Shown: piece by piece, positions 1 to 64,000 of the stretch
Layout of the letters: the number at the start of each line of letters is the position of its first letter
How positions within the stretch are numbered: position 1 is the stretch's first letter
Assembly (NCBI RefSeq): GCF_013391105.1
Contig: NZ_CP058335.1
Span: 682,001 to 746,000 of the forward strand
Direction of reading: 5' to 3'
Source: Natronomonas salina
GTDB lineage: Archaea > Halobacteriota > Halobacteria > Halobacteriales > Haloarculaceae
Length of the DNA stretch: 64,000 nucleotides
Translations under genes and position numbers: made by a program
The notes under the pieces: model-generated
Told to the model about the DNA's origin: nothing
The model's database searches: none
What the model saw: the letters and a program-made list of their open reading frames with translations, nothing else

Positions 1-92
1 TCGACGGCGAGCGTTCGACAGACGGTCCATCGGACCGAGAGGTGCAGGGAGATCTTCAATCGAGGGTACTCGGTCGCCTCACCGAGCCTCCA

Positions 93-353
93 TCACTCGG
101 AGGGCTGGTACTTGATATCTCCTCGGCTGACGGCTGCTCGGACGAGGAGTATCGTCGCTACCGCGGCGACCACGATCGACGGCCAGTACGGGATCACCAT
201 CCCCGAGAGGTGGTTCACGAGATAGGTCAGGAGAACCAGGAGTCCACCGATGCAGATGAAGGTGATAGTGGAAGCGACCACGATTCCTCCCCACCAGACA
301 CCTTTGCTCTCGCCTTCGAACGGGAATAGATCGGTCGAATCGTCAGGTGCCAT
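93..353 (-). CDS. Small two-TM membrane protein, function unknown
   Basis: Encodes 86 residues from an ATG whose first residues are MAPDDSTDLF. The open frame extends further upstream, but that extension is Arg-rich and not haloarchaeal in character, so the internal ATG was chosen. An acidic N-terminus is followed by two hydrophobic segments, about residues 21-46 and 52-74, and a short polar tail, so an integral membrane hairpin is likely. No motif points to a function. The nearest gene, a PadR-type regulator, is divergent and 239 bases away; the spacer holds no other credible gene. Confidence 0.65.
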   Translation of the reverse strand: MAPDDSTDLFPFEGESKGVWWGGIVVASTITFICIGGLLVLLTYLVNHLSGMVIPYWPSIVVAAVATILLVRAAVSRGDIKYQPSE

Positions 354-563
354 CGTTCTGCTCGACCGGGTTCTCTCCCGGCAGGGGCATCGGTATTGCG
401 GTCGTTCGAACCGTCGCAATGCAAGCCTCGTGACACTCTTCGAACAGGCCGGACGTCGTTCAGATCGCCACCGTCCTCTGTGCCCTTCTTTCGTGAAACC
501 GCCGTGCGTAGAACGGAGATAACTACCAGACGCCATCTCGCGTTCTCGTGAACACTCGCTATC

Positions 564-569
564 TTTAAC
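564..569 (+). promoter_or_regulatory. TATA-like box of the PadR gene
   Basis: TTTAAC lies 29 bases before the ATG at 593. Haloarchaeal TATA boxes sit about 26-27 bases before the transcription start, so the transcript would begin at or within a few bases of the start codon (leaderless). No Shine-Dalgarno sequence is present. Confidence 0.5.
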
Positions 570-592
570 ACGGACTAGTCAGACCACCAAGC

Positions 593-868
593 ATGCACGA
601 CCTGACAGGATTCCAGCGTGATCTGCTCTACGTCGTCGCGGGACTTGACGAACCCCACGGATTAGCGATCAAAGACGAACTCGAGGACTACTACGAGAAG
701 GAGATCCACCACGGCCGCCTCTACCCCAACCTCGACACGCTCGTCGAGAAGGGGCTCGTCGAGAAGAGCCAGCGTGACCGCCGGACGAACCAGTACACCA
801 CCACCCGCCGAGGCAAGCGGGAACTCGATGCCCGTACCGAGTGGGAAGCCCAGTACATCGACCGCTGA
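593..868 (+). CDS. PadR family transcriptional regulator
   Basis: A 91-residue single-domain winged-helix protein. The N-terminal FQRDLLYVVAGLDEPHGLAI, the YYEKEIHHGRLYPNLDTLVE recognition-helix region and the wing RTNQYTTTRRGKREL match the compact haloarchaeal PadR pattern, in which a short C-terminal helix mediates dimerisation. It probably acts as a DNA-binding repressor or activator; the ligand and target are unknown. It stands alone, with its own TATA-like box and a leaderless-type start. Recognition of the family is firm, the physiological role is not. Confidence 0.85.
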   Translation: MHDLTGFQRDLLYVVAGLDEPHGLAIKDELEDYYEKEIHHGRLYPNLDTLVEKGLVEKSQRDRRTNQYTTTRRGKRELDARTEWEAQYIDR

Positions 869-1051
869 TTCCCCTCCACGAACGGTCCTCCCGCTTCGGT
901 TCAAGACCTATCGAGCGTCTCTTCGGTCTATTACTGTCGCTCGTCGTGCTGTCTAGAGCTACCTCTGTCGACATGTTACGTTGGCGTTCACACCGCAAGG
1001 AGAACAGTCGAGGGTGGACCCGGTGGAATCGCTAATTTCGATGGCGCGTTC

Positions 1052-1333
1052 TCAGTTCGATCCATCCGTCTGTTTCACTCTGACGTAGACTTCGTCGTCG
1101 GATTCGATGGTGACCTGATAGCCCTGATACTCGAATTCGACGCTGATCGTCCCTTCCGGACGATCGTCCGCTGCAGACGCAAAGAGGCCTTCTACAGCGT
1201 CGATATCGATGATGGAGTAGAGGGGCGGCTGTAGTTCGAGCGGATCGACGCCCTCCATGATCGCTATCCGCTTCACGACCCGAGTGGTTATCGAGTCTAC
1301 ATTTATCGACTGTGAGTCGTCGTCGTTCGGCAT
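1052..1333 (-). CDS. HalOD1 output-domain protein
   Basis: A 93-residue acidic protein that is essentially one HalOD1 domain, the halobacterial output domain found alone or fused to response regulators. The diagnostic stretch is VDPLELQPPLYSIIDIDAVE (about residues 29-48), followed by the FEYQGYQVTIESDDEVYV beta-hairpin. Family members are thought to work in signal transduction, but no biochemical activity is established. A second, divergent HalOD1 gene lies at 2170-2484. A TATA box 22-31 bases upstream makes this a leaderless start. Confidence 0.8.
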   Translation of the reverse strand: MPNDDDSQSINVDSITTRVVKRIAIMEGVDPLELQPPLYSIIDIDAVEGLFASAADDRPEGTISVEFEYQGYQVTIESDDEVYVRVKQTDGSN

Positions 1334-1354
1334 CTACTCCAAGGGTGACGAGGC

Positions 1355-1364
1355 AGTATAAATA
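1355..1364 (-). promoter_or_regulatory. TATA box of the HalOD1 gene
   Basis: The plus strand reads AGTATAAATA, so the minus strand carries TATTTATACT. Its position 22-31 bases before the ATG at 1333 predicts transcription starting at or close to the initiation codon. Confidence 0.55.
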
Positions 1365-1599
1365 CTTCGTGGAAATAATCCTAAGTTATCTCCAGTAAAT
1401 ATAATCAATCGAAGGACCCGACCAGTTTCAGGACGACGTTCTCTTGCGGGGCGTCGGTTATTGAGCCGGGAGCCAGCAGCTGACAGCCCCCTTCGCGACC
1501 CTGCGGTGATTCCATTCGAAGCTTCCTCACGGTGGCTTTCAGATATTCCGGAAGGAAGAGATATACTCGCAGATTATTTCAGGAAATATATCGGCAGTT

Positions 1600-1620
1600 G
1601 GACCAAAACAAAAATGGTCC
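1600..1620. promoter_or_regulatory. Inverted repeat, possible operator
   Basis: GGACCA (1600-1605) and TGGTCC (1615-1620) are a perfect 6-bp inverted repeat around an A-rich 9-base spacer. It sits about 33 bases before the DUF7344-like start at 1653, close to the probable transcription start, where a repressor would act. The function is inferred only. Confidence 0.35.
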
Positions 1621-1652
1621 CTCCAGTCCACTGGTTCAGCAACCTCAACTAG

Positions 1653-1997
1653 ATGGCTAGAGTCGATTATCTGGACGAAATCCTGCACGCTCTCGCCGAC
1701 CAGCAGCGCCGCTACGCCCTCTACTATCTCCAGGAAGCGGACGACGAGGTAGATGTAGAATCGCTCGTCCGGCAGGTCGACGCCTGGACCACCGGGAAAC
1801 CCGTCGCTGACCTCACCGACGACGAACTCCAGCCATTGCTCGTCGAATTCCGCCACAACCACCTCGAGGCGCTGCGAGAGGCCGGCTGTATCGAGTACGA
1901 CGAACGTAGTGGCGTGGTCCGGTACCGGGACCCTCCACGGATTCTCGAAGCAGTCTTGAACGTACTCGCTCCCATCGAACACCCCGAGCGGAACTGA
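1653..1997 (+). CDS. DUF7344-like haloarchaeal regulatory protein
   Basis: A 114-residue protein opening with VDYLDEILHALADQQRRYAL, the typical start of the small haloarchaeal winged-helix-like family (DUF7344), in which a helix ending in RR-ALYYL leads into a DNA-binding-type fold. The C-terminal part, HLEALREAGCIEYDERSGVV, resembles the recognition helix and wing. It is probably a transcription regulator working with the nearby HalOD1 proteins. The assignment rests on pattern recognition, not a search. Confidence 0.65.
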   Translation: MARVDYLDEILHALADQQRRYALYYLQEADDEVDVESLVRQVDAWTTGKPVADLTDDELQPLLVEFRHNHLEALREAGCIEYDERSGVVRYRDPPRILEAVLNVLAPIEHPERN

Positions 1998-2169
1998 ACC
2001 AAGCCGGGGCATCCGTCACGCTACGTTGGGAAGTGCGGCGGAAGCAACTGTACAGATTACATCCGGATCGGTAGAGTCACGTGAATCTCGAGTGGCTGCG
2101 AAAGGCTATAGGAGAAATCACAGCCTGACGACAACCTTCCGAAAACTCGGCCGTCGTGACAATGACTCG

Positions 2170-2484
2170 CTACTCGAGGGAGATGACGCGGTCGACGCCG
2201 TCCGACGCGGCCGGCGCGGGGGTGACCGTGACCTCGCCGTTGCCGCGGACGTGAACCTCGCAGTCGGCCATCTCGAAACTCAGCTGGGTGATCGACGACC
2301 CGGCGCCGGTGTGGTCGAAGAGCTGGTCCAGTGCGTCGGGGTCGATGCTCTCGTACAGCGGGTCGAGATCGAGCGGAGAGACCTCTTTTGCATCTGCGAC
2401 TGCGGCGATGACCGTCTCACTGACGGTCTCGTCGCTGGAGGTCGTTCGTACCGTGTCGCCGAGTGTGCCCGTCATCGTATCCAT
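2170..2484 (-). CDS. HalOD1 output-domain protein
   Basis: A second HalOD1 protein, 104 residues. The conserved core is EVSPLDLDPLYESIDPDALD (about residues 34-53), then FEMADCEVHVRGNGEVTV. The Pro-Leu-x-Leu-x-Pro-Leu-Tyr motif is shared with the copy at 1052-1333, but the two are otherwise quite diverged, so they are not a recent duplication. A sensory or signalling role is inferred from the family. The gene lies tail-to-tail with the DUF7344-like gene. Confidence 0.8.
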   Translation of the reverse strand: MDTMTGTLGDTVRTTSSDETVSETVIAAVADAKEVSPLDLDPLYESIDPDALDQLFDHTGAGSSITQLSFEMADCEVHVRGNGEVTVTPAPAASDGVDRVISLE

Positions 2485-2745
2485 ACTATCAATGTATACC
2501 CTTGGGGGATAGGTGCTGTTTCAATACCCGTAGTATTCCGGCTCAAGTGGGCACTACATATGTAGTGTACGTCCCGGCCACCGAATCGCTGTCCTGGATC
2601 GATTCGAGAACTCGAGCAACGTATTCGCGTGCCCCGACAGCAATCAATTTCGTGGCTTCCCTGGTCTCAGGAGCGCTCGGGCCGATTCTGGAGAGACTAT
2701 CTCGTTCCGTCGAATCCTCCCAGTCCCAATCACCTCCGAAGGGCT

Positions 2746-3105
2746 ATGTTTTTACTTCGGGGGGGCGTCGTTCGTGGTGTGGCTGCACATAGCTCTCAGA
2801 GTGGAGGCGACGATAGTACCGACCTCCCCGAGGTCGTGCCGTTCGACCTCCCTCATCTCACACGGTTGAGCTGGGAACTGGGCTCTCGCGTCGTCGAAGA
2901 CGAGGAATCCACGCTCCAGAGCAGGTGGGAACACGACCGGCTGGCGTGGCTGCTATCGATCTTTCGTGTGACGGACAATACGGTCATCCTGTGCGTCCGA
3001 ACGCCGACGGGCAGGGAACGGTTCTACGGGGCCGCCCAATCGGACCTGAACATCGCCTTCCGAAAGCTCGCTGCAGCCCCGTCCTGGCGACCACGCAGCG
3101 AGTGA
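2746..3105 (+). CDS. Hypothetical protein
   Basis: A 119-residue frame from ATG 2746. A longer version from 2629 adds a Pro/Arg/Ser-rich extension that does not look coding, and a GTG at 2779 is also possible. The convincing part runs from about residue 25: LPEVVPFDLPHLTRLSWELG, followed by RLAWLLSIFRVTDNTVILCV and a short basic tail. There is no transmembrane segment and no metal or nucleotide motif. I do not recognise the family. Codon choice in the second half fits the neighbouring genes. Confidence 0.45.
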   Translation: MFLLRGGVVRGVAAHSSQSGGDDSTDLPEVVPFDLPHLTRLSWELGSRVVEDEESTLQSRWEHDRLAWLLSIFRVTDNTVILCVRTPTGRERFYGAAQSDLNIAFRKLAAAPSWRPRSE

Positions 3106-3279
3106 GTGCCGTGCCGGAGTGGCCAGACCAGTACCACATTCAGATATACTCTGGCCAGAGCTTTACACCGGTATGCGTCGTTCCCGATCTCGTACTCTCG
3201 TTCGGTAGGCGACCCGATCGTAAACCGTGTTTAAAGACGCCCCCCGAAGTATTATTTCAGCGGCGTTTGATCGGTAGCT

Positions 3280-4203
3280 ATGTCGACAGGCCCTCCAGCC
3301 GCCGTCGAGTTCGATAGCGTCACCAAACAGTACGACGGGGTGACAGCCCTCCGGAACCTCTCCCTCACCGTCCAGCAGGGCGAAATCTACGGGTTCCTCG
3401 GACCGAACGGCGCCGGAAAGTCGACGTCGATCGGCCTCGCCCTCGATTTCGTCCGTCCGACGAACGGCTCGGTTACGGTTCTCGGTCACGATGCCCAAGC
3501 GGCCAGCTTGCAGGTTCGCGAACGCGTCGGCTTCCTCTCGGACGACTTCGAGGTGTACGACCGGTTGACCGGCCGTCAACACGTCTCCTTCGCTATCGAG
3601 GCGAAGGGCGCCGACGATGACCCGGCAGCGCTCCTGGATCGCGTCGGCCTCGAGGAAGCGGCCGATCGAGCGGCTGGCGGCTACTCGAAGGGCATGAAAC
3701 AGCGACTCGGCCTCGCGACGGCGCTCGTCGGTGACGCCGACCTCCTCATCCTCGACGAGCCGTCGACCGGCCTGGACCCGAACGCGGCCCGGGAGATGCG
3801 CGAGATAATCCGCGCCGAGAACGAGCGGGGAGCCACCGTGTTCTTCTCGTCACACATCCTCGAACAGGTGGACGCCATCTGTGATCGCGTCGGTATCCTC
3901 CGGTCCGGCGAGCTCGTCGCGGAAGACACGGTCGACGGCCTCAGAGAGACCGTCGGCGGCGACTCCCAGCTACGGCTTACCGTCGACACGGTCCCCGACG
4001 GCTTGCTCGAGGCGGTACGGAACGTATCCGGCGTCTCCGACGTCAGCCTGGACGCCGGCGACGTCGTCGCGGTCTGCCGACCGGACGCCCGGCGAGACGT
4101 CATCGACGCCGTCGAATCGACCGGGGCGACCGTCGAACAGTTCGAGACGGAGGAGATCTCGCTGGAAGCGATGTTCGCCGCATACACGGAGGGTGGAGCA
4201 TGA
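3280..4203 (+). CDS. ABC transporter ATP-binding protein
   Basis: A 307-residue ATPase of the ABC-2 exporter class. Walker A GPNGAGKST is at about residues 41-49, the signature YSKGMKQR at about 135-142 and Walker B LLILDEP at about 155-161, followed by the H-loop SSHILEQV. The roughly 90-residue C-terminal extension is typical of ATPases paired with ABC-2 permeases. Its stop overlaps the permease start (ATGA), so the two are co-translated. The substrate is unknown. A TTTAAA box at 3230-3235 or an ATTATTT stretch at 3251 may be its promoter. Confidence 0.92.
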   Translation: MSTGPPAAVEFDSVTKQYDGVTALRNLSLTVQQGEIYGFLGPNGAGKSTSIGLALDFVRPTNGSVTVLGHDAQAASLQVRERVGFLSDDFEVYDRLTGRQHVSFAIEAKGADDDPAALLDRVGLEEAADRAAGGYSKGMKQRLGLATALVGDADLLILDEPSTGLDPNAAREMREIIRAENERGATVFFSSHILEQVDAICDRVGILRSGELVAEDTVDGLRETVGGDSQLRLTVDTVPDGLLEAVRNVSGVSDVSLDAGDVVAVCRPDARRDVIDAVESTGATVEQFETEEISLEAMFAAYTEGGA

Positions 4204-5018
4204 GCTGGTTCGTCGTCGGGAAGAAGGACTTCGCCGACGCCAGCCGTTCGCGGCTCCTGTGGGTGCTCACGGCGCTGTTCGTGCTCCTCGTTGGCGGGCT
4301 CGCCTACGCCTTCGCCGCGATTCTCAGCGGCGGCGGCGAGGCAGGGAGCCTCGGATTCATCGTGTTCCTGCAGAGCGTAGCGACCTTCTTCATCTCGATC
4401 GCCGCGCTCCTGGTCGCCTACAAAGCGATCGCGGGCGAACGGGAGACTGGAACCATCAGTTTCCTGCTCGGATTGCCGGTGACGCGCCGGGATGTCGTGT
4501 TCGGGAAGGTCGCTGGCCGTAGCCTCGTGCTCACACTCTCTCTGCTGGGCGGGTTCGGCGTCGCTGCCCTGATCTTAGTGGCGCTCGGCGGTGATTTCGA
4601 TCCCCTACAGTATCTACTGTTCACCCTGCTGTCCGTCTTCTACGGTGTGGCCTTCGTGAGCGTGGCTGTGACGCTCTCGTCGATTACGGCATCGTCTTCC
4701 CGCGCGGCCGCTGCAGCCATCGGGTTCTGGGTATTCGACCAGTTCTGGAGCACTGCCGTTCTCGTCGTGCTGGTGGTGGTGAACGGACTGTCGATGCCGC
4801 AGCCCCCGTTGCCGAACTGGTACCACGTCCTCGCCGGACTGGGTCCGAGCGCCGCGTACGGGAACGCCGCGGGGTACTTCCTCCCGCCCGAGTTCGCCGA
4901 ACAGGTCCAGGGCCAGTTCGGCGGACTCCCAGAGTGGTATGGCCTCGTCGTGTTGGCCGTCTGGTTGGTGGTGCCACTTGTACTCGGAATCGTCCGTTTC
5001 CAGCAACTCGACCTGTGA
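4200..5018 (+). CDS. ABC-2 type transporter permease
   Basis: A 272-residue membrane partner of the upstream ATPase, overlapping it by four bases (ATGA). About six hydrophobic segments are visible, the first at residues 22-44. The cytoplasmic loop IAGERETGTISFLLGLPVTR is the ABC-2 coupling region seen in haloarchaeal permeases of the NosY/copper ABC type. It probably exports a small molecule or acts in membrane processing; nothing shows the substrate. Confidence 0.88.
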   Translation: MSWFVVGKKDFADASRSRLLWVLTALFVLLVGGLAYAFAAILSGGGEAGSLGFIVFLQSVATFFISIAALLVAYKAIAGERETGTISFLLGLPVTRRDVVFGKVAGRSLVLTLSLLGGFGVAALILVALGGDFDPLQYLLFTLLSVFYGVAFVSVAVTLSSITASSSRAAAAAIGFWVFDQFWSTAVLVVLVVVNGLSMPQPPLPNWYHVLAGLGPSAAYGNAAGYFLPPEFAEQVQGQFGGLPEWYGLVVLAVWLVVPLVLGIVRFQQLDL

Positions 5019-5647
5019 CGGACTGCTGCCGCTCGCTCGGAGAATCGTGTCGGAAGTGTGGTAAGTAAATATTCGTTGACACGGCCGAAAACCGCACGAC
5101 AAGACGGGGAAAGGGCCGATGATCACCGAGGCGTTCATGCGCGACGTCGCCGCCAGCACCGCCGGCGAAGTCACGACGCCCGTTCCGCTTCCGGGTGCGT
5201 TCCCCGAGGCCGGGTACTACCCGACGAGCTAACCCGCTACGTCGGAGGTGCCGACGCCTACGCCATCACGCTCGAGAACTTCGTTCAGGTCGACGCCTAC
5301 ACGGCCTGATTCGGAGTGGTCTCGCAATACCCTCGGTGATCCAAGGTGCGGCCGGGAGTCGACGGTTATCTCGGCGCTGTCGAGGTGCACGTTTCCGGAC
5401 GATATTGAAACGGTTCTAGGTACTTTGACCGAGCAGTCATTGTCCACCGGTGAAAGATAGAATTGACGGCCAATCCCGGTTACCTGCCATAAATAACCAC
5501 AGGCCGTCATTCTGAAACCTCACACTGGTCAGTGTACCCGAGACCGACCGAATAGGTAATAGGGTGATTCCAGCGCAGCGAGACTGAATCAGCCGAACGA
5601 TCGAACCTGCGTAAAGCCCTTGTTTGTCAATACATTGAGTAGAACTA
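5019..5647. other. Long intergenic region with a probable gene remnant
   Basis: This 629-base stretch lies between the ABC permease and the histidine kinase. It contains one short, apparently frame-broken coding segment (5119-5309). The rest is moderately AT-rich with no RNA gene, repeat or convincing open frame. No strong TATA box directly before the kinase could be assigned. Confidence 0.45.
5119..5309 (+). pseudogene. Possible frameshifted gene remnant
   Basis: Frame one reads MITEAFMRDVAAS to a stop at about 5232. A second frame, offset and open to 5309, ends YAITLENFVQVDAYTA. Both pieces look like ordinary haloarchaeal protein and meet near 5225-5232, so a single indel in a formerly longer gene would explain them. 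I cannot identify the parent family. It could also be chance. Confidence 0.3.
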
Positions 5648-7219
5648 ATGACGGACCCGGAGACGCCGAGTGAACCCGCTCTTCAAAGTTCTCCAGAAGC
5701 GGTCTTGGAGCGGGTAACCGACGCTGTCTACGAGCTCGACGAAGACTGGCAGTTCACGTATTGCAACGACCAGGCTGAAACCCTGTTCCAGCGAGACCGA
5801 ACGGATATCCGTGGGGAATCTATCTGGGAGGAGTTTCCCAGATTGACCGACTCGCTGTTCCAGTGGGAACACGAGCAAGCGATGGAGACCCAGGAAGCTG
5901 TCACGTTCGAGACGCACTATCCGCCGCAGGACGGGTGGTTCGAGATCCGTGCCTATCCCTCTGAAACCGGACTTTCAGTGTACGTACGCGACATCACTGA
6001 CCCGGATGACCGTCAGCAGGAAGTCGAGAAACGGGAACAAGCGCTTCGACGTGCCAACGAGATAATGGCGGCCGCAGACCAGCCGTTCTCCCAACAGATA
6101 GATTCGCTCCTCGAAGTCGTCCGAACGACGGTCGGTACCAAGTTTGCGACGCTCTCACGGGTCAATGAAGATGCTGGTGAGTACATCTTCGAACACGTGG
6201 CCGCGCCGGAAACGGTCGACCTCGAAGCGGGTGACACGACACCGCTGGAGACCCTTCCCAACTGCTCACGCGTCGTCGAGACTGCGGAGACGCTCGTCCT
6301 GCAGGACGTGCAGTCCGAGGCACCGGAACTGGTCGACCCCGAGTGGGGGATCGCCTGTTATCTCGGGACACCGGTCATCGTCCATGGGGAGGTGTACGGG
6401 ACGTTCTGCTTCTACGGGAACGAGGCGCGGACCGAGGCGTTCTCCGATTGGGAAGTCTCGTTCGTCGGGTTACTCAGCAACTGGGTGAGCAACGAACTCG
6501 AGCACAGGGTGTACAAGCAGGAACTCGAGGAGTCCAACGAGCGCTTAGAGCAGTTCGCCTACGCCGCCAGCCACGACCTTCAGGAACCGCTCCGGATGGT
6601 GACGAGCTACCTCCAGCTGATCGAGCGGCGGTACACCGACGAACTCGACGACGAGGCCGAGGAGTTCATCGAGTTCGCCGTCGACGGCGCCGACCGGATG
6701 CGAGACATGATAGATGGATTACTCGAATATTCGCGGGTCGAGACGCGAGGTGATCCCTTGGAACCGGTCGAGTTGGACGCCGTTCTCGAAGACGCTCGTC
6801 AGGACCTCCAGTTACGCATCGAGGAGACGGATGCAGAGATAGTCACGGGGACCCTCCCTCGGGTCAGAGGCGATGGCGATCAACTCCGGGAGGTGTTCCA
6901 GAACCTGCTGGACAACGCCATCGAGTACAGCGGCGACGAGTCACCGCGTGTCTACGTCTCGGCCGAGCGAGCGGGCGATGAGTGGGTGCTCTCGGTTCGC
7001 GACGAGGGCGTCGGTATCGATCCTGCGGACGCCGACCGTGTCTTCGACGTGTTCGAGAGCCTCCATACGCAGGAGGAAGGCGGGGGGACGGGAATCGGAC
7101 TGGCGCTAAGTGAGCGAATCGTCGAACGCCACGGCGGCGATATCTGGGTCGAGCCCGACTCTCGCGATGGGACGACGTTCGCGTTTACACTGCCGGTAGC
7201 AGACGAGCCCGATAACTGA
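5648..7219 (+). CDS. PAS-GAF sensor histidine kinase
   Basis: A 523-residue soluble sensor kinase with no transmembrane segment. A PAS domain occupies about residues 14-118 and a GAF domain about 140-290 (YLGTPVIVHGEVYGTFCFYG is its conserved end). The HisKA box ASHDLQEPLRMV holds the phosphoacceptor His309. The HATPase_c domain follows, with N box NLLDNAIEYSG, G1 DEGVGIDP and G2 GGGTGIGLALSERIV. This is the common haloarchaeal orphan kinase architecture, sensing redox, light or small ligands in the cytoplasm. No response regulator lies beside it, so its partner is unknown. Confidence 0.9.
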   Translation: MTDPETPSEPALQSSPEAVLERVTDAVYELDEDWQFTYCNDQAETLFQRDRTDIRGESIWEEFPRLTDSLFQWEHEQAMETQEAVTFETHYPPQDGWFEIRAYPSETGLSVYVRDITDPDDRQQEVEKREQALRRANEIMAAADQPFSQQIDSLLEVVRTTVGTKFATLSRVNEDAGEYIFEHVAAPETVDLEAGDTTPLETLPNCSRVVETAETLVLQDVQSEAPELVDPEWGIACYLGTPVIVHGEVYGTFCFYGNEARTEAFSDWEVSFVGLLSNWVSNELEHRVYKQELEESNERLEQFAYAASHDLQEPLRMVTSYLQLIERRYTDELDDEAEEFIEFAVDGADRMRDMIDGLLEYSRVETRGDPLEPVELDAVLEDARQDLQLRIEETDAEIVTGTLPRVRGDGDQLREVFQNLLDNAIEYSGDESPRVYVSAERAGDEWVLSVRDEGVGIDPADADRVFDVFESLHTQEEGGGTGIGLALSERIVERHGGDIWVEPDSRDGTTFAFTLPVADEPDN

Positions 7220-7364
7220 ACGCCCTGAATCGACCGATTCAGAAATGGGACGGTTCAAGCGCGACGAGACTGAAACAGCCGCCAGAACGTGTCCGCTCAG
7301 CATGCTCGAAAGGTCGGTAGGGTTCTCCTGCTACGTCGAACCGAGTGAAGGGCCTGTGTCAGCG

Positions 7365-7841
7365 CTACTCGTCGCCGTAATGGCTCCGCTTCTTGAACAT
7401 GAACTTCATATCGCCCTCGAAGACGCTCTCTCCGTCCTGGTTCGTCGTTAGCGCATCGATGACGACGAGACCAGCGTCCTCACGGGATTCGAGATCGCGC
7501 TTCTCCGCCACTTCGAACTCCGCGGAGATGGTGTCGTCGACGTACACCGGGTTCTGGAGGTCCATGTAGTTCATCCCGAGAAACGCGATAACGCGGCGTT
7601 CGACGAACCCGCAGCGGTGGACGAACCCGGTCGTGAGCACGAACGTCAACGGACCGTGACCGATACGCGCGCCGTACGGGCCGTCCTCGGAGTACTCGTC
7701 GTTCGTGTGAATCTCTTCCCAGTCACCCGACACCGAAGAGTACATCTCCAGGGTCGCGCTCGTCACAGTCCGCCCGGCGCTCTCGAACGTCTGTCCCTCC
7801 TCCAACTCCTCGAAGTAGTGCGGTTCGTAGGTGATCGACAT
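7365..7841 (-). CDS. MaoC-like enoyl-CoA hydratase
   Basis: A 158-residue single hot-dog domain. The hydratase motif SGDWEEIHTN (about residues 38-47), with catalytic Asp40 and His45, is followed by the GPYGARIGHGPLTFV substrate-tunnel segment. The family hydrates trans-2-enoyl-CoA thioesters or an oxepin/ring-derived CoA ester. Its ATG overlaps the paaK stop (TAATG), so it is co-translated with phenylacetate-CoA ligase, which suggests a step in aromatic-acid breakdown. The longer frame running through it is only a shadow of paaK; the start chosen is MSITYEPHYF. Confidence 0.87.
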   Translation of the reverse strand: MSITYEPHYFEELEEGQTFESAGRTVTSATLEMYSSVSGDWEEIHTNDEYSEDGPYGARIGHGPLTFVLTTGFVHRCGFVERRVIAFLGMNYMDLQNPVYVDDTISAEFEVAEKRDLESREDAGLVVIDALTTNQDGESVFEGDMKFMFKKRSHYGDE

Positions 7842-9121
7842 TATCGGTGGTCGTACACTCGCTGGACTTTGCCGGTTGCCTGTCGCTCGATGCCTGCGGG
7901 CGAAGCGATCTTCACATCGTCGGGCGAGACGTCGAGGGTCGAATCGAGTGTCTCCCGGACCCGCCGTTCTACCGCCTCGGCGTCCGCGTTCTCCCGGCGT
8001 TCGATGGTGAGTTCGAGCGTGTCCAGCTGGCCCTCTCGACGGATGTCGATGCGGTACTGTGGAGCGACGCCTTCCAGGTCGAGGACGACGGACTCTATCT
8101 GGCTGGGATACACGTTGATGCCACGGACGACCAGCAGGTCGTCGGTGCGGCCCCGGACGTTCTCCATGCGGGCGTGGGTCCGTCCACAGTCGCAGGGCTC
8201 GCGGGTCAGCGACGTGATATCGCCGGTGCGGTATCGCAAGACGGGCAGCGCGTCTTTCGAGAGTGTCGTCAATACGAGTTCGCCCCGCTCGCCGTCGTCT
8301 ACGGGCTCGCCCGTCTCGGGATCGACCACCTCGGGGAGGAAGCGATCCTCCCAGATGTGGAGTCCGTCCTGCGCGGCAGCACACTCCATGGCGATGCCGG
8401 GGCCGATTATCTCCGAGAGACCGTAGATATCGACGGCGGTGACCCCGAGTTCGTGCTCTATCTCCTCGCGCATCGGTTCTGTGAACGGTTCCGCCCCGAT
8501 GATGACCGTCTCCAGCGGCAGTTCCCGGACGTCGACGCCCTGCTCGCGGGCCGTCTCCGCGAGGTACAGCGCGTACGAGGGCGTGCAGGTGAGCGCGTCG
8601 GACTCGAGGTCCTGCATGAACTCTATCTGCCGGTCCGTGTCGCCTCCGCCGATGGGGATGATGCCCGCGCCGAGTTCTTCTGTTCCGGTCTGTACGCCCA
8701 GGCCGCCGGTGAACAGGCCGTAGCCGTAGGCATTCTGCACGATGTCGTCCGGCGTGACGCCGGCCGCCACGAGCGAGCGGGCCATCACCTCTCGCCACAC
8801 CTGCATGTCCTTGTCGGTGTAAGCGACGATCTTCGACTTGCCCGTGGTGCCGGAGGAGGCGTGGATGCGCTCGATGTCCGAGTGGTCGACGGCGAACAGG
8901 CCGTCGGGGTACTCCTCGCGGAAGTCCTCCTTCGTCGTGAAGGGCAACTCGCGGATGTCGTCGAGTGAGTCGATGTCGTCCGGCGCGACGTCAGCCTCCT
9001 CGAGTCGTTCGCGGTAGAACGGGACGTTCTCGTATGCGTTGCGGACCGTCTCGCGGAGGCGATCGGTCTGCAGCCCCCGGAGATCGTCCCGGGAGACAGC
9101 CTCCACGTCTTGATATGGCAT
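7841..9121 (-). CDS. paaK: Phenylacetate-CoA ligase PaaK
   Basis: A 426-residue adenylate-forming ligase that activates phenylacetate to phenylacetyl-CoA with ATP and CoA. The P-loop ASSGTTGKSKIVAYT is at about residues 88-102, the PaaK-type core GLSEIIGPGIAMEC follows, and the C-terminal domain ends with the lysine motif RQATGKVQRV. Length and motifs match the PaaK family, not the longer fatty-acyl ligases. It supplies the substrate of the PaaABC epoxidase encoded 280 bases upstream on the same strand. A strong TATA box precedes it, so it has its own promoter. Confidence 0.93.
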   Translation of the reverse strand: MPYQDVEAVSRDDLRGLQTDRLRETVRNAYENVPFYRERLEEADVAPDDIDSLDDIRELPFTTKEDFREEYPDGLFAVDHSDIERIHASSGTTGKSKIVAYTDKDMQVWREVMARSLVAAGVTPDDIVQNAYGYGLFTGGLGVQTGTEELGAGIIPIGGGDTDRQIEFMQDLESDALTCTPSYALYLAETAREQGVDVRELPLETVIIGAEPFTEPMREEIEHELGVTAVDIYGLSEIIGPGIAMECAAAQDGLHIWEDRFLPEVVDPETGEPVDDGERGELVLTTLSKDALPVLRYRTGDITSLTREPCDCGRTHARMENVRGRTDDLLVVRGINVYPSQIESVVLDLEGVAPQYRIDIRREGQLDTLELTIERRENADAEAVERRVRETLDSTLDVSPDDVKIASPAGIERQATGKVQRVYDHR

Positions 9122-9173
9122 ATCACGAATATAGGGGGATGCTTGTAAAGAGATTCACCCGTCCACTTGTCGG

Positions 9174-9182
9174 TTTTATAAG
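9174..9182 (-). promoter_or_regulatory. TATA box of paaK
   Basis: The minus strand reads CTTATAAAA, ending 53 bases before the paaK ATG at 9121. The transcription start would be near 9150, leaving a leader of about 25-30 bases. The spacer from here to paaD-Zn (9183-9402) has no gene. Confidence 0.5.
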
Positions 9183-9402
9183 GTCGCGATAGCTGCCCTC
9201 CTCCAGCTCCGAAACGAGACTCCCTCTTCGGTCGAACTGTCGTGTATTGCAATCCAGGGAATCCCGGCTAGCCAGGTGCTGCCGAAGCGGGCGTGTCGCT
9301 GGCGCTACAGACAGGGAGCAGAACTATCAGAAGTTCGGCAGCGTCCGTATGGCCGTAGTTACGCGATCTTCGAAAGGTGGATTCAGCGACTGGTCTATCC
9401 GG

Positions 9403-9570
9403 CTATCCCATCGCCTCGAACGGCTCGTCGCAGTCGTTGCAGTAGTGGATAGAGCGGCAGAGGGACGGCCCCTTCGGATGGTCTCGATCGGTGTTCGTCC
9501 CGTCGCAGTACGGACACGCCGCCGGGGTGTCCGCTTCGGTGTCCGTGGAGGGGTCGGGCTGCCGTCTCAT
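9403..9570 (-). CDS. PaaD zinc-ribbon protein (detached C-terminal domain)
   Basis: A 55-residue protein with Cys19, Cys22, Cys38, Cys44 and Cys47; CPYC and CNDC are the paired knuckles of a zinc ribbon. The end LCRSIHYCNDCDEPFEA closely resembles the Cys-rich C-terminus of bacterial PaaD, where it is fused to the MIP18-like domain. Here it is a separate gene that overlaps the upstream paaD by four bases (ATGA). It probably acts with PaaD in maturation of the PaaA diiron centre. The start MRRQPDPS was chosen for that overlap; a 76-residue version is less likely. Confidence 0.85.
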   Translation of the reverse strand: MRRQPDPSTDTEADTPAACPYCDGTNTDRDHPKGPSLCRSIHYCNDCDEPFEAMG

Positions 9571-9989
9571 ATGCTCACCCCGAAGTCGCGGAGCGACTCC
9601 TTGCCCGCCTCCGTCACGAGGTTGAGGTTCCACTCCGGCGACCAGACGAGTTCCACCTCGGCCGAGTCTACTCCCGCGGCGCGCTCGGCAGCCTCGACGA
9701 CGTCGTCCTGCAACATCGAGCGGGCCGGACAGCCCGTGTAGGTGAGGGTCATCGTCACCTTCGCCTGTCCATCCTCTACCGAGACGCCGTAGATGAGCCC
9801 GAGGTCGACGACGGAGACGGGCATCTCGGGGTCCTCGACCTCGTACAGTTCCTCCCAGACGCGCGGCTCGATGCCCGTCGCGTTCTCCCCGGTCGCGGGG
9901 AGCTCCTCCGGGTCGACGCCGTGGTCGTACTCGGTGTACCCGCAGTACTCCGGGCCGAACTCGTCGGCGTCGTCGGGGGCTTCAGACAT
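9567..9989 (-). CDS. paaD: Phenylacetyl-CoA epoxidase protein PaaD (MIP18 domain)
   Basis: A 140-residue protein dominated by a MIP18/DUF59 domain. The motifs DPEMPVSVVDLGLIYGV and TYTGCPARSML, with the conserved Cys, identify the PaaD/SufT group involved in iron or iron-sulfur cofactor assembly. A roughly 40-residue acidic, Tyr-rich N-terminal extension precedes it. The zinc-ribbon tail of bacterial PaaD is absent here and is encoded by the next overlapping gene. It overlaps paaC upstream by eight bases, within the paaABCD operon. Confidence 0.9.
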   Translation of the reverse strand: MSEAPDDADEFGPEYCGYTEYDHGVDPEELPATGENATGIEPRVWEELYEVEDPEMPVSVVDLGLIYGVSVEDGQAKVTMTLTYTGCPARSMLQDDVVEAAERAAGVDSAEVELVWSPEWNLNLVTEAGKESLRDFGVSI

Positions 9990-10803
9990 CGGCCTCGTCG
10001 GGGTCCGCCATCAGTTTCGCCGGCTCGCGGCCGAGCATCTCGTAGGTGTACGTGAACTCGTCGTAGAGCCCCTGCCAGTCGTCGGTGTGGGACCCGTCGC
10101 GACCACGCACGTCCGGGAGCTCCGGGTCCGGCACCGTCATGCCGAGCCCCTCGAGGAACGGCGTCGTGATAGCGAGCCAGTCCTCGCGGAGTTCCGACAG
10201 CGGCGCCGTGCGGACGCCGAGGTCGACGATGTCGTCCTCGTGTTCGGTCGGCGCGAACATCGTCTGGGCGTGCGGGTAGAGGCGGTCGAGCGCCGACTGG
10301 AGGCGCTGGATGGCCTCGCTGGAGGCGTCCTTCCCCTCGGTCAGCCGCTCCAGCCAGTTACTCGTGTGGTCGCGGTGGTAGTGCTCCTCGCCGAGGACCT
10401 TCCCGACACGGTCCGCGATGCGCGGGTAGCTGGTGTCCTCGAGGGCCTCGAGTCGCAGGCGCTCGAAGTGGTCGTACAGGTAGCCACGGAGCACGCAGTC
10501 GGCCCAGTCTCCCGTCTCGAAGGCGAGTTCGGCCATCGTCGTGTGCCGGAAGTCGGACGGATCACGCTCCCAGATGAGATCGGGTTCCTCGTAGCCGAAG
10601 TCCTCGAGCAGGTCGTACCAGAGCCGCGCGTGGCCGTACTCGTCCTGCGCGATGTTGGCTACGGCGAGGTCCGCCTCCAGCGTGGGGCCCCGCACCTGCC
10701 AGTCGATGTAGCGTTCGGCCATCACGAACTCGTCGTCGGCGAGACACTGGAGTTCGGCCTCGACGGCTGCGCGTTCGCGGTTGGATAGGTCGTCGGGGTT
10801 CAT
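9982..10803 (-). CDS. paaC: Phenylacetyl-CoA epoxidase subunit PaaC
   Basis: A 273-residue ferritin-like helical protein, the structural partner of PaaA in the ring 1,2-epoxidase. The segments NIAQDEYGHARLWYDLLEDF and VLGEEHYHRDHTSNW recall diiron four-helix bundles; bacterial PaaC keeps the fold but is not the catalytic subunit. The start MNPDDLSNRE lies one base beyond the paaB stop; a start four codons upstream would overlap paaB. Its stop overlaps paaD. Confidence 0.93.
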   Translation of the reverse strand: MNPDDLSNRERAAVEAELQCLADDEFVMAERYIDWQVRGPTLEADLAVANIAQDEYGHARLWYDLLEDFGYEEPDLIWERDPSDFRHTTMAELAFETGDWADCVLRGYLYDHFERLRLEALEDTSYPRIADRVGKVLGEEHYHRDHTSNWLERLTEGKDASSEAIQRLQSALDRLYPHAQTMFAPTEHEDDIVDLGVRTAPLSELREDWLAITTPFLEGLGMTVPDPELPDVRGRDGSHTDDWQGLYDEFTYTYEMLGREPAKLMADPDEADV

Positions 10804-10804
10804 C

Positions 10805-11137
10805 TCAGTTCTCACCCGCGGCTTTCTTGCGGTTGTCTTCGGCCTCCTTCTGTTCGGCCTCGCTCTCCTCGATCTCCTCGGCCATCTCGCCGGTCGAGTA
10901 GTTCGTCGCCCAGCGGTACTCCTTCTGTGTGAGCCCGCCCATCGCCACGTCGTGCTCGTCGGCGTCGACGGTCTCGATCTCCTCCTTGGGAACGACCCAC
11001 AGCGAGTTCGCGGGCTTCCGGCGCGCGTGCATGATCTGGGCGTACTGTGTCGCCAGTTCGGCGTTCGGCGCGTGGACGTCGCCGACGTGGCTGTGGTAGT
11101 CCTTCGGCTTCTCTTGGCGGAATACTTCCCAGCGCAT
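10805..11137 (-). CDS. paaB: Phenylacetyl-CoA epoxidase subunit PaaB
   Basis: A 110-residue small subunit that bridges PaaAC units in the bacterial complex. It begins MRWEVFRQEKPKDYHSHVGD, the signature start of PaaB (WEVF.Q...G..H.H.G), and contains ARRKPANSLWVVP. The last 25 residues are a highly charged tail. Two bases separate it from paaA, so it is translated in the same operon. The upstream extension of the open frame is a shadow of paaA. Confidence 0.93.
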   Translation of the reverse strand: MRWEVFRQEKPKDYHSHVGDVHAPNAELATQYAQIMHARRKPANSLWVVPKEEIETVDADEHDVAMGGLTQKEYRWATNYSTGEMAEEIEESEAEQKEAEDNRKKAAGEN

Positions 11138-11139
11138 GG

Positions 11140-12081
11140 TCAGTCGGCCGCGGCGCTTGTCGCGCCTGCGGCGGGGGAGTCGTCCGTAATCGCTTCGCGC
11201 ACCCACTCGACGGCCGCCTGGCGGCGCTCGCGTTTGTGTATCTGCTCGGCGCCAGGGGGGTACTCGTTCTGTGACACCGCGCCGAACTCCTCCCAGTCGA
11301 GGTCCGACTCCTCGACGTGGTAGCGCTCCTCGTACTCGTCGTACTCGATACGGGGGGTCTCCGGGATCTCGAGGCCGTACTTCTCGGCCTTCGACAGATA
11401 GGCGTTCAGGAACGCCGTCCGCAGGTCGTCGTTGCTCATCGTCTTCAGGCCCACGTCCATCGCGAACCCGCCGTGGACCGACTGGTCGTTCGTGGGGCCG
11501 AAGAACTGCAGGATGCGCGGCCACCACTTGTCGAACGCCTCCTGGAGGAGTTGTTGGTCGCGCCTGCTCCCCGTCGCGATCTCACCGAGGATGCTCTCGC
11601 CGTGTTTGATGTGGAAGCCCTCCTCGAAGCAGATCTTGTCGATGGCGTGGGCGTACGGCTCCCACGACGTCCGCTTGAGCGTCGCCTGCCGGCGCATCGC
11701 CGCACCGTCGACGAAGAACATGATCATCGGCAGCTCGTACCAGTTCTGGATGGGGTAGTGGAAGCAATTGAGGAACTTCCCCTCCCCGTTCTCGAGTTCG
11801 GCCAGCATCTCCTCGCGCGTCTTCACGCCGAGGTTCTCAGCTGCACGGTACAGCAGTTGGCCGTGGCCGATCTCGTCCTGGACCTGCGCGCTCACGGCAA
11901 GTTTCCGGTCCAGACTCGGTGCCTGGCGGATGAACGGACGCTCGATGTACGCGCCCATGATCTCGGAGTTCGCGTGGAACTGGATCATCCGGGTCGCCGC
12001 CTCGCGGTACTCCTCGGGCATGTCGTCGCCAGGCCCGAACTCTCGCGGTCCGGCCCGTGACTTGACCTGTTCTAGGTCCAT
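11140..12081 (-). CDS. paaA: Phenylacetyl-CoA epoxidase catalytic subunit PaaA
   Basis: A 313-residue diiron oxygenase subunit that inserts one oxygen atom into the aromatic ring of phenylacetyl-CoA to give the 1,2-epoxide. Iron ligands are visible in DEIGH (about residues 69-73) and EEGFH (about 153-157), with an upstream Glu in the first helix. The sequence FHIKHGESILGEIATG is characteristic of PaaA. It is the first gene of the paaABCD operon. ATG 12081 is preferred over 12102 because it gives the usual family length. A TTTAAA box 54-59 bases upstream is shared with the divergent regulator. Confidence 0.95.
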   Translation of the reverse strand: MDLEQVKSRAGPREFGPGDDMPEEYREAATRMIQFHANSEIMGAYIERPFIRQAPSLDRKLAVSAQVQDEIGHGQLLYRAAENLGVKTREEMLAELENGEGKFLNCFHYPIQNWYELPMIMFFVDGAAMRRQATLKRTSWEPYAHAIDKICFEEGFHIKHGESILGEIATGSRRDQQLLQEAFDKWWPRILQFFGPTNDQSVHGGFAMDVGLKTMSNDDLRTAFLNAYLSKAEKYGLEIPETPRIEYDEYEERYHVEESDLDWEEFGAVSQNEYPPGAEQIHKRERRQAAVEWVREAITDDSPAAGATSAAAD

Positions 12082-12134
12082 ACTCCCCGCTTTCGACGCC
12101 ACGAACGTAGCAACTCACCCGCACATAGCGCGGG

Positions 12135-12166
12135 TTTAAATGATGCTGTCGCCAATTGTGCATCAT
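12135..12166. promoter_or_regulatory. Shared paa promoter with inverted repeat
   Basis: TTTAAA at 12135-12140 is self-complementary, so it can serve both the divergent regulator (30 bases before its ATG at 12165, leaderless) and paaA (54 bases before its ATG). A perfect 7-bp inverted repeat, ATGATGC (12140-12146) and GCATCAT (12160-12166), begins at the last base of this box and ends within the regulator start codon. It is a good candidate operator for autoregulation. Confidence 0.5.
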
Positions 12167-12800
12167 GATCGCCGAGTGTCTCGTCGTCGAGTTCCGGGTG
12201 ACCGGCGACGAGTGCCCCCTCGCGGACGCATCGCGGGAAACGGGCGCGGCCATCGACGCACGCCCGCCGCTTCGACGCGCGGACGGGAATACGCTGCTCC
12301 AGTTCAGCACCGAGGATCCGGCGGTCGGCGAGGTACTCGACGCCGACGAGCGTGTCCGACCGCTCCACCAGTCGCGCGCGAACGGGCGGTACAACTACCG
12401 CTGTCTCTCCAAGCACCGATGCATCGTCAACGACCTCGTCGACGTCGGCTTTCTCGTGGACTCGACCCACTACGACGCCGGGACCGAGCGGTACGTGGGC
12501 GCAGTCGTCGGCCGCGACGTGCTCAAAGGGGTACTGGAGGCCGCGGGCGAGACGTTCGGCGTCAAACTCGAGCGCATCTCTCCGCTGGACGACAGCGACG
12601 ACGAGCCCGTGGCGAAGCGGTGGGACGTGACACCCGCACAGGAGGCGGCGGTGCGAGCCGCCATCGAGAGCGGCTACTTCGAGGTGCCCCGAGCAGCGAC
12701 GGCGGGTGAGGTAGCGGCGGAGCTCGACATCTCGAAGTCGGCGTTCCTCGAACGACTGCGCCGGGCAGAGGAGTCGCTACTCAGACAGATCGTCGGGTGA
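12165..12800 (+). CDS. Bat-type (HTH_10) transcriptional regulator
   Basis: A 211-residue member of the bacterio-opsin-activator family. The N-terminal 150 residues form the variable Bat-associated sensor half. The C-terminal WDVTPAQEAAVRAAIESGYF ... AATAGEVAAELDISKSAFLE ... RRAEESLLRQIV is the HTH_10 DNA-binding domain (about residues 150-210). It is divergent from paaA and shares its promoter region, so it probably controls phenylacetate catabolism and itself. ATG 12165 was chosen because it coincides with the predicted transcription start; 12156 is also open. Confidence 0.88.
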   Translation: MIAECLVVEFRVTGDECPLADASRETGAAIDARPPLRRADGNTLLQFSTEDPAVGEVLDADERVRPLHQSRANGRYNYRCLSKHRCIVNDLVDVGFLVDSTHYDAGTERYVGAVVGRDVLKGVLEAAGETFGVKLERISPLDDSDDEPVAKRWDVTPAQEAAVRAAIESGYFEVPRAATAGEVAAELDISKSAFLERLRRAEESLLRQIVG

Positions 12801-12803
12801 CGA

Positions 12804-13676
12804 CTACAGCCCGAGGAACTGTTCGGCGTTCTCCCAGAGCAACTTTCGCTGAACGGACTCGTCGAAGCCGAGGTCGGCGAACTGTTCCAGCCACGGCCCC
12901 GGCTCGATCATCGGATAGTCGGTCCCGAACATCACCTTGTCCTGGAGGACCGTCCGGGCGTAGTGGAGTACCTGGTCGTCGATGTAATCGGGCATCCACC
13001 CCGAGAGGTCCATGTAGACGTTCCCCTTCTGCTGGCAGACCGCGAGCTTTTCCTTCTCCCACGGGAACGCCGGGTGCGCGAGCAAAATCTCCATCTCGGG
13101 GTGTTCTGCGGCCACGTCGTCGACGAGCATCGGGTCGCCGTGCTTGACCTTCAGTCCGCGACCACCCGGCGCACCGGCGCCGAGCGTGGAGTTGCCGCCG
13201 TGGAACACCACCGGGACGTCGAGGTCCTCGATCGTGTTCCAGAGGTGGTCGTGGCGGTCGGCGGACGGGTCGAATCCCTGGGCTATCTGCTGGAACTTGA
13301 ACCCCGAGAGGTCGAGGTCCTCCACACAGCGGATCGCCTCCTGCACGCAGTCGTCTTTTAGAGGGTCCACACTCCCGAATGCGACGAAGAAGTCGTCGTG
13401 CTCGTCGCGGACCTCGGCGACGTAGTCGTTGGGCACGGGTGGGTTCCCGGTATTGGTCTCGGCGTCCCAGCCGAGTAGAATCGCCCGCCCGACGCCGGCT
13501 TCACGGTACTCGGCGATCATCTCGTCGTACGTCGCTGTTTCCATCTCGGCGCCGAACTTCTCCGCGGCGTCTTGCATCATCTGCCCGCCGGCATCCTCCA
13601 GGAACTCCTTCGTCGGCTGGTGAGCGTGGGTGTCGATGGCGCGTGGCCCGTCTTCGGCGGCGAGTACGTCTATCAC
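12804..13676 (-). CDS. Amidohydrolase family protein (TIM-barrel metal hydrolase)
   Basis: A 290-residue amidohydrolase-2/ACMSD-type protein. The metal motif IDTHAHQPTKEF lies near the N-terminus, followed by VVFHGGN, ILLAHPAFPW and the final metal Asp in MFGTDYPMIEPG. The family includes decarboxylases and lactone hydrolases acting on aromatic breakdown products, which would suit its place beside the paa genes, but the substrate is unknown. The GTG at 13676 was chosen because a TTTTTG box lies about 27 bases upstream; the longer frame starts with TTG. It converges on the regulator gene with three bases between. Confidence 0.85.
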   Translation of the reverse strand: MIDVLAAEDGPRAIDTHAHQPTKEFLEDAGGQMMQDAAEKFGAEMETATYDEMIAEYREAGVGRAILLGWDAETNTGNPPVPNDYVAEVRDEHDDFFVAFGSVDPLKDDCVQEAIRCVEDLDLSGFKFQQIAQGFDPSADRHDHLWNTIEDLDVPVVFHGGNSTLGAGAPGGRGLKVKHGDPMLVDDVAAEHPEMEILLAHPAFPWEKEKLAVCQQKGNVYMDLSGWMPDYIDDQVLHYARTVLQDKVMFGTDYPMIEPGPWLEQFADLGFDESVQRKLLWENAEQFLGL

Positions 13677-13780
13677 GGTACACCATAGCACCCCTGGTGG
13701 CAAAAACTGCGGCGGTTCCGGTACCGTCGATGGTTTCGGGGTCGGGCTACTGAATCAGTTGATAGACTGAGTCGGCTTAG

Positions 13781-14203
13781 TCACCGATTTATCGCCCATC
13801 GTAGCGCAACTCCCACCCCGAACGCGAGTGTACCGAGGAGAACAGCAGTCGGCACCCAAAATCCTGCCACCCCAACTCCGACTAACGAGAGGGGTAATGC
13901 AACCGGGACTGTCTCCCCAGAGGCGATGAGGGCCTCTGTATATAGTATCGGAGCAGACACTGGGGCGAAGACCAGTACCCAACTGATGAGCAACCCGCTG
14001 TTCCGATACGCGGATACACTCGCCAGAGCGACACCGGCTACGATGAGGAGATAGAGGCCGCCGATAGTATCGGGTACGGAGAACAGCTCGTGGCTACTGA
14101 TGAGGGTGAGGGAGAGGACAAACAGCCCGAGAGCGCCGAGTACGCTCTTCTTCGCGAGGTCGGGGTCGACTCCGACGAGATGATTCCGCTTACTGTTCGT
14201 CAT
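13781..14203 (-). CDS. Four-TM membrane protein, unknown
   Basis: About 140 residues starting MTNSKRNHLVGV. Four hydrophobic segments are visible, at about residues 19-35, 45-60, 67-85 and 96-135, the last long enough for two passes. There are no recognisable motifs. It is the last of three tandem small membrane-protein genes on this strand and overlaps the preceding one (14190-14402). Codon use is AT-richer than in the flanking metabolic genes. Confidence 0.6.
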   Translation of the reverse strand: MTNSKRNHLVGVDPDLAKKSVLGALGLFVLSLTLISSHELFSVPDTIGGLYLLIVAGVALASVSAYRNSGLLISWVLVFAPVSAPILYTEALIASGETVPVALPLSLVGVGVAGFWVPTAVLLGTLAFGVGVALRWAINR

Positions 14204-14402
14204 CCAATTCCCTCTGTAACTCTCGTACCTCCTGTTCCAGCTCCTCGATGCGTTCATCGCTATCACGTCCAGTGTAGAGATCAAGGACGCCGACGATGAA
14301 GGCGATGAACAGTCCGACGAAACCCCCGATCGGGCCGCCCAGCACGAAACCGAAAATACCGGCTGCACCCGGTAGAACACCGAGGGCGACGAAGTCATTC
14401 AT
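14190..14402 (-). CDS. Small glycine-zipper-like membrane protein with coiled coil
   Basis: A 70-residue protein. A single Gly-rich hydrophobic region, GVLPGAAGIFGFVLGGPIGG and onward to about residue 45, is followed by a charged heptad-like tail, IEELEQEVRELQRELDDEQ, which should form a coiled coil in the cytoplasm. The arrangement resembles small oligomeric membrane anchors. It overlaps the next gene by 14 bases, implying a shared transcript. The function is unknown. Confidence 0.6.
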   Translation of the reverse strand: MNDFVALGVLPGAAGIFGFVLGGPIGGFVGLFIAFIVGVLDLYTGRDSDERIEELEQEVRELQRELDDEQ

Positions 14403-14523
14403 ATCTTTCCTGCAGTCTGTCGACAAATAAACGTTGAGGACGTGGATTCCCGCACGTCGTAGAGTCCATCTATTGACCGACAGCTGACTACCTTTGCCGG
14501 ATGAACTACGGATTCGGGAACGG

Positions 14524-14910
14524 TCAGAGTTCGTCACCCTGTGAGGTGAGGTATTGACGTATGTCGTGACCGAGGAAGCCAGAGAGAAACGCGGTCGCGT
14601 ATGCCAGTGCAAAGATGAACGGAACGTCTAAACTCTCATCGTGACCACGCCACCCGAATCCGAACACAAGTATAACGAACGTAGCCGCAAAGGCAAGGAT
14701 TCCAAACAGACCCGTATTGAGCCGGATGTATCTTGCTGCGAGAAACGACAGAATAGCGATTGGAATCAGCAATATCAGTACTTCAAACGGCGGTTCGATG
14801 GACTGCACCCATGATGCAGGCAGCAGCCAGATGAGGCTATTCAACACCAGTACGGCACCAACAACGAATCCCGTAGCGATGACCCACCCCCGATGATCCT
14901 TCGTATCCAT
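14524..14910 (-). CDS. Small membrane protein, unknown
   Basis: A 128-residue protein with four hydrophobic segments (about residues 9-29, 42-58, 66-84 and 95-112) and a polar C-terminus ending GHDIRQYLTSQGDEL. It is first of a trio of small membrane-protein genes on the minus strand and separated from the second by about 120 bases. No family is recognised. Confidence 0.6.
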   Translation of the reverse strand: MDTKDHRGWVIATGFVVGAVLVLNSLIWLLPASWVQSIEPPFEVLILLIPIAILSFLAARYIRLNTGLFGILAFAATFVILVFGFGWRGHDESLDVPFIFALAYATAFLSGFLGHDIRQYLTSQGDEL

Positions 14911-15107
14911 CTATAGCCGATAAATATTCGACCCGATACGTGGTAAAATTTCCCTCCATTCGGTATGCGGCTCGTCCTGCGAGGGACACACCCGCTGTGA
15001 TTGGACGGTGAGAAGCGAATCCGTACTCGATGAATCTTGTCTGATTCTCGATATTTCTACACGTGTAAATACAATTGTTATGTCGACCGGGCTGGAATGG
15101 GTGCGTG

Positions 15108-17675
15108 ATGGATCTGGCCGAGCGGTACGCCGCCTTCGTGACCGGCCACAGCAAACTCGTCATCGTCGCCCTCCTGCTGACCACGTTGGTCGTCGGGAGC
15201 GCGGCGGGGAACGTCGACGGGGGGTTCTCTATAGCGAGTTTCAGCAGCGACACCACCGAGGAGGCGAAGTACGACTCGCTGCAACAGAACTTCACGACAG
15301 AAGGGGAGAACACGACCGTCGTGCAGGTCGTGTTCCGCGGTGAGAACGTACTCACGAAGCAGGCGCTTCTCGAAGAACTCCAGTACCAGCAGGCGATCCG
15401 GGACGATTCGAGCATCAATTCGACGTTGCGGGACCGGCAGCCGATGGTCGGGGTATCGAACGTCGTCGCCACGGCGGCGATGCTGCAATCAGAGAACGGG
15501 TCCGATGGCCCAACAGCCGGAGACGACCGTCGAACGGTGATGCCGCCGCTGTCTGCGCAGCTCGAACAACTGGAATCGATGAACGAGAGCGAGGTCAACG
15601 CGACGCTCGAGCGGGTGCTCGCTCCCGACGCCCGGGTCGGCGGCCAGACCGATCCCTACTCGCTGCTGCCGACCAGCTACGAACCGGGGACCACGGCGGC
15701 GACGGGCCGCGTCATGATCGTCTCCCAGGACACGAGTACCGCGACTGGCGACGACCTGCCCCCATCCGTCGTCGACGCGCAACTCGCGATGCAGGACCGA
15801 GCTACGCGCACGGTCGATTCGTCAGAGGTCTTCGTCTTCGGGGCCGGGATCGTCGACGAGGAATCGGGGCAGGCGACCGGCGAGAGTTTCGCCATCATCT
15901 CCCCGATCGCGTTGCTCCTGATGCTGGTCGTCCTGGGGATCGCCTATCGCGATTTCTTCGACGTCCTGCTCGGCATCGTCGGCGTCGGGCTCGTCCTCAC
16001 GTGGATGATGGGCTTCATGGGGTGGGCCGGCATCGGAATGACGCAGATCCTGATCGCCGTTCCGTTCCTCCTGATCGGGCTGAGTATCGACTACGCGCTA
16101 CACGTCGTGATGCGGTATCGAGAGGCCAGCCAGGACGACCCTGGTGGGACGCGCCGGGAAGCGATGCGGCGCGGGCTCGCCGGCGTCATCGTGGCCGTCG
16201 GCGCGGCCACGTTCACGACGGCCGTCGGCTTCCTCTCGAACGCGGTCAGCCCGCTCGAGTCGATCCAGGATTTCGGCGTCGTCAGTGCCGTCGGGATCGT
16301 CGCGGCGTTCCTCGTCTTCGGGCTCCTGCTCCCCGCGTTGAAGCTCGAACTCGACGGTCTCCTCCGGCGCATCGGCTTCTCACGGCGCACCTCACCGTTC
16401 GGTCGCGGTCGCTACGCCGGGCGGTTCCTCCGCGTGGGGGCCGACGCCGCGAAGCGAGCGCCGTACCTCGTCATCGCCGTGGCAGTCGTGTTGAGCGTCG
16501 CCGGCGGCGTCGCGGCGACGGACGTCCAGACCTCGGTCGACCAGACCGACTTCCTCCCGCGGGACTCCCCGGAGTGGATGGCGTCACTTCCCGGGCCGTT
16601 CCAGCCGAGTGACTACCAGCTCCGAGAGAACGCCGAGTACCTCAACGACCGGTTCGCGCAATCACGCGGCCAGTCGCGGGCGGAGTTCCTGATCGAAGGC
16701 AACGTCACCGACCCCAGGACACTCGATCGGATCGCTGCCGGGGAGGACCACCTGTCGAATACGTCGTCCGCCGCGACGCTCGCCGACGGAAGCCTCCAGG
16801 TGACCGGACCGATAGAGACGATCCGTGCGGCCGCGGCGTCGAACGAGACGGTCGCCGCGATGGTGAGCGATGCGGACACCGACGGTGACGGCGTCCCCGA
16901 CGAGAACCTCCAGGCGATCTACGACGCGGTGTACGCCGCCGCACCGGCGGAAGCCAACGCGACTATCCACCGATCCGACGGAGAATACAGCGCGCTCCGG
17001 CTTTCGGTCGGGCTCTCCGGCAGCGCCGATACAGGGACGGTGACCGAGGAGATGCGGGCCGTCGCGACGACCATCGAGGACGACAGCGACGTGACCGTGA
17101 CCGCGACAGGCCAACCGGTCATCGAGGAACTCATCCAGCGGAGCCTGCTCTCGACGCTCGTCGAGGGGTTCCTCATCACGTTCCTCGTCATCGTCGGCTT
17201 CCTGACCGTGATCTTCTGGCTCCGGTACCGCTCGGCCACGCTGGGCGCAGTGGTGGTCGCCCCGGTCGTGCTGTCGCAGGCGTGGCTGCTCGGGACGATG
17301 TACCTCGCGGAGATCGCGTTCACGCCGGAGACGGCCATCATCGCGGCGATCGGGATCGGGATCGGCGTCGACTACGCGATCCACATCGGCGAGCGGTTCG
17401 TCGAGGAATATCACGGTCGGGGCGACAGTACCGATGCATTGCTGCGGACCGTCCGCGGGACGGGCGGTGCGCTGCTGGCCAGCGCCGTGACGACGGCTGC
17501 CGGGTTCGGTGTGCTCGTCCTGGCGCTCGTTCCGTCGCTGCAGCGCTTCGGCTTCGTCACGAGCATCGCCATCGGGTACGCGTTCCTCGCCAGCATCCTC
17601 GTGCTGCCGAGTCTACTGGTTCTGTGGGTGCGTCTCACAGATCGCTCCAACGCAAACGAACAGACCGACCAGTAG
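15108..17675 (+). CDS. MMPL/RND-family membrane transporter
   Basis: An 855-residue exporter of the archaeal MMPL/patched-like branch of the RND superfamily. It is built as two homologous halves: one TM, a large extracytoplasmic domain, then five TMs, repeated. The conserved TM4 motifs GLSIDYALHVVMRYRE (first half) and GIGVDYAIHIGERFVEEY (second half) carry the Asp used for proton coupling. It probably exports lipids, hydrophobic compounds or toxins. The start MDLAERYAAF gives the canonical short cytoplasmic lead into TM1. It converges on the next gene with only six bases between. Confidence 0.9.
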   Translation: MDLAERYAAFVTGHSKLVIVALLLTTLVVGSAAGNVDGGFSIASFSSDTTEEAKYDSLQQNFTTEGENTTVVQVVFRGENVLTKQALLEELQYQQAIRDDSSINSTLRDRQPMVGVSNVVATAAMLQSENGSDGPTAGDDRRTVMPPLSAQLEQLESMNESEVNATLERVLAPDARVGGQTDPYSLLPTSYEPGTTAATGRVMIVSQDTSTATGDDLPPSVVDAQLAMQDRATRTVDSSEVFVFGAGIVDEESGQATGESFAIISPIALLLMLVVLGIAYRDFFDVLLGIVGVGLVLTWMMGFMGWAGIGMTQILIAVPFLLIGLSIDYALHVVMRYREASQDDPGGTRREAMRRGLAGVIVAVGAATFTTAVGFLSNAVSPLESIQDFGVVSAVGIVAAFLVFGLLLPALKLELDGLLRRIGFSRRTSPFGRGRYAGRFLRVGADAAKRAPYLVIAVAVVLSVAGGVAATDVQTSVDQTDFLPRDSPEWMASLPGPFQPSDYQLRENAEYLNDRFAQSRGQSRAEFLIEGNVTDPRTLDRIAAGEDHLSNTSSAATLADGSLQVTGPIETIRAAAASNETVAAMVSDADTDGDGVPDENLQAIYDAVYAAAPAEANATIHRSDGEYSALRLSVGLSGSADTGTVTEEMRAVATTIEDDSDVTVTATGQPVIEELIQRSLLSTLVEGFLITFLVIVGFLTVIFWLRYRSATLGAVVVAPVVLSQAWLLGTMYLAEIAFTPETAIIAAIGIGIGVDYAIHIGERFVEEYHGRGDSTDALLRTVRGTGGALLASAVTTAAGFGVLVLALVPSLQRFGFVTSIAIGYAFLASILVLPSLLVLWVRLTDRSNANEQTDQ

Positions 17676-17681
17676 TGGTCT

Positions 17682-18539
17682 CTACGGGGAGATGGTCAGC
17701 CCATCTTCGGCGACGATCACCTCGCCGTCGAATACTGCCTCTGCGTCTCGCCGCATGGATTCGAGGTCGCGGTACGGCATGATGTGCGTGAGAACGAGCG
17801 TCTGGACGCCGGCGTCCTGGGCGATTTCACCCGCGTCCGTGGCATCACAGTGGTTGGCCGTCAACGTGGACTGGTCCAGGTCTCGATCGCCCTCGGCATA
17901 CCGCTGCCAGACGAACTGCTCGTCCTCGGCCGGCACGCGGTCTTCGTCGACCGGAGCGGTATTACAGTCCTGGACGAGGACGTCTGCGTCGTCAGCGAAC
18001 TCGGCGAGCGACGGGACCTTCCGCGTGTCGCCGGAGAAGACGAACGACGAACCCGTCTCGTGTTCCTCGAAGCGGTAGGCGTACGTCTCGATGGAGTGTT
18101 CGACCGGGAGTGCGTCGACCTCCCAGCCGTCCATCTGGCGGCTGAACCCCTCCGTCACGAGCTCGGTCTCGATGTTCGAGATACCATCGGTCGGGTAGAT
18201 ATCCTGGCGGTACTCGATGTCTTCCGCGTAGACGTCGTACAGCGCGTCGACGAGGCGGTCGGTGCCGTCGGGTCCGTATACGGTAAGCGACTCCCGTCCA
18301 CCCTCGGTCCAGCTCGTGAACGCGAAGTGGAAGAACGAGGCGTTGTGGTCCATGTGGTGGTGGGTGAAGAACATCGTCTCGATCTCCCCGAAGTGAATCC
18401 CTGCGTCCATGAGGCCGTAGACGGTCTTTGGCCCACAGTCGATCAGCACGCGTTCGTCGGCGACGTCGACGACGATACTCGTGCCACCGCGCTCGGGAAT
18501 CGGGACGGGACTCCCAGTACCGACGAGGGTGATCTCCAT
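17682..18539 (-). CDS. Metallo-beta-lactamase fold hydrolase, RNase Z-like
   Basis: A 285-residue MBL-fold protein of the RNase Z/arylsulfatase-like branch. It starts MEITLVGTGSPVPIPERGG, the typical first strand. The metal motif is THHHMDHN, followed by FSGDTRK and VLTHIMPYRD with the later ligands. True tRNase Z has an exosite arm that I do not see, so a phosphodiesterase or other hydrolase is equally likely. The 23-residue upstream extension of the frame is unlikely to be translated. Confidence 0.85.
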   Translation of the reverse strand: MEITLVGTGSPVPIPERGGTSIVVDVADERVLIDCGPKTVYGLMDAGIHFGEIETMFFTHHHMDHNASFFHFAFTSWTEGGRESLTVYGPDGTDRLVDALYDVYAEDIEYRQDIYPTDGISNIETELVTEGFSRQMDGWEVDALPVEHSIETYAYRFEEHETGSSFVFSGDTRKVPSLAEFADDADVLVQDCNTAPVDEDRVPAEDEQFVWQRYAEGDRDLDQSTLTANHCDATDAGEIAQDAGVQTLVLTHIMPYRDLESMRRDAEAVFDGEVIVAEDGLTISP

Positions 18540-18654
18540 GGTCGTTCTACGGGCTAAATCCGTTTGTACGTTCGCACCGTCGCTCGGGACATGGCTCGTT
18601 CGATACACCCGACGTCCGTGCCGTTCGACAGACAGCTACCGTTGCTGCAGCGTC

Positions 18655-19503
18655 TTACATTCCGCTGTGCTGTCCCCAGAGACTCGCGACCGGGCCCGAG
18701 ACGACGAGGCTGAGGAGTCCGAACGCGACGATGATCGTGAGGACGCTGGGGTCGCTGAAACCCGTCGCGGCGATGAGCAACGCTGTGGCCACGTTTCGCG
18801 CAGCCGTCGTCGTCGCGAGGACTTCCCGCGTGCGTTTCGCTGGGCCGCCGAGGACGTACCCCAGTAGTAACGCCCCGCCGATCACGACGACCGAGATGAA
18901 CAGCGTCCCGGTGCCGACCAGCTGGCGCATTTCGCCGGCGTAGACGATCGTCAAGAGGATGACAAGGAGGACGAGCAAGTACGTCGAGAGTTGCTGGATC
19001 GGCGGATGCAGGCGTGTTGCGACGGGCTGATAGCGTGCCCTGACGCCGAGGCCACCGATCAGGGGAATCAGTTGCGTAACGACGACGATCCGGGCGATAC
19101 CGAGTGGGTCCGCCGCGACGTCGCCAGGCATGAGGAGTGTCACCGTGATCGGAATCGTTGCGACGGAGACGACGGCCAGGACGGCCATCAGCCCGCTCGC
19201 GAACGCGACGTCGCTTTTCGAGATCTCGGCCAGTTTCGGACCGAAGGGCGCTCCGGGTGCCATGGCGATCAACAGGAGCCCGACGACGTGACCGGTCTCC
19301 ATCGGAACAGCGAGGACGAACGCGAACGCCAGCAGCGGGACGAGCACGAGGTTCACCAGCAGTGATTTCGCCATCAGCTGCCGTTGGCCGAGTGATGTGA
19401 GAATTTCGTCGGTAGTCAACGCCAGCCCCATCGAGAGCATCGTCGCGAGCACGAAGACGACCGTCACGAAATCGATGACCGCGGTGACTGTAATCGGCCC
19501 CAT
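18655..19503 (-). CDS. Bile acid:sodium symporter (BASS) family transporter
   Basis: A 282-residue polytopic protein with about nine hydrophobic helices covering nearly all its length. MAPGAPFGPKLAEISKSDVA and the later TTTAARNVATALLIAA are the two crossed-helix, substrate-binding repeats of the BASS fold. Family members use sodium to import organic anions such as bile acids, pantothenate, pyruvate or aromatic acids. Its place between aromatic-catabolism genes suggests an organic-acid carrier, which is inference. The substrate is not evident. Confidence 0.85.
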   Translation of the reverse strand: MGPITVTAVIDFVTVVFVLATMLSMGLALTTDEILTSLGQRQLMAKSLLVNLVLVPLLAFAFVLAVPMETGHVVGLLLIAMAPGAPFGPKLAEISKSDVAFASGLMAVLAVVSVATIPITVTLLMPGDVAADPLGIARIVVVTQLIPLIGGLGVRARYQPVATRLHPPIQQLSTYLLVLLVILLTIVYAGEMRQLVGTGTLFISVVVIGGALLLGYVLGGPAKRTREVLATTTAARNVATALLIAATGFSDPSVLTIIVAFGLLSLVVSGPVASLWGQHSGM

Positions 19504-19848
19504 TCACCTACAACCTCGTGTCGGGGTTTGGAGAGAAAAGTGGCCTGCATGTCGCTCGGCACAGGTTTTCCATCGATGAACTACGCGTTCGTTCGAGCCC
19601 CTGTTGGGAAACCTGACCCCCCTTGCTCTACGAGGAGAACTCTCTGTGAAATCCCCCTCCCACCGGTGTCTATACGCGCTCGGTCGAATCCCCGAGGTCC
19701 TCCCTTGCGTAATCCGGGTGGTCAGGTACCGTGGCTGTGGAGGCGTGGGTTCACTGCCGCTGGTACGGTCGACCTGCCATCTCTGCGTCTGAATTCGTTA
19801 CAGGCGGTGGTGGCCAAGTATTATTAGGTGACCCGGTGAGTCGAGGGT
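19504..19848. other. Intergenic region with APC promoter
   Basis: This 345-base gap separates the divergent BASS and APC transporter genes. It contains no convincing gene. GTATTATTA at 19819-19827 is a TATA-like box about 22-30 bases before the GTG start of the APC gene, predicting a leaderless transcript. Nothing else stands out. Confidence 0.45.
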
Positions 19849-21201
19849 GTGTCACGAACTAACTCGCCACACGGGGGCGACGATGCCGGCGAGGAGGCGA
19901 TCGGACTCCTCGACGCCGTCGCCATCGAGGTCGGGCTCATCGTCGGCGGCGCGCTGTTCGCGCTCGTCGGCGTTGGCGTCGCGCTCGCCGGCGCGGGCGT
20001 GGTCGTCTCGTTCGGCATCGCGATAACGATCGCTGCGATCGGGCTCGTTCCGACCGCGATGCTCGGGGCGGCCCACCCGACGACGTGCGGCCATTACCGG
20101 TACCCGGCGCAACTGGTGTCGCAACCGCTGGCCTTCCTCGCGGCGTGGGGGCTGGGGATCAGCATGTTCACCGGTGGGTTACCGCTCTACGCATTGACAG
20201 CGGGCGAATACGTACAGCCGCTGGTACCGGCCTCACCCACCGCAGTAGGCCTCCTCTTCTTGACCGGGTTCTTCGTGCTGAACCTCCTCGGTATCCGACT
20301 GGCGGCCCGCGTCCAGCTCCTGTTGTTCCTCGGCCTCATCGTTGCTCTCGGGGCGTTCGTCATCTTCGGACTCCCGGCCGTCGACGGCGCGAACCTCACA
20401 CCGCTGATAGACGGCGGTATCGGGAGTGTCCTCATCGGCGCTGGCGTCCTCTACTTCACCTGTCTTGGCGCCAATTTCGTCATCGACATCGGCGGCGAAA
20501 TGCGGGACGCGACGGTGACGATCCCGCAGTCCTTCCTCGTGAGCATCCCGCTGGTGTTCGCCCTGTATGTACTGATTTCGCTGGTGGCCGTGGGCACGAT
20601 GGGCGTCGAGGCGATGGCCAACCAGACGTTGCTCGTGGTCGCAGAACGAATCTTCTCACCCGCGTTCCAGACGGTCTTCATCATCTGTGGCGCGATCTTC
20701 GCCGTCGCGACCACACTGAACGCGACCTTCATCCTGATCCCGCGGTACGTCGAGGCGCTCGTCGAGGACGACATCTTCCCCAGAGTCCTCGGAGTGACCA
20801 ACGAGCGATTCGGGACCGCCCACTGGACGTTACTCGGGGTCTACGTCCTCGCCGCCCTCGTCCTGCTTGCACCGCTTCCCTTCCAAGACCTGGGGACGAT
20901 GCTAGCTTTCGGCGGCGCGTTCCTCGTGACCGTCGCGATGCTGGCCGCCATCAGCGTTCTCCGCGACCCGCCGTCAGGGTACCAGCCGGAACGGTTCCCC
21001 GTCCCAGGCCGCGTGGTGCTCGCGCTCGCGGTCATCGCCGTCCCGCTTAACGTACTACTGCTCGGGCTACTCGCCGTCGACGCCCCGGTGCTATTCGGGG
21101 TGTGGATGGCCCTGCTCGTCACGGGGCTGGCGTACTATCTCGTCCGAACGACCTATTACGCCCCGGGTGGCACGGAGCCGACGGAGCGAACGCAACCATG
21201 A
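19849..21201 (+). CDS. APC-superfamily amino acid permease
   Basis: A 450-residue permease with about 12 hydrophobic helices. The first TM block AIEVGLIVGGALFALVGVGV contains the Gly-rich unwound TM1 typical of the amino acid-polyamine-organocation fold, and TM6 YFTCLGANFVIDIGGEMRD is the matching second binding segment. It starts at a GTG; the short Asn/Gly/Asp-rich N-terminus is cytoplasmic. Its stop overlaps the start of the next gene (ATGA), so transport and a 3-hydroxyacyl-CoA dehydrogenase are translationally coupled. Confidence 0.85.
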   Translation: MSRTNSPHGGDDAGEEAIGLLDAVAIEVGLIVGGALFALVGVGVALAGAGVVVSFGIAITIAAIGLVPTAMLGAAHPTTCGHYRYPAQLVSQPLAFLAAWGLGISMFTGGLPLYALTAGEYVQPLVPASPTAVGLLFLTGFFVLNLLGIRLAARVQLLLFLGLIVALGAFVIFGLPAVDGANLTPLIDGGIGSVLIGAGVLYFTCLGANFVIDIGGEMRDATVTIPQSFLVSIPLVFALYVLISLVAVGTMGVEAMANQTLLVVAERIFSPAFQTVFIICGAIFAVATTLNATFILIPRYVEALVEDDIFPRVLGVTNERFGTAHWTLLGVYVLAALVLLAPLPFQDLGTMLAFGGAFLVTVAMLAAISVLRDPPSGYQPERFPVPGRVVLALAVIAVPLNVLLLGLLAVDAPVLFGVWMALLVTGLAYYLVRTTYYAPGGTEPTERTQP

Positions 21202-22298
21202 TATCGAAAACCGGAGTCGTCGGCGCGGGGCTGATGGGCCGTGACATCGCCGGTCTGCTGGCGAACGCCGGGTACGCGGTCACGCTGGTCGACGTCGACG
21301 ACGACGCGCTCGATGCCGCACGACACTACCACGAGCGGAAGCTTCCGGATGAACTCCAGGCGAGCGGTTACACAGTCTCGGACCGACCGGCCGACCGAAT
21401 CACGTACGCAACGGAGTACGAAGGGCTGGCTGACGCCGAGTTCGTGGTGGAAGCCGTGCCTGAACGCCTCGACCTGAAACGTGACGTAATGGCGTCCCTG
21501 GAGGCGGTCCTTGATTCGGATGTGGTCGTCGGGACGAACACCTCGTCGCTGACGCCGGGCGACATCGCCGCCGAAATGAATCACCGCGACCGCGTGGTCC
21601 TGTTCCACTTTGCGAATCCTGCGATCCACCGCGATCTCGTCGAGATCGCCGGCGACGACGCCACCGACCGTGCGCTCGAACGCGCCACCGAGATAGCCGA
21701 AGCGATCGACCGCGAGCCGATTCGGCTGCGGCGTGAGTACCGGGCCAACGGGCTCTCGCGGCTCTCCGCCAGCATCAAGTGCGCGGCGACGTGGGAACTT
21801 CTGGATGCCGACCCCGCGGCGATCGACGTCGCCGCCACCCGCATCGGGTTCGACCGTGGTCCCTTGGAGCTCATCGATCTCATCGGACTCGACGTTCATC
21901 TCGCGACGATCGACAACCTCGCGGTGACGTACGGCGACCGCTACGAACCCCCGGCGGAGATCCGCGAGCAGATGGACGCGATGGTCTCGGACGGCCGTCT
22001 CGGGCAGAAATCCGGCGAGGGCTTCTTCGAGTGGGATGGCGACGAGTGCCTGATCCCGGAGCCAGAGGACCCGCACGACATCCAGCCGATTCTGGCGGCG
22101 CTCGTCAACGAGGCCCATCGACTCGTTACAGACGGGATCGCCGACCCTGAGACGGTCGACGAGATACTGCAGCGAGGTGGCGACAGCGAAATCGGGCCGT
22201 TCGACGTCGAGGAGATGTTCGGCGCGGAACCCCTCCGTGAGGTCCTCGAGCGCCGGCACGACGAGACCGGTGCGGCAATCTACGAACCCGTGTTCTAG
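21198..22298 (+). CDS. 3-hydroxyacyl-CoA dehydrogenase family protein
   Basis: A 366-residue NAD-dependent dehydrogenase. The Rossmann motif GVVGAGLMGRDIAGLLANAG begins within the first 10 residues, TNTSSLTPGDIA is the conserved substrate loop, and LFHFANPAIH holds the catalytic-region His. The C-terminal domain appears duplicated, as in PaaH/FadB-like enzymes of about this length. It oxidises 3-hydroxyacyl-CoA to 3-oxoacyl-CoA and could serve the phenylacetate route, but it is transcribed with a permease rather than with paa genes. ATG 21198 overlaps the permease stop. Confidence 0.88.
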   Translation: MISKTGVVGAGLMGRDIAGLLANAGYAVTLVDVDDDALDAARHYHERKLPDELQASGYTVSDRPADRITYATEYEGLADAEFVVEAVPERLDLKRDVMASLEAVLDSDVVVGTNTSSLTPGDIAAEMNHRDRVVLFHFANPAIHRDLVEIAGDDATDRALERATEIAEAIDREPIRLRREYRANGLSRLSASIKCAATWELLDADPAAIDVAATRIGFDRGPLELIDLIGLDVHLATIDNLAVTYGDRYEPPAEIREQMDAMVSDGRLGQKSGEGFFEWDGDECLIPEPEDPHDIQPILAALVNEAHRLVTDGIADPETVDEILQRGGDSEIGPFDVEEMFGAEPLREVLERRHDETGAAIYEPVF

Positions 22299-22312
22299 CT
22301 CCTCGACCTAGC

Positions 22313-23971
22313 TTAGTCTATCAGTATCGGTGGCATCGCGTAGGGGTCGACCTGGACGTCCAGCAGCGTGGGGGTGTCGCTCTGGATGGCTGCCGGCAGC
22401 GCGGTTTCGAATCGCTCGACTGAATCGATCCGCTCGCCCTCACACCCCAGGCCTCGTGCGACGGCGGCGTAGTCGACCCCCTCCTGGAAGTCGGTCGACA
22501 ATTGGAAGTTACCGGTGCCGATCTGACTGGCCGTCGAGGACCCGAGACCGTCGTTGTTGAGAACGACGACGGTCAACGAGAGGTCCTCTCGGGCTGCCGT
22601 CTCGAGGTCCGTCAGGTGATAGCCGATCCCGCCGTCGCCGCTGAGAGCGACGACGTTCGTCTCCGGTCGAGCCACCTGGACGCCGATGGCTTGAGGGAGA
22701 CAGACGTTGATGCCGTCGCTACCACGAGCCTGGAGGTATCCGAGGCCAGGGCGCTCGACCTCGTAGAATGCCCCGGAGAAGAACCCGGCGTAGCTCGTGG
22801 CGCTGACGAGGACCCCGTCGCTCGGGACGTGTCGGTCGAGTTCATCGACGACGCGAGCGGGAGAGATCGGCTCGTCGTCGCTATGGAGGTCATCGGCGTG
22901 GGATTGCCGCCACTCCTGGCGGCGTTCGGCTAACGAATCGATTCGCGACTCGCGGTCGGCATACGTCGCGTCCGTGACGTCCGCGGTGAGCGCCCGGAGG
23001 GTCGTACGGACGTCGGCGTGGAGAGCGACGTCGGCATCGCAGTTCTTCCCTAGCCACGCGCGGTCGAGATCGACGTGGACGACGGTGGCGTCGTCGGAGA
23101 TCAGCGACCAGCCGGCGGTCGTCAGGTCACCGAACCGCGTCCCGAGGCCGACGACGAGGTCCGCTCCCTCCAGCGTGTCGTTGGCCACCTCGCAGAATCC
23201 CCATCGGCCGACGACCCCGAGCGCGTACGGCTCTGTCTCAGCGACAGCCCCCTTGCCGTTGATCGACGTGACGACCGGAGTATTCGTCCGGGCAGCGAAC
23301 TCCGTCAGAGCACTGGCAGCGCCGGCCCTGATGACCCCTTCACCGGCAAGGACGACCGGCGCGTCGGCCGATTCGAGGTGATCGAGGACTTCCGCAACCC
23401 GATCGGGGTTCGGTTCCGGCCGGTCGGCAGGGTACGACAGCGACAGGTCGCCGGGCTCATACGAGGACGCTTCGTCGAAGATGTCCCCCGGGAGATTGAC
23501 GTGCGCCGGCTTCGGGACACCCGTCGTCATCTGTCGAATAGCGGATTCGACGGCCTCGACGGCACGGTCAGGCGACTCGGCATCGAATGCCACCTCCGTG
23601 TGCGGCGCCAGAATCGCCTCGTTATCCGCATCTTGAATCACCTCGCGGCCGCGGATCGACCGTTCGTTATCGCCAGTGAGCGCCAGGACCGGACTTGAGG
23701 CGCCGGCGGCCTCGCAGAGCCCTGCACCGATGTAGGCTGCCCCGGGCCCCCCGACGCCGTCGACGACGCCGACCGTCCGGTTCGCCCGCGCGTAGCCATC
23801 AGCCATCAGCGCCGCGCTCGCCTCGCTACGCGCAAGGACGTGTCGAACTGATGAGTCGGCCAGACTGGAGTAGTACGGGTCCATCTGCTCGCAGGGGAAC
23901 CCGAACACCGTTTCCACACCGCCGTCCTCGAAAAGGGACACGATCTGATCTGTCGGATTTGCGGTTACCAT
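22313..23971 (-). CDS. Thiamine-diphosphate-dependent enzyme, acetolactate synthase-like
   Basis: A 552-residue enzyme with the three TPP domains: N-terminal Pyr domain with the catalytic Glu in LARSEASAALMADGYAR, a central FAD/nucleotide-fold domain, and the C-terminal PP domain with GDGGIGYHLTDLE leading to VVLNND. The family covers acetolactate synthase, benzoylformate or phenylpyruvate decarboxylase, sulfoacetaldehyde acetyltransferase and others. No small regulatory subunit gene is adjacent, and nearby aromatic genes favour a catabolic 2-oxoacid decarboxylase, but this is inference. It converges on the dehydrogenase gene. Confidence 0.85.
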   Translation of the reverse strand: MVTANPTDQIVSLFEDGGVETVFGFPCEQMDPYYSSLADSSVRHVLARSEASAALMADGYARANRTVGVVDGVGGPGAAYIGAGLCEAAGASSPVLALTGDNERSIRGREVIQDADNEAILAPHTEVAFDAESPDRAVEAVESAIRQMTTGVPKPAHVNLPGDIFDEASSYEPGDLSLSYPADRPEPNPDRVAEVLDHLESADAPVVLAGEGVIRAGAASALTEFAARTNTPVVTSINGKGAVAETEPYALGVVGRWGFCEVANDTLEGADLVVGLGTRFGDLTTAGWSLISDDATVVHVDLDRAWLGKNCDADVALHADVRTTLRALTADVTDATYADRESRIDSLAERRQEWRQSHADDLHSDDEPISPARVVDELDRHVPSDGVLVSATSYAGFFSGAFYEVERPGLGYLQARGSDGINVCLPQAIGVQVARPETNVVALSGDGGIGYHLTDLETAAREDLSLTVVVLNNDGLGSSTASQIGTGNFQLSTDFQEGVDYAAVARGLGCEGERIDSVERFETALPAAIQSDTPTLLDVQVDPYAMPPILID

Positions 23972-24184
23972 GGTAGCGCTCGACTCGCAGACCGGAGTCG
24001 ATGTCCATCGTGTTACATCGCCCCACGAAAAATGTATCCCCGAGGAAAGTTACCGTGGACAATGCGCCAAACCGCCGGAGGGCGGTCGAATCGGGTGGTC
24101 CGTCGAATGTGGTTTCCCTGTGCATGTTCGTTTACCTCTGGTTAGTGCACAGGCCAGAGTCGGCAGAAGGCGACGGGATTTCGA

Positions 24185-24259
24185 TGCTCCGTCAGGGATT
24201 CGAACCCTGGTCCTTGCCGTGAGAGGGCAAGATGATTGGCCGGACTACACCAACGGAGC
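24185..24259 (-). tRNA. tRNA-Glu (CUC anticodon)
   Basis: The minus strand folds as a complete 75-nt cloverleaf. The acceptor stem is GCTCCGT paired with ACGGAGC, with discriminator A. The anticodon stem TTGCC/GGCAA encloses loop CTCTCAC, giving anticodon CTC (CUC in RNA). The T arm is CCAGG GTTCGAATC CCTGA-like. No intron is present and CCA is not encoded. The gene sits at the apparent composition change between the left and right parts of the window. Confidence 0.93.
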
Positions 24260-24500
24260 GCACCTCGCTGGAACGCATCCGATTGTATCCGGGAGGAACG
24301 TATAACGGTTGCGCTTCACCGTCGCTGTGGGCCGTTTTCACACCCTGAGGACGGCTTCCTCGTCCTCTCATCGTCGAACCCGATCGACCCAACGAGCGAA
24401 AACGAAGTCGAACGGTTCGATCGACGAGACGGCCGAACCACTGATAGGTTCCAGCGCCGCGAACCCAGCATTTACGCCCCCCAACTACTAACCCCCGAGC

Positions 24501-24746
24501 ATGCCCGAGGTAGAAGTGTCGTTGCCGGACCGCATCGACAGCGAAATCGACCGTCTCGTCCACGAGGGAGAGTTCCTGAACCGCGAGCAGGCCATCGAGG
24601 AACTGCTCACGATGGGGGTCTCGGCGTACGCCCCAGCAGAGGACGCCGACGAGCAGGAGGGCGAGAACCTCTTCACCCAGATGACCGACGACCAGAAGGA
24701 CCCGGCCGCCCGGGAAGACGACCAGGGCGACGACTACACGCTCTGA
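24501..24746 (+). CDS. Ribbon-helix-helix (CopG-like) DNA-binding protein
   Basis: An 81-residue protein. The N-terminal PEVEVSLPDRIDSEIDRLV, with a beta strand then a helix, and the second helix NREQAIEELLTMGVSAY form a MetJ/Arc-type ribbon-helix-helix. A roughly 35-residue, strongly acidic, disordered tail follows, as in small haloarchaeal regulators. It is probably a dimeric transcription regulator, target unknown. TTTACG about 30 bases before the ATG makes it a leaderless start. No toxin gene is adjacent, so an antitoxin role is not supported. Confidence 0.8.
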   Translation: MPEVEVSLPDRIDSEIDRLVHEGEFLNREQAIEELLTMGVSAYAPAEDADEQEGENLFTQMTDDQKDPAAREDDQGDDYTL

Positions 24747-24830
24747 GACTGGCGAGTAGAGCCGAGACGTTTCGATGAAGGACCGTCGACGGATGAGAGT
24801 GACGACGCCGCCGCTACCGTAGCAGACTGA

Positions 24831-25568
24831 TTACGTCGTCGACAGCGAGGTCTCGCTGCGGTAGACGTACCGCATCGGCAGCCCTCGCTCGTCGGTCGGC
24901 GGGTCCGCCGGCAGCGACCGGAGTTCGCCGGTACCCGGGCGGATGGTGAGTCCCAGCGCGACGGCATCCACGACGGCCGGGATTGGAACCTGGTGGCCCT
25001 CGGTCGCCTCGGCGACGGACTGGACCGTCGGTGGCGCGTCGACGTCGAACTCCGCGAGCGTCCGCATCCGTTCGGCGTAGCCGGCGGCGGTCTCGGGCGG
25101 GTGGGGCATCGGCTCGCCGTGGAACCCGAGGTAACTGAGCTCCGGGTGCGCCTCGACGAAGACCGGTCGGGCCTCGTCGATGGTCGTGAGGAACTCGTCC
25201 ATCCCGGTGACGAGGCGAGATCGCTCGAAGGCGGCCCGGGGGAGCTCCAGGTCGGTCTTCCGCTCGTGGACGCGGGCGGCCGTCCGGTAGCGCTGCTTCC
25301 GGGCGGCCTCGCGAACCGGCGCCTGGACGACGGCGTCGCCTCGGTCGCCGAGTAGCTCCCGGAGCGCGCGCTCGTTCGGCCGCGGTGCCGTCGCGCCCTC
25401 GAGTCCGATCGGCACGTCCACCGCGATCCGCTGGGCGTCGTCCTCGTACTCGGTCCACAGCTCCCCGACGCCGTCGACGATCGTGGTGTGGTCGTAGCCG
25501 TCCTCGGTGTAGGCGACGGCGAGCCAGGCGTCGCCTCGAGCGACGCCGCCGACGTAGTAGTCGCTCAC
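24831..25568 (-). CDS. DUF429 family protein (RNase H-like fold)
   Basis: A 245-residue protein. The opening YYVGGVARGDAWLAVAY, the early acidic motif IAVDVPIGLEG, and PVFVEAHPELSYLGFHGEPM match the DUF429 family, predicted to adopt an RNase H-like nuclease fold with Asp/Glu metal ligands. The C-terminal VPIPAVVDAVALGLTI contains the last conserved Asp. The cellular role is not established. It appears monocistronic. Confidence 0.82.
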   Translation of the reverse strand: MSDYYVGGVARGDAWLAVAYTEDGYDHTTIVDGVGELWTEYEDDAQRIAVDVPIGLEGATAPRPNERALRELLGDRGDAVVQAPVREAARKQRYRTAARVHERKTDLELPRAAFERSRLVTGMDEFLTTIDEARPVFVEAHPELSYLGFHGEPMPHPPETAAGYAERMRTLAEFDVDAPPTVQSVAEATEGHQVPIPAVVDAVALGLTIRPGTGELRSLPADPPTDERGLPMRYVYRSETSLSTT

Positions 25569-25709
25569 GGCCGTGGGTTCGGTCGCCGATACGTAGTTGT
25601 GTCGCCCGCGTCGGACGCCCGTCGTGCGGTCGTCTGTCAGGTTCGACCGGGGAGTCGTTCAGCGCGGCCGGCAGCCGCGACTCGTGGGTCGGCGCAGCTA
25701 CTCCGCCTC

Positions 25710-25940
25710 CTACTCCTCGATCTCGACGGCCATCTGCACGGAGAAGATGAAGCCGAAGTACGCGACGACGCCGGCGACCATCATCATGTAGTACGCCCAG
25801 TCCGGGCCGTCGACGAGCCGGAAGAACGCGTTCACGACCGTCACCCAGACGATCGCGAACACCAGGTCCCCCAGCATCCCGTGTCTGTTCTCCAGCACGT
25901 ACACCCCGACCCGGTGGAACACGCTCTCGTCGGTCGCCAT
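25710..25940 (-). CDS. Small two-TM membrane protein
   Basis: A 76-residue protein from ATG 25940 (MATDESVFHRVGVY). Two hydrophobic segments, about residues 22-38 and 46-68, are joined by DGPDW; the C-terminus is short and acidic (VEIEE). It resembles small haloarchaeal conserved proteins of unknown role. The longer open frame upstream is Arg-rich shadow sequence. Confidence 0.65.
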   Translation of the reverse strand: MATDESVFHRVGVYVLENRHGMLGDLVFAIVWVTVVNAFFRLVDGPDWAYYMMMVAGVVAYFGFIFSVQMAVEIEE

Positions 25941-26040
25941 ACCCCCTCTGGGACCACCGCCGGCTAAAAGGTCACGGGCCGGAGCAGCGACGCCGACCGC
26001 CGGTAGGAAACCGTTGGTTCGGGCGAATCTCCGGCCCGTC

Positions 26041-27549
26041 TCAGGCCTGGGCCCGACAGTCGTGGCTGACGAGTTCCGTTCGCTCCGGCTCACCGCCGCC
26101 CGCGGACGGTACCGGCTGTTCGACCACGTAGAGGGTGACGGCGGTCACCTCCGCGTCGGTGGACCCCTCCGCGCGCCGACAGAGGTGCTCGGCCAGGTAG
26201 ACCCGTTCCCCGTGGCTGGCCCACCGGACTTCGGCGAGGTAGCGGTGCCAGAGCGTCCCGGGGTACGTTTCGGCTGCGTCCGCGGGCGGCCCCCACTCGA
26301 CCGCCGAGCCGTCGAGCGCGTCGACCTCCCCGCCGGATTCGAGAGTCGCCGGCGCGACGAACCAGCGGGTGTGTGACGGCGGCTCCGGCGCGAACAGCTT
26401 CCAGGTGTAGCCGTCGGGGTCGGGGACTGATTCATATTGGGTGGTGTCGACGACCCCGACGGCGGCCGCCGGCCACAGGACGCTGACGACGAGAACGACC
26501 GCGAGGATCGCCGTCGCAGTGATTCGGCCGAGCCGCCGGACCTCGGGTGGGAGACGTACCGGGGAGGTGGCCGGAGACAGTCCGTCGAGGGTCCGATGCA
26601 GCGTTCCGGATACGTTCCAGCGAGCGACGGGTCCGCGCTCGATTCGATCCCAGACGGACGGCGGGAGGTACAGCAGGAGCAGCGCGCCGACGACAAGCGG
26701 GAAGAGGCCGAGCCGCATCGTCGCCAGCATCCCCAGGTGCGCGACGGCGAACGCGGCGACGACCAGCGTTCGCCGCCGGCCGGTCGCGACCAGGAGCAGC
26801 GGCGAGGCGACCAGCATTGCGACCCACAGCCAGGTGATTGCCATGAGTAGCCCCGGGAAGGCGGTGAGGTGCGGTCCCAGGAGGACGGAGAACTGCTCGA
26901 GTTCGAGGACCGTCCGAACCGCGGTCCCACCGGTCCAGGCGTCGCTCCGCAGTTTGAACGCCGCGTTGGCGAGGTAGACGACGACGGGTTGCAGCAGGAC
27001 CGTCGCGGTCGCCATCGACGCGACCCGCGGGCCGGTGGCGGCACTCGCCTCGCGACGCCGGAGCGCGTCGATCGACCACCGCCGATCGAGCGGCAGGAAC
27101 ACCGCCAGGAACAGCGCCAGGACCAGCAGGGCGTCGCCGCCGTTCATCAGGTAGGTGTTCCGCGCGTGCATCGAAGCGTGCAGAACCGCCACGACTGCCG
27201 TGGCGAGCCGCGTCCGGTAGCCAGCCGCGAGTGCGGTCGCCGCACAGCCGGCGACGAGGAAGAGGACCGCCTGCCCGGCAGTCGAGCCGGTGAGGCCGTG
27301 GATCGAGAGCCGCGCCAGCGTCGGGAAGAACTCGGCGTGGGCCGCCCGTGGAAGTACCCCAGCGTCGGTGTAGAAGGTCGTCAGCTCGCGGGCGCGGAAC
27401 AGCAGGTCCGCGACGACGAGGAGGCCCAGCGAGATGCGGAACGCGGCGAGGGCCCGCGCGTCCACGCCGAGGCGGCGGTCGACCGCGTCGCGGCCGCGCT
27501 CGCGGAGGGAATCACCTCGGCCGGCGTCGCGTGGCGGGGGCGGGGACAC
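26041..27549 (-). CDS. HTTM-domain membrane protein (vitamin K gamma-carboxylase-like)
   Basis: A 502-residue protein. The start region LAAFRISLGLLVVADLLFRA leads into YTDAGVLPRAAHAEFFP, the hallmark of the HTTM (horizontally transferred transmembrane) domain related to vitamin K-dependent gamma-carboxylase. At least eight hydrophobic helices fill residues 30-360, and the remaining 140 residues form an extracytoplasmic domain with the acidic motif WKLFAPEPPSHTRWFV. Prokaryotic members have no proven function. The start codon is not certain within the first 30 residues. Confidence 0.82.
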   Translation of the reverse strand: MSPPPPRDAGRGDSLRERGRDAVDRRLGVDARALAAFRISLGLLVVADLLFRARELTTFYTDAGVLPRAAHAEFFPTLARLSIHGLTGSTAGQAVLFLVAGCAATALAAGYRTRLATAVVAVLHASMHARNTYLMNGGDALLVLALFLAVFLPLDRRWSIDALRRREASAATGPRVASMATATVLLQPVVVYLANAAFKLRSDAWTGGTAVRTVLELEQFSVLLGPHLTAFPGLLMAITWLWVAMLVASPLLLVATGRRRTLVVAAFAVAHLGMLATMRLGLFPLVVGALLLLYLPPSVWDRIERGPVARWNVSGTLHRTLDGLSPATSPVRLPPEVRRLGRITATAILAVVLVVSVLWPAAAVGVVDTTQYESVPDPDGYTWKLFAPEPPSHTRWFVAPATLESGGEVDALDGSAVEWGPPADAAETYPGTLWHRYLAEVRWASHGERVYLAEHLCRRAEGSTDAEVTAVTLYVVEQPVPSAGGGEPERTELVSHDCRAQA

Positions 27550-27603
27550 GTCACCGGGAACGTCGCCGGCTCCGGCTAATAGGTCTTGTGCGTCGCGCTG
27601 CGC

Positions 27604-28575
27604 TCAGAACAGCGCCTCGCTCTCGTCGAGCACCTGTGCCGGACCGCCGACACCCCAGACGCGCGTGTCGATGCCGAGCTCGGAGATGGCCTCCTCGACG
27701 CGGTCGACGTGCTCGTCGGTGGTGTTGACGTACACCGAGGCGCCGGTGTCCGTGGAGAAGTACACCGGGACGCCCTCCTCGCGGAGGTCCCGGACGGCCT
27801 CGAAGACCTCCAGGGTCTCCGGCTGCCAATAGACCCAGCCCGCCGGCCCCGTCATCGTCGTCGCCGCCAGCGACAGCGAGTCGTGCTCGGCGAGCTCGAA
27901 GGCCGCCTCGAAGTCCGCCTCTCGGAGCGCGTGCCGCATCGTCGCGATCTGCTCGTGGATGTGCGCCAGCCGCGCCTCGAACATGTGGCTCTCGGCGGCC
28001 TCCTCGTGGGCCGCTTCGGTGTGCTTGAACGCCGGCACCTCCGCGGCCACGACCCGCAGGTCGTCCTCCAGGTCGGTCTCGATGCGCTCCGAGCGGCAGT
28101 CCTCGTCGTCCAGCCCCGTCCGGAGGTGCGAGAACGCGCCGGTGACCGCCCGCGCCGCCGACGAGGACCCCCGCCGAGCGACCGTCGACATCTCGGGGTG
28201 GGTGAGGTCCAGCCCCGCCGCCTCGCAGAGCGCCACCGCGGCCGCCGCGAACCCCGATGACGAGGAGCCGAAGCCGATGTTCGTCGGGAAGTCGTTCTCG
28301 GACTCGAAGCGGACCCGGTGGTCGAAGCCAGCCAGCTCGCGGACGTGGTCGACGACCATCCGGACGCGCTCGGCGCCGCGGCCCTCGATCTCCTCGCCGT
28401 CGACCACGTAGACGTCCGACTCGCGGTCGGGGTCGAACTCGGCGGTCGTCTTCGAGTGGCTCGGCGCGGTGCACACCGAGATGGAGTCGTGGTACGGCAG
28501 CCGCAACTCCTCGTCGCGCATCCCGTGGTACTTGACCAGCCCCTGGATCGGGTGGGCCTTCGCGGTCGCCTTCAT
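27604..28575 (-). CDS. mvaD: Phosphomevalonate decarboxylase (MvaD family)
   Basis: A 323-residue GHMP-superfamily decarboxylase of isoprenoid-lipid synthesis. It begins AKAHPIQGLVKYHGMRDEEL, has the ATP-binding NIGFGSSSSGFAAAAVALCE, and near its C-terminus YFSTDTGASVYVNT with the catalytic Asp. Haloarchaea use this protein on mevalonate 5-phosphate, giving isopentenyl phosphate in the modified mevalonate pathway; this is known from the Haloferax homologue, not from this sequence. A TATTAA box places the transcript start about four bases before the ATG. Confidence 0.9.
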   Translation of the reverse strand: MKATAKAHPIQGLVKYHGMRDEELRLPYHDSISVCTAPSHSKTTAEFDPDRESDVYVVDGEEIEGRGAERVRMVVDHVRELAGFDHRVRFESENDFPTNIGFGSSSSGFAAAAVALCEAAGLDLTHPEMSTVARRGSSSAARAVTGAFSHLRTGLDDEDCRSERIETDLEDDLRVVAAEVPAFKHTEAAHEEAAESHMFEARLAHIHEQIATMRHALREADFEAAFELAEHDSLSLAATTMTGPAGWVYWQPETLEVFEAVRDLREEGVPVYFSTDTGASVYVNTTDEHVDRVEEAISELGIDTRVWGVGGPAQVLDESEALF

Positions 28576-28689
28576 ACCTCCGTGGGGGGTCGTCTCCCGC
28601 TTAATACGTTCGACACGTACGCGGGTCGTGGGGCCCGGTCGGTGGACGGTAGAATTTCAGAAAGAGAGTCAAGTAAGCCGACGACTCGC

Positions 28690-29952
28690 TCAGGGCCAGC
28701 TCCCGCCCTCTTCGTAGGCGTCGAGGACACGGCGGATCGCCACGACGTAGGCGGCGGTCCGGAAGTTCGGGACGTCCTCGTTCTCGAAGGTCCGGACGAG
28801 TTCGTCGAAGGCCTCGACGATGTGCCGCTCGAGTTCCTCGTTGACCTTCTCCTCGGTCCAGTAGAACCGCTGGCGGTTCTGGACCCACTCGAAGTACGAG
28901 ACCGTCACGCCGCCGGCGTTTGCCAGGATGTCGGGGAGGACGTAGACGTCGCGGTCGGTGAGGACCTCGTCGGCCTCGGGGGTGAGCGGGCCGTTCGCAG
29001 CCTCGACGATGACGTCCGCCTCGACGTCCGCGGCGAGGTCGCCGTCGATGGCGTTCTCTAGGGCGGCCGGGATGAGGAGGTCGACGTCGAGCGTGAGAAG
29101 CTCCTCGTTGGTCAGTTCCTCGGTCGCACCATCGTACCCGGAGACCGACCCGGTCTCGTTCTTGAAGCGCTTGACCTCGTGGGGGTCGAGACCGTCGGGG
29201 TTGTAGACGGCGCCGGAGGAGTCCGAGACGGCGACGACGGAGGCGTCGAGGTCGTCGTGGACGAGCTGGGCGGCGATGCTGCCGGCGTTGCCGTACCCCT
29301 GTACCGCGACGGAAGCGTCGGACATCTCCTTGTCCAGGTGGTCGAAGGCTTCGCGGGCGGTCAGCATTGTCGAGCGGCCGGTCGCCTCCACGCGGCCGAG
29401 CGAGCCGCCGGACTCGATGGTCTTCCCGGTGACGACGCCCGGCGCCGTCGTGTTCTCGAGGGTCTCGTAGGTGTCCTTGATCCAGTTCATCTCCCGCTGG
29501 CCGGTGTTGACGTCCGGCGCCGGGATGTCGCGGTCCTCGCCGATGAGCGGCCGGAGTTCGGTCGCGAACGACCGGGTGATGCGTTCCAGTTCCGTCTCGG
29601 AGTAGGCGCTCGGGTCGATCTGGATGCCGCCCTTCCCGCCGCCGTAGGGGATGTCGACGGTCGCGCACTTGTAGACCATCCAGCCCGAGAGCGCCTTCAC
29701 CTCGTCGCGGTTGACGCCCGGGTGGTAGCGGATGCCGCCCTTGTAGGGGCCGCGGTCGCCGTTGAACTGCGAGCGGTACGCCCGGAAGACGCCGACGTCG
29801 CCGTCGTCGAGTTCGACGGAGAGGTTCGTCTCGAGGACGCGCTCGGGGTTCTTCAGGCGCTCGAGTACGTCGTCGCCGACGTCGAGATACGCCGCAGCGT
29901 CGTCGATCTGTTCCTGCAGGCTCTCGAAGGGATTGACGTCGTCGTCGGCCAT
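28690..29952 (-). CDS. gdhB: Glutamate dehydrogenase (Glu/Leu/Phe/Val family)
   Basis: A 420-residue hexameric-type dehydrogenase that interconverts glutamate and 2-oxoglutarate plus ammonia. The N-terminal catalytic domain contains [14 protein letters not shown] with the catalytic Lys, preceded by [18 protein letters not shown]. The C-terminal Rossmann domain has [14 protein letters not shown]. Coenzyme preference cannot be judged confidently. CTTAAG at 29977-29982 lies about 27 bases upstream, so the transcript is leaderless. It shares direction with the CitE-like gene 73 bases upstream. Confidence 0.92.
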
Positions 29953-30025
29953 ACTGCATCCGTCGGACAGTCGCCGCTTAAGGATGACGCTCGTCGAATA
30001 CGGATACCAGAACCGAGAGGTCGCG

Positions 30026-30874
30026 CTACTCGTCTGCCGCCCGATACCGCTCCACGATGCGCTCGGCGCGGGCGATCAGCGGCGCGTCGATCATCTCGTC
30101 GTCCACGCGGAAGACCCCTCGGCCCTCGTCGTCGGCCTCGTCGCGGGCGGCCAGTACCTTCTCGGCCCACTCGACGTCCTCCTCGGCCGGCGTGAACGCC
30201 TCGTTGATCACCGGGACCTGCGCGGGGTGGATGGCCATCTTGCCGTCGTAACCGAGCTGGGTGGCGAACGCCGTCTCCTCGGCCAGCCGGTCGGTGTCCT
30301 CGACGTCGGTGAAGACGGTGTCGATGGCGTCGACGTCCGCCGCGCCGGCCGCAAGGACGACGTGCTGGCGCGCGTGGGAGACCTCCTCGCCGGACTCGGT
30401 GCGCGTCGCGCCGATGTCTGCCGAGAGGTCCTCGGCGCCGAACGCGACGGCGTCCACCGCGGGCGTCGCCGCGATCTCCTCGGCGTGCAGGACGCCCTGT
30501 GCGGATTCACACAGCGCCAGCACCGGTAGGTCGTAGCCGTGATCGCGGACGAGTTCGTCCTTCTCGCGGACGTCCGCCGCGGACGACGCCTTCGGCACCA
30601 TCACCGAGTCGATGCGAGGCTCGCCCGCGAGGACCGCCTCGAGGTCGTCGTCGGCCACCCTCGGGTCCGGATTGACTCGGACGCAGACCTCGCAGTCGGG
30701 GTCGAACCCCGGGTCGGTCAGGACGTCGTTGACGGCCTGTCGGGCCTCGTCCTTCCGGCCCGGCGCGACGGCGTCCTCCAGGTCGAATACCACCGTGTCG
30801 ACGCCGGCGCCGGGCGCCTTCTGCATCAGTGCCGGCTGGTCGCCGGGCGAGAACAGCACGCTCCTGCGGGGCAT
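30026..30874 (-). CDS. CitE-like HpcH/HpaI aldolase (acyl-CoA lyase)
   Basis: A 282-residue TIM-barrel lyase of the CitE/CLYBL family. The conserved segments are [28 protein letters not shown] with the Mg-binding acidic residues, CVRVNP with the substrate-binding Arg, [15 protein letters not shown] and the C-terminal [10 protein letters not shown]. Members cleave malyl-, methylmalyl- or citramalyl-CoA. It is divergent from a MaoC hydratase 84 bases away, a combination that suggests a hydratase-lyase pathway. Citrate lyase itself is excluded because its other subunits are absent. Confidence 0.87.
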
Positions 30875-30958
30875 AGCTGGGAGAAGAGCCGGCGGGCTTG
30901 TAAGCGGTACCCTTCACCCTCCAGTATCGTTTTGTCCACGCCACCCGACGCGGCAGGC

Positions 30959-31420
30959 ATGCCCGGACTGTACTACGAGGAGTTCGAGGTCGGCGAGACC
31001 ATCGAACACGACAAGCGCCGGACGATCTCGGAGTCGGACAACCAACAGTTCTGCGACATGACGATGAACCAGCAGCCGCTGCACCTCGACGCGGACTTCG
31101 CCGCGGACACCCAGTTCGGCGACCGCCTCGTCAACGGCCTCTACACGATGAGCCTCGCCGTCGGGCTCTCCATCCCCGACACCACCGACGGCACCATCGT
31201 CGCGAACCTCTCGTACGACGACGTCGAGCACCCCAATCCCGTCTTCCACGGCGACACCGTCTACGCCCAGACCACCGTCACCGACAAGCGGGAGACCAGC
31301 GACGGCGAGCGCGGCATCGTCGAGATGCACGTGGAGGCGTTCAAAGTCGAGGACGACGGCGACGACACGCTCGTCTGCGAGTTCGACCGGACGGCACTTT
31401 CGCTGAAGAAGGACGAGTAG
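30959..31420 (+). CDS. MaoC-like acyl-CoA hydratase
   Basis: A 153-residue single hot-dog domain beginning MPGLYYEEFEVGETIEHDKR. The active-site stretch FCDMTMNQQPLHLDADFA replaces the usual D-x4-H motif with an MNxQPLH version. It is followed by FGDRLVNGLYTMSLAVGLS and VFHGDTVYAQTTV. This subtype is commonly paired with CitE-like lyases and acts on mesaconyl-, itaconyl- or related enoyl-CoA. The start codon is close to the predicted transcription start (TTTTG near 30930). The real substrate is not shown by the sequence. Confidence 0.85.
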   Translation: MPGLYYEEFEVGETIEHDKRRTISESDNQQFCDMTMNQQPLHLDADFAADTQFGDRLVNGLYTMSLAVGLSIPDTTDGTIVANLSYDDVEHPNPVFHGDTVYAQTTVTDKRETSDGERGIVEMHVEAFKVEDDGDDTLVCEFDRTALSLKKDE

Positions 31421-31527
31421 ACGCGGCTCGCGGCTCACTCCGGTCGCCGCTCCCATTTTCGTGGCCTCGCTTCGCTCGGCCCACCCTTTCGAAACCCTTA
31501 GTGACGCCCCCCACGGACCCACACCCA

Positions 31528-31797
31528 ATGACCGTAGACGACGAGGAGGTCCGCCACGTCGCGTCGCTCGCCCGCGTCGACCTCGACGACGAGGAGGTCG
31601 AGCGGTTCACCGAGCAGTTCGGCGACATCCTCGAGTACTTCGAGGCGCTCGAGGAGGTGCCCGAGGTCGACCGCGAGGCGGAATTGGCCAACGTGATGCG
31701 GCCCGACGAGGTCGAGGAGGGGCTCACCCAGGAGGAGGCCCTCCAGAACGCTCCCGAGACCGAGGACGGCTACTTCAAGGGGCCGAAGGTCTCATGA
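31528..31797 (+). CDS. gatC: Asp/Glu-tRNA amidotransferase subunit GatC
   Basis: An 89-residue small subunit that clamps GatA to GatB. The motifs EEVRHVASLARVDLDDEEVE and FGDILEYFEALEEVPEVD match GatC, as does the C-terminal LQNAPETEDGYFKGPKVS, which wraps around the amidase. ATG 31528 gives the usual N-terminus MTVDDEEV. It overlaps gatA by four bases (ATGA). It takes part in forming Asn-tRNA or Gln-tRNA by transamidation; gatB is not in the window. Confidence 0.93.
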   Translation: MTVDDEEVRHVASLARVDLDDEEVERFTEQFGDILEYFEALEEVPEVDREAELANVMRPDEVEEGLTQEEALQNAPETEDGYFKGPKVS

Positions 31798-33062
31798 GCC
31801 ACAACGCGTTCATCACCGAGGCGACCGTCGACCCGACCGACTCCGGCCCGCTCGACGGCGTCACCGTCGCGGTCAAGGACAACATCTCCACCGAGGGCGT
31901 CCGGACGACCTGCGGGTCGGCGATGCTCGAGGAGTACGTCCCGCCGTACGACGCGACGGTCGTCCGTCGACTGAAGGAAGCCGGCGCCACCGTCGTCGGA
32001 AAGGCCAACATGGACGAGTTCGGGATGGGGACGACGACCGAGACCTCGGCATTCGGCGCGACGGAGAACCCCGCCGCCGAGGGGCGGGTCCCCGGGGGCT
32101 CCTCCGGCGGCTCGGCCGCGGCGGTCGCGGCCGGCGAGGCCGACGTGGCGCTGGGCTCCGACACCGGCGGCTCGGTGCGCTGTCCTGCCGCGTTCTGTGG
32201 CGTCGTCGGCATCAAGCCCACCTACGGGCTCGTCTCCCGGTACGGCCTCGTCGCCTACGCCAACTCCCTCGAGCAGATCGGGCCGCTCGCGCCAACCGTC
32301 GAGGACGCGGCCGAACTCCTCGACGTGGTCGCCGGCCCGGACCCGAAGGACGCGACGACCAGAGACGAGGGCGCCGACTCGGACTACGCCGCGGCCGCGG
32401 ACCGCGACGTCGACGGCCTCACCGTCGGCGTCCCGACTGAACTCGTCGAGGGCGCCGACGAGGGCGTCGTCGAGGTCTTCGAGGACGCGCTGGACGACCT
32501 CCGGGCACAGGGCGCGACGACCGAGGAGGTCTCGCTGCCCTCCGTCGAGACCGCGGTGCAGGCCTACTACGTCATCGCGATGTCGGAGGCGTCCTCGAAC
32601 CTGGCGCGATTCGACGGCGTCCGGTACGGTCCCGCGACCGACTCGGAGGGCAACTGGAACGAGGCGTTCGCCGCGGTCCGCGAGGAGGGCTTCGGCGAGG
32701 AGGTCAAACGGCGCATCCTGCTCGGCACCTACGCCCTCTCCGCGGGCTACCACGACAAGTACTACAAGCAGGCCCAGGACGCCCGCGCGTGGGTGAAGCA
32801 GGACTTCGACTCGGCCTTCGAGGACGTCGACGTCCTCGCCTCGCCGACGATGCCCGTCCCGCCGTTCGAGCGCGGCGAGAGCCTCGAGGACCCCCTGCAG
32901 ATGTACCTCGCCGACGCCAACACCGTCCCGGTCAACCTCGCGAACCTCCCCGCCATCTCGGTGCCGGCGGGCGAGACCGACGAGGGGCCGGTCGGCCTCC
33001 AGTTCGTCGGCCCCGCGTTCGACGAGGAGACCATCATCCGGGCCGGCTCGGCGCTGGAGTGA
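31794..33062 (+). CDS. gatA: Asp/Glu-tRNA amidotransferase subunit GatA
   Basis: A 422-residue amidase that releases ammonia from glutamine for transamidation of mischarged tRNA. The Ser-cisSer-Lys triad is visible: VAVKDNIST (Lys), GGSSGGSAAAVAAGEADVAL (cis-Ser) and SDTGGSVRCPAAFCG (nucleophile Ser). The length is slightly shorter than bacterial GatA, as usual in haloarchaea. It is translated with gatC through an ATGA overlap. The longer in-frame extension through gatC is not used. Confidence 0.94.
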   Translation: MSHNAFITEATVDPTDSGPLDGVTVAVKDNISTEGVRTTCGSAMLEEYVPPYDATVVRRLKEAGATVVGKANMDEFGMGTTTETSAFGATENPAAEGRVPGGSSGGSAAAVAAGEADVALGSDTGGSVRCPAAFCGVVGIKPTYGLVSRYGLVAYANSLEQIGPLAPTVEDAAELLDVVAGPDPKDATTRDEGADSDYAAAADRDVDGLTVGVPTELVEGADEGVVEVFEDALDDLRAQGATTEEVSLPSVETAVQAYYVIAMSEASSNLARFDGVRYGPATDSEGNWNEAFAAVREEGFGEEVKRRILLGTYALSAGYHDKYYKQAQDARAWVKQDFDSAFEDVDVLASPTMPVPPFERGESLEDPLQMYLADANTVPVNLANLPAISVPAGETDEGPVGLQFVGPAFDEETIIRAGSALE

Positions 33063-33230
33063 GCGCCGACCGGGATTCTCCCACGGCCGTCCAGAACGTC
33101 CGGGGTGGGTAGCCGCGAACCCGGAAGCTTTCCCCGCTACCCGCGGGGCATCGCCAGCCGTACTGGACGTTCGACGACGTTCCGCCCGATGCGGCTGCTC
33201 CTTTTGCGTCCGAGTCACCTAGGACGGTCG

Positions 33231-34721
33231 ATGGTGCCAGACCTCTCTATCGACGCCGACTGGAACAGTCTCTACATCGACGGCGAGTGGGTCGACTCCG
33301 AGAGCGGCGACGACATCGCTGTCGAGGACCCCTCCACGCGCGAGGAGGTGGCCCGCGTGCCCGCCGGGGTTGAGGCGGACGTCGACGCCGCCTACGAGGC
33401 CGCCGCCGACGCACAGAAGGAGTGGGAGCAGACGCCGCCTATCGAGCGCGAGCAGCTCGCCCAGCAGTTCGCGCAGGTGCTCCAGGACCACGAGGCGGAG
33501 ATCGTCGATCTGCTGGCACACGAGGCCGGGGGGTCGCAGGTCATGGGCGAGACGTCGGTCCGCATCGCCGCCGATCAGGCCGCGCAGGCCGCGACGTTCC
33601 CGCGGCGGATGGGGGGCGACCAGGCCGAGTCCAACGTCCCGGGCAAGGAGAACTTCGTCCAGCGGGAGCCGGAGGGCGTGGTCACGGCGATCTCGCCGTG
33701 GAACTTCCCGCTCAACCTCTCGGGGCGGGCCGTCGCGCCGGCGCTGGCCACAGGCAACGCGGTCGTCCTCAAACCCGCGACGAACACGCCCATCACGGGC
33801 GGACTGCTCTTCGCGAAGCTCTACGAGAAGGCCGGACTCCCCGAGGGCCTGCTCAACGTCGTCACGGGTCACGGTTCCGACATCGGCGACGCGGTCGCCG
33901 GCCACCCCGAGAGCGACGTCGTCACGTTCACCGGCTCGACGCCGGTCGGCCGCGGCGTCGGCGCCACGGCCGGCGAGAACCTCTCGACGATGTCACTGGA
34001 GCTCGGGGGCAACAACGCCCACATCGTCACCGCCGACGCGGACGTCGAAGCGGCCGTCGACTCGGCGGTCTTCGGTTCGTTCGTCCACCAGGGGCAAGTC
34101 TGCATCTCCATCAACCGCCACCTCGTCCACGAGTCCGTCTACGACGAGTACGTCGAGCGGCTCACTGAGCGCGCCGAGTCTCTCCCGGTCGGCAGCGCTC
34201 ACGACGACGAGACGGTCGTCGCCCCCATCATCGACGAGGGGCAGCGCGACGAGATGCTCGGCTACGTCGAGGAGACGGTCGAGGCCGGCGCGACGCTCGA
34301 GACCGGCGGCGAGGCCGTTCCCATGGAGGGCGTCGACGACTCGTTGCTCGTCCCGCCGACGGTGCTCTCGGGGGTGACCAACGACATGCCCGCGGCCGCC
34401 AACGAGCACTTCGGCCCCATCGCGCCCGTCGTCCCGTTCTCGGACGTCGACGAGGCCGTCGAGATGCACGACGACACCGAGTACGGCCTCTCGGGGTCGG
34501 TCCACGCCGGCGACGTCGGCACGGGGATGCAAATCGCCGAGCGGCTGGACACCGGGATGGTCCACGTGAACGACCAGCCGATCAACGACGAGGCCCACGT
34601 CACGTTCAGCGGGACGAAGGCCTCCGGCGTCGGCCGCTTCAACGCCACCGACATCCTCGAGGAACTCACCGAGAAGAAGTGGATCTCCGTCCAGCACGAG
34701 CGGCGGGAGTATCCGTTCTGA
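33231..34721 (+). CDS. Aldehyde dehydrogenase, vanillin/benzaldehyde-type
   Basis: A 496-residue NAD(P)-dependent aldehyde dehydrogenase. Visible motifs are the nucleotide-binding SPWNFPLNLSGRAVAPALA, the catalytic Glu in LELGGNNAHIV, and the nucleophilic Cys in HQGQVCISINRHLVHE. The HQGQVCxxxNR form is typical of the benzaldehyde/vanillin dehydrogenase branch, which suggests, without proving, an aromatic or hydrophobic aldehyde. The start MVPDLSIDADWN was chosen because a CCTTTTG box lies about 30 bases upstream; the upstream extension is non-coding in character. Confidence 0.9.
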   Translation: MVPDLSIDADWNSLYIDGEWVDSESGDDIAVEDPSTREEVARVPAGVEADVDAAYEAAADAQKEWEQTPPIEREQLAQQFAQVLQDHEAEIVDLLAHEAGGSQVMGETSVRIAADQAAQAATFPRRMGGDQAESNVPGKENFVQREPEGVVTAISPWNFPLNLSGRAVAPALATGNAVVLKPATNTPITGGLLFAKLYEKAGLPEGLLNVVTGHGSDIGDAVAGHPESDVVTFTGSTPVGRGVGATAGENLSTMSLELGGNNAHIVTADADVEAAVDSAVFGSFVHQGQVCISINRHLVHESVYDEYVERLTERAESLPVGSAHDDETVVAPIIDEGQRDEMLGYVEETVEAGATLETGGEAVPMEGVDDSLLVPPTVLSGVTNDMPAAANEHFGPIAPVVPFSDVDEAVEMHDDTEYGLSGSVHAGDVGTGMQIAERLDTGMVHVNDQPINDEAHVTFSGTKASGVGRFNATDILEELTEKKWISVQHERREYPF

Positions 34722-34795
34722 GGGGCGGCGGGTGCCCGCCGAACGCACGAGGGCGGACCGACAGCCCCATGCCGCCGGACCGCGCCGCTCGGAGT

Positions 34796-35215
34796 ATGCA
34801 GTACCTGTGGTACGCGCTGCTGGCGCTCGTCGCCTACTCGCTGGTCGCGCCGCTGACGAAACTCGCCACGCGGGATCTGCCCGCCGACACGGTCGCGCTC
34901 GTCACCAACGGCATGCTGGCGCTCACCGCGCTGGCGCTGGTCGTCTCCACCGACAAACCGCTGGGCTCGGCGCTCACCCACGAGCACGCGCCGTACATGT
35001 ACGCCGCGGGCGCCTGTCTCGCCGTCGGCATCCTCGCGTACTACCGCGCGCTGGCCGCCGGCCCGGTCAGCGTCGTCGTCCCCATCTTCGGGCTGTTCCT
35101 CGTCGCCAGTTCGGTCATCGGCATCCTCTTTATCGACGAGGCGCTCACGCTCCGGAAGGGCGCGGGCATCGTGCTGGCCGTCGTCGCCGTCTTCCTGACG
35201 ACGTTCGAGGGGTGA
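34796..35215 (+). CDS. Half-size EamA-family transporter
   Basis: A 139-residue membrane protein containing a single EamA/DMT repeat instead of the usual two. Five hydrophobic helices span almost the whole sequence, with SLVAPLTKLATRDLPADTVA and YYRALAAGPVSVVVPI as the family motifs. Single-repeat members must dimerise, as small multidrug-resistance proteins do. It may export or import small metabolites. The start MQYLWYAL begins directly with TM1. Confidence 0.8.
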   Translation: MQYLWYALLALVAYSLVAPLTKLATRDLPADTVALVTNGMLALTALALVVSTDKPLGSALTHEHAPYMYAAGACLAVGILAYYRALAAGPVSVVVPIFGLFLVASSVIGILFIDEALTLRKGAGIVLAVVAVFLTTFEG

Positions 35216-35246
35216 GTTTACGGGGCGGAGGAGCCTACGAACGACC

Positions 35247-35819
35247 ATGGTCGCACTCGACGCCGAACCCGACGCCCTGCAGCGGGGCGACGAGGCACCG
35301 GACTTCGAACTGGAGGGTACCGACGGCGAGACGCACTCGCTTGACGACTTCGCCGACCGCGAGGCGCTGCTACTGGTGTTCACCTGTAACCACTGCCCGT
35401 ACGCGCAGGCGAAGTTCGACGCGATGAACGCCATCGCCGCAGACTACGACGAGGTCGCCGTCGTCGGCGTCAATCCCAACGACGCCGAGGAGTACCCCGA
35501 AGATTCCGTCGAGAAGATGGTCGAGTACGTCGACCGCGGCGAGATAGACGTCGACGCCTACCTCCGCGACGAGTCCCAAGCCGTCGCCGAGGCCTACGGC
35601 GCCGTCTGCACGCCGGACCCGTTCCTGTTCGAGAACGCCGGTGGGAGCTTCCAGCTGGCCTACCACGGCCGCCTCGACGACGCGCAGGACCCCGACTCCG
35701 AGCCCTCTGGAGAGCCGGGCTTCGAGATGCGCGAGGCCATCGACGCCGTCCTCGCCGGGGAGGAACCGACCGACGAGTTCCGGCCCTCGCGCGGTTGCTC
35801 GATCAAGTGGCGGGAGTAG
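35247..35819 (+). CDS. Thioredoxin-fold protein (AhpC/TSA-like)
   Basis: A 190-residue redox protein. The segment GDEAPDFELEGTDGETHSLD precedes the active-site loop VFTCNHCPYAQAKFDAMN, with a CxxC motif (CNHC) where peroxiredoxins often have a single peroxidatic Cys. VGVNPNDAEEYPEDS and VCTPDPFLFE (cis-Pro region) follow. It is probably a thiol-disulfide oxidoreductase or peroxide reductase in the cytoplasm. TTTACG about 30 bases upstream makes it leaderless. It ends with RPSRGCSIKWRE, as in similar haloarchaeal proteins. Confidence 0.85.
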   Translation: MVALDAEPDALQRGDEAPDFELEGTDGETHSLDDFADREALLLVFTCNHCPYAQAKFDAMNAIAADYDEVAVVGVNPNDAEEYPEDSVEKMVEYVDRGEIDVDAYLRDESQAVAEAYGAVCTPDPFLFENAGGSFQLAYHGRLDDAQDPDSEPSGEPGFEMREAIDAVLAGEEPTDEFRPSRGCSIKWRE

Positions 35820-35933
35820 CGGCGTCCGGGCGGTGTCAGAGGCGAATCGACGGCAGCATTTCTGCTGTGAGCCGGAACCGGTGACCGTCCGCGACGAGCG
35901 GGCTTTTTCCCCCTGGCGGTCGACGCTCCGGGC

Positions 35934-36590
35934 ATGACAGTCCCCGACGACGTGGAGACGTTCGCGGCGACGGTCGGCCCGGAGCGCGACGCCGTCCTCG
36001 AGGAGATGGACGAGCGCGCCGCGGAGACCGGCTTCCCGACGGTCGGGCCGGTGGTCGGCGGCTGGCTCCAGCAGTTCGCCGGCCTCGTCGACGCCGAACG
36101 GGTCTTCGAGTTCGGCTCCGGCTTCGGCTACTCGGCCTACTGGTTCGCCCGCGGCCTCCCGGCCGACGGCGAGGTCGTCCTGACGGAGGTCGACGAGGAC
36201 GAGCTCGACGACGCCCGCGAGTACCTCGAACGCGGCGGCTACGCCGACCGGGCACGGTTCGAACTCGGCGACGCCATCGAGACGGTCGACGACTACGAGG
36301 CGCCCGTCGACGTCGTCCTCATCGACAACGAGAAGGACCGCTACGTGGAGGCCTTCGAGGCGGTCCGCGAGAAGGTGCCCGTCGGCGGCGTCGTCCTGGC
36401 CGACAACATGACCGCCGGCCCCTTCGACTTCGAGGAGATCCACCGGCTGGTCGTCGAGGGCGGCGACAGCGACGACGCGAACGCCACCGGCGTCGCCGAC
36501 TACCTCGCGCGGGTCGGGGGCGACGACGACTTCGTGACGACGCTGCTGGCGCTCGGCGAGGGCGTCGCGGTGAGCCGCCGGGTCAGTTGA
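35934..36590 (+). CDS. O-methyltransferase (SAM-dependent, COMT-like)
   Basis: A 218-residue class I methyltransferase related to caffeoyl-CoA/catechol O-methyltransferases. Motif I is VFEFGSGFGYSAYWFARGL (about residues 59-77), the acidic ribose-binding strand is VVLTEVDEDELD, and DVVLIDNEKDRY supplies the metal/substrate Asp. VVLADNMTAGPF is the conserved post-II motif. The acceptor is unknown. CTTTTT about 30 bases upstream marks the promoter. It converges on and overlaps the next gene by eight bases. Confidence 0.87.
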   Translation: MTVPDDVETFAATVGPERDAVLEEMDERAAETGFPTVGPVVGGWLQQFAGLVDAERVFEFGSGFGYSAYWFARGLPADGEVVLTEVDEDELDDAREYLERGGYADRARFELGDAIETVDDYEAPVDVVLIDNEKDRYVEAFEAVREKVPVGGVVLADNMTAGPFDFEEIHRLVVEGGDSDDANATGVADYLARVGGDDDFVTTLLALGEGVAVSRRVS

Positions 36591-37371
36591 CGGACCGAAT
36601 TAGGTCGAGCGACTCCTGTCGGTACGCATCCGGCGTCAACCCGAGGTCGATGTCGAGGGTGAGGTCGACGGCCTCCGTCACCTGTCGTTCCACGCGCTTC
36701 TCGTAGTTCTCCGCGGGGTTGACCGCACCCGCCACGAACGTCGCGCTCGCGTCGCGGTCGTACCACACCGCGAGCAGCCCCTCGACGCCGACGGGTTCGC
36801 CCGCCACGCTGACGACCGAGTCGCCGGCGTCGAACTCGAAGCCGTCGTACGGGTAGACCGCGTCGTACAGCAGCAGGTCCGTCGTGGGACCGTCGGCGAC
36901 GTCGATGCGGCGCGACTCCCGCCGCTCGATGTCGTCCAGTCCGGCCTCCTCGAGGCGTTGCTGGAAGCGGTCGCGGGCGTTCGACTCGGTGCGGTCGACG
37001 ACGACGCTGCGCCCGACGCCGAAGGGGAGTCGGTCGACGGCGGGGGAGTACTCGATGCGGGTCGCGAAGAACATCCGCAGGTCCTCGAAGCCGGTGCCCA
37101 TGGTCCGCTGCCGGAGCGTCTCCGAGAGCCCCTCGTCGCGGTAGACGATCGTGGTCCCCCTCGACGTGACGCCCATCCTGGACTCGGTGAAGGTACCGCT
37201 CCGCTCGCGGTCGACGACCCAGCCGCCGTCGGCCTCGCCGACCGGAACCGACGGCGTCTTCGGGCCGTCGCCGGAGCGGACGTCGACGTCGGCGTCGGTC
37301 CCGCCGACCTGACCCGCGAGGGCGGCGCCGCCGACCGCTGCCGTACCACCCAGGAACTGTCGTCGTTGCAT
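36583..37371 (-). CDS. Tat-exported haloarchaeal protein, DUF6517-like
   Basis: A 262-residue protein with a twin-arginine signal, MQRRQFLGGTAAVGGAALAG, predicting Sec-independent export of the folded protein. The usual lipobox Cys is missing (ALAGQ), so it is either cleaved and released or left anchored. The mature part is beta-rich, with motifs GTTIVYRDEGLSETLRQRTM and VSVAGEPVGVEGLLAVWYD seen in the haloarchaeal DUF6517 family. The family assignment is from memory and moderately sure. The function is unknown. Confidence 0.7.
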   Translation of the reverse strand: MQRRQFLGGTAAVGGAALAGQVGGTDADVDVRSGDGPKTPSVPVGEADGGWVVDRERSGTFTESRMGVTSRGTTIVYRDEGLSETLRQRTMGTGFEDLRMFFATRIEYSPAVDRLPFGVGRSVVVDRTESNARDRFQQRLEEAGLDDIERRESRRIDVADGPTTDLLLYDAVYPYDGFEFDAGDSVVSVAGEPVGVEGLLAVWYDRDASATFVAGAVNPAENYEKRVERQVTEAVDLTLDIDLGLTPDAYRQESLDLIRSVN

Positions 37372-37498
37372 GGGACAGAATCGCCGGTGGGCGGCGATAT
37401 ATCTGTTTACCAGGTGTCAATAATCCGGGCGCTGCGTCGGCTGAATCGGTCCCGTGGTGGCAAAGCCCAAGTCAACACCATCCGTAGGGGTTTGTGAT

Positions 37499-39148
37499 AT
37501 GCCCGGAGGGACCGACCAGACGCTTCGACCGTTCCTGTGGCGAGCCGCCAACCTCTATCCCGACACGGAGATCGTCTCCCGGACCCACGAGGGGATAGAC
37601 CGGTACACGTACCGCGAGTACGAAGAGCGGACGGCCCAGCTGGCGAACGCGCTCGACGAGTACGGGATCGAGGATGGGGACCGGGTGGCCACCTTCTGCT
37701 GGAACCACCACCGGCACTTCGAGACGTACTTCGCCGTCCCGACCATCGGCGCCCAGCTGCACACCATCAACCCGCTGCTGCCCGACGAGCACATCCAGTA
37801 CATCGTCGACAACGCCGACGACGAGCTGATCTTCGTCGACGAGTCGCTGGCCCCGAAGCTCGCCGGCGCCGCCCAGGACGCCCCCGAGTTCGAGGACGTC
37901 GACTTCGTGGTGATGTCCTCGACGGAGACCGACGCCCTCGACGCGACGCCGTACGAGGCGTTCATCGACGGCCACGACACCGACTACGACTGGCCCGACC
38001 TCGACGAGGACCAGCCCGCCGGGATGTGCTACACCTCGGGGACGACGGGGAACCCGAAGGGCGTCGAGTACACCCACAAGATGCTCTGGACCCACACGAT
38101 GGCCACGCTGACGCCGCAGGGCATCCCGATGGCCGACGACGACGTCGTCATGCCGGTCGTCCCGATGTTCCACGTCAACGCCTGGGGGATGCCCTTCACC
38201 GCCACCGCCGGTGGGTCCAAGCACGTCTACCCCGGCCCGTCGCCGGAGCCGGAGGACATCGCCCACCTCATCGAGGAGGAGGGCGTCACCATCACCGCCG
38301 GCGTCCCGACCGTGTGGCTCGGCCTGATGGACTACGCCGAGGAGAACGACCTCGACCTCTCGCAGCTCGACACCGTCATCGTCGGCGGCTCCGCCGCACC
38401 GGAGTCGATGATCCGCTGGTTCGACGACCGCGACGTCGAACTGCTCCACGCCTGGGGGATGACCGAGATGTCGCCCATCGGCTCGGTCTCCCAGCTGAAG
38501 GGGAGCCTCCAGGACGCCGACTACGAGACCCAGCTCGAGCACCGCGCCAAGCAGGGGCTGCTCATCCCCGGCCTCGAGATGAAGGTCATCGACGAGGACG
38601 GCGAGGAGATCGCCTGGGACGGCGACGAGTTCGGCGAACTCTGGGTTCGCGGCCCCTGGGTCACCCAGGAGTACTTCAAGCGCCCCGAGGCCAACGAGGA
38701 GGACTTCGAGGACGGCTGGCTGAAGACCGGCGACGTCGTCACTATCGACGAGGAGGGGTACATCAAGATCGTCGACCGCGCGAAGGACGTCATCAAGTCG
38801 GGCGGCGAGTGGATCTCCTCCGTCGAACTCGAGAACGCCATCATGGCCCACGCGGACGTCACCGAGGCCGCCGTCGTGGGCGTCCCCCACGAGCGCTGGC
38901 AGGAGCGACCCGTCGCGTTCGTCGTGCCGACGGAGCGCGCCGACACCGACACGCTCGACGACGAGATCCTCGACCTGCTCCGCGAGGACTACCCCAAGTG
39001 GTGGCTCCCGGACAACATCGAGTTCATCGACGAGATCCCCAAGACCGCCACCGGGAAGTTCTCGAAGAAGGACATCCGCGAGCAGTACACCGACGAGTCG
39101 CTCCTCGAGGGGCAGGTTCCGGAGGAAGCGGCGCCGGACGACGACTAG
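37499..39148 (+). CDS. Acyl-CoA synthetase (AMP-forming, fatty-acid type)
   Basis: A 549-residue adenylating ligase that turns a carboxylic acid into its CoA thioester. The ATP loop [17 protein letters not shown], the A5 motif [33 protein letters not shown] (hinge) and the C-terminal catalytic Lys in [11 protein letters not shown] are all present. The overall pattern fits medium- to long-chain fatty-acid-CoA ligases. An acyl-CoA dehydrogenase follows 290 bases downstream. The start [12 protein letters not shown] is the usual one for this group. Confidence 0.92.
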
Positions 39149-39152
39149 CCAC

Positions 39153-39208
39153 TTTTTGCACGCGAACGCGGGTCGCGCCGAAGGCGCGACACCGGTTCGC
39201 GGCAAAAA
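39153..39208. repeat. Large imperfect palindrome flanked by T5/A5
   Basis: The left arm (39153-39179) starts TTTTTGCACGCGAAC and ends GTCGCGCC; the right arm (39183-39208) is nearly its reverse complement, ending GTTCGCGGCAAAAA. The apex is GAA. Seven, seven and eight bases pair perfectly, interrupted by one bulged A and a four-base mismatch. It begins four bases after the acyl-CoA synthetase stop, so it may be a terminator or processing hairpin; the T5 immediately after the gene could also act as an archaeal terminator. Confidence 0.6.
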
Positions 39209-39386
39209 CGTGGGGTAAATATGCGCGCGTGCTCCTTCCGCTCGCTGCGCTCGCTCCAGTCCGCGCGCGCTACGGCGACTCGGCGCTCCGCGCCTCGTCG
39301 CCGGGAACCGCTCGCTCACGCCGTTCGCTCGCGGATGCTCTGTCGACCGTCGGTCCAGGCTTCCTCACGGGCCCCAACCAATCGAC

Positions 39387-39412
39387 ACCTTGCCCGCAAG
39401 GTGGGTTATTTC
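39387..39412 (+). promoter_or_regulatory. Perfect 16-bp palindrome abutting a TATA box
   Basis: ACCTTGCCCGCAAGGT (39387-39402) is a perfect 7+7 inverted repeat with CC spacer. TTATTT at 39407-39412 follows at TATA distance from the acyl-CoA dehydrogenase ATG (39439). A regulator bound here would overlap the BRE/TFB site. The TetR gene 2 kb downstream is the nearest candidate binder, an inference. Confidence 0.6.
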
Positions 39413-39438
39413 TTGTTGGACGCACAACCGGTGAGACA

Positions 39439-40593
39439 ATGGAGGTCCTCGATTCGACGCCGGTCCCGGAGCACGCTCAGGACGTCAAGCAGGAAGCTCG
39501 GGAGTTCGCCGAAGAGCACATCGAGCCGAACGCAGCGGAGTACTACGAGACCGGGGAGTACCCCTGGGAGATCCTCGAGGCCGGGATGGACGCCGGACTC
39601 GTCGCCCAGGAGATCGGCGAGGAGTACGGCGGCCGCGGGTTCAGCGTCCAGGAGATGCTCGGACTCGCCGAGGAGTTCTACCGGGCCGACGCGGGCATCG
39701 CGCTGACGATGCAGCTCGCCAGCTTCGGCGCCTCGATCACCGAGGAGTTCGGCTCCGAGGAGCAGAAGGAGGAGTACCTCCGACCCGTCGCCGAGAACGA
39801 GCAGATCACCGGCCTGGCCGTCTCGGAGCCCGACACCGGGTCCGACCTCGCCGGGATGCAGACCCGCGCCGAGAAGGACGGCGACGAGTACGTCATCGAC
39901 GGCGAGAAGTACTGGATCGGCAACGGCGTCGAGGCCGACTGGGTGACGGTGTACGCCCGCACCGGCGACGACGAGGACAACCGCTACGGAAACTTCTCGC
40001 TGTTCATCGTCCCGACCGACGCCGACGGCTACGACGCCGAGCACATCCCCGAGAAGATGGGCTTCCGCGCGTCCAAGCAGGCCCACATCGAGTTCGACGG
40101 CGTCCGCATCCCCGAGGAGAACGTCATCGGCAGCGAGGGGACGGGCTTCTACATGCTCGCGGAGTTCTTCAACCACGGCCGCGTCGTCGTCGGCGGCCAC
40201 GGTCTCGGGCTCGCCGCCGCCGCCATCGAGGAGACCGCCGACTTCGTCCACGACCGCGAGGCGTTCGGCCGGACCATCGACGGCTTCCAGAAGGTCCAGC
40301 ACATCCTCGCCGACATGATGACGGAGTTCCAGGCCGCCCGGATGCTCAACTGGACGGCCGCCGAGAAGGTCGAGGCCCACGACAACGCCGGCTGGTGGGC
40401 CGCGATGGCGAAGGTGAAGTCCACCGAGACGGCGAACTTCTGTGCCGAGCGCGGGATGCAGCTCCACGGCGGCCGGTCGGTCCTCACCGAGAACCGCATC
40501 TCCCGGGTCTACCGGGACGTCCGCATCCCCGTCATCTACGAGGGCGCCAACGAGATCCAGCGCAACCTCATCTACGGCCAGGGCCCCTGGTGA
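39439..40593 (+). CDS. Acyl-CoA dehydrogenase
   Basis: A 384-residue FAD enzyme that introduces the 2,3-double bond into acyl-CoA. The sequence ITGLAVSEPDTGSDLAGMQT is the first family signature, WIGNGVEADWV lies in the beta-domain, and YEGANEIQRNLIYGQGPW at the C-terminus holds the catalytic-base region. Electrons would pass to ETF. A palindromic operator and TATA box lie directly upstream. The synthetase-dehydrogenase order suggests fatty-acid beta-oxidation. Confidence 0.92.
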   Translation: MEVLDSTPVPEHAQDVKQEAREFAEEHIEPNAAEYYETGEYPWEILEAGMDAGLVAQEIGEEYGGRGFSVQEMLGLAEEFYRADAGIALTMQLASFGASITEEFGSEEQKEEYLRPVAENEQITGLAVSEPDTGSDLAGMQTRAEKDGDEYVIDGEKYWIGNGVEADWVTVYARTGDDEDNRYGNFSLFIVPTDADGYDAEHIPEKMGFRASKQAHIEFDGVRIPEENVIGSEGTGFYMLAEFFNHGRVVVGGHGLGLAAAAIEETADFVHDREAFGRTIDGFQKVQHILADMMTEFQAARMLNWTAAEKVEAHDNAGWWAAMAKVKSTETANFCAERGMQLHGGRSVLTENRISRVYRDVRIPVIYEGANEIQRNLIYGQGPW

Positions 40594-40635
40594 GGGCGGG
40601 CAACGTATTTCCACCCCGCCCCCGATGCGGCTGCC

Positions 40636-41493
40636 ATGGAACTGCACGTCCTCGACCGCGGCCGCATCCACGCCGACCTGAACTTCGCGCTCGACGGCGA
40701 GGTCGCCGCCGTCCACAGTAACAGGGACCCCGACCTCGAGTACGCCGAGTTCGCCGTCTGGAACCTCCTCATCGACCACCCAGAGGCGACGGTCCTCTGG
40801 GACACCGGCTCCCACCCCGACGCCGCCGACGGCCACTGGCCCGCGCCGCTGTACGAGGCGTTCGCCCACCCCGACGCCGAGGAACGCGACCTCGAGACCG
40901 CCCTCGGCGACGTCGGCTACGGCGTCGAGGACGTCGACCTCGTCGTCCAGTCGCACCTCCACCTCGACCACGCCGGCGGCCTCTACCACTTCGACGGCAC
41001 CGACGTGCCGGTCGTCGTCCACCGGCGGGAACTCGAGCACGCCTACCTCTCGGCGAAGTCGACGGCCGGCGACGACGCCTACGTCGCCGCGGACTTCGAC
41101 CACGACCTGAACTGGCGGGTGATCGAGCAGGACCGCCACCACCTGCTGGACGGCGTCGAGTTGCTCCACCTCCCCGGTCACACGCCCGGCCTGCTGGGTG
41201 CGCTGGTCGAGCGCGAGGGTCGGAGCGAAGCGAGACCCTCGGAAAGCCGAGCGGAGAGGGACGACCCGCGAGGGACGCGCGACGATGCCGAGAACGTCCT
41301 CGTCGCCGGCGACGTCGCGTTCCTGAAGGAGAACTACGAGGACGGCCGGTCGATGGGCGCGAGCCTGCTGTACGACTCGCGGGCCAACGAGGCCAGCATC
41401 GACTTCCTGCAGGACCTCGAGCGCCGCTACGACGCCCGCGTCGTCTACGGCCACGACCTCGAGCAGTTCGAGCGCATCCGCGACGGACTGTAG
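40636..41493 (+). CDS. MBL-fold hydrolase, N-acyl homoserine lactonase family
   Basis: A 285-residue metallo-hydrolase. The metal motif QSHLHLDHAGG, VVVHRRELEHA, LLHLPGHTPG, VLVAGDVAFL and VYGHDLEQ occur in the order of AHL lactonase/AiiA-like proteins. Residues about 191-217 (REGRSEARPSESRAERDD and on) are an Arg/Glu-rich insert between two core elements, encoded by hairpin-forming DNA, and are absent from normal family members. Family members often hydrolyse lactones or thioesters unrelated to quorum sensing. The substrate is unknown. A GTATTTCC box about 27 bases upstream predicts a leaderless mRNA. Confidence 0.85.
   Translation: MELHVLDRGRIHADLNFALDGEVAAVHSNRDPDLEYAEFAVWNLLIDHPEATVLWDTGSHPDAADGHWPAPLYEAFAHPDAEERDLETALGDVGYGVEDVDLVVQSHLHLDHAGGLYHFDGTDVPVVVHRRELEHAYLSAKSTAGDDAYVAADFDHDLNWRVIEQDRHHLLDGVELLHLPGHTPGLLGALVEREGRSEARPSESRAERDDPRGTRDDAENVLVAGDVAFLKENYEDGRSMGASLLYDSRANEASIDFLQDLERRYDARVVYGHDLEQFERIRDGL
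41215..41240. repeat. Hairpin-forming insert inside the lactonase-like gene
   Basis: GAGGGTC (41215-41221) and GACCCTC (41234-41240) are a perfect inverted repeat around GGAGCGAAGCGA. The loop contains the GAGCGAAGCGAG motif that also occurs as CTCGCTTCGCTCG in the gatC upstream region. The insert keeps the reading frame. Confidence 0.55.
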
Positions 41494-41520
41494 CGCCCGG
41501 CAGCGGGCGACGGAATCCGT

Positions 41521-42129
41521 TCAGTCGTCGGCCAGGAGGACCGCCTGGAGGTACGCGTCGAGTTCGTCGCGGACCGCCGAGCCGGACGTCGGTTCGCTCG
41601 TCACCTGCTGGAGCATCGACCCGTTGAACGTGACCAGGAGGAACGCCGCGACCGCCTCGGCGTCGACCGGTCGGAAGTGGCCCGCCGCGACGCCGCGGTC
41701 GATGATGGCCTCGAGGCTGTCGACGACGAAGCGGTCGTGCCGGGTGAAGTGGGCCCGGTAGTCCTCGTCGTGGGTCGCCTGGGCCCGCAGCTGGACCATC
41801 GCCCGGGTGAACTCGCGGCGGTCCTCCGGCAGCGGCGTCGCCAGCACGTAGTCGAGGATGGCCTCGAGGTGCTCGCGGGGGCCCGCCGCGTCCGGGAACG
41901 GCATCGCCGTCCGGAACCGGTCGAGCATGAACGAGAGGAAATCGAGCAGGAGGTCGTCCTTCCCGTCGTAGTGGTGGTAGATGAGCGACTTGCTCTTCGG
42001 GAACTCCTCGCCGATTCGCTGGACGGTGAGGTCGGCGTACCCGTGGGTGCAGAGCGCGAGGTAGGTCGCCCGCATGATCTCCTCGCGGGTCCCCTCGGGC
42101 GACTCCAGGAACGACTCGACGGCGCGCAT
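41521..42129 (-). CDS. TetR/AcrR family transcriptional regulator
   Basis: A 202-residue repressor-type protein. The N-terminal HTH reads REEIMRATYLALCTHGYADL then VQRIGEEFPKSKSLIYHHYD, the standard TetR recognition helix ending in YxHF-like YHHY, followed by GKDDLLLDFL. The C-terminal ligand domain is all helical. It converges on the lactonase-like gene and lies near the acyl-CoA genes, so it may respond to an acyl-CoA or fatty acid. The leaderless promoter with an inverted repeat (42132-42160) suggests autoregulation. Confidence 0.9.
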   Translation of the reverse strand: MRAVESFLESPEGTREEIMRATYLALCTHGYADLTVQRIGEEFPKSKSLIYHHYDGKDDLLLDFLSFMLDRFRTAMPFPDAAGPREHLEAILDYVLATPLPEDRREFTRAMVQLRAQATHDEDYRAHFTRHDRFVVDSLEAIIDRGVAAGHFRPVDAEAVAAFLLVTFNGSMLQQVTSEPTSGSAVRDELDAYLQAVLLADD

Positions 42130-42131
42130 TG

Positions 42132-42160
42132 CCGAATGGGTGTTCGGTCCGGGTCAAATA
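42132..42160 (-). promoter_or_regulatory. TetR gene promoter with inverted repeat
   Basis: On the minus strand TATTTG (42160-42155) lies 26-31 bases before the ATG at 42129, giving a leaderless transcript. Between them, CCGAA (42132-42136) and TTCGG (42143-42147) form an inverted repeat of 16 bp overall, matching TetR-type operator size and overlapping the start of transcription. Confidence 0.45.
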
Positions 42161-42212
42161 GGTTCCGTCCTGCCGCCCGCACCCCGGTGGCGTTCGGACG
42201 CGACCGACCGCC

Positions 42213-42938
42213 TCAGGAGGGCTCGATCAGCCCGTAGGTCGACTCCAGGTGCTCGACCATCCAGTCGACGGTGTCGGGGTCGTACGTCCAGAAGCCGTAG
42301 AACGACCGGGGTTCGCGCTCCTCGGCGAGCAGCGCGCACTTGTTGACGTCGACGCCGGCACCGTCGTAGACGACGAACCACGAGCGGGCGATCTCGTCGC
42401 TCCGCTCGACGTGGATGGTGAGATCGGAGTCGTGCTCGGGGACGGCCCCGTCGGGCGATGCGAAGGCGTGAACCGAGAGGCCACCTCGCTCGGACAGCCG
42501 TTGGTAGACTGCGAGTTGGTCTCGGAGGATGGATAGTCGCTGGAAGCCGGCGTACAGCGATCCCGAGCCGATTCGCCAGGCGCGGTCCTCGATCTCCCGG
42601 GAGGCGGCGACCATCTGGTCGACGTCGTAGGAGGTGAACAGCGTCTCGTCGAGGTGGTCGAGAACCGGACGGTAGGTCTCAGCCTCGAACTCCGGGGTCG
42701 TCCCCTCGCGGCCCAACCCGAGGACGTCGTCGACCGATGCGGCGGTGAGGAATGCATCGTCGTCGGCGAGAACGACGAAGGGCTCGGGGTCGCCGCTCTC
42801 CGTCCGGTCTCCGGCCACCGTGAGGTTCCGGTCCCGGAAGCGCTCGCGGACGGCCTCGACGGTCGCCCCGTCGGCGTTGAAGACGGTGAGCGTCTTCTCG
42901 TGGGCCTCGACCCCCGCGATGAGTTCGGTGAGCGACAT
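42213..42938 (-). CDS. DICT sensory domain protein
   Basis: A 241-residue acidic protein. It starts MSLTELIAGVEAHEKTLTVF, then FVVLADDDAFLTAASVDDVL and, centrally, YDVDQMVAASREIEDRAWRI, the recognisable helix of the DICT domain, a sensory domain found with diguanylate cyclases and two-component proteins. The C-terminal VYDGAGVDVNKCALLAEERE completes it. There is no output domain, as is common in haloarchaea. GGTTTATCC about 30 bases upstream is its TATA region. The role is probably sensing a small signal, partner unknown. Confidence 0.8.
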   Translation of the reverse strand: MSLTELIAGVEAHEKTLTVFNADGATVEAVRERFRDRNLTVAGDRTESGDPEPFVVLADDDAFLTAASVDDVLGLGREGTTPEFEAETYRPVLDHLDETLFTSYDVDQMVAASREIEDRAWRIGSGSLYAGFQRLSILRDQLAVYQRLSERGGLSVHAFASPDGAVPEHDSDLTIHVERSDEIARSWFVVYDGAGVDVNKCALLAEEREPRSFYGFWTYDPDTVDWMVEHLESTYGLIEPS

Positions 42939-43148
42939 CCTCGCAGGAGGGTCGGTTCTCTCGAGGATAAACCTGTGGTCGAAGGCCGGCCGAGGCCCCG
43001 ATATAGTCCGTACGGTGATAGAAACCGACGGACTGCAGCGGTGATAATACACCTATATCATTATTAATCCGTGCGAATCCCTCGCAAACTCTTTACTTTC
43101 GGGGTCCGAAGCTATCGGAAGGCGCCCGGCCGGGGCGCAGTGATACAC

Positions 43149-45035
43149 ATGACTGAGGAACTCGCCTGGCGGATCGCGGGTGGCTCTGGCGACGGGATCG
43201 ACTCCACCAGCCAGAACTTCGCGAAGGCACTGATGCGCTCGGGGCTGCACGTCTTCACCCACAGACACTACCCGTCGCGGATCCGCGGCGGCCACACGTA
43301 CGTCGAGGTCCGGGCGGACGAGGAGCCCGTCGAGTCGCGGGGGGACGGCTACAACTTCCTGCTGGCGCTCGGGGACTCCTTCGCCCGGAACCCGAAGGAG
43401 GAGGCCTACTACGGCAACGAGGAGGTGAAGCCGCTGGCCGAGAACCTCGACGAGCTCCGGGAGGGCGGCGTCATCGTCTACGACGAGGGGCTCGTCGACC
43501 CCTCGGAGGTCCCCGACTTCGAGGAGCGCGTCGAGGAGAACGACTGGCACGTCTACCCGCTGGACCTCCGGGGGCTGGCCCGCGAGAAGGGCCGGGAGGT
43601 GATGCGGAACACCGCCGGCGTCGGCGCGACGGCCGCCCTCCTCGACTACGAACTCCAGCACATCGAGGACCTCATGGCCGACGCCATGTCCGGCGAGGTC
43701 CTGGAGACGAACCTGGACATCCTGGAGATCGCCTACGAGTCCGTCCAGGACCGCGAGTTCACCCACGACCTGCGGGCTCCCGAGGGCTCCCACGACGAGG
43801 AGCAGGTGCTGCTCTCGGGATCGAACGCCATCGCCTACGGCGCCCTCGACGAGGGCTGCCGGTTCATCGCCGGCTACCCGATGACGCCGTGGACCGAGGT
43901 GTTCACGCTGATGACCCAGCACCTCCCGAAGGTCGGCGGCATCTCCGAGCAGGTCGAAGACGAGATCGCCGCCGCGGCGCTGGCCATCGGTGCCTCCCAC
44001 GCCGGCGTGAAGGCCATGTCCGGCAGCAGCGGCGGCGGGTTCGCCCTGATGTCCGAACCGCTCGGGCTCGCGGAGATGACGGAGACGCCGGTCGTGCTGA
44101 TCGAGGCGATGCGCGCCGGTCCCTCCACGGGCATGCCGACGAAACCCGAGCAGGGCGACCTCGAGCACGTCCTCTACACGAGCCAGGGCGACTCCACCCG
44201 GGTCGTCCTCGCGCCAGCGAACGTGAAGGAGGCCTACGACCAGACCCGCGCGGCCTTCCGCATCGCCTACGACTACCAGATTCCCGCCATCGTCCTCTAC
44301 GACCAGAAGCTCTCCGGCGAACTCCGGAACGTCGACGAGTCGTTCTTCGACCGCGAACCCAGCCCGGACCTCGGGTCGACGCTCAGCGAGGACGAGATCG
44401 CCGAGGCGGCCCACCACGCCTCCGGGAAGTTCCAGCGGTTCCAGCACGAACCCGAGGACGGCAGCAACGTCTCGCCGCGGTCGCTGCCCGGCCAGGAGGG
44501 CGGCCGCTACCTCGCGACCGGCAACGAGCACACCCCCGAGGGCCACATCAGCGAGGACCCGCGGAACCGGGTCGCACAGATGGAGCGCCGCCTCGGAAAG
44601 CTCGAGGACATCCGCGACGACCTCGACGCCGAGTACGACCACCAGACGTACCACGGCCCCGAGGACGCCGACTACGGCATCCTCACCTTCGGCAGCCACC
44701 AGGGGACCGTCCACGAGGCCGTCGACCGGCTGAACGCCGACGGCCACGGCGTCAAATCGATCGGCGTCTCCGACCTCATGCCGCTGGCCGAGCGGGAGGT
44801 CACCGAGTTCCTCGAGTCCGTCGACGAGGCGCTCGTCGTCGAGATGAACGCCACCGGGCAGTTCCGCGGGCTGATCCAGCGTGAACTCGGCCGGTTCGGC
44901 CCGAAGATGAACAGCCTCCTGAAGTACAACGGCGAACCGTTCGAGCCCCACGAGATCGTCGAGGGCCTCGAGACCATCGCGGAGGGCGACGAGCCCGCGC
45001 CGACCACGCGGTTCGTCCCCGCGGCAGGTGACTGA
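43149..45035 (+). CDS. porA: Pyruvate (2-oxoacid):ferredoxin oxidoreductase alpha subunit
   Basis: A 628-residue subunit in which the gamma domain is fused to the front of alpha: AWRIAGGSGDGIDSTSQNFA and the YPSRIRGGHTYVEVRAD region are gamma, and GSNAIAYGALDEGCRFIAGY with PMTPWTEV begins alpha domain I. It catalyses oxidative decarboxylation of a 2-oxoacid to acyl-CoA, reducing ferredoxin. The 628/311 size pair matches haloarchaeal PorAB (about 630 and 312) better than KorAB (about 585 and 286), so pyruvate is the likely substrate. porB follows after two bases. Confidence 0.88.
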   Translation: MTEELAWRIAGGSGDGIDSTSQNFAKALMRSGLHVFTHRHYPSRIRGGHTYVEVRADEEPVESRGDGYNFLLALGDSFARNPKEEAYYGNEEVKPLAENLDELREGGVIVYDEGLVDPSEVPDFEERVEENDWHVYPLDLRGLAREKGREVMRNTAGVGATAALLDYELQHIEDLMADAMSGEVLETNLDILEIAYESVQDREFTHDLRAPEGSHDEEQVLLSGSNAIAYGALDEGCRFIAGYPMTPWTEVFTLMTQHLPKVGGISEQVEDEIAAAALAIGASHAGVKAMSGSSGGGFALMSEPLGLAEMTETPVVLIEAMRAGPSTGMPTKPEQGDLEHVLYTSQGDSTRVVLAPANVKEAYDQTRAAFRIAYDYQIPAIVLYDQKLSGELRNVDESFFDREPSPDLGSTLSEDEIAEAAHHASGKFQRFQHEPEDGSNVSPRSLPGQEGGRYLATGNEHTPEGHISEDPRNRVAQMERRLGKLEDIRDDLDAEYDHQTYHGPEDADYGILTFGSHQGTVHEAVDRLNADGHGVKSIGVSDLMPLAEREVTEFLESVDEALVVEMNATGQFRGLIQRELGRFGPKMNSLLKYNGEPFEPHEIVEGLETIAEGDEPAPTTRFVPAAGD

Positions 45036-45037
45036 CT

Positions 45038-45973
45038 ATGAGTGCCTTCAACGCCATCGACTCCGACCGCGAGGTAGAGCGCGACGACTACACCCCGGGC
45101 ATCGAACCCCAGGCCACGTGGTGTCCCGGCTGCGGCGACTTCGGCGTCCTCAAGGCGCTGAAGGGCGCCATGGCCGACCTCGGGAAGAGCCCCGAGGAGA
45201 TCCTGCTCGTCACCGGCATCGGCTGCTCGGGGAAGCTGAGCAGCTACTTCGAGAGCTACGGCTTCCACACCATCCACGGCCGCGCGCTGCCGATCGCCCG
45301 CGCCGCCAAGCTCGCCAACCCCGACCTCGAGGTCGTCGCGGCCGGCGGCGACGGCGACGGCTACGGCATCGGCGGCAACCACTTCGTCCACACCGCCCGC
45401 GAGAACCACGACATCACGTACATCGTGTTCAACAACGAGATCTTCGGGCTGACGAAGGGCCAGACCTCACCGACGAGCCCGATGGGCCACAAGTCGAAGA
45501 CCCAGCCCCACGGGTCGGCGAAGGCGCCGATCCGTCCCATGTCGTCGTCGCTGACCGCCGGCTCCTCGTACGTCGCCCGGACGGCCGCGGTCAACCCCAA
45601 CCAGGCCCAGGAGATCCTCGTCGAGGCCATCGAGCACAACGGCTTCTCGCATATCGACTTCCTGACGCAGTGTCCGACCTGGAACAAGGACGCCAAGCAG
45701 TACGTCCCCTACATCGACGTCCAGGAGAACGAGGACTACGAGTTCGACGTCTCGGATCGGAAGGAGGCCTCCGAGATGATGTACGAGTCGGAATCGGCGC
45801 TGTACGAGGGCGAGGTGCTGACCGGCCGGTTCTACCACGCCCCCGACCGCCCGTCCTACGGCGAGGAGAAGCGCGCCGTCGGCGAGATGCCGGACGAACC
45901 GCTGGTCGAGCGCTACCACGACGACAGCTACGAGTGGGAGCGCAGCTACGATCTGCTCGACGTCCACAAGTGA
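45038..45973 (+). CDS. porB: Pyruvate (2-oxoacid):ferredoxin oxidoreductase beta subunit
   Basis: A 311-residue subunit that binds thiamine diphosphate and an iron-sulfur cluster. TWCPGCGDFGVLKALKGAM and GIGCSGKLSSYF provide cluster Cys residues, GGDGDGYGIGGNHFVH with VFNNEIFGLTKGQTSPTS is the TPP-Mg motif, and FLTQCPTW holds a further Cys. It begins MSAFNAIDSDRE two bases after porA, so the two are co-translated. The length favours PorB over KorB. Confidence 0.88.
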   Translation: MSAFNAIDSDREVERDDYTPGIEPQATWCPGCGDFGVLKALKGAMADLGKSPEEILLVTGIGCSGKLSSYFESYGFHTIHGRALPIARAAKLANPDLEVVAAGGDGDGYGIGGNHFVHTARENHDITYIVFNNEIFGLTKGQTSPTSPMGHKSKTQPHGSAKAPIRPMSSSLTAGSSYVARTAAVNPNQAQEILVEAIEHNGFSHIDFLTQCPTWNKDAKQYVPYIDVQENEDYEFDVSDRKEASEMMYESESALYEGEVLTGRFYHAPDRPSYGEEKRAVGEMPDEPLVERYHDDSYEWERSYDLLDVHK

Positions 45974-46110
45974 TCGTCTCGCTCCGGTGAACTGGCGGTT
46001 AGGTCCGCTTTTCCCGCTGGGTCACCGGATAGAACGCTCCGGTTCGGTTGAGTCGTAGACGACGCCCTGTCTGCCGAACTACGTTGGATGCCTGTCGACG
46101 AGATTTACGT

Positions 46111-46335
46111 TCACTCTTGGTCGGTATGGTCGAACTCGGGGCTGGCTCGGTCGAACAGCGGCCGGGCCAGCAGCATCGATCCGACGACGATGACGATGAA
46201 AGCGACGCCGGTCATCCCGATCGGCAGCCCCAGGAGGTAGAGCCCGAGCGTCGTCGCCAGCGCGACGGAGACGACGCCCAGAATCACGAGGTGGACGGCG
46301 CCGAACGCAACGGTCGAGTTCGCGTCGCCGAACAT
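46111..46335 (-). CDS. Small two-TM membrane protein
   Basis: A 74-residue protein. Two hydrophobic segments (about residues 10-34 and 37-56) are joined by a short Gly-Leu-Pro turn, with a charged tail RPLFDRASPEFDHTDQE. An AGGAGG ribosome-binding sequence lies six bases before the ATG, unusual in this largely leaderless region. No family is recognised. Confidence 0.65.
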   Translation of the reverse strand: MFGDANSTVAFGAVHLVILGVVSVALATTLGLYLLGLPIGMTGVAFIVIVVGSMLLARPLFDRASPEFDHTDQE

Positions 46336-46454
46336 GGCACTCCTCCTGGTCGAGCGGGCAAATTCCTTCTGGTGGAATCGGAATAGAATTACGCGCTGGC
46401 TGAACGACTACGGCGAGGCCGCCCCGTCGTGGAGTCGTTCGATCGCGATTCGGG

Positions 46455-47591
46455 TTATCGCTGGTTCCCCTGCTGGCCGCGGTCGAGGTCCTTCCGCTCC
46501 CAGGGCTGGTCCTCCTGGCTCCGCTGCTGGCTATGACCCTGCCGCCGCTGTTGCTGGTGCTGCTGATTCTGCTGATTCTGCTGGCCTTGCTGCTGTTGAC
46601 CGGAGCGCTGTCCCTGTCGGCCCTGCTGGCCGCCACGACCGCCTCGCTGGCCCTGCTGCTGTCGCTGGCCGCTCTGCCGGCGCTGCTGTTGCTGGACCTG
46701 GCCGTGCGGCTGGTTCTGCTGGTTGCCCTGGTGACGACCGCTGTCCTGGACGGGTTCGCCGTGGGCGCCCGGATGGCCGCCCTGCTGGCGGTACTGGTCG
46801 TTCTGCTGGCCCTGCTGGCCCTGCTGGGACCGCTGCCCCTGCTGGTACTGCTGGCTCTGCGGGCCCTGCTGCGGCTGCTGGGCGCGCTGTTGCTGACGCT
46901 GCTGTCCGCCCTGCTGGCGCTGTTGGGTCTGCTGGGACTGCTGGTAGTTCTGCTGCTGGTTCTGGCCCGTCTGCTGATACTGGTTCTGCTGACGGCGGCC
47001 CTGCTGGGACCGCTGCCCTTGCTGGTACTGCTGGCCGCCCTGCTGTCGCTGCTGTTGCCGTCGGTCGCTCTGCTGCTGGCTGCCGTACTGCTGGTTCTGG
47101 GTCCCGCCCTGCTGCGGTTGGGCCCCCTGCTGAGACTGCTGGTGGCCGCCGCCCTGGTGCTGGTGGGGCATGTTCTGGCGGGTGCCGCCGGGCTGGCCGG
47201 TCTGTCCGCCAGCGCGGCTCTGCCGCTGCTGGCCGCCCATCCGGCTGTCGTACGTCCCGCCCTGCTGGGCTTCCTGGGGCTGGCCCTGGTGCATGTGGCC
47301 GCCGTGCTGCTGGTTCTGGGTCCCGCCCTGCTGCCGCTGGCCGCCCTGCTGGGACTGCTGGCCGCCGCCCTGCTGGACGCGCTGCTGTTGCTCCTCTCGG
47401 ATCTGGTTCTTCTGGTGGCGGCGCTGGTCCTGCTGGTCGCGCTTGTTCCCCTGCTGGGTCTGCCAGTCCTCTTTCTGAGCGCTGCGGGCCGGCTGCGGAT
47501 TGGCGTCCGTCTGGGACGGACCCTGTCGGCGCTGTCGTTCCTCTTCCTGGGCCTCGCCGCTCCGGTTGCTGGGTCTGTTGTGTTCGGACAT
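46455..47591 (-). CDS. Gln-rich, prion-like low-complexity protein
   Basis: A 378-residue protein with about 149 glutamines (39%), many glycines and arginines, seven tyrosines, no cysteine, no hydrophobic stretch and few acidic residues, so it is basic in a proteome that is overwhelmingly acidic. Only the first 50 residues (MSEHNRPSNRSGEAQEEERQ and on) are of mixed composition. Short blocks recur: GGTQNQQ-HGG and -YGS, and QQYQQGQRSQQG twice. It should be intrinsically disordered. Gln is encoded almost only by CAG. The opposite strand is also open as a Leu repeat, but that has no start context. It is divergent from hisF. Function unknown. Confidence 0.7.
   Translation of the reverse strand: MSEHNRPSNRSGEAQEEERQRRQGPSQTDANPQPARSAQKEDWQTQQGNKRDQQDQRRHQKNQIREEQQQRVQQGGGQQSQQGGQRQQGGTQNQQHGGHMHQGQPQEAQQGGTYDSRMGGQQRQSRAGGQTGQPGGTRQNMPHQHQGGGHQQSQQGAQPQQGGTQNQQYGSQQQSDRRQQQRQQGGQQYQQGQRSQQGRRQQNQYQQTGQNQQQNYQQSQQTQQRQQGGQQRQQQRAQQPQQGPQSQQYQQGQRSQQGQQGQQNDQYRQQGGHPGAHGEPVQDSGRHQGNQQNQPHGQVQQQQRRQSGQRQQQGQRGGRGGQQGRQGQRSGQQQQGQQNQQNQQHQQQRRQGHSQQRSQEDQPWERKDLDRGQQGNQR
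46817..47034. repeat. Direct repeats within the Gln-rich gene (block A)
   Basis: A 38-base block is repeated at 46817-46854 and 46997-47034 (offset 180 bases, in frame) with one mismatch. Each copy contains CTGCTGGGACCGCTGCCC on the plus strand. It encodes the QQYQQGQRSQQG unit. The surrounding sequence is a looser CTG/CTGG repeat. Confidence 0.65.
47082..47333. repeat. Direct repeats within the Gln-rich gene (block B)
   Basis: A 33-base block at 47082-47114 recurs at 47301-47333 (offset 219 bases, in frame) with one mismatch. Each carries CTGGTTCTGGGTCCCGCCC. It encodes the QQGGTQNQQ unit. Together with block A this points to growth of the gene by internal duplication. Confidence 0.65.
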
Positions 47592-47819
47592 GGGTGGATG
47601 TTGTAAGGGTCGCCACTCGGTTCGCGCCGCTCCGCGCTCGTTCTACACCGGAAAATCGGGCCGTGAGACCGGTGTGGGTTGTGCCTGCGTTTGCAACGGG
47701 CTACGACCGGCCGGGGCGACCGGAACCGACCGGTGGACCCAGCGGGATTTCACGGGCGTCCGATTCGTTCGGGACTCCGAAACGGTCAAACCCGGACGCG
47801 GCCAACCGTCGGGTAGTAG

Positions 47820-48635
47820 ATGGCTCTCACCAAGCGGATCATCCCCTGCATCGACGTGGCCCTCGACGACGCGGGGAACGCGTCGGTGTACACCGGCGTG
47901 AACTTCGAGGACCTCCAGTACACGGGCGACCCCGTCGAACTGGCGCGCAAGTACAACGAGTCGGGCGCCGACGAGTTCGTCTTCCTCGACATCACGGCGT
48001 CGGCGGAGGGCCGCGAGACGATGCTGGACACCGTCTCGGCGGTCGCCGACGAGGTGTTCATCCCGATGACCGTCGGCGGCGGCATCCGGACCCGCGAGGA
48101 CATCAAGGAGACGCTCCGGGCGGGCGCCGACAAGGTCTCGATCAACACGGGTGCCCTGGAGCGACCCGAACTCATCGGCGAGGGGGCCCGCGCCTTCGGC
48201 AGCCAGTGCATCGTCATCTCCGTGGACGCCAAGCGTCGCTTCGACGAGGCCGGCGAGCACTACGCCCAGGTCGACGGCGAGTCCTGCTGGTTCGAGTGCA
48301 CCGTCAAGGGCGGCCGCGAGGGCACCGGCGTCGACGTCGTCGAGTGGGCCCGCGAGGCCGCTGAGCGCGGCGCCGGCGAGCTGTTCGTCAACTCCATCGA
48401 CGCCGACGGCACGAAGGAGGGCTACGACATCCCGCTGACGAAGGCCGTCTGCGACGAGGTCCCGACGCCCGTCATCGCCTCCTCGGGGGCCGGCGGCCCC
48501 GGGCACATGCACGAGGTCTTCCGGGACGCCGGCGCCGACGCGGCGCTGGCGGCCTCCATATTCCACTTCGAGGAGTACACCATCCGCGAGGTCAAGGAGT
48601 ACCTCGACGAGCGCGACGTCCCCATCCGGCTGTAG
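47820..48635 (+). CDS. hisF: Imidazole glycerol phosphate synthase subunit HisF
   Basis: A 271-residue TIM-barrel cyclase of histidine synthesis, converting PRFAR plus ammonia to imidazole glycerol phosphate and [21 protein letters not shown] has the first catalytic Asp, [11 protein letters not shown] is the first phosphate-binding loop, and [15 protein letters not shown] the second. The product AICAR feeds purine synthesis. It works with HisH, which is not in this window. It lies next to rpo11 on the opposite strand with one gene between. Confidence 0.95.
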
Positions 48636-48665
48636 CCGGACAGGGTCGCTTACCCTCCAGTCTCC

Positions 48666-49430
48666 CTATCCCGTGACGACGTCGGCGGTGAGTGTCGCGA
48701 GGGTGTCGACGACCGTGTAGTCGGGCGCCTCGATCCGGATCTCGCTGTCGTCGGTGACGTCGCTGAAGTGCAGCGTGAGTTCGAAGCTGCCGTCGTCGCC
48801 GACGAAGGCGGCCTCCCACTGGTCCGTCGGCAGGTGCGTCGCGAACACCGTCTGGCCGGCGTGGGCGGCGTCGCTCCGCCCCCGGATGACCCGCGCCGAG
48901 GCCTGCTCGTCGCCCTCCGAGCCGGTGACCGGGTGCCCGCGGTCGGACCACTCGTGGAACCCCTCGTCGATGACGAAGACGTTCTCGTAGCCGGCCGAGA
49001 TGAGCTCCGACGCTCTGAGCGACGAGAGGTGGTGGGGACAGCCGCAGTAGCAGACGATCCGGTCGGACTTCGGCCAGTCCGCCACCGGGTCGTCGTTCCG
49101 CGAGTACGGCTCCGGCGGGCTCCAGGCCGCGCCGACGATACGCGACTCGTCGTACTGGCCCTGGCCCCGGGCGTCGGCGAACCGGGCCTCCCGGCGAGCG
49201 TACCAGTTGTAGGTCACCTCGACGGGCGCCAGCGGCACCCGCTCGCCCTCGACCTCGAGGCGCTCGAAGGAGTCGGTGTCGACCTCCATCGGGTCGGGGG
49301 ACTCGACCGATTCCGGGGCGTACCCGTCGGCGGAGGGGTCCCCGCCCTCCGAGCCGCCGTCGCCGCCGAGGCAGCCGGCGGTAGCGGAGATTGCGAGTGC
49401 AGACGACGCGAGGAACGTGCGACGGCGCAT
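48666..49430 (-). CDS. Tat lipoprotein with rhodanese-like domain
   Basis: A 254-residue exported protein. The signal RRRTFLASSALAISATAGC has a twin Arg and lipobox Cys20, so it is exported folded and lipid-anchored on the outer face. A Gly/Asp/Ser linker follows. Residues about 70-170 form a rhodanese domain: IVCYCGCPHHLSSLRA carries the active Cys129 with flanking Cys127 and Cys131, then NVFVIDEGFHEWSDRGHPV. The last 80 residues are a beta-rich domain of unknown type. It may bind or transfer sulfur at the cell surface. Confidence 0.8.
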   Translation of the reverse strand: MRRRTFLASSALAISATAGCLGGDGGSEGGDPSADGYAPESVESPDPMEVDTDSFERLEVEGERVPLAPVEVTYNWYARREARFADARGQGQYDESRIVGAAWSPPEPYSRNDDPVADWPKSDRIVCYCGCPHHLSSLRASELISAGYENVFVIDEGFHEWSDRGHPVTGSEGDEQASARVIRGRSDAAHAGQTVFATHLPTDQWEAAFVGDDGSFELTLHFSDVTDDSEIRIEAPDYTVVDTLATLTADVVTG

Positions 49431-49485
49431 ACGCTCCAGTGGGGAGCGGGTCGGGAAAGCGGTTTCGAAGGGGAACGGAGAGGAG

Positions 49486-49770
49486 TTACGCTGCCTGCTC
49501 GAAGGCGTCGCGGAACCCGCCGGTCTTCTCCTTGATGCCGCCGGCGGCCTCCTGGAGGGCGTCCAGGGGGTCGATGCTGCCGTCCGTCTTCACCGTGACG
49601 ACGGGCTCGGTCTGGCCGCCGGACTGCTCGGGGTTCATGTCGTAGGTCGCGGCGGCGACGCCGTCGACCTCCAGCAGGGCGCCCTTCAGGACGTTCATGA
49701 AGGTGTGGTCCTCGCCCTGTACCTCGATGGAAAGCTCCGTCTCCAGGTTCTCGATGACGCGCAGGTCCAT
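49486..49770 (-). CDS. rpo11: DNA-directed RNA polymerase subunit Rpo11 (L)
   Basis: A 94-residue core assembly subunit that pairs with Rpo3 as eukaryotic Rpb11 pairs with Rpb3. It starts [20 protein letters not shown] and has the conserved [18 protein letters not shown] and [17 protein letters not shown], with the long C-terminal helix. Length and motifs are canonical. It is a reliable housekeeping marker. Confidence 0.95.
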
Positions 49771-49918
49771 TGGAGGACCTTATGCGCATCCGCCGTATGA
49801 GCGTTACGGAGCGGGGCGAGCGAGCGTGACGGGCGGAACGCGGGGCACGGGGTCGGGGTCCGAGGCCCCGGCCCCGCCGCGGCGCACCTTTTTTGCCGCC
49901 AGCGGTCCCGTCTGACGT

Positions 49919-50674
49919 ATGGAACTCGATCTCACGGGCAGGACGGCCGTCGTGACAGGTGGCACCCGCGGCATCGGCCGCGCAATTTCGCTCGGGTTCG
50001 CCGACGCGGGCGCGGACGTCGTCCCGCTGTCGCGGACCGAATCGGACGTCGAGGCCGTCGCCGAGGCGGTGCGCGAGCGCGGCGTCGAGAGCCGCATCGA
50101 GACGCTCGACGTCGCCGACCGCGAGGCGGTCGCCTCGACGTTCGACCGGATCGCCGACGACCTCGGCGTGGACGTCGTCGTCAACAACGCCGGCATCAAC
50201 CCCGAGGACGCGCTGGGGACGCCGGAGGCGGTGAGCGACGAGGGGTACGACCAGGTGCTGGACGTCAACCTCGGCGGGGCCTTCGCCTGCGCGCGCGCCG
50301 CCGAGTCCTCGCTGAAGGAGTCCGGCGGCACGCTGCTGAACGTCGCCAGCGTGGGCGGGCTCGTCGGGCTGCCGCGCCAGCACCCCTACGTCGCCTCGAA
50401 GCACGGCCTCGTCGGCCTGACCAAGAGCCTCGCACTAGATTGGGCGCCGGACGTGCGCGTGAACTGCCTGGCTCCGGGGTACGTCGCGACCGAGCTGACG
50501 ACCGACCTCCGGGAGAACGAGGAACTGCGGCGCTCCATCGAGGAGCGGACGCCGCTGGACCGGTTCGCCGACCCCGACGAGGTCGCCGGACCGGCGGTGT
50601 TCCTGGCCAGCGACCTCGCCTCCTACGCGACCGGGGCGACCCTGGCAGTCGACGGCGGCTGGACCGCTCGCTGA
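49919..50674 (+). CDS. SDR-family oxidoreductase (FabG-like)
   Basis: A 251-residue short-chain dehydrogenase. The cofactor loop TGGTRGIGRAISLGFADAGA is near residue 12, NNAGIN follows, and the catalytic Ser-Tyr-Lys are in VASVGGLVGL and PYVASKHGLVGL. It ends with FLASDLASYATGATLAVDGG, characteristic of 3-oxoacyl-ACP/CoA reductase-like members. A CTTTTTTG box about 27 bases upstream gives a leaderless mRNA. It precedes the transporter operon and may act on the same acid or an intermediate, but the substrate is unknown. Confidence 0.9.
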   Translation: MELDLTGRTAVVTGGTRGIGRAISLGFADAGADVVPLSRTESDVEAVAEAVRERGVESRIETLDVADREAVASTFDRIADDLGVDVVVNNAGINPEDALGTPEAVSDEGYDQVLDVNLGGAFACARAAESSLKESGGTLLNVASVGGLVGLPRQHPYVASKHGLVGLTKSLALDWAPDVRVNCLAPGYVATELTTDLRENEELRRSIEERTPLDRFADPDEVAGPAVFLASDLASYATGATLAVDGGWTAR

Positions 50675-50719
50675 ACTTCGCCAATCGTTGTCACGTGTCG
50701 AAACGGGTGAAAACTAGCA

Positions 50720-50749
50720 GCACATTTATGTGCGATTCACTGTAAGTGA
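50720..50749 (+). promoter_or_regulatory. LIV operon promoter with two inverted repeats
   Basis: GCACA-TTTA-TGTGC (50720-50733) is a perfect inverted repeat built around the TATA box. TCACT-GTA-AGTGA (50737-50749) is a second, around the expected transcription start near 50752. The ATG at 50761 follows. Two regulators, or one binding two sites, could act here. Confidence 0.55.
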
Positions 50750-50760
50750 TTCTCGGGATA

Positions 50761-52113
50761 ATGGTTAACAATGGCAGAACCCCTCGGGAGTCGGCATCGA
50801 ACGCGAGAATCAGCGGCGTCGGTCGGCGGTCGTTCCTGAAGGCGACGGGAGCCGGGGCGACGGGCGTGGCACTGGCGGGCTGTCTCGGCGGCAACGGCGG
50901 CGACGAGGGAAGCAGCGAGGGCCTGAAGGTCGGCCACATCGGACCGATGACGAGCCCCCTCGGCGTCGGGTCGCTCCGAAGCGCCAACATGGCGGCCAAC
51001 GTCGTAAACGAGGGTGACGGCGTCAACGGCGGCGAGGTCGAAATCGTCGAGGGCGACACGGAGGCGTCGGCCTCCCAGGCCCAGGCCGTCGTCGAGGAGC
51101 TCATCCAGCAGGAGAACGTCGACATGCTCGTGGGCGTCTTCGCCTCCGAGGTTGCCCTGTCACTCGTCGACCTGACGGCGGACAACGACGTCCCCCTCCT
51201 CGTGACGGGGTCGGCCTCACCGCAGGTCACGCGGGACCACGCCGGAGAGAACTACGACAAGTACAAGAACATCTTCCGTCCGGGCCCCATCAACTCGGAC
51301 CTGCAGGCCGAGGCGATGGCCGGCTACGCGGGCTACCTCAAGGACCTCCACGACTGGGATCAAGTCGCGTTCCTGCGCGACAATGCCGCCTGGACGACGT
51401 CCTTCGAAGAGCTGATTCCGGGGCTCCTCTCCGAGCGCGACATCGAGATCGTCTACGAATCCGCCCTCTCCATCGACAGCCCCGACGTCGGCTCCGTGAT
51501 GGACGAGATCTCGGGGACGGACGCGGACTACATCCTCCGCTTCTTCGCGCACATCGACGGGAGTTCGATGCTCGGCACGTGGCACGACGGCCAGTACGAC
51601 TTCGGCATCGAGGGTATCCACGTCACCGGGATGTTCCCCGGCTACTTCGAAGCCTCGCAGGGCGCCGCGCTGTACGAGACGACGGCCCAGACCGGTGCCG
51701 CTGGCGTCACCGACATCACCGAGAAGACGGTCCCGTTCGTCGAGTCCTACCGCGAGCAGTTCGGCGACGCGGAGAACCCGCCGAACCAGGCGCCGATGTA
51801 CATGGGCTTTACGACCTACGACGCCATCAACATCGTCAGCGAGGTCGCCAACGAGAACGAGGAGTCCCCGAGGGGGAGTATCGACAACTTCGTCGACTCG
51901 ATGCTCGACGTGAGCCACACCGGCGTGGCGGGCACCATCGAGTTCTACGGCGAGGACTCCGACTACCCCCACGACCTCAAGGAGACCCGCAACGACCAGG
52001 GGGATATCGTGAACTACCCTGTCACGCAGTGGCAGGGAGATGGCAGCCTCGAGTGCGTCTACCCCGAGCAGTACCGCACGGCCGACCACGTCATGCCGGA
52101 ATGGATGCGCTAA
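50761..52113 (+). CDS. ABC transporter substrate-binding protein (LivJ-like)
   Basis: A 450-residue Tat lipoprotein. The signal RRSFLKATGAGATGVALAGC has twin Arg and the lipobox Cys, followed by a Gly/Asn/Asp-rich tether. The mature part is a type I periplasmic-binding-protein fold: LKVGHIGPMTSPLGVGS, VDMLVGVFASEVALSLVDLT and GIEGIHVTGMFPGYFEA are typical of the branched-chain amino acid group. It catches the ligand outside the cell for the LivHMGF-type permease. In this family ligands include amides, aromatic acids and urea besides Leu/Ile/Val. Confidence 0.9.
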   Translation: MVNNGRTPRESASNARISGVGRRSFLKATGAGATGVALAGCLGGNGGDEGSSEGLKVGHIGPMTSPLGVGSLRSANMAANVVNEGDGVNGGEVEIVEGDTEASASQAQAVVEELIQQENVDMLVGVFASEVALSLVDLTADNDVPLLVTGSASPQVTRDHAGENYDKYKNIFRPGPINSDLQAEAMAGYAGYLKDLHDWDQVAFLRDNAAWTTSFEELIPGLLSERDIEIVYESALSIDSPDVGSVMDEISGTDADYILRFFAHIDGSSMLGTWHDGQYDFGIEGIHVTGMFPGYFEASQGAALYETTAQTGAAGVTDITEKTVPFVESYREQFGDAENPPNQAPMYMGFTTYDAINIVSEVANENEESPRGSIDNFVDSMLDVSHTGVAGTIEFYGEDSDYPHDLKETRNDQGDIVNYPVTQWQGDGSLECVYPEQYRTADHVMPEWMR

Positions 52114-52116
52114 GCG

Positions 52117-53007
52117 ATGGTCGCCGGCCAACTACCCGAGTTGATCGTCAACGGTGCCATGATCAGCGCGGTCTACGCGCTGATAGCCATCGGCTTCACG
52201 ATGATCTTCGGCGTCGGGGGCGTACTCAACCTGGCCCACGGGGCCCTCATCATGTCCGGGGCGTACATCTTCGCAGTGTTCTCGCGAAACGACATGCTGG
52301 GCCTCCATTCGGCGCTCGCGTTCGTCCTAACGCTCGGCGTGATCGCGGTGCTGTCGCTGGCCCTCTACGAGGTGCTCGTCCGGTGGGTCGAGGAGAACCC
52401 CGTGATAACCTTCCTATCGACGGTGATCGTCGCGGTCATCGCGACGGAGGCCGTACTCACCGTGTTCGGATCGCCGACGATGGGGATGTCGCTCGTCTCG
52501 CGCAACTCGGTGAACCTCGCCGAGTACGGGATCAGCACCCGCATCCGGTGGGTACAGATACTCGGCTTCGTCGTCTCGTGGATCGCAATCGGCTTGCTCT
52601 GGTACTACATCACCCAGACGGACGACGGTCGGTCGATCCTCGCGGCGTCGATGAGCGAGCGCGGTGCGGTGCTCACCGCGGTCAACCTGCACGCCGTGCG
52701 GGCGAAGACCTGGCTCATCGCCGGCACGCTGGCTGGCATCGCCGGGATCTTCCTGGGCGCGGCCGACGGGGCGACGCCGCAGATGTGGCTGAACCCGCTG
52801 GCGCTGGCGTTCATCATCGTCGTCATCGGCGGCATCGGCTCCATCAAGGGGTCGGTCGTGGCCGCCTACCTCATCGGCTTCCTCGAACAGTTCACCGTGA
52901 CCTTCATCGGCCACGAGTTCAGGGGGATCCTGTCGTTGATCCTGCTGCTGTTGTTCATCCTCTACATGCCACAGGGCCTCTACGGGAGGGAGTACGTCCA
53001 TGACTAG
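52117..53007 (+). CDS. ABC transporter permease (LivH-like)
   Basis: A 296-residue integral membrane permease. About eight helices are seen, and the early YALIAIGFTMIFGVGGVLNLAH is the LivH signature for the membrane domain, with GIGSIKGSVVAAYLIGFLEQ near the end, the coupling-loop region. It starts three bases after the binding-protein gene stop and overlaps livM by eight bases. It forms the heterodimeric channel with LivM. Confidence 0.92.
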   Translation: MVAGQLPELIVNGAMISAVYALIAIGFTMIFGVGGVLNLAHGALIMSGAYIFAVFSRNDMLGLHSALAFVLTLGVIAVLSLALYEVLVRWVEENPVITFLSTVIVAVIATEAVLTVFGSPTMGMSLVSRNSVNLAEYGISTRIRWVQILGFVVSWIAIGLLWYYITQTDDGRSILAASMSERGAVLTAVNLHAVRAKTWLIAGTLAGIAGIFLGAADGATPQMWLNPLALAFIIVVIGGIGSIKGSVVAAYLIGFLEQFTVTFIGHEFRGILSLILLLLFILYMPQGLYGREYVHD

Positions 53008-54067
53008 TGCCAAGGACACCTTCGATCGCGGGCTCGACCGCGTCCTCGGACCGATCGAGCGTGCGTTCTCGCCGGTCGCGAATCTCTTCAACCGGTATCT
53101 CGGGCCGTACTTCGGCAAGCTGAACGGCCTGCAGTTCCTGCTGCTGGCCGTCTCCATCCTCGCGCTGCTGACCGCCGAACTCTGGGCTCCCCTCGTCAGC
53201 GGGACCATGTTCCGGACGCTGGCGCTCGCCAGCATCTGGGCCATCTTCGCGATGAGCTGGGACATCCAGAGCGGCTACACGGGGTATATCAGCTTCGGCC
53301 ACTCCGTGTTGTCGGGCATCGCCGCCTACACGACCGCGCTGCTGCTCGTCAACGTCAACCCCGAGATGCCGTTCGTCGTGACCGCCGTGCTGTCGGTGCT
53401 CGCGTCGCTCGTGCTGGGGCTGCTCATCGCGCTGCCGACGCTCCGGCTGGAGGGCCCGTACTTCTCGCTGATCACGTTCGTCGGGGTGCTCCTGTTCTAC
53501 AGGCTGACGACCGCCTACGACGCGCTCGGCGGGATTCCCGGGTTCAGCCAGCCGGAGGTGTTCACGTGGGACCCGGTCATGCGGTACTACTACATGCTCG
53601 TCCCGATGCTGCTCGTCGCGCTGGTGCTGACGTTCCTGGCACGGTCGAACCTCGGGATGATCCTCGTCGCGATCCGGGAGAACGAGTCGGCGGTCTCGGC
53701 GGCCGGTATCAACCCGACGAAGTTCAAGATCTGGTCGTTCGTCCTCAGCTCCATCCCGATGGGCATCGGCGGCGTGCTGCTCGTCGGCTTCTACGGGAAC
53801 GTCGACCCGGCGACGTTCATCCTCGTCGACAACAGCATCGAGATGATCGCGATGGCGGTCCTCGGCGGCATGGGCTCGATCCTCGGGCCCCTGGGCGGGG
53901 CGTTCCTCTTCGAGTTCCTCAACGAGGAGCTGCTCGGCGGCCAGTCGCGGTCGGTCCGCTACATGATCCTCTGGGTGCTCGTGCTGCTCGTGCTGGTGTT
54001 CGCCCGCCGCGGCCTGTTCCGGAAGATCTGGCACCGCCTCGGCGAGGTCGGAGGTGACCGGCGGTGA
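53000..54067 (+). CDS. ABC transporter permease (LivM-like)
   Basis: A 355-residue permease. A roughly 45-residue amphipathic N-terminus precedes about nine helices. SWDIQSGYTGYISFGHSVLS is the LivM consensus (G-x-x-SLGH-type), and MAVLGGMGSILGPLGGAFLF is the second coupling element. Its stop overlaps livG, whose start is GTG at 54064. It completes the membrane channel. Confidence 0.92.
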   Translation: MTSAKDTFDRGLDRVLGPIERAFSPVANLFNRYLGPYFGKLNGLQFLLLAVSILALLTAELWAPLVSGTMFRTLALASIWAIFAMSWDIQSGYTGYISFGHSVLSGIAAYTTALLLVNVNPEMPFVVTAVLSVLASLVLGLLIALPTLRLEGPYFSLITFVGVLLFYRLTTAYDALGGIPGFSQPEVFTWDPVMRYYYMLVPMLLVALVLTFLARSNLGMILVAIRENESAVSAAGINPTKFKIWSFVLSSIPMGIGGVLLVGFYGNVDPATFILVDNSIEMIAMAVLGGMGSILGPLGGAFLFEFLNEELLGGQSRSVRYMILWVLVLLVLVFARRGLFRKIWHRLGEVGGDRR

Positions 54068-54795
54068 GCAAGCTCGAGATCGACGACCTCAGGAAGGAGT
54101 TCGGCGGCCTCGTCGCCGTCGACGACCTCTCGTTCGACGTCGAGGAGGGCGAGATCCTGGGGCTCATCGGCCCGAACGGCTCCGGGAAGACCACCGTGTT
54201 CAACTGCACGATGGGCATCTACGACGTCACGGACGGCCACGTCCGCTTCGACGGCGAGGACATCACCGACTGGCAGACCCACGACATCGTCAACCGCGGT
54301 CTCTCGCGGGTCTCCCAGGAGTCCAACCCGATCGACGCCTACCCCGTCGCGGGGAACATCAAGCTGTTCACGCTGCCGAACAAGATCTCGTCGCTGCACG
54401 GCGGCGCTTCCGACGAGGAGATCGCCGGCTACGCGTCGCGGGTCGACATCCAGGACAAGCTCCACGAGACGCCCGACGAGCTGGCCCACGCCGACGTGCG
54501 CCGCCTCGAGATCGCGAAGGCGCTCGCGACCGAACCGGAGATGCTCCTGCTCGACGAGCCGTTCGCCGGTATGAACCAACAGGAGATCCGGACGCTCTCC
54601 GAGCAGATCGAGGCGCTCCGCGACGCCGGGATGTCGATGGTCGTCGTCGACCACAACATGAGCGGGCTGATGCAGCTCGTCGACCGCGTGGTCGTGCTGC
54701 ACAACGGCGAGAAGCTCGCTCAGGGCACCCCGGAGGAGATCGCCGAAGACGAGCGCGTCCAGGAGGCGTACCTCTCCAGCGAAGGTGATATCTGA
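54064..54795 (+). CDS. ABC transporter ATP-binding protein (LivG-like)
   Basis: A 243-residue ATPase with a GTG start overlapping livM. Walker A GPNGSGKTT is intact (about residues 36-44), and Walker B with the catalytic Glu is LLLDEPFAGMN. The signature loop before RRLEIAKAL, normally LSGGQQ or LPYGQQ, reads LAHADV, so the key Ser/Gly of the ABC signature are missing. LivG and LivF form a heterodimer, so one of the two ATP sites would be degenerate. It overlaps livF by one base. Confidence 0.9.
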   Translation: MSKLEIDDLRKEFGGLVAVDDLSFDVEEGEILGLIGPNGSGKTTVFNCTMGIYDVTDGHVRFDGEDITDWQTHDIVNRGLSRVSQESNPIDAYPVAGNIKLFTLPNKISSLHGGASDEEIAGYASRVDIQDKLHETPDELAHADVRRLEIAKALATEPEMLLLDEPFAGMNQQEIRTLSEQIEALRDAGMSMVVVDHNMSGLMQLVDRVVVLHNGEKLAQGTPEEIAEDERVQEAYLSSEGDI

Positions 54796-55514
54796 TGAGC
54801 CAGAACCCACTACTCGAAGTCGACTCCATCGACGTGTACTACGGGAAGACCCAGGCGCTGAAAGACGTCTCGCTGTCGGTGAACGAGGGCGAGATTGTCG
54901 GCGTGATCGGTCCCAACGGGGCCGGCAAGACGACGATGCTCGACAGCATCGCCGGGCTGAAGGACTACGAGGGGTCGATCCGCTACAAGGACAGCGACGT
55001 CGCGGCGGTCAGCAGCCGGAAGCTCATCCGTGACGGCCTCGTCTACACGACGGAGAAGCGGGACCTCTTCCCGTTCTTCTCCGTCCACGAGAACCTCCTG
55101 ATGGGCGCGCAGTTCCGCGACGACCGCGAGGGCGTCAAGGAGGACCTCGAGATGGTCTACGACCTGTTCCCGCGGCTCGACGAGCGGCGCGAACAGGAGG
55201 CCGAGACGATGTCCGGCGGCGAGCAGCAGATGCTCGCCGTCGGGCGGGCGCTGATGAGCGACCCCGAGTTGCTCATGCTCGACGAACCGACGCTCGGGCT
55301 GGCGCCGGTCATCATCGACGACATCAGCGAGGCCATCCGCCGGCTCCACGACGAGGGGATGACCATCCTGCTCGTCGAGCAGAACTCGACGTTCGCGCTG
55401 CGGCACGCCGAACGGCTCGCCCTCATGGAGAACGGCTCCATCGAGCTATCCGGCACGTCCGAGGAGTTCAAGGAGAGCGAGTACGTCCGCGACGCCTACA
55501 TCGGCGTCACGTGA
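54795..55514 (+). CDS. ABC transporter ATP-binding protein (LivF-like)
   Basis: A 239-residue ATPase with all motifs intact: Walker A GPNGAGKTT, signature MSGGEQQMLAVGRALM, Walker B LLMLDEPTLGLAP and the H-loop VEQNS. YTTEKRDLFPFFSVHENLLM is the Q-loop region. It pairs with the LivG-like subunit to power uptake. It is the last gene of the transporter operon; a T-rich stretch TTTCTTTC at about 55561 could end transcription. Confidence 0.93.
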   Translation: MSQNPLLEVDSIDVYYGKTQALKDVSLSVNEGEIVGVIGPNGAGKTTMLDSIAGLKDYEGSIRYKDSDVAAVSSRKLIRDGLVYTTEKRDLFPFFSVHENLLMGAQFRDDREGVKEDLEMVYDLFPRLDERREQEAETMSGGEQQMLAVGRALMSDPELLMLDEPTLGLAPVIIDDISEAIRRLHDEGMTILLVEQNSTFALRHAERLALMENGSIELSGTSEEFKESEYVRDAYIGVT

Positions 55515-55656
55515 CGTCGCCGCACGGAAGCCGCAACCAATCGTAATCGACTCCAGCGAATTTCTTTCGGCTGTTAGGTAATGGCGGCACCTCGGCGTAC
55601 GCTGGTTACCCAGGTGGCAAGGCTTTAGACGTGGGCCGCGCATGTCGAAGTATACC

Positions 55657-56448
55657 ATGAGTGACGCAGTCGAACTCGACGTCGAGGACGGGGTCGCGAC
55701 CATCACACTGAACCGACCGGACAACCGCAACGCCCTGTCCTCGGAGATGTCCGGGGCAATCGTCGACGCCGTCGACGAGGTGGAGACCGACGACGACGCC
55801 CGCTGTCTCGTCGTGACGGGCAAGGAGGGGACGTTCTGCGCCGGCGGCGACGTCAGCTCGATGGTGGAGCTGATGAGCGGGCAGGCCGAGCTCCACGAGG
55901 CCGTCGAACGCATCCAGCACGAGACGAGCCGCGCCATCCAGCGCATCGCGGAGTTCCACCTGCCGACGGTCGCGAAGGTCGACGGCGTCGCCTACGGCGC
56001 GGGCGCGAACCTCGCCATCGCCGCCGACGTCACGCTCGCCTCCGCCGAGGCGCGCATCAGCTTCGGCTTCCGGCAGGTCGGCCTCGCCATCGACACGGGC
56101 ACCTCCTACCTCCTGCCGCGGCAGGTCGGCGTCAGCAAGGCCAAGGAACTCGTCTTCACCGGCGAGCTGCTCGACGCCGAGGAGGCCGAGGACCTCGGCC
56201 TGTTCAACCACGTCTACGCGGAGGACTTCGAGGACCAGGCCGACGAGTTCGTCGAGCAGATCGCCACGGGCCCGACGGTCGCGCTCCGCACCTCGAAGAA
56301 GCTCATCGAACAGGGCTTCGACACCTCGCTGAAGGACGCCCAGGACAACGAGGCCGCCGCGCAGGCCGCGGTCTTCGCCACGCACGACCACGAGGAGGGC
56401 GCCAACGCCTTCATGGAGGGCCGCGAGCCGGACTTCCAGGGCCGCTGA
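55657..56448 (+). CDS. Enoyl-CoA hydratase/isomerase family protein
   Basis: A 263-residue crotonase-fold enzyme. The oxyanion-hole segments GTFCAGGDVSSM and VDGVAYGAGANLAIAADVTL are present, followed by FRQVGLAIDTGTSYLLPRQV, where a single acidic residue (Asp) sits in the second catalytic position. It hydrates or isomerises enoyl-CoA. The start at 55657 (MSDAVELD) is preferred because the TATA-like CTTTAG at 55623 predicts transcription beginning near 55650; a start at 55642 is also open. Confidence 0.88.
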   Translation: MSDAVELDVEDGVATITLNRPDNRNALSSEMSGAIVDAVDEVETDDDARCLVVTGKEGTFCAGGDVSSMVELMSGQAELHEAVERIQHETSRAIQRIAEFHLPTVAKVDGVAYGAGANLAIAADVTLASAEARISFGFRQVGLAIDTGTSYLLPRQVGVSKAKELVFTGELLDAEEAEDLGLFNHVYAEDFEDQADEFVEQIATGPTVALRTSKKLIEQGFDTSLKDAQDNEAAAQAAVFATHDHEEGANAFMEGREPDFQGR

Positions 56449-56590
56449 GGAGCGGTCGTCGCGGTCCGACTCCGCACCCGAGCGTTCGGCCCGTCTCCGT
56501 TCCGTGACGGGGCGACGACTGGCCGGTTTGTTTTACCATTGTTTGGCGAAAGGGGCAATCTATTTTTCAATGGAACTCTATGGAACGCGT

Positions 56591-57736
56591 ATGACGTTCC
56601 AGTTGACGGGTGAGCACGAGGCGATCCGGGAGGCTGTCCGCAAGTTCGGCGAGGAAGAGATCACGCCGGTGGCCCAGGAGCACGACGAGAACAAGGAGTA
56701 CCCCGAGGACCTGCGGCGGGAGGCGGCCGAACTCGACTTCGTCGCCCCCGGCATCCCGGTGGAGTACGACGGCGCCGGGATGGACAAGCTCTCGGCGACC
56801 ATCGTCACCGAGGAGCTGTGGCGCGCCGACCCCGGCATCGGGTCGGCCGTCGGCAGCGCCGGCTTCGGGACGGACATGATCATCGAGTACGGCGACGAGT
56901 GGATGAAGGAGGAGTGGCTGCCGAAGGTCGCCAACGGCGAGTCGGCCTCCTGTTCGATGATCTCCGAGCCGGCCCACGGCTCGAACGTCGCCGGCATCGA
57001 GACGGTCGCCGAGCAGGACGGCGACGAGTACGTCATCAACGGCAACAAGATGTGGATCACCAACGGGACGGTCGCCGACGTCGGCGTCGCGATGACGAAG
57101 ACCGACCCCGAGGCCGAGCCGCCACACCGCGGCATCACCGCGTTCCTCGTCCCGATGGACACCGACGGCGTCAAGACCGAGAAGATCAACAACAAGCTCG
57201 GCATCCGCGCCTCCGACCTCGCCGAGGTCGTCCTCGACGACGTCCGCGTCCCCGAGGAGAACATCATCGGCGAGAAGAACAAGGGCTTCTACCAGCTGAT
57301 GGACTTCTTCGCCTCCGGCCGGACGAGCGTCGCCGCCCAGGCCGTCGGCGCGGCCCAGGGCGCCCTCGACGCCGCCGTCGAGTACGCCAACCAGCGCGAG
57401 CAGTTCGGCCAGAAGATCTCCGAGTTCCAGGCCATCGAGCACAAGATCGCCGAGATGGCGACGAACGTCGAGGCCGCCCGCTCGCTGACCTACCGCGCGG
57501 CGACGGCCGTCCAGAACGACCGCGACGACACGGCCGTCCGCCTGGCCTCGATGGCGAAGCTGTTCGCCTCCGAGCACGCCGTCGACGTCGCCGACGAGGC
57601 CATCCAGGTCCACGGCGGCGCCGGCTACGTCACCGACCACCCCGTCGAGCGCTACTACCGCGACGCACGCATCACGAAGATCTACGAGGGCACCAGCGAG
57701 ATCCAGAAGAACATCATCTCCGACCGCGTGCTATGA
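56591..57736 (+). CDS. Acyl-CoA dehydrogenase
   Basis: A 381-residue FAD enzyme. CSMISEPAHGSNVAGIETVA and MWITNGTVADVGVAM are the FAD/substrate signatures, and YYRDARITKIYEGTSEIQKN contains the catalytic-region Glu. The start MTFQLTGEHEAIRE fits the family N-terminus; seven more residues from 56570 are possible. The promoter is probably TATTTTT near 56561. It overlaps the alpha/beta hydrolase gene (ATGA). Its sequence differs from the acyl-CoA dehydrogenase at 39439, so a different chain or branched substrate is likely. Confidence 0.9.
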   Translation: MTFQLTGEHEAIREAVRKFGEEEITPVAQEHDENKEYPEDLRREAAELDFVAPGIPVEYDGAGMDKLSATIVTEELWRADPGIGSAVGSAGFGTDMIIEYGDEWMKEEWLPKVANGESASCSMISEPAHGSNVAGIETVAEQDGDEYVINGNKMWITNGTVADVGVAMTKTDPEAEPPHRGITAFLVPMDTDGVKTEKINNKLGIRASDLAEVVLDDVRVPEENIIGEKNKGFYQLMDFFASGRTSVAAQAVGAAQGALDAAVEYANQREQFGQKISEFQAIEHKIAEMATNVEAARSLTYRAATAVQNDRDDTAVRLASMAKLFASEHAVDVADEAIQVHGGAGYVTDHPVERYYRDARITKIYEGTSEIQKNIISDRVL

Positions 57737-58593
57737 ACCACGAGGAGTGGACCGACGTCCAGACGGAGACGGAGGTCACCGTCGACGGCCACCACCTGAC
57801 GGTCGCCTTCAGAGACGAAGGGCCGGAAGACCCCGAGGACACGCTGCTGTTCGTCCACGGCGTCCCGACGTGGTCGTACCTCTGGCGCGACGTCGCGCCG
57901 GCGTTCGAGGACGACTACCGCGTCGTCGTCCCCGACATGCTGGGGTACGGCAACTCCGCGAGCCACGACGGCTTCGACCGGTCGATCCGCGCCCAGGAGG
58001 CGATGCTCGAGCAGTTGCTCGACGACCTCGGCGAGGAGTCGGTCACCGTCGTCGCCCACGACATCGGCGGCGGCGCGGCGCTGCGGCTCGCGGCCCACTC
58101 CCCCGACCGGGTCCACCGCTTCGTCGCCTCGAACATCGTCTGCTACGACTCCTGGCCCGTCGAGTTCGTCTCGAACCTCGGGCTCCCCGACACGACCGAC
58201 CTCGACGACGACGCCTTCGAGGAGAAGCTCGACTTCGCGTTCGCCGAGGGCGCCCACGGCGAGGCCGACCCCGAGTTCGTCGAGGGGATGAAGGCGCCGT
58301 GGCTCCGCGAGGGCGGCAAGACAGCCATCTCGCGGGCGGCCGTCGCGACGAACACCAACCACACGACGGAGATCCCCTACGAGGACATCGACGTCGACCT
58401 GCTGTGCCTGTGGGCGAAAGACGACGTGATGCAGCCGATCGAATACGGCGAGCGGCTCGCCGACGAACTGGGCGGCGAGGTCGTCGAACTCGGCGACGCC
58501 TTCCACTGGGTCGTCGAGGACCGGTCGGACGCCTACCGCGAGGAACTCGGTCGCTTCCTCACCGAAACTGACACTACGGGGGAGCGTGAGTAG
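57733..58593 (+). CDS. Alpha/beta hydrolase with Asp nucleophile (dehalogenase/epoxide-hydrolase type)
   Basis: A 286-residue hydrolase. The oxyanion motif FVHGVPTWSYLWRDV and the nucleophile elbow VVAHDIGGGAALRLA carry Asp rather than Ser, the pattern of haloalkane dehalogenases and epoxide hydrolases. LWAKDDVMQP supplies the acid and GDAFHWVVED the catalytic His. It is translated with the acyl-CoA dehydrogenase through an ATGA overlap, suggesting a step on a modified acid. Which of the two reactions it performs is not decided by the sequence. Confidence 0.87.
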   Translation: MNHEEWTDVQTETEVTVDGHHLTVAFRDEGPEDPEDTLLFVHGVPTWSYLWRDVAPAFEDDYRVVVPDMLGYGNSASHDGFDRSIRAQEAMLEQLLDDLGEESVTVVAHDIGGGAALRLAAHSPDRVHRFVASNIVCYDSWPVEFVSNLGLPDTTDLDDDAFEEKLDFAFAEGAHGEADPEFVEGMKAPWLREGGKTAISRAAVATNTNHTTEIPYEDIDVDLLCLWAKDDVMQPIEYGERLADELGGEVVELGDAFHWVVEDRSDAYREELGRFLTETDTTGERE

Positions 58594-58599
58594 GAGCCT

Positions 58600-59121
58600 A
58601 TGGCATCGAGCGAACCACCGGACTGGGAGTTCAAGGAGCGCGACGTGTTGGTTCTCCGAGAACTCTCGCGCGACCCGCAACTCTCCTCGCGGGACCTGGC
58701 GCGGATCCTCGACGAGAAGTACGGCATCGACGTCTCCCACGTCACCGTCTCCGAGTCGATCCGCGGCATGCGGGAGGAGGGCGTCTTCAGGGAGGCCATC
58801 ATCCCCAACGAGGAGTACTTCTTCTTCGCGCTCTTCGAGTTCAAGTTCAACCCCGAGAACTTCGACGAGGGCTGGCGGCCGGCCATGGAGTTCATCCGGG
58901 ACTCGCCGAACACGCTGTTCTACTTCCTCTCGGACGGGGAGTACCAGTGGAAGGCGGTGATGATGTTCGCGACGCGGCAGGCCCAGTCGCAGTGGATCCA
59001 CGACTTCTACAAGCACCACGGCGAGGTCGTCGACAACCTCCGGAACTCCATCGTCCACAACGTCCTGAAGTTCCGCACCGACCCGGAGATCCTCGAGAGC
59101 CTCCACGAGAGCGAGCAGTAG
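58600..59121 (+). CDS. Winged-helix regulator with AsnC-like effector part
   Basis: A 173-residue protein. Residues about 10-65, RDVLVLRELSRDPQLSSRDL ... SHVTVSESIRGMREEGVFRE, form a winged HTH. The remainder (EYFFFALFEFKFNPENFDEG and on) looks like an alpha/beta effector domain, as in Lrp/AsnC relatives, though not the standard RAM domain. It begins six bases after the hydrolase gene. It is a likely regulator of the transporter/beta-oxidation block through the two inverted repeats at 50720-50749, which is inference. Confidence 0.82.
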   Translation: MASSEPPDWEFKERDVLVLRELSRDPQLSSRDLARILDEKYGIDVSHVTVSESIRGMREEGVFREAIIPNEEYFFFALFEFKFNPENFDEGWRPAMEFIRDSPNTLFYFLSDGEYQWKAVMMFATRQAQSQWIHDFYKHHGEVVDNLRNSIVHNVLKFRTDPEILESLHESEQ

Positions 59122-59122
59122 C

Positions 59123-59308
59123 GTGTTCGACGCCGACGACCCGCTCCGGCCCGTCGGCCTCGTCGTCGCGGCGTTGGCGGTCGCCTTCGCCGCCGTCCTG
59201 CTGGGCGTGCAGTTCTCCGGCGACGCCGGGGGCGTGCTGACGCTGCCGCTCGTCGTCGCCGTCCCGCTCCTCGCGGCGGGAGCCTACTGGTACGTCAAGG
59301 GCCGCTAG
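59123..59308 (+). CDS. Small two-TM membrane protein
   Basis: A 61-residue protein with a GTG start one base after the regulator stop, so probably co-translated. Two hydrophobic segments, about residues 9-30 and 35-55, end in YWYVKGR. No function is suggested by the sequence. A T5 run (CCTTTTTCG) shortly after the stop may end the transcript or act as promoter of the next gene. Confidence 0.65.
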   Translation: MFDADDPLRPVGLVVAALAVAFAAVLLGVQFSGDAGGVLTLPLVVAVPLLAAGAYWYVKGR

Positions 59309-59345
59309 CGGGGCCTTTTTCGTCCCGCCGGGTATAGCCGGCCGC

Positions 59346-60113
59346 ATGTCACGCCAGTCCTCCAGCGGGGCGGGAGCGATCACCGGCCGGATCCCCGATC
59401 CCCTCCTCGCGGTCGTCGTGGCGCTGTCGCTGGCCGCCCTGGGCCTCGGTGGCGGCAGCCTCGTCGGCCTCGCCGTCAGCGAGGCCCTCGCCGCCCTCGG
59501 CGTCGAACTGTCCGTCATCCCGGCGACGATCCTCTCGACGCTCCTGCTGCAGGGCGTCGCCTTCGGCGGCCTCTCGCTGCTGTACCTCTCCTACCGCGAC
59601 GTCTCGCCGATCGAGTACCTCGGCGTCCGGGTGCCCGACCTCGAGGGGTGGATGTACGCCGCCGCGGGGTACATCCTCGCGTTCGTCACCGCGTTCTCGC
59701 TCATCTTCGTCGTCGTGTTCCTGCTGGACCTCTCGCCGGCCCAGAACCGCGCGGCCGAACTCGGCGAGCAGGACCCCCGCGTCTTCCTCGTGCTCGTCGT
59801 CCTCGCGATCCTCGTCATCGGCCCCGGGGAGGAACTGCTCTTCCGCGGCATCGTCCAGGGCCGCCTCCGCGAGACGTTCTCCGCGCCGGTCGCGATCGTC
59901 CTCGCGACCGCCATCTTCGCCGGCATCCACTGGACGTCGCTGGCCGGGCCGGTCTCGGGGCGCGCGCTGACGGTGACGATGCTGTTCGTCCCCGGCCTCG
60001 TCTTCGGCATCACCTACGAGGTGACCGACAACCTCGTCGTCCCATCGCTCATCCACGGCGCCTACAACGCCACGCTGTTCACGCTGGCGTATCTCTCGCT
60101 GGCCTTCGGCTGA
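59346..60113 (+). CDS. CPBP-family intramembrane metalloprotease
   Basis: A 255-residue polytopic protein with about seven hydrophobic helices. The zinc-type protease motifs are PGEELLFRGIVQGRL (EExxxR), FAGIHWTS (FxxxH) and PSLIHGAYN (HxxxN/B), in the correct order and spacing for the CAAX-protease/bacteriocin-processing (Abi) family. It cleaves substrates within or next to the membrane, unidentified here. The CTTTTTCG box about 30 bases upstream predicts a leaderless transcript. Confidence 0.9.
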   Translation: MSRQSSSGAGAITGRIPDPLLAVVVALSLAALGLGGGSLVGLAVSEALAALGVELSVIPATILSTLLLQGVAFGGLSLLYLSYRDVSPIEYLGVRVPDLEGWMYAAAGYILAFVTAFSLIFVVVFLLDLSPAQNRAAELGEQDPRVFLVLVVLAILVIGPGEELLFRGIVQGRLRETFSAPVAIVLATAIFAGIHWTSLAGPVSGRALTVTMLFVPGLVFGITYEVTDNLVVPSLIHGAYNATLFTLAYLSLAFG

Positions 60114-60343
60114 CCCCCGGGGCCCAGTAGACGGGTAGAAGTGATACGTAGTTGGCAAGAACTCCGAGCAGTCGAGGGACGTTCGACTACCGGCGTCCAG
60201 TACGCACCAGTACAACTTATGAGGCGACGGCTCGACCGGCTGTCGACGTCGTTCGAACGATGCCGCAGCCTGACGAGGGGACGACGGCGTCTGTCCGCCT
60301 TCCCCCGGTATTCGGGCGAGACGTGGTAGCATCCGACAACGAA

Positions 60344-60382
60344 GTTTTAACAGGAATGCCGGAGTTGTATAGAATTGGAGGA
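60344..60382 (+). promoter_or_regulatory. SOD promoter and ribosome-binding site
   Basis: GTTTTAACA near 60344-60352 is a TATA-like box, predicting a start near 60372. GGAGGA (60377-60382) is a strong Shine-Dalgarno sequence eight bases before the ATG at 60391. A led transcript is unusual in this mostly leaderless window. Confidence 0.55.
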
Positions 60383-60390
60383 CGATATAA

Positions 60391-60996
60391 ATGCCCGAAC
60401 AATCCAACCCCGAGCTTCCGCCGCTCCCGTACGACTACGACGCCCTCGAACCGTCAATCTCCGAACAGGTCGTGACGTGGCATCACGACACCCACCACCA
60501 GGGGTACGTCAACGGCCTGGACAGCGCCGAGGAGACCCTCGCCGAGAACCGCGAGTCCGGCGAGTTCGGTAGCTCCGCGTCGGCCATCCGCAACGTGACC
60601 CACAACGGTAGCGGTCACTACCTGCACACGCTGTTCTGGGAGAACATGTCCCCGAACGGCGGCGGCGAGCCGTCCGGCGAACTCGCCGACCGCATCGAGG
60701 AGGACTTCGGCTCCTACGAGGGCTGGAAGGGCGAGTTCAAGGCCGCGGCCGGCGCGGCCGGCGGCTGGGCGCTGCTGGTCTACGACCCCGTCGCCGACCA
60801 GCTGCGCAACCTCGTCGTCGACAAGCACGACCAGGGCGCACTCTGGGGCAGCCACCCCATCCTCGCGCTGGACGTCTGGGAGCACTCCTACTACTACGAC
60901 TACGGTCCCGACCGCGGCGAGTTCGTCGACAACTTCTTCGACGTCGTCGACTGGGACAACGTCGCCGAGCAGTACGAGAAGGCGCTGAACCAGTAA
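60391..60996 (+). CDS. sod: Superoxide dismutase (Mn/Fe family)
   Basis: A 201-residue enzyme that dismutates superoxide to hydrogen peroxide and oxygen. The metal ligands are the His in VTWHHDTHHQGYVNGL, the His in GSGHYLHTLFW, and Asp plus His in ALDVWEHSYYYDYG. Length and motifs are canonical. Haloarchaeal enzymes of this type normally use manganese; the sequence alone does not decide. It is monocistronic, with a strong ribosome-binding site. Confidence 0.95.
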   Translation: MPEQSNPELPPLPYDYDALEPSISEQVVTWHHDTHHQGYVNGLDSAEETLAENRESGEFGSSASAIRNVTHNGSGHYLHTLFWENMSPNGGGEPSGELADRIEEDFGSYEGWKGEFKAAAGAAGGWALLVYDPVADQLRNLVVDKHDQGALWGSHPILALDVWEHSYYYDYGPDRGEFVDNFFDVVDWDNVAEQYEKALNQ

Positions 60997-61189
60997 CACG
61001 ACGAGCCGCAGTACCGTAGTCACACCACCGACATTCTTTTGACGCCACACCAGAGCCGAGGCTATCTCCATCGCCGACGTAGCCACGGGCAGGCGTCCTG
61101 GCCGATGTCCACGCACAGGGCGGACGGGGCGACATCTCTCGCGCCGCCGTCCCGTCAGGGCCAAGGGGGGCGCTCGCCTAGGCCCGCGC

Positions 61190-61453
61190 ATGCCACGACC
61201 ACGCGAGGACTTCGAGGACCTCCGGGCCTTCGAGTTCCGCGACCCCGAGGAGGTACTCGACCGCGAGGAACTGTACACCGTCTACGAGATCGCGCGGCTG
61301 CTCCAGGGCGTCGAACCCGGCCAGGAGCTCGACCCCGAGACCGAGAACGTCCTGCTCGACTGGGCCATCCCGTGGATGCTCGACCACAGCGAGTCGTTCG
61401 TCTTCGCCGAACCCGAGGCCGACGACCAGCCCGGCTACTACGGCCTGAAATGA
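61190..61453 (+). CDS. Conserved haloarchaeal acidic protein, DUF5827-like
   Basis: An 87-residue acidic protein: REDFEDLRAFEFRDPEEVLD, LYTVYEIARLLQGVEPGQEL, and VLLDWAIPWMLDHSESFVFA. It is all helical in appearance and cytoplasmic, without metal or nucleotide motifs. It overlaps the following ATPase gene by four bases (ATGA), so the two are co-expressed and may interact. The DUF assignment is from memory and only moderately sure. Confidence 0.72.
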   Translation: MPRPREDFEDLRAFEFRDPEEVLDREELYTVYEIARLLQGVEPGQELDPETENVLLDWAIPWMLDHSESFVFAEPEADDQPGYYGLK

Positions 61454-62268
61454 AGCTGCTCGTCGCCGGGTCCAGCGAGGTCGACGCCGGCAAGACCACG
61501 TTCACCACCGGCCTGATCGAACGCACCGGCGTCCGCGGCTACAAGCCCCGCGCCGGCAACGGCTACTGGTACGACCAGGACGACTACCGCCGCTCGGTCG
61601 AGCAGGGTCGGCTCTACGGCAAGGACTCCAAGCTGATCGCCGCCGCCTCGCCCGGCGACGTCCGCCCGGAGGCCATCAACCCCGTCCACCGGCTGTGGCT
61701 GCCGACGCCCGGTCGCGGGAAGGGACCACTCGGCCGCGACGGCCGACGGTTCATCTGCGACAGGGTGACGCCACCCACGGTCGACGGGGGGGACCGCTAC
61801 GTCGCCAACGCCGACGTCGAGGTGCCGCCGGCCGCCCGGCGAGCCTTCTCGCTGGACGAGGCGCCGGTCGTCGAGACGCTCGCGGAACTGAACGACGTCA
61901 TGGCCGACCTCCACGCGCCGGCACTGGCCGCCCTCGACGACGAACTCGCCGCCCGAGACGCGGCGATCGTCGAGTCGTACTCCGACATCGCGCGGCCATT
62001 GACAGAGTTCGCCCCCGACGCCGTCGCGGTGGTCGAACCCCGGCGCTGCCGGATCTACGACGGCGAGCGGTACGCGAAGTCCTGCGAGGTCGCCAGCGGC
62101 AGCGCCCACGAGGGGCGCCTCGAGGAGCGCGTCGACAACGTGCTGGAGCTACTCGACCCCGCGGCCGCGCTGACCCTGCCGGCGCTGTCGAGCGACGAGC
62201 GCGACGACGTCGGCGCCGTCGCGGACGCCTACGAAACGGCGTACGACGAGTTGCTCGCGGCGGTCTGA
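61450..62268 (+). CDS. P-loop ATPase/GTPase, function unknown
   Basis: A 272-residue protein. The first residues KLLVAGSSEVDAGKTTFTTG contain a Walker A motif (GSSEVDAGKTT) of the deviant, dethiobiotin-synthetase/MinD-like kind, followed by YKPRAGNGYWYDQDDYRRSV, also typical of that group. AAIVESYSDIARPL would be the Walker B region. It shares an ATGA overlap with the small acidic gene upstream. I recognise an archaeal P-loop family but no established function. Confidence 0.78.
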   Translation: MKLLVAGSSEVDAGKTTFTTGLIERTGVRGYKPRAGNGYWYDQDDYRRSVEQGRLYGKDSKLIAAASPGDVRPEAINPVHRLWLPTPGRGKGPLGRDGRRFICDRVTPPTVDGGDRYVANADVEVPPAARRAFSLDEAPVVETLAELNDVMADLHAPALAALDDELAARDAAIVESYSDIARPLTEFAPDAVAVVEPRRCRIYDGERYAKSCEVASGSAHEGRLEERVDNVLELLDPAAALTLPALSSDERDDVGAVADAYETAYDELLAAV

Positions 62269-62310
62269 ACCGGGGCACAGTTCTTTAGGGGACCCGCCAG
62301 AGTCGGAGGT

Positions 62311-62685
62311 ATGGTGCTGGACGACGGGCGCTCGGAACCGCTGACCGCGCCGACCGTGGTCGGCGCGCTGGACGACGAGCAGTGCCGCGACCTCCTCTCG
62401 GAGCTGTCCGAGCCGACGAGCGTGAGCGACCTCGCCGAGCGGGCGGACGTCCCGCTGTCGACGACCTACCGGAAGGTCGCGCGGCTGAAGCGCGCCGAAC
62501 TGGTCGACGAGCGCACCGAGATCCGCGAGGGCGGCCACCACCGGACGCGGTACGTCCGGGACTTCGAGCGGATCGTCCTGGAGATGGACGAGGCCGACCG
62601 GCTCGACGTCGCCATCAACCGGCCGCTCGCCGAACCGGAGCAGAACCTCGTCGACATGTGGACCGAGGTCCGGGACGCGACATGA
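62311..62685 (+). CDS. Winged-helix (ArsR-like) transcriptional regulator
   Basis: A 124-residue protein. VVGALDDEQCRDLLSELSEP and VSDLAERADVPLSTTYRKVA are helices of an HTH, with RAELVDERTEIREGGHHRTR the wing. A short C-terminal helix follows. This is the common haloarchaeal ArsR/HTH_20 type. CTTTAG about 27 bases upstream implies a leaderless mRNA. Its stop overlaps the next membrane-protein gene, a regulator-membrane protein pair frequently seen in haloarchaea. Confidence 0.87.
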   Translation: MVLDDGRSEPLTAPTVVGALDDEQCRDLLSELSEPTSVSDLAERADVPLSTTYRKVARLKRAELVDERTEIREGGHHRTRYVRDFERIVLEMDEADRLDVAINRPLAEPEQNLVDMWTEVRDAT

Positions 62686-62975
62686 TCGCGGCGACCATCT
62701 CGGCGGAGACCGCACCCGCGGTCGTCGCGCTCAAGGCGATCACGCTCGTCCTGGGCGGGCTCATCACCTTCTTCGCGGCCCGGGCGTACCGTCGGACCGG
62801 CGCCCGGCCGATCGGCTACCTCGCCGGCGGCTTCGGCTTCGTCACGCTGGGGTCGCTACTCGCCGGCGCCGCCCACCAGGCGTTCGGCGCACCCGTCGAC
62901 GTCGTGCTCCTTATCGAGAGCCTGCTCGTCGCCGTCGGGTTCGCCGTCATCACGTATTCGCTGTACAGCGAGTGA
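62682..62975 (+). CDS. Three-TM membrane protein (DUF7521-like)
   Basis: A 97-residue protein with three hydrophobic segments, about residues 12-34, 46-67 and 72-93, and the loop FFAARAYRRTGARPIGYLAG between the first two. The small family co-occurs with wHTH regulators, here by an ATGA overlap, and is suspected of membrane sensing. The family name is from memory; the function is not known. Confidence 0.75.
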   Translation: MIAATISAETAPAVVALKAITLVLGGLITFFAARAYRRTGARPIGYLAGGFGFVTLGSLLAGAAHQAFGAPVDVVLLIESLLVAVGFAVITYSLYSE

Positions 62976-63053
62976 CGGGGTGGCGTCGGCGTGTGGGACG
63001 GAAGATGATCGGAAGCGGCGCAGAAAGAGATCGTCCAGCGGCCGGGGTCGACC

Positions 63054-63626
63054 TCAGCCGAGGACGTACTCGAGGCGGGGGTACTTCTCGACGAGCGGCG
63101 TGCCGTCGATCTCGTACTGTTCGATGAGCGCGTCGAGCCCGAGGATGCGGCCGGCGCCGAACGCCGCGACCGCCAGGAACACGAGCATGTACGCGAAGTC
63201 GCCGTTGATGAACCCGTGGGCCATGTCCCAGTTCCCGAAGTAGAACATGAGCATCATGAGCGCGCCGAAGAACGCCGCGAGGCGGACCATGGCGCCGACG
63301 ATGAGCCCGAGGCCGATGAGGACCTCGCCCCACGGGACGGCAACGTTCGCGAACTCGACGAACCACGGCGACGACCCCATCCAGGCGAACACGCCGGCTA
63401 GCGGGTTGCCGTTCGCTGCGGCGACGTGGGTCAGGTAGCCGCCGGCGTCGAACGGCTCCGCGGCGGTGAGCTTCGTGAAGCCCGAGTACAGGAACGCGTA
63501 CCCGATCATGAGCCGTAAGGCGAGGACGAACCACGCGCTCAGGCTGTGGGCCTTCCCCGTGACGCTGATGCCACCGATCTTGCTCTCGAAGACGTTCGTC
63601 CCGGCCGACAGTTTCTCTGTTGACAT
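63054..63626 (-). CDS. DoxX-family membrane protein
   Basis: A 190-residue membrane protein. After a polar N-terminus, WFVLALRLMIGYAFLYSGFT is the DoxX signature helix, followed by WFVEFANVAVPWGEVLIGLG and MLMFYFGNWDMAHGFINGDF. Four helices are visible. DoxX relatives act in thiosulfate:quinone oxidation or as quinone-linked redox proteins; the exact role here is unknown. A leader with an SD sequence precedes it. Confidence 0.88.
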   Translation of the reverse strand: MSTEKLSAGTNVFESKIGGISVTGKAHSLSAWFVLALRLMIGYAFLYSGFTKLTAAEPFDAGGYLTHVAAANGNPLAGVFAWMGSSPWFVEFANVAVPWGEVLIGLGLIVGAMVRLAAFFGALMMLMFYFGNWDMAHGFINGDFAYMLVFLAVAAFGAGRILGLDALIEQYEIDGTPLVEKYPRLEYVLG

Positions 63627-63632
63627 TGTGAT

Positions 63633-63673
63633 CTCCTACAGTTACAGAGACGCGACACAGGAGCATATATACC
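63633..63673 (-). promoter_or_regulatory. DoxX gene promoter and ribosome-binding site
   Basis: The minus strand carries GGTATATATG (63673-63664) as TATA box, and GGAG (63636-63633) six bases before the ATG at 63626. The expected transcription start is near 63644, giving a leader of about 18 bases. Confidence 0.5.
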
Positions 63674-63744
63674 GCAGCAGATTCCCAGATTCGTAGAATG
63701 ACCGGATAGAGGCCCGGTAGGGACCGAAATCGGGGACCGAGGTG

Positions 63745-64000
63745 TCAGGCGCTCATCCGGGCCGACTGGAGGGCGAGTTCGACGTGGTGGATCGGGTCCG
63801 TCTCGACGGCGGGACCGTGGCCGACGTACATCGCCGACAGCGAGTCGTCGACGGTCTCCAGCAGGTACTCGACGCTCTCGATCAGCGTCGCCCGGTCGCC
63901 CTCCGGTAGGTCGGTCCGGCCGAAGCCGCCGTTGGCGAAGACGAGGTCGCCCGCGTACAGGGTGCCGGCCTCTTCCGAGTAGAAGCAGAGGTGGTCGTCC
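63745..64000 (-). CDS. MBL-fold metallo-hydrolase, C-terminal part (truncated by window edge)
   Basis: The last 84 or so residues of a metallo-beta-lactamase-fold protein, ending SARMSA. The visible segment contains LYAGDLVFANGGFGRTDLP with the bridging metal Asp, and MYVGHGPAVETDPIHHVELA with the last metal His. The arrangement fits glyoxalase II-like hydrolases. The N-terminal HxHxDH motif lies beyond position 64000. Confidence 0.75.
   Translation of the reverse strand, partial: DDHLCFYSEEAGTLYAGDLVFANGGFGRTDLPEGDRATLIESVEYLLETVDDSLSAMYVGHGPAVETDPIHHVELALQSARMSA

Follow-up and report, generated by a model that had tools for sequence, protein, structure and literature searches.

Haloarchaeal proteomes are thought to require acidic surfaces for solubility in molar salt. 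What, then, is encoded by a haloarchaeal reading frame whose predicted product is strongly basic and nearly two-fifths glutamine, and is this frame a gene at all? The frame occupies positions 46455-47591 on the minus strand of the window, the 64,000-nucleotide stretch of DNA that was analysed (G000:C1:682001-746000, where G000 is the source genome, one contig of 3.75 Mb), and its Q/G/R-rich product is referred to here as P0001.

Results

Composition and predicted structure of P0001

The P0001 open reading frame (ORF) begins with ATG, ends with TAA and comprises 378 codons. A recount of its residues agrees with the initial annotation of this DNA, which had described a Gly/Arg-rich, Cys-free minus-strand frame of this length with about 149 Gln (39%): the low-complexity protein contains 149 Gln (39.4%), 60 Gly (15.9%), 41 Arg, 20 Ser, 17 Asn and 14 His, its minor residues include 12 Glu and 11 Asp (23 acidic residues), 7 Tyr and 4 Lys but no Cys, and hydrophobic residues are scarce (just 1 Leu, 1 Ile and 3 Val). 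The same annotation had seen a basic, acid-poor outlier for a haloarchaeon, a view borne out by the computed pI of 11.5, the net charge of about +22 and the GRAVY value of -2.49. Because each flanking protein compared has an excess of 13 to 60 acidic over basic residues, P0001 is a strong charge outlier. Its nitrogen load is 1.85 N atoms per residue, as compared to 1.21-1.38 in nearby proteins. A pure CAG microsatellite is ruled out, as the longest glutamine run is only 4 residues, tandem arrays are short and weak, and the two copies of an internal repeat, QYQQGQRSQQG, differ by one synonymous CAG/CAA change.

Prion-like proteins are reportedly recognized by the Michelitsch-Weissman cut-off of at least 30 Q+N in 80 residues. 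P0001 exceeds this value with a peak of 50 per 80 residues, starting from residue 187, and the earlier description of its composition as prion-like therefore stands on a simple Q+N count. The accompanying argument from RGG-like patches is thin, as P0001 contains just 2 RGG and 3 RG in 378 aa and lacks the clustered RGG/RG of an RGG box.

P0001 is disordered-looking by several predictions. Its FoldIndex is -0.59, and an AlphaFold model built from the single sequence with no alignment has a mean pLDDT of 55.9 and a pTM of 0.23. The model contains two possible long helices (residues 36-75 and 171-236, pLDDT up to 88), which we treat as no more than possible coiled-coil segments because helix is frequently over-called in Q-rich sequence. 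A search of Pfam and NCBIfam profiles with P0001 gave no match, and no folded domain is apparent. Neither the N-terminus (MSEHNRPSNRSGEAQ), read by eye, nor the composition reveals an apparent signal peptide, Tat motif, lipobox or transmembrane segment, so P0001 is probably cytosolic.

Genomic context and an upstream element shared with a second gene

P0001 is separated by a gap of 228 bp from the divergent hisF gene (47820..48635, plus strand; TIGR00735 above cut-off). Downstream lies a small hydrophobic ORF of 73 aa (46117..46335, minus strand), whose translation, judged by eye, probably contains two transmembrane helices and for which a tblastn comparison with the relatives' hisF loci found nothing; genes that we take from their sequences to be korA-korB are located on the same side. 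These surroundings, hisF and a small membrane-protein ORF, hold no stress-gene cluster. Elsewhere in the window, positions 1-15000 have a G+C content of about 54-67%, as compared to 65-72% in most of the remaining window, and this segment is possibly integrated or foreign.

A second Q/G/R-rich ORF, L066, is located at 3.63 Mb on the same contig, 2.9 Mb from P0001, and encodes 323 aa with 33% Gln, 21% Gly and 14% Arg. The DNA upstream of the two genes shares an element of about 100 bp (47617..47716, minus strand), in which 80 of 106 aligned columns (75%) are identical; the Smith-Waterman score of 68 compares with a mean of 18.8 (sd 2.6, maximum 35) for 2000 shuffles and with 31 for the best of other window pieces. 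The most conserved block of the element, CGTTGCAAACGCAGGCACAACCCACACCG (47670..47698, minus strand), has only two sites in the genome when up to 3 mismatches are allowed, and at the same tolerance the upstream block CGTTGCAnACGCAGGCAnAACCCACnCCG matches exactly twice, before P0001 and before L066. A promoter-proximal block, CGCGAACCGA..CCYTACRA (47601..47626, minus strand), lies 10 to 35 bases 5' of the ATG, and the pattern CGCGAACCGA-n(5-22)-CCYTACRA also occurs exactly twice in the genome, upstream of the same two genes. No third copy of the element was found in the source genome. The genes divergent from P0001 and L066 differ (hisF versus a biotin-ligase-type gene), indicating that the element goes with the Q-rich genes; it is presumably regulatory. 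A structured RNA leader is unlikely, since the folding z-scores are low (1.2 and -0.2) and Rfam gave no match. When the element was used as a DNA query against 392 genomes, only short GC-rich noise was returned, the query being too insensitive to retrieve even L066.

The coding regions of P0001 and L066 can no longer be aligned (Z 2.6). Homology of the protein termini is not significant against controls; the C-terminus gives a p of about 0.02 and does not stand out above other class members (see below). The third Q/G/R-rich ORF of the genome, L064 (G000:C1:1792500-1801000, 3663-5027, minus strand; 37% Gln), is not preceded by the upstream element despite its similar composition. Near its C-terminus L064 carries the motif GLQYGGEARH..VG..Q.FG, which is also present in L118 from another genus.

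A patchy compositional class in haloarchaea

No ortholog of P0001 could be detected among 19 congeners or in 146 genomes of the family. Searches with phmmer, using the whole protein against 60 relatives and the N-terminal 80 aa against the 146 family genomes, returned P0001 itself and noise, and tblastn-style scans covering both genome contigs and plasmids returned nothing, probably as a result of low-complexity masking. The gene is present at the hisF locus in none of the 15 congeners examined, and Q-pattern clusters are absent from all 19 other genomes of the genus; given this absence, P0001 appears dispensable in the genus.

Proteins of similar composition were detected solely by codon-pattern scans, protein searches having returned nothing, and low-complexity masking probably hides them from routine searches. 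The pattern CARCARVRNCARCARVRNCAR has matches in 193 of 392 haloarchaeal genomes, mostly 1-3 each and about 25 in the richest, with single matches that include ordinary proteins; a looser pattern also finds a prefoldin-alpha-like C-terminus. The latter belongs to a small coiled-coil protein with a conserved C-terminal QQQQMQQMQ (G000:C1:1458578 and congeners; read in L034, L036 and L053), which is apparently present in most of the genus and forms a background in Q-pattern scans. Based on clustered matches, at least 13 genera of haloarchaea, belonging to five families (f1, f6, f7, f13 and f17), possess stand-alone Q-rich ORFs. We define the class by composition, as stand-alone ORFs that contain at least 25% Gln, are Gly-/Arg-rich and Cys-free, and have no folded domain.

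P0001 has this composition, as do other stand-alone haloarchaeal proteins (L066, L064, L073/L075, L084/L085/L089, L103-L106, L110, L114 and L133) that contain 25-42% Gln and 15-30% Gly, have a pI of about 9-12, and are Cys-free, Lys-poor and devoid of Pfam domains. Two orthologous groups can be recognised within the class. In f17, the Q/G/R genes have hisC on one side and NADH dehydrogenase or F420-type genes on the other, and show a conserved promoter-like region, TACACNTAAGGA..GGGG (a G-rich stretch), 5' of the ATG, while the group in f1 carries the repeat GGxHSAQxQQRDxxGQFTG. Some class members contain this repeat or GLTQEARRRGGKHSAQ, whereas P0001 has neither, and its likeness to the other members does not go past composition (the best Z, 5.5, is to L129, which scores highly with many proteins). 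P0001 is thus a member of a patchy, fast-evolving haloarchaeal class defined by composition, its rapid turnover being indicated by the missing Q-rich clusters in the 19 other genomes of the genus and the missing gene at the 15 hisF loci.

No Pfam or NCBIfam model covers the class, and the ten members scanned gave no Pfam match. The class is apparently undescribed: no published account was found in the open-access subset of the literature, so novelty is not proven. The initial annotation had known of no archaeal protein of this type, a claim of uniqueness that gives way to the comparable proteins in at least 13 genera, two more of them in the same genome, and to archaeal prion-like domains already published in a survey (PMC3654983) and by Zajkowski et al. 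2021, as cited in PMC9676014.

Coding evidence for the glutamine frame

A Leu-rich plus-strand ORF of 357 aa overlaps the P0001 region, and the initial annotation had allowed that this frame might be the conserved one. Frames were compared by the mean log-odds of synonymous codon choice, in nats per codon, with ten window genes as the reference. The Q frame scores +0.379, within the 0.36-0.67 spanned by real window genes, as compared to +0.171 for the plus-strand Leu frame, and when Gln and Leu codons are removed the two values become +0.329 and -0.132, respectively. Codon choice thus favors the Q frame. One plus-strand frame also scores well, but it is interrupted by 11 stops.

Selection was estimated from dN/dS in five pairs of class members. 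In L073/L075, a close ortholog pair from outside the genus, dN is 0.096 and dS is 0.452, giving a dN/dS of 0.21, a value that an antisense frame with common third positions would approach by construction; in P0001 that frame has stops. Differences in this pair are distributed 18/20/51 over the three codon positions, and purifying selection acts on the Q frame. The pair L105/L106 has a dN of 0.289 and a dS of 0.682. The initial annotation had tied the reality of the gene to a conserved frame: this holds for class members elsewhere, where the Q frame is selected, but conservation of P0001 itself was looked for and not found. On three independent grounds, its codon choice, the upstream element common to L066 and the selection on the Q frame in class members elsewhere, P0001 is very probably a genuine gene.

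Gene neighbours and glutamine-rich tails

In unrelated genomes, Q/G/R-rich genes adjoin his genes: hisF in the case of P0001, hisD in L103/L104, and hisC in the f17 group and in L109/L172. Given about ten his genes among roughly 3,700 (our own estimate) and three such cases in about sixteen independent loci, the probability of chance adjacency is of order 1e-4 before allowing for a category chosen post hoc, and we regard the association as a lead, not a result. Stand-alone Q-rich genes also adjoin a CBS gene (L107, G034:C12:48000-58000) and ORFs that, from their sequences, we take to be four-Cys Csp1-like (L108) and PRC-barrel-like (L190). In places, genes that are presumably HalOD1-like and DUF5789-like, named from sequence with no model, cluster with Q-tailed or stand-alone Q-rich genes.

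Q-rich tails are found in other genomes on Hsp20 (L033), CBS proteins (L107 and L147), a ferritin-like Dps-type protein (L107), four-Cys Csp1-like proteins (L101 and L113, with TIGR04401 below cut-off for L113) and small helical phasin-like proteins. In the source genome, L063 (G000:C1:829000-836000, about 3000-3990, minus strand) has a phasin-like start, MNPNQQNPNQQQ...EQMAEQGIHQG, and an apparent Q/P-rich tail, QQPQQQQYQQ, in a different frame; as its relative L102 is a single frame, this points either to a frameshift or to a mistake in the G000 assembly.

Discussion

Of known systems, the archaeal and yeast prion-like Q/N-rich domains (PMC3654983; Zajkowski et al. 2021, as cited in PMC9676014) resemble P0001 in their predicted disorder and in a Q/N density far over the usual cut-off. 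P0001 differs from them in that it is enriched in Q and not N, is strongly Arg/Gly-rich and basic, and has this composition throughout the whole protein rather than in a domain on a folded protein. We tentatively propose, with confidence a little short of even, that P0001 is a cytosolic, disordered, Q/G/R-rich self-associating or shielding stress protein of the patchy haloarchaeal class. In the mechanism that we infer, P0001 would be expressed under conditions set by the upstream element common to L066, and its solubility in molar KCl would derive from amide and glycine polarity, not acidic charge. Many weak contacts formed by its Gln, Arg, Tyr and His residues, both with itself and with other macromolecules, may then enable it to act as a condensate-like scaffold or shield in times of stress.

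A rather unlikely but plausible alternative is that P0001 is a hydrophilin-like protectant, GsiB/LEA-like in action though not homologous, which serves as a disordered molecular shield or water replacement in drying or salt shock and works without condensates. Hydrophilins are defined by a Gly content above 6% and a hydrophilicity index above 1. The composition of P0001 agrees with this definition (Gly 15.9%, GRAVY -2.49), its patchy distribution is accessory-like, and with hydrophilins, GsiB-type KGG proteins and LEA proteins it shares a Gly-rich, extremely hydrophilic and presumably disordered chain. However, P0001 has Gln/Arg in place of Lys/Glu and no detected KGG or LEA repeat; Pfam gave no hit to KGG, LEA or any other family, either with P0001 and ten class members (E up to 1) or with terminal and motif segments taken in isolation (E up to 10), and the high Gln/Arg content with many Q-Q contacts suggests self-association.

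We consider it unlikely that P0001 binds nucleic acids as an RGG/QGR protein, coating or condensing RNA or DNA. Its net charge of +22 and 41 Arg would suit such a role, as would the 8 RGG and 16 RG of the class member L133, and its Gln, Gly, Arg and some Tyr recall eukaryotic RGG/FET-type low-complexity regions. Compared with those regions, however, P0001 has few RGG (2, with 3 RG), little Tyr and Ser, and no RRM or other folded RNA-binding domain, and molar KCl weakens electrostatic binding.

It is highly unlikely that P0001 is a drifting low-complexity gene of little or no function, derived from CAG slippage of a once-useful ORF: the P0001 and L066 coding regions have diverged past alignment while their upstream DNA still aligns, and congeners have no P0001 ortholog, as drift would allow, but the 378-codon frame is intact, its codon choice is host-like, and class members elsewhere are under purifying selection. 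Fainter still is the prospect of a nitrogen store, an amide-/Arg-rich reserve similar in role to seed prolamins or cyanophycin. The nitrogen load of 1.85 N per residue against 1.21-1.38 nearby would fit, as would the location of class members beside hisF, hisD and hisC, histidine synthesis being nitrogen-demanding; however, this case draws on composition and a post hoc neighbour count, and no granule, synthetase or protease partner was seen. Almost no credence can be given to non-coding CTG-repeat DNA with the true gene on the plus strand or absent, since, although such repeats are open in most frames and a 357-aa Leu-rich plus-strand ORF is present, codon choice rejects the Leu frame, the element common to L066 leads into the minus-strand ATG, and selection acts on the Q frame in relatives of the class.

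Returning to the proposed stress protein, the Q-rich tails that other haloarchaea carry on Hsp20, ferritin-like/Dps-type, Csp1-like and CBS proteins would be expected if such segments serve in co-assembly. A Q-rich scaffold-client system in haloarchaea, in which P0001-like proteins form stress-induced condensates in molar salt that recruit Hsp20, ferritin-like (Dps-type), Csp1-like and CBS proteins with Q-rich tails, is a decidedly unlikely extension of this idea; if true, it would constitute an assembly code written in low-complexity sequence that does not depend on the rule of the acidic proteome. The recurrent basic, acid-poor Gln/Gly/Arg-rich class, in the cytoplasm of organisms with acidic proteomes, would offer a natural test of low-complexity behaviour at 3-4 M KCl, and would bear on whether prion-like scaffolds arose in archaea.
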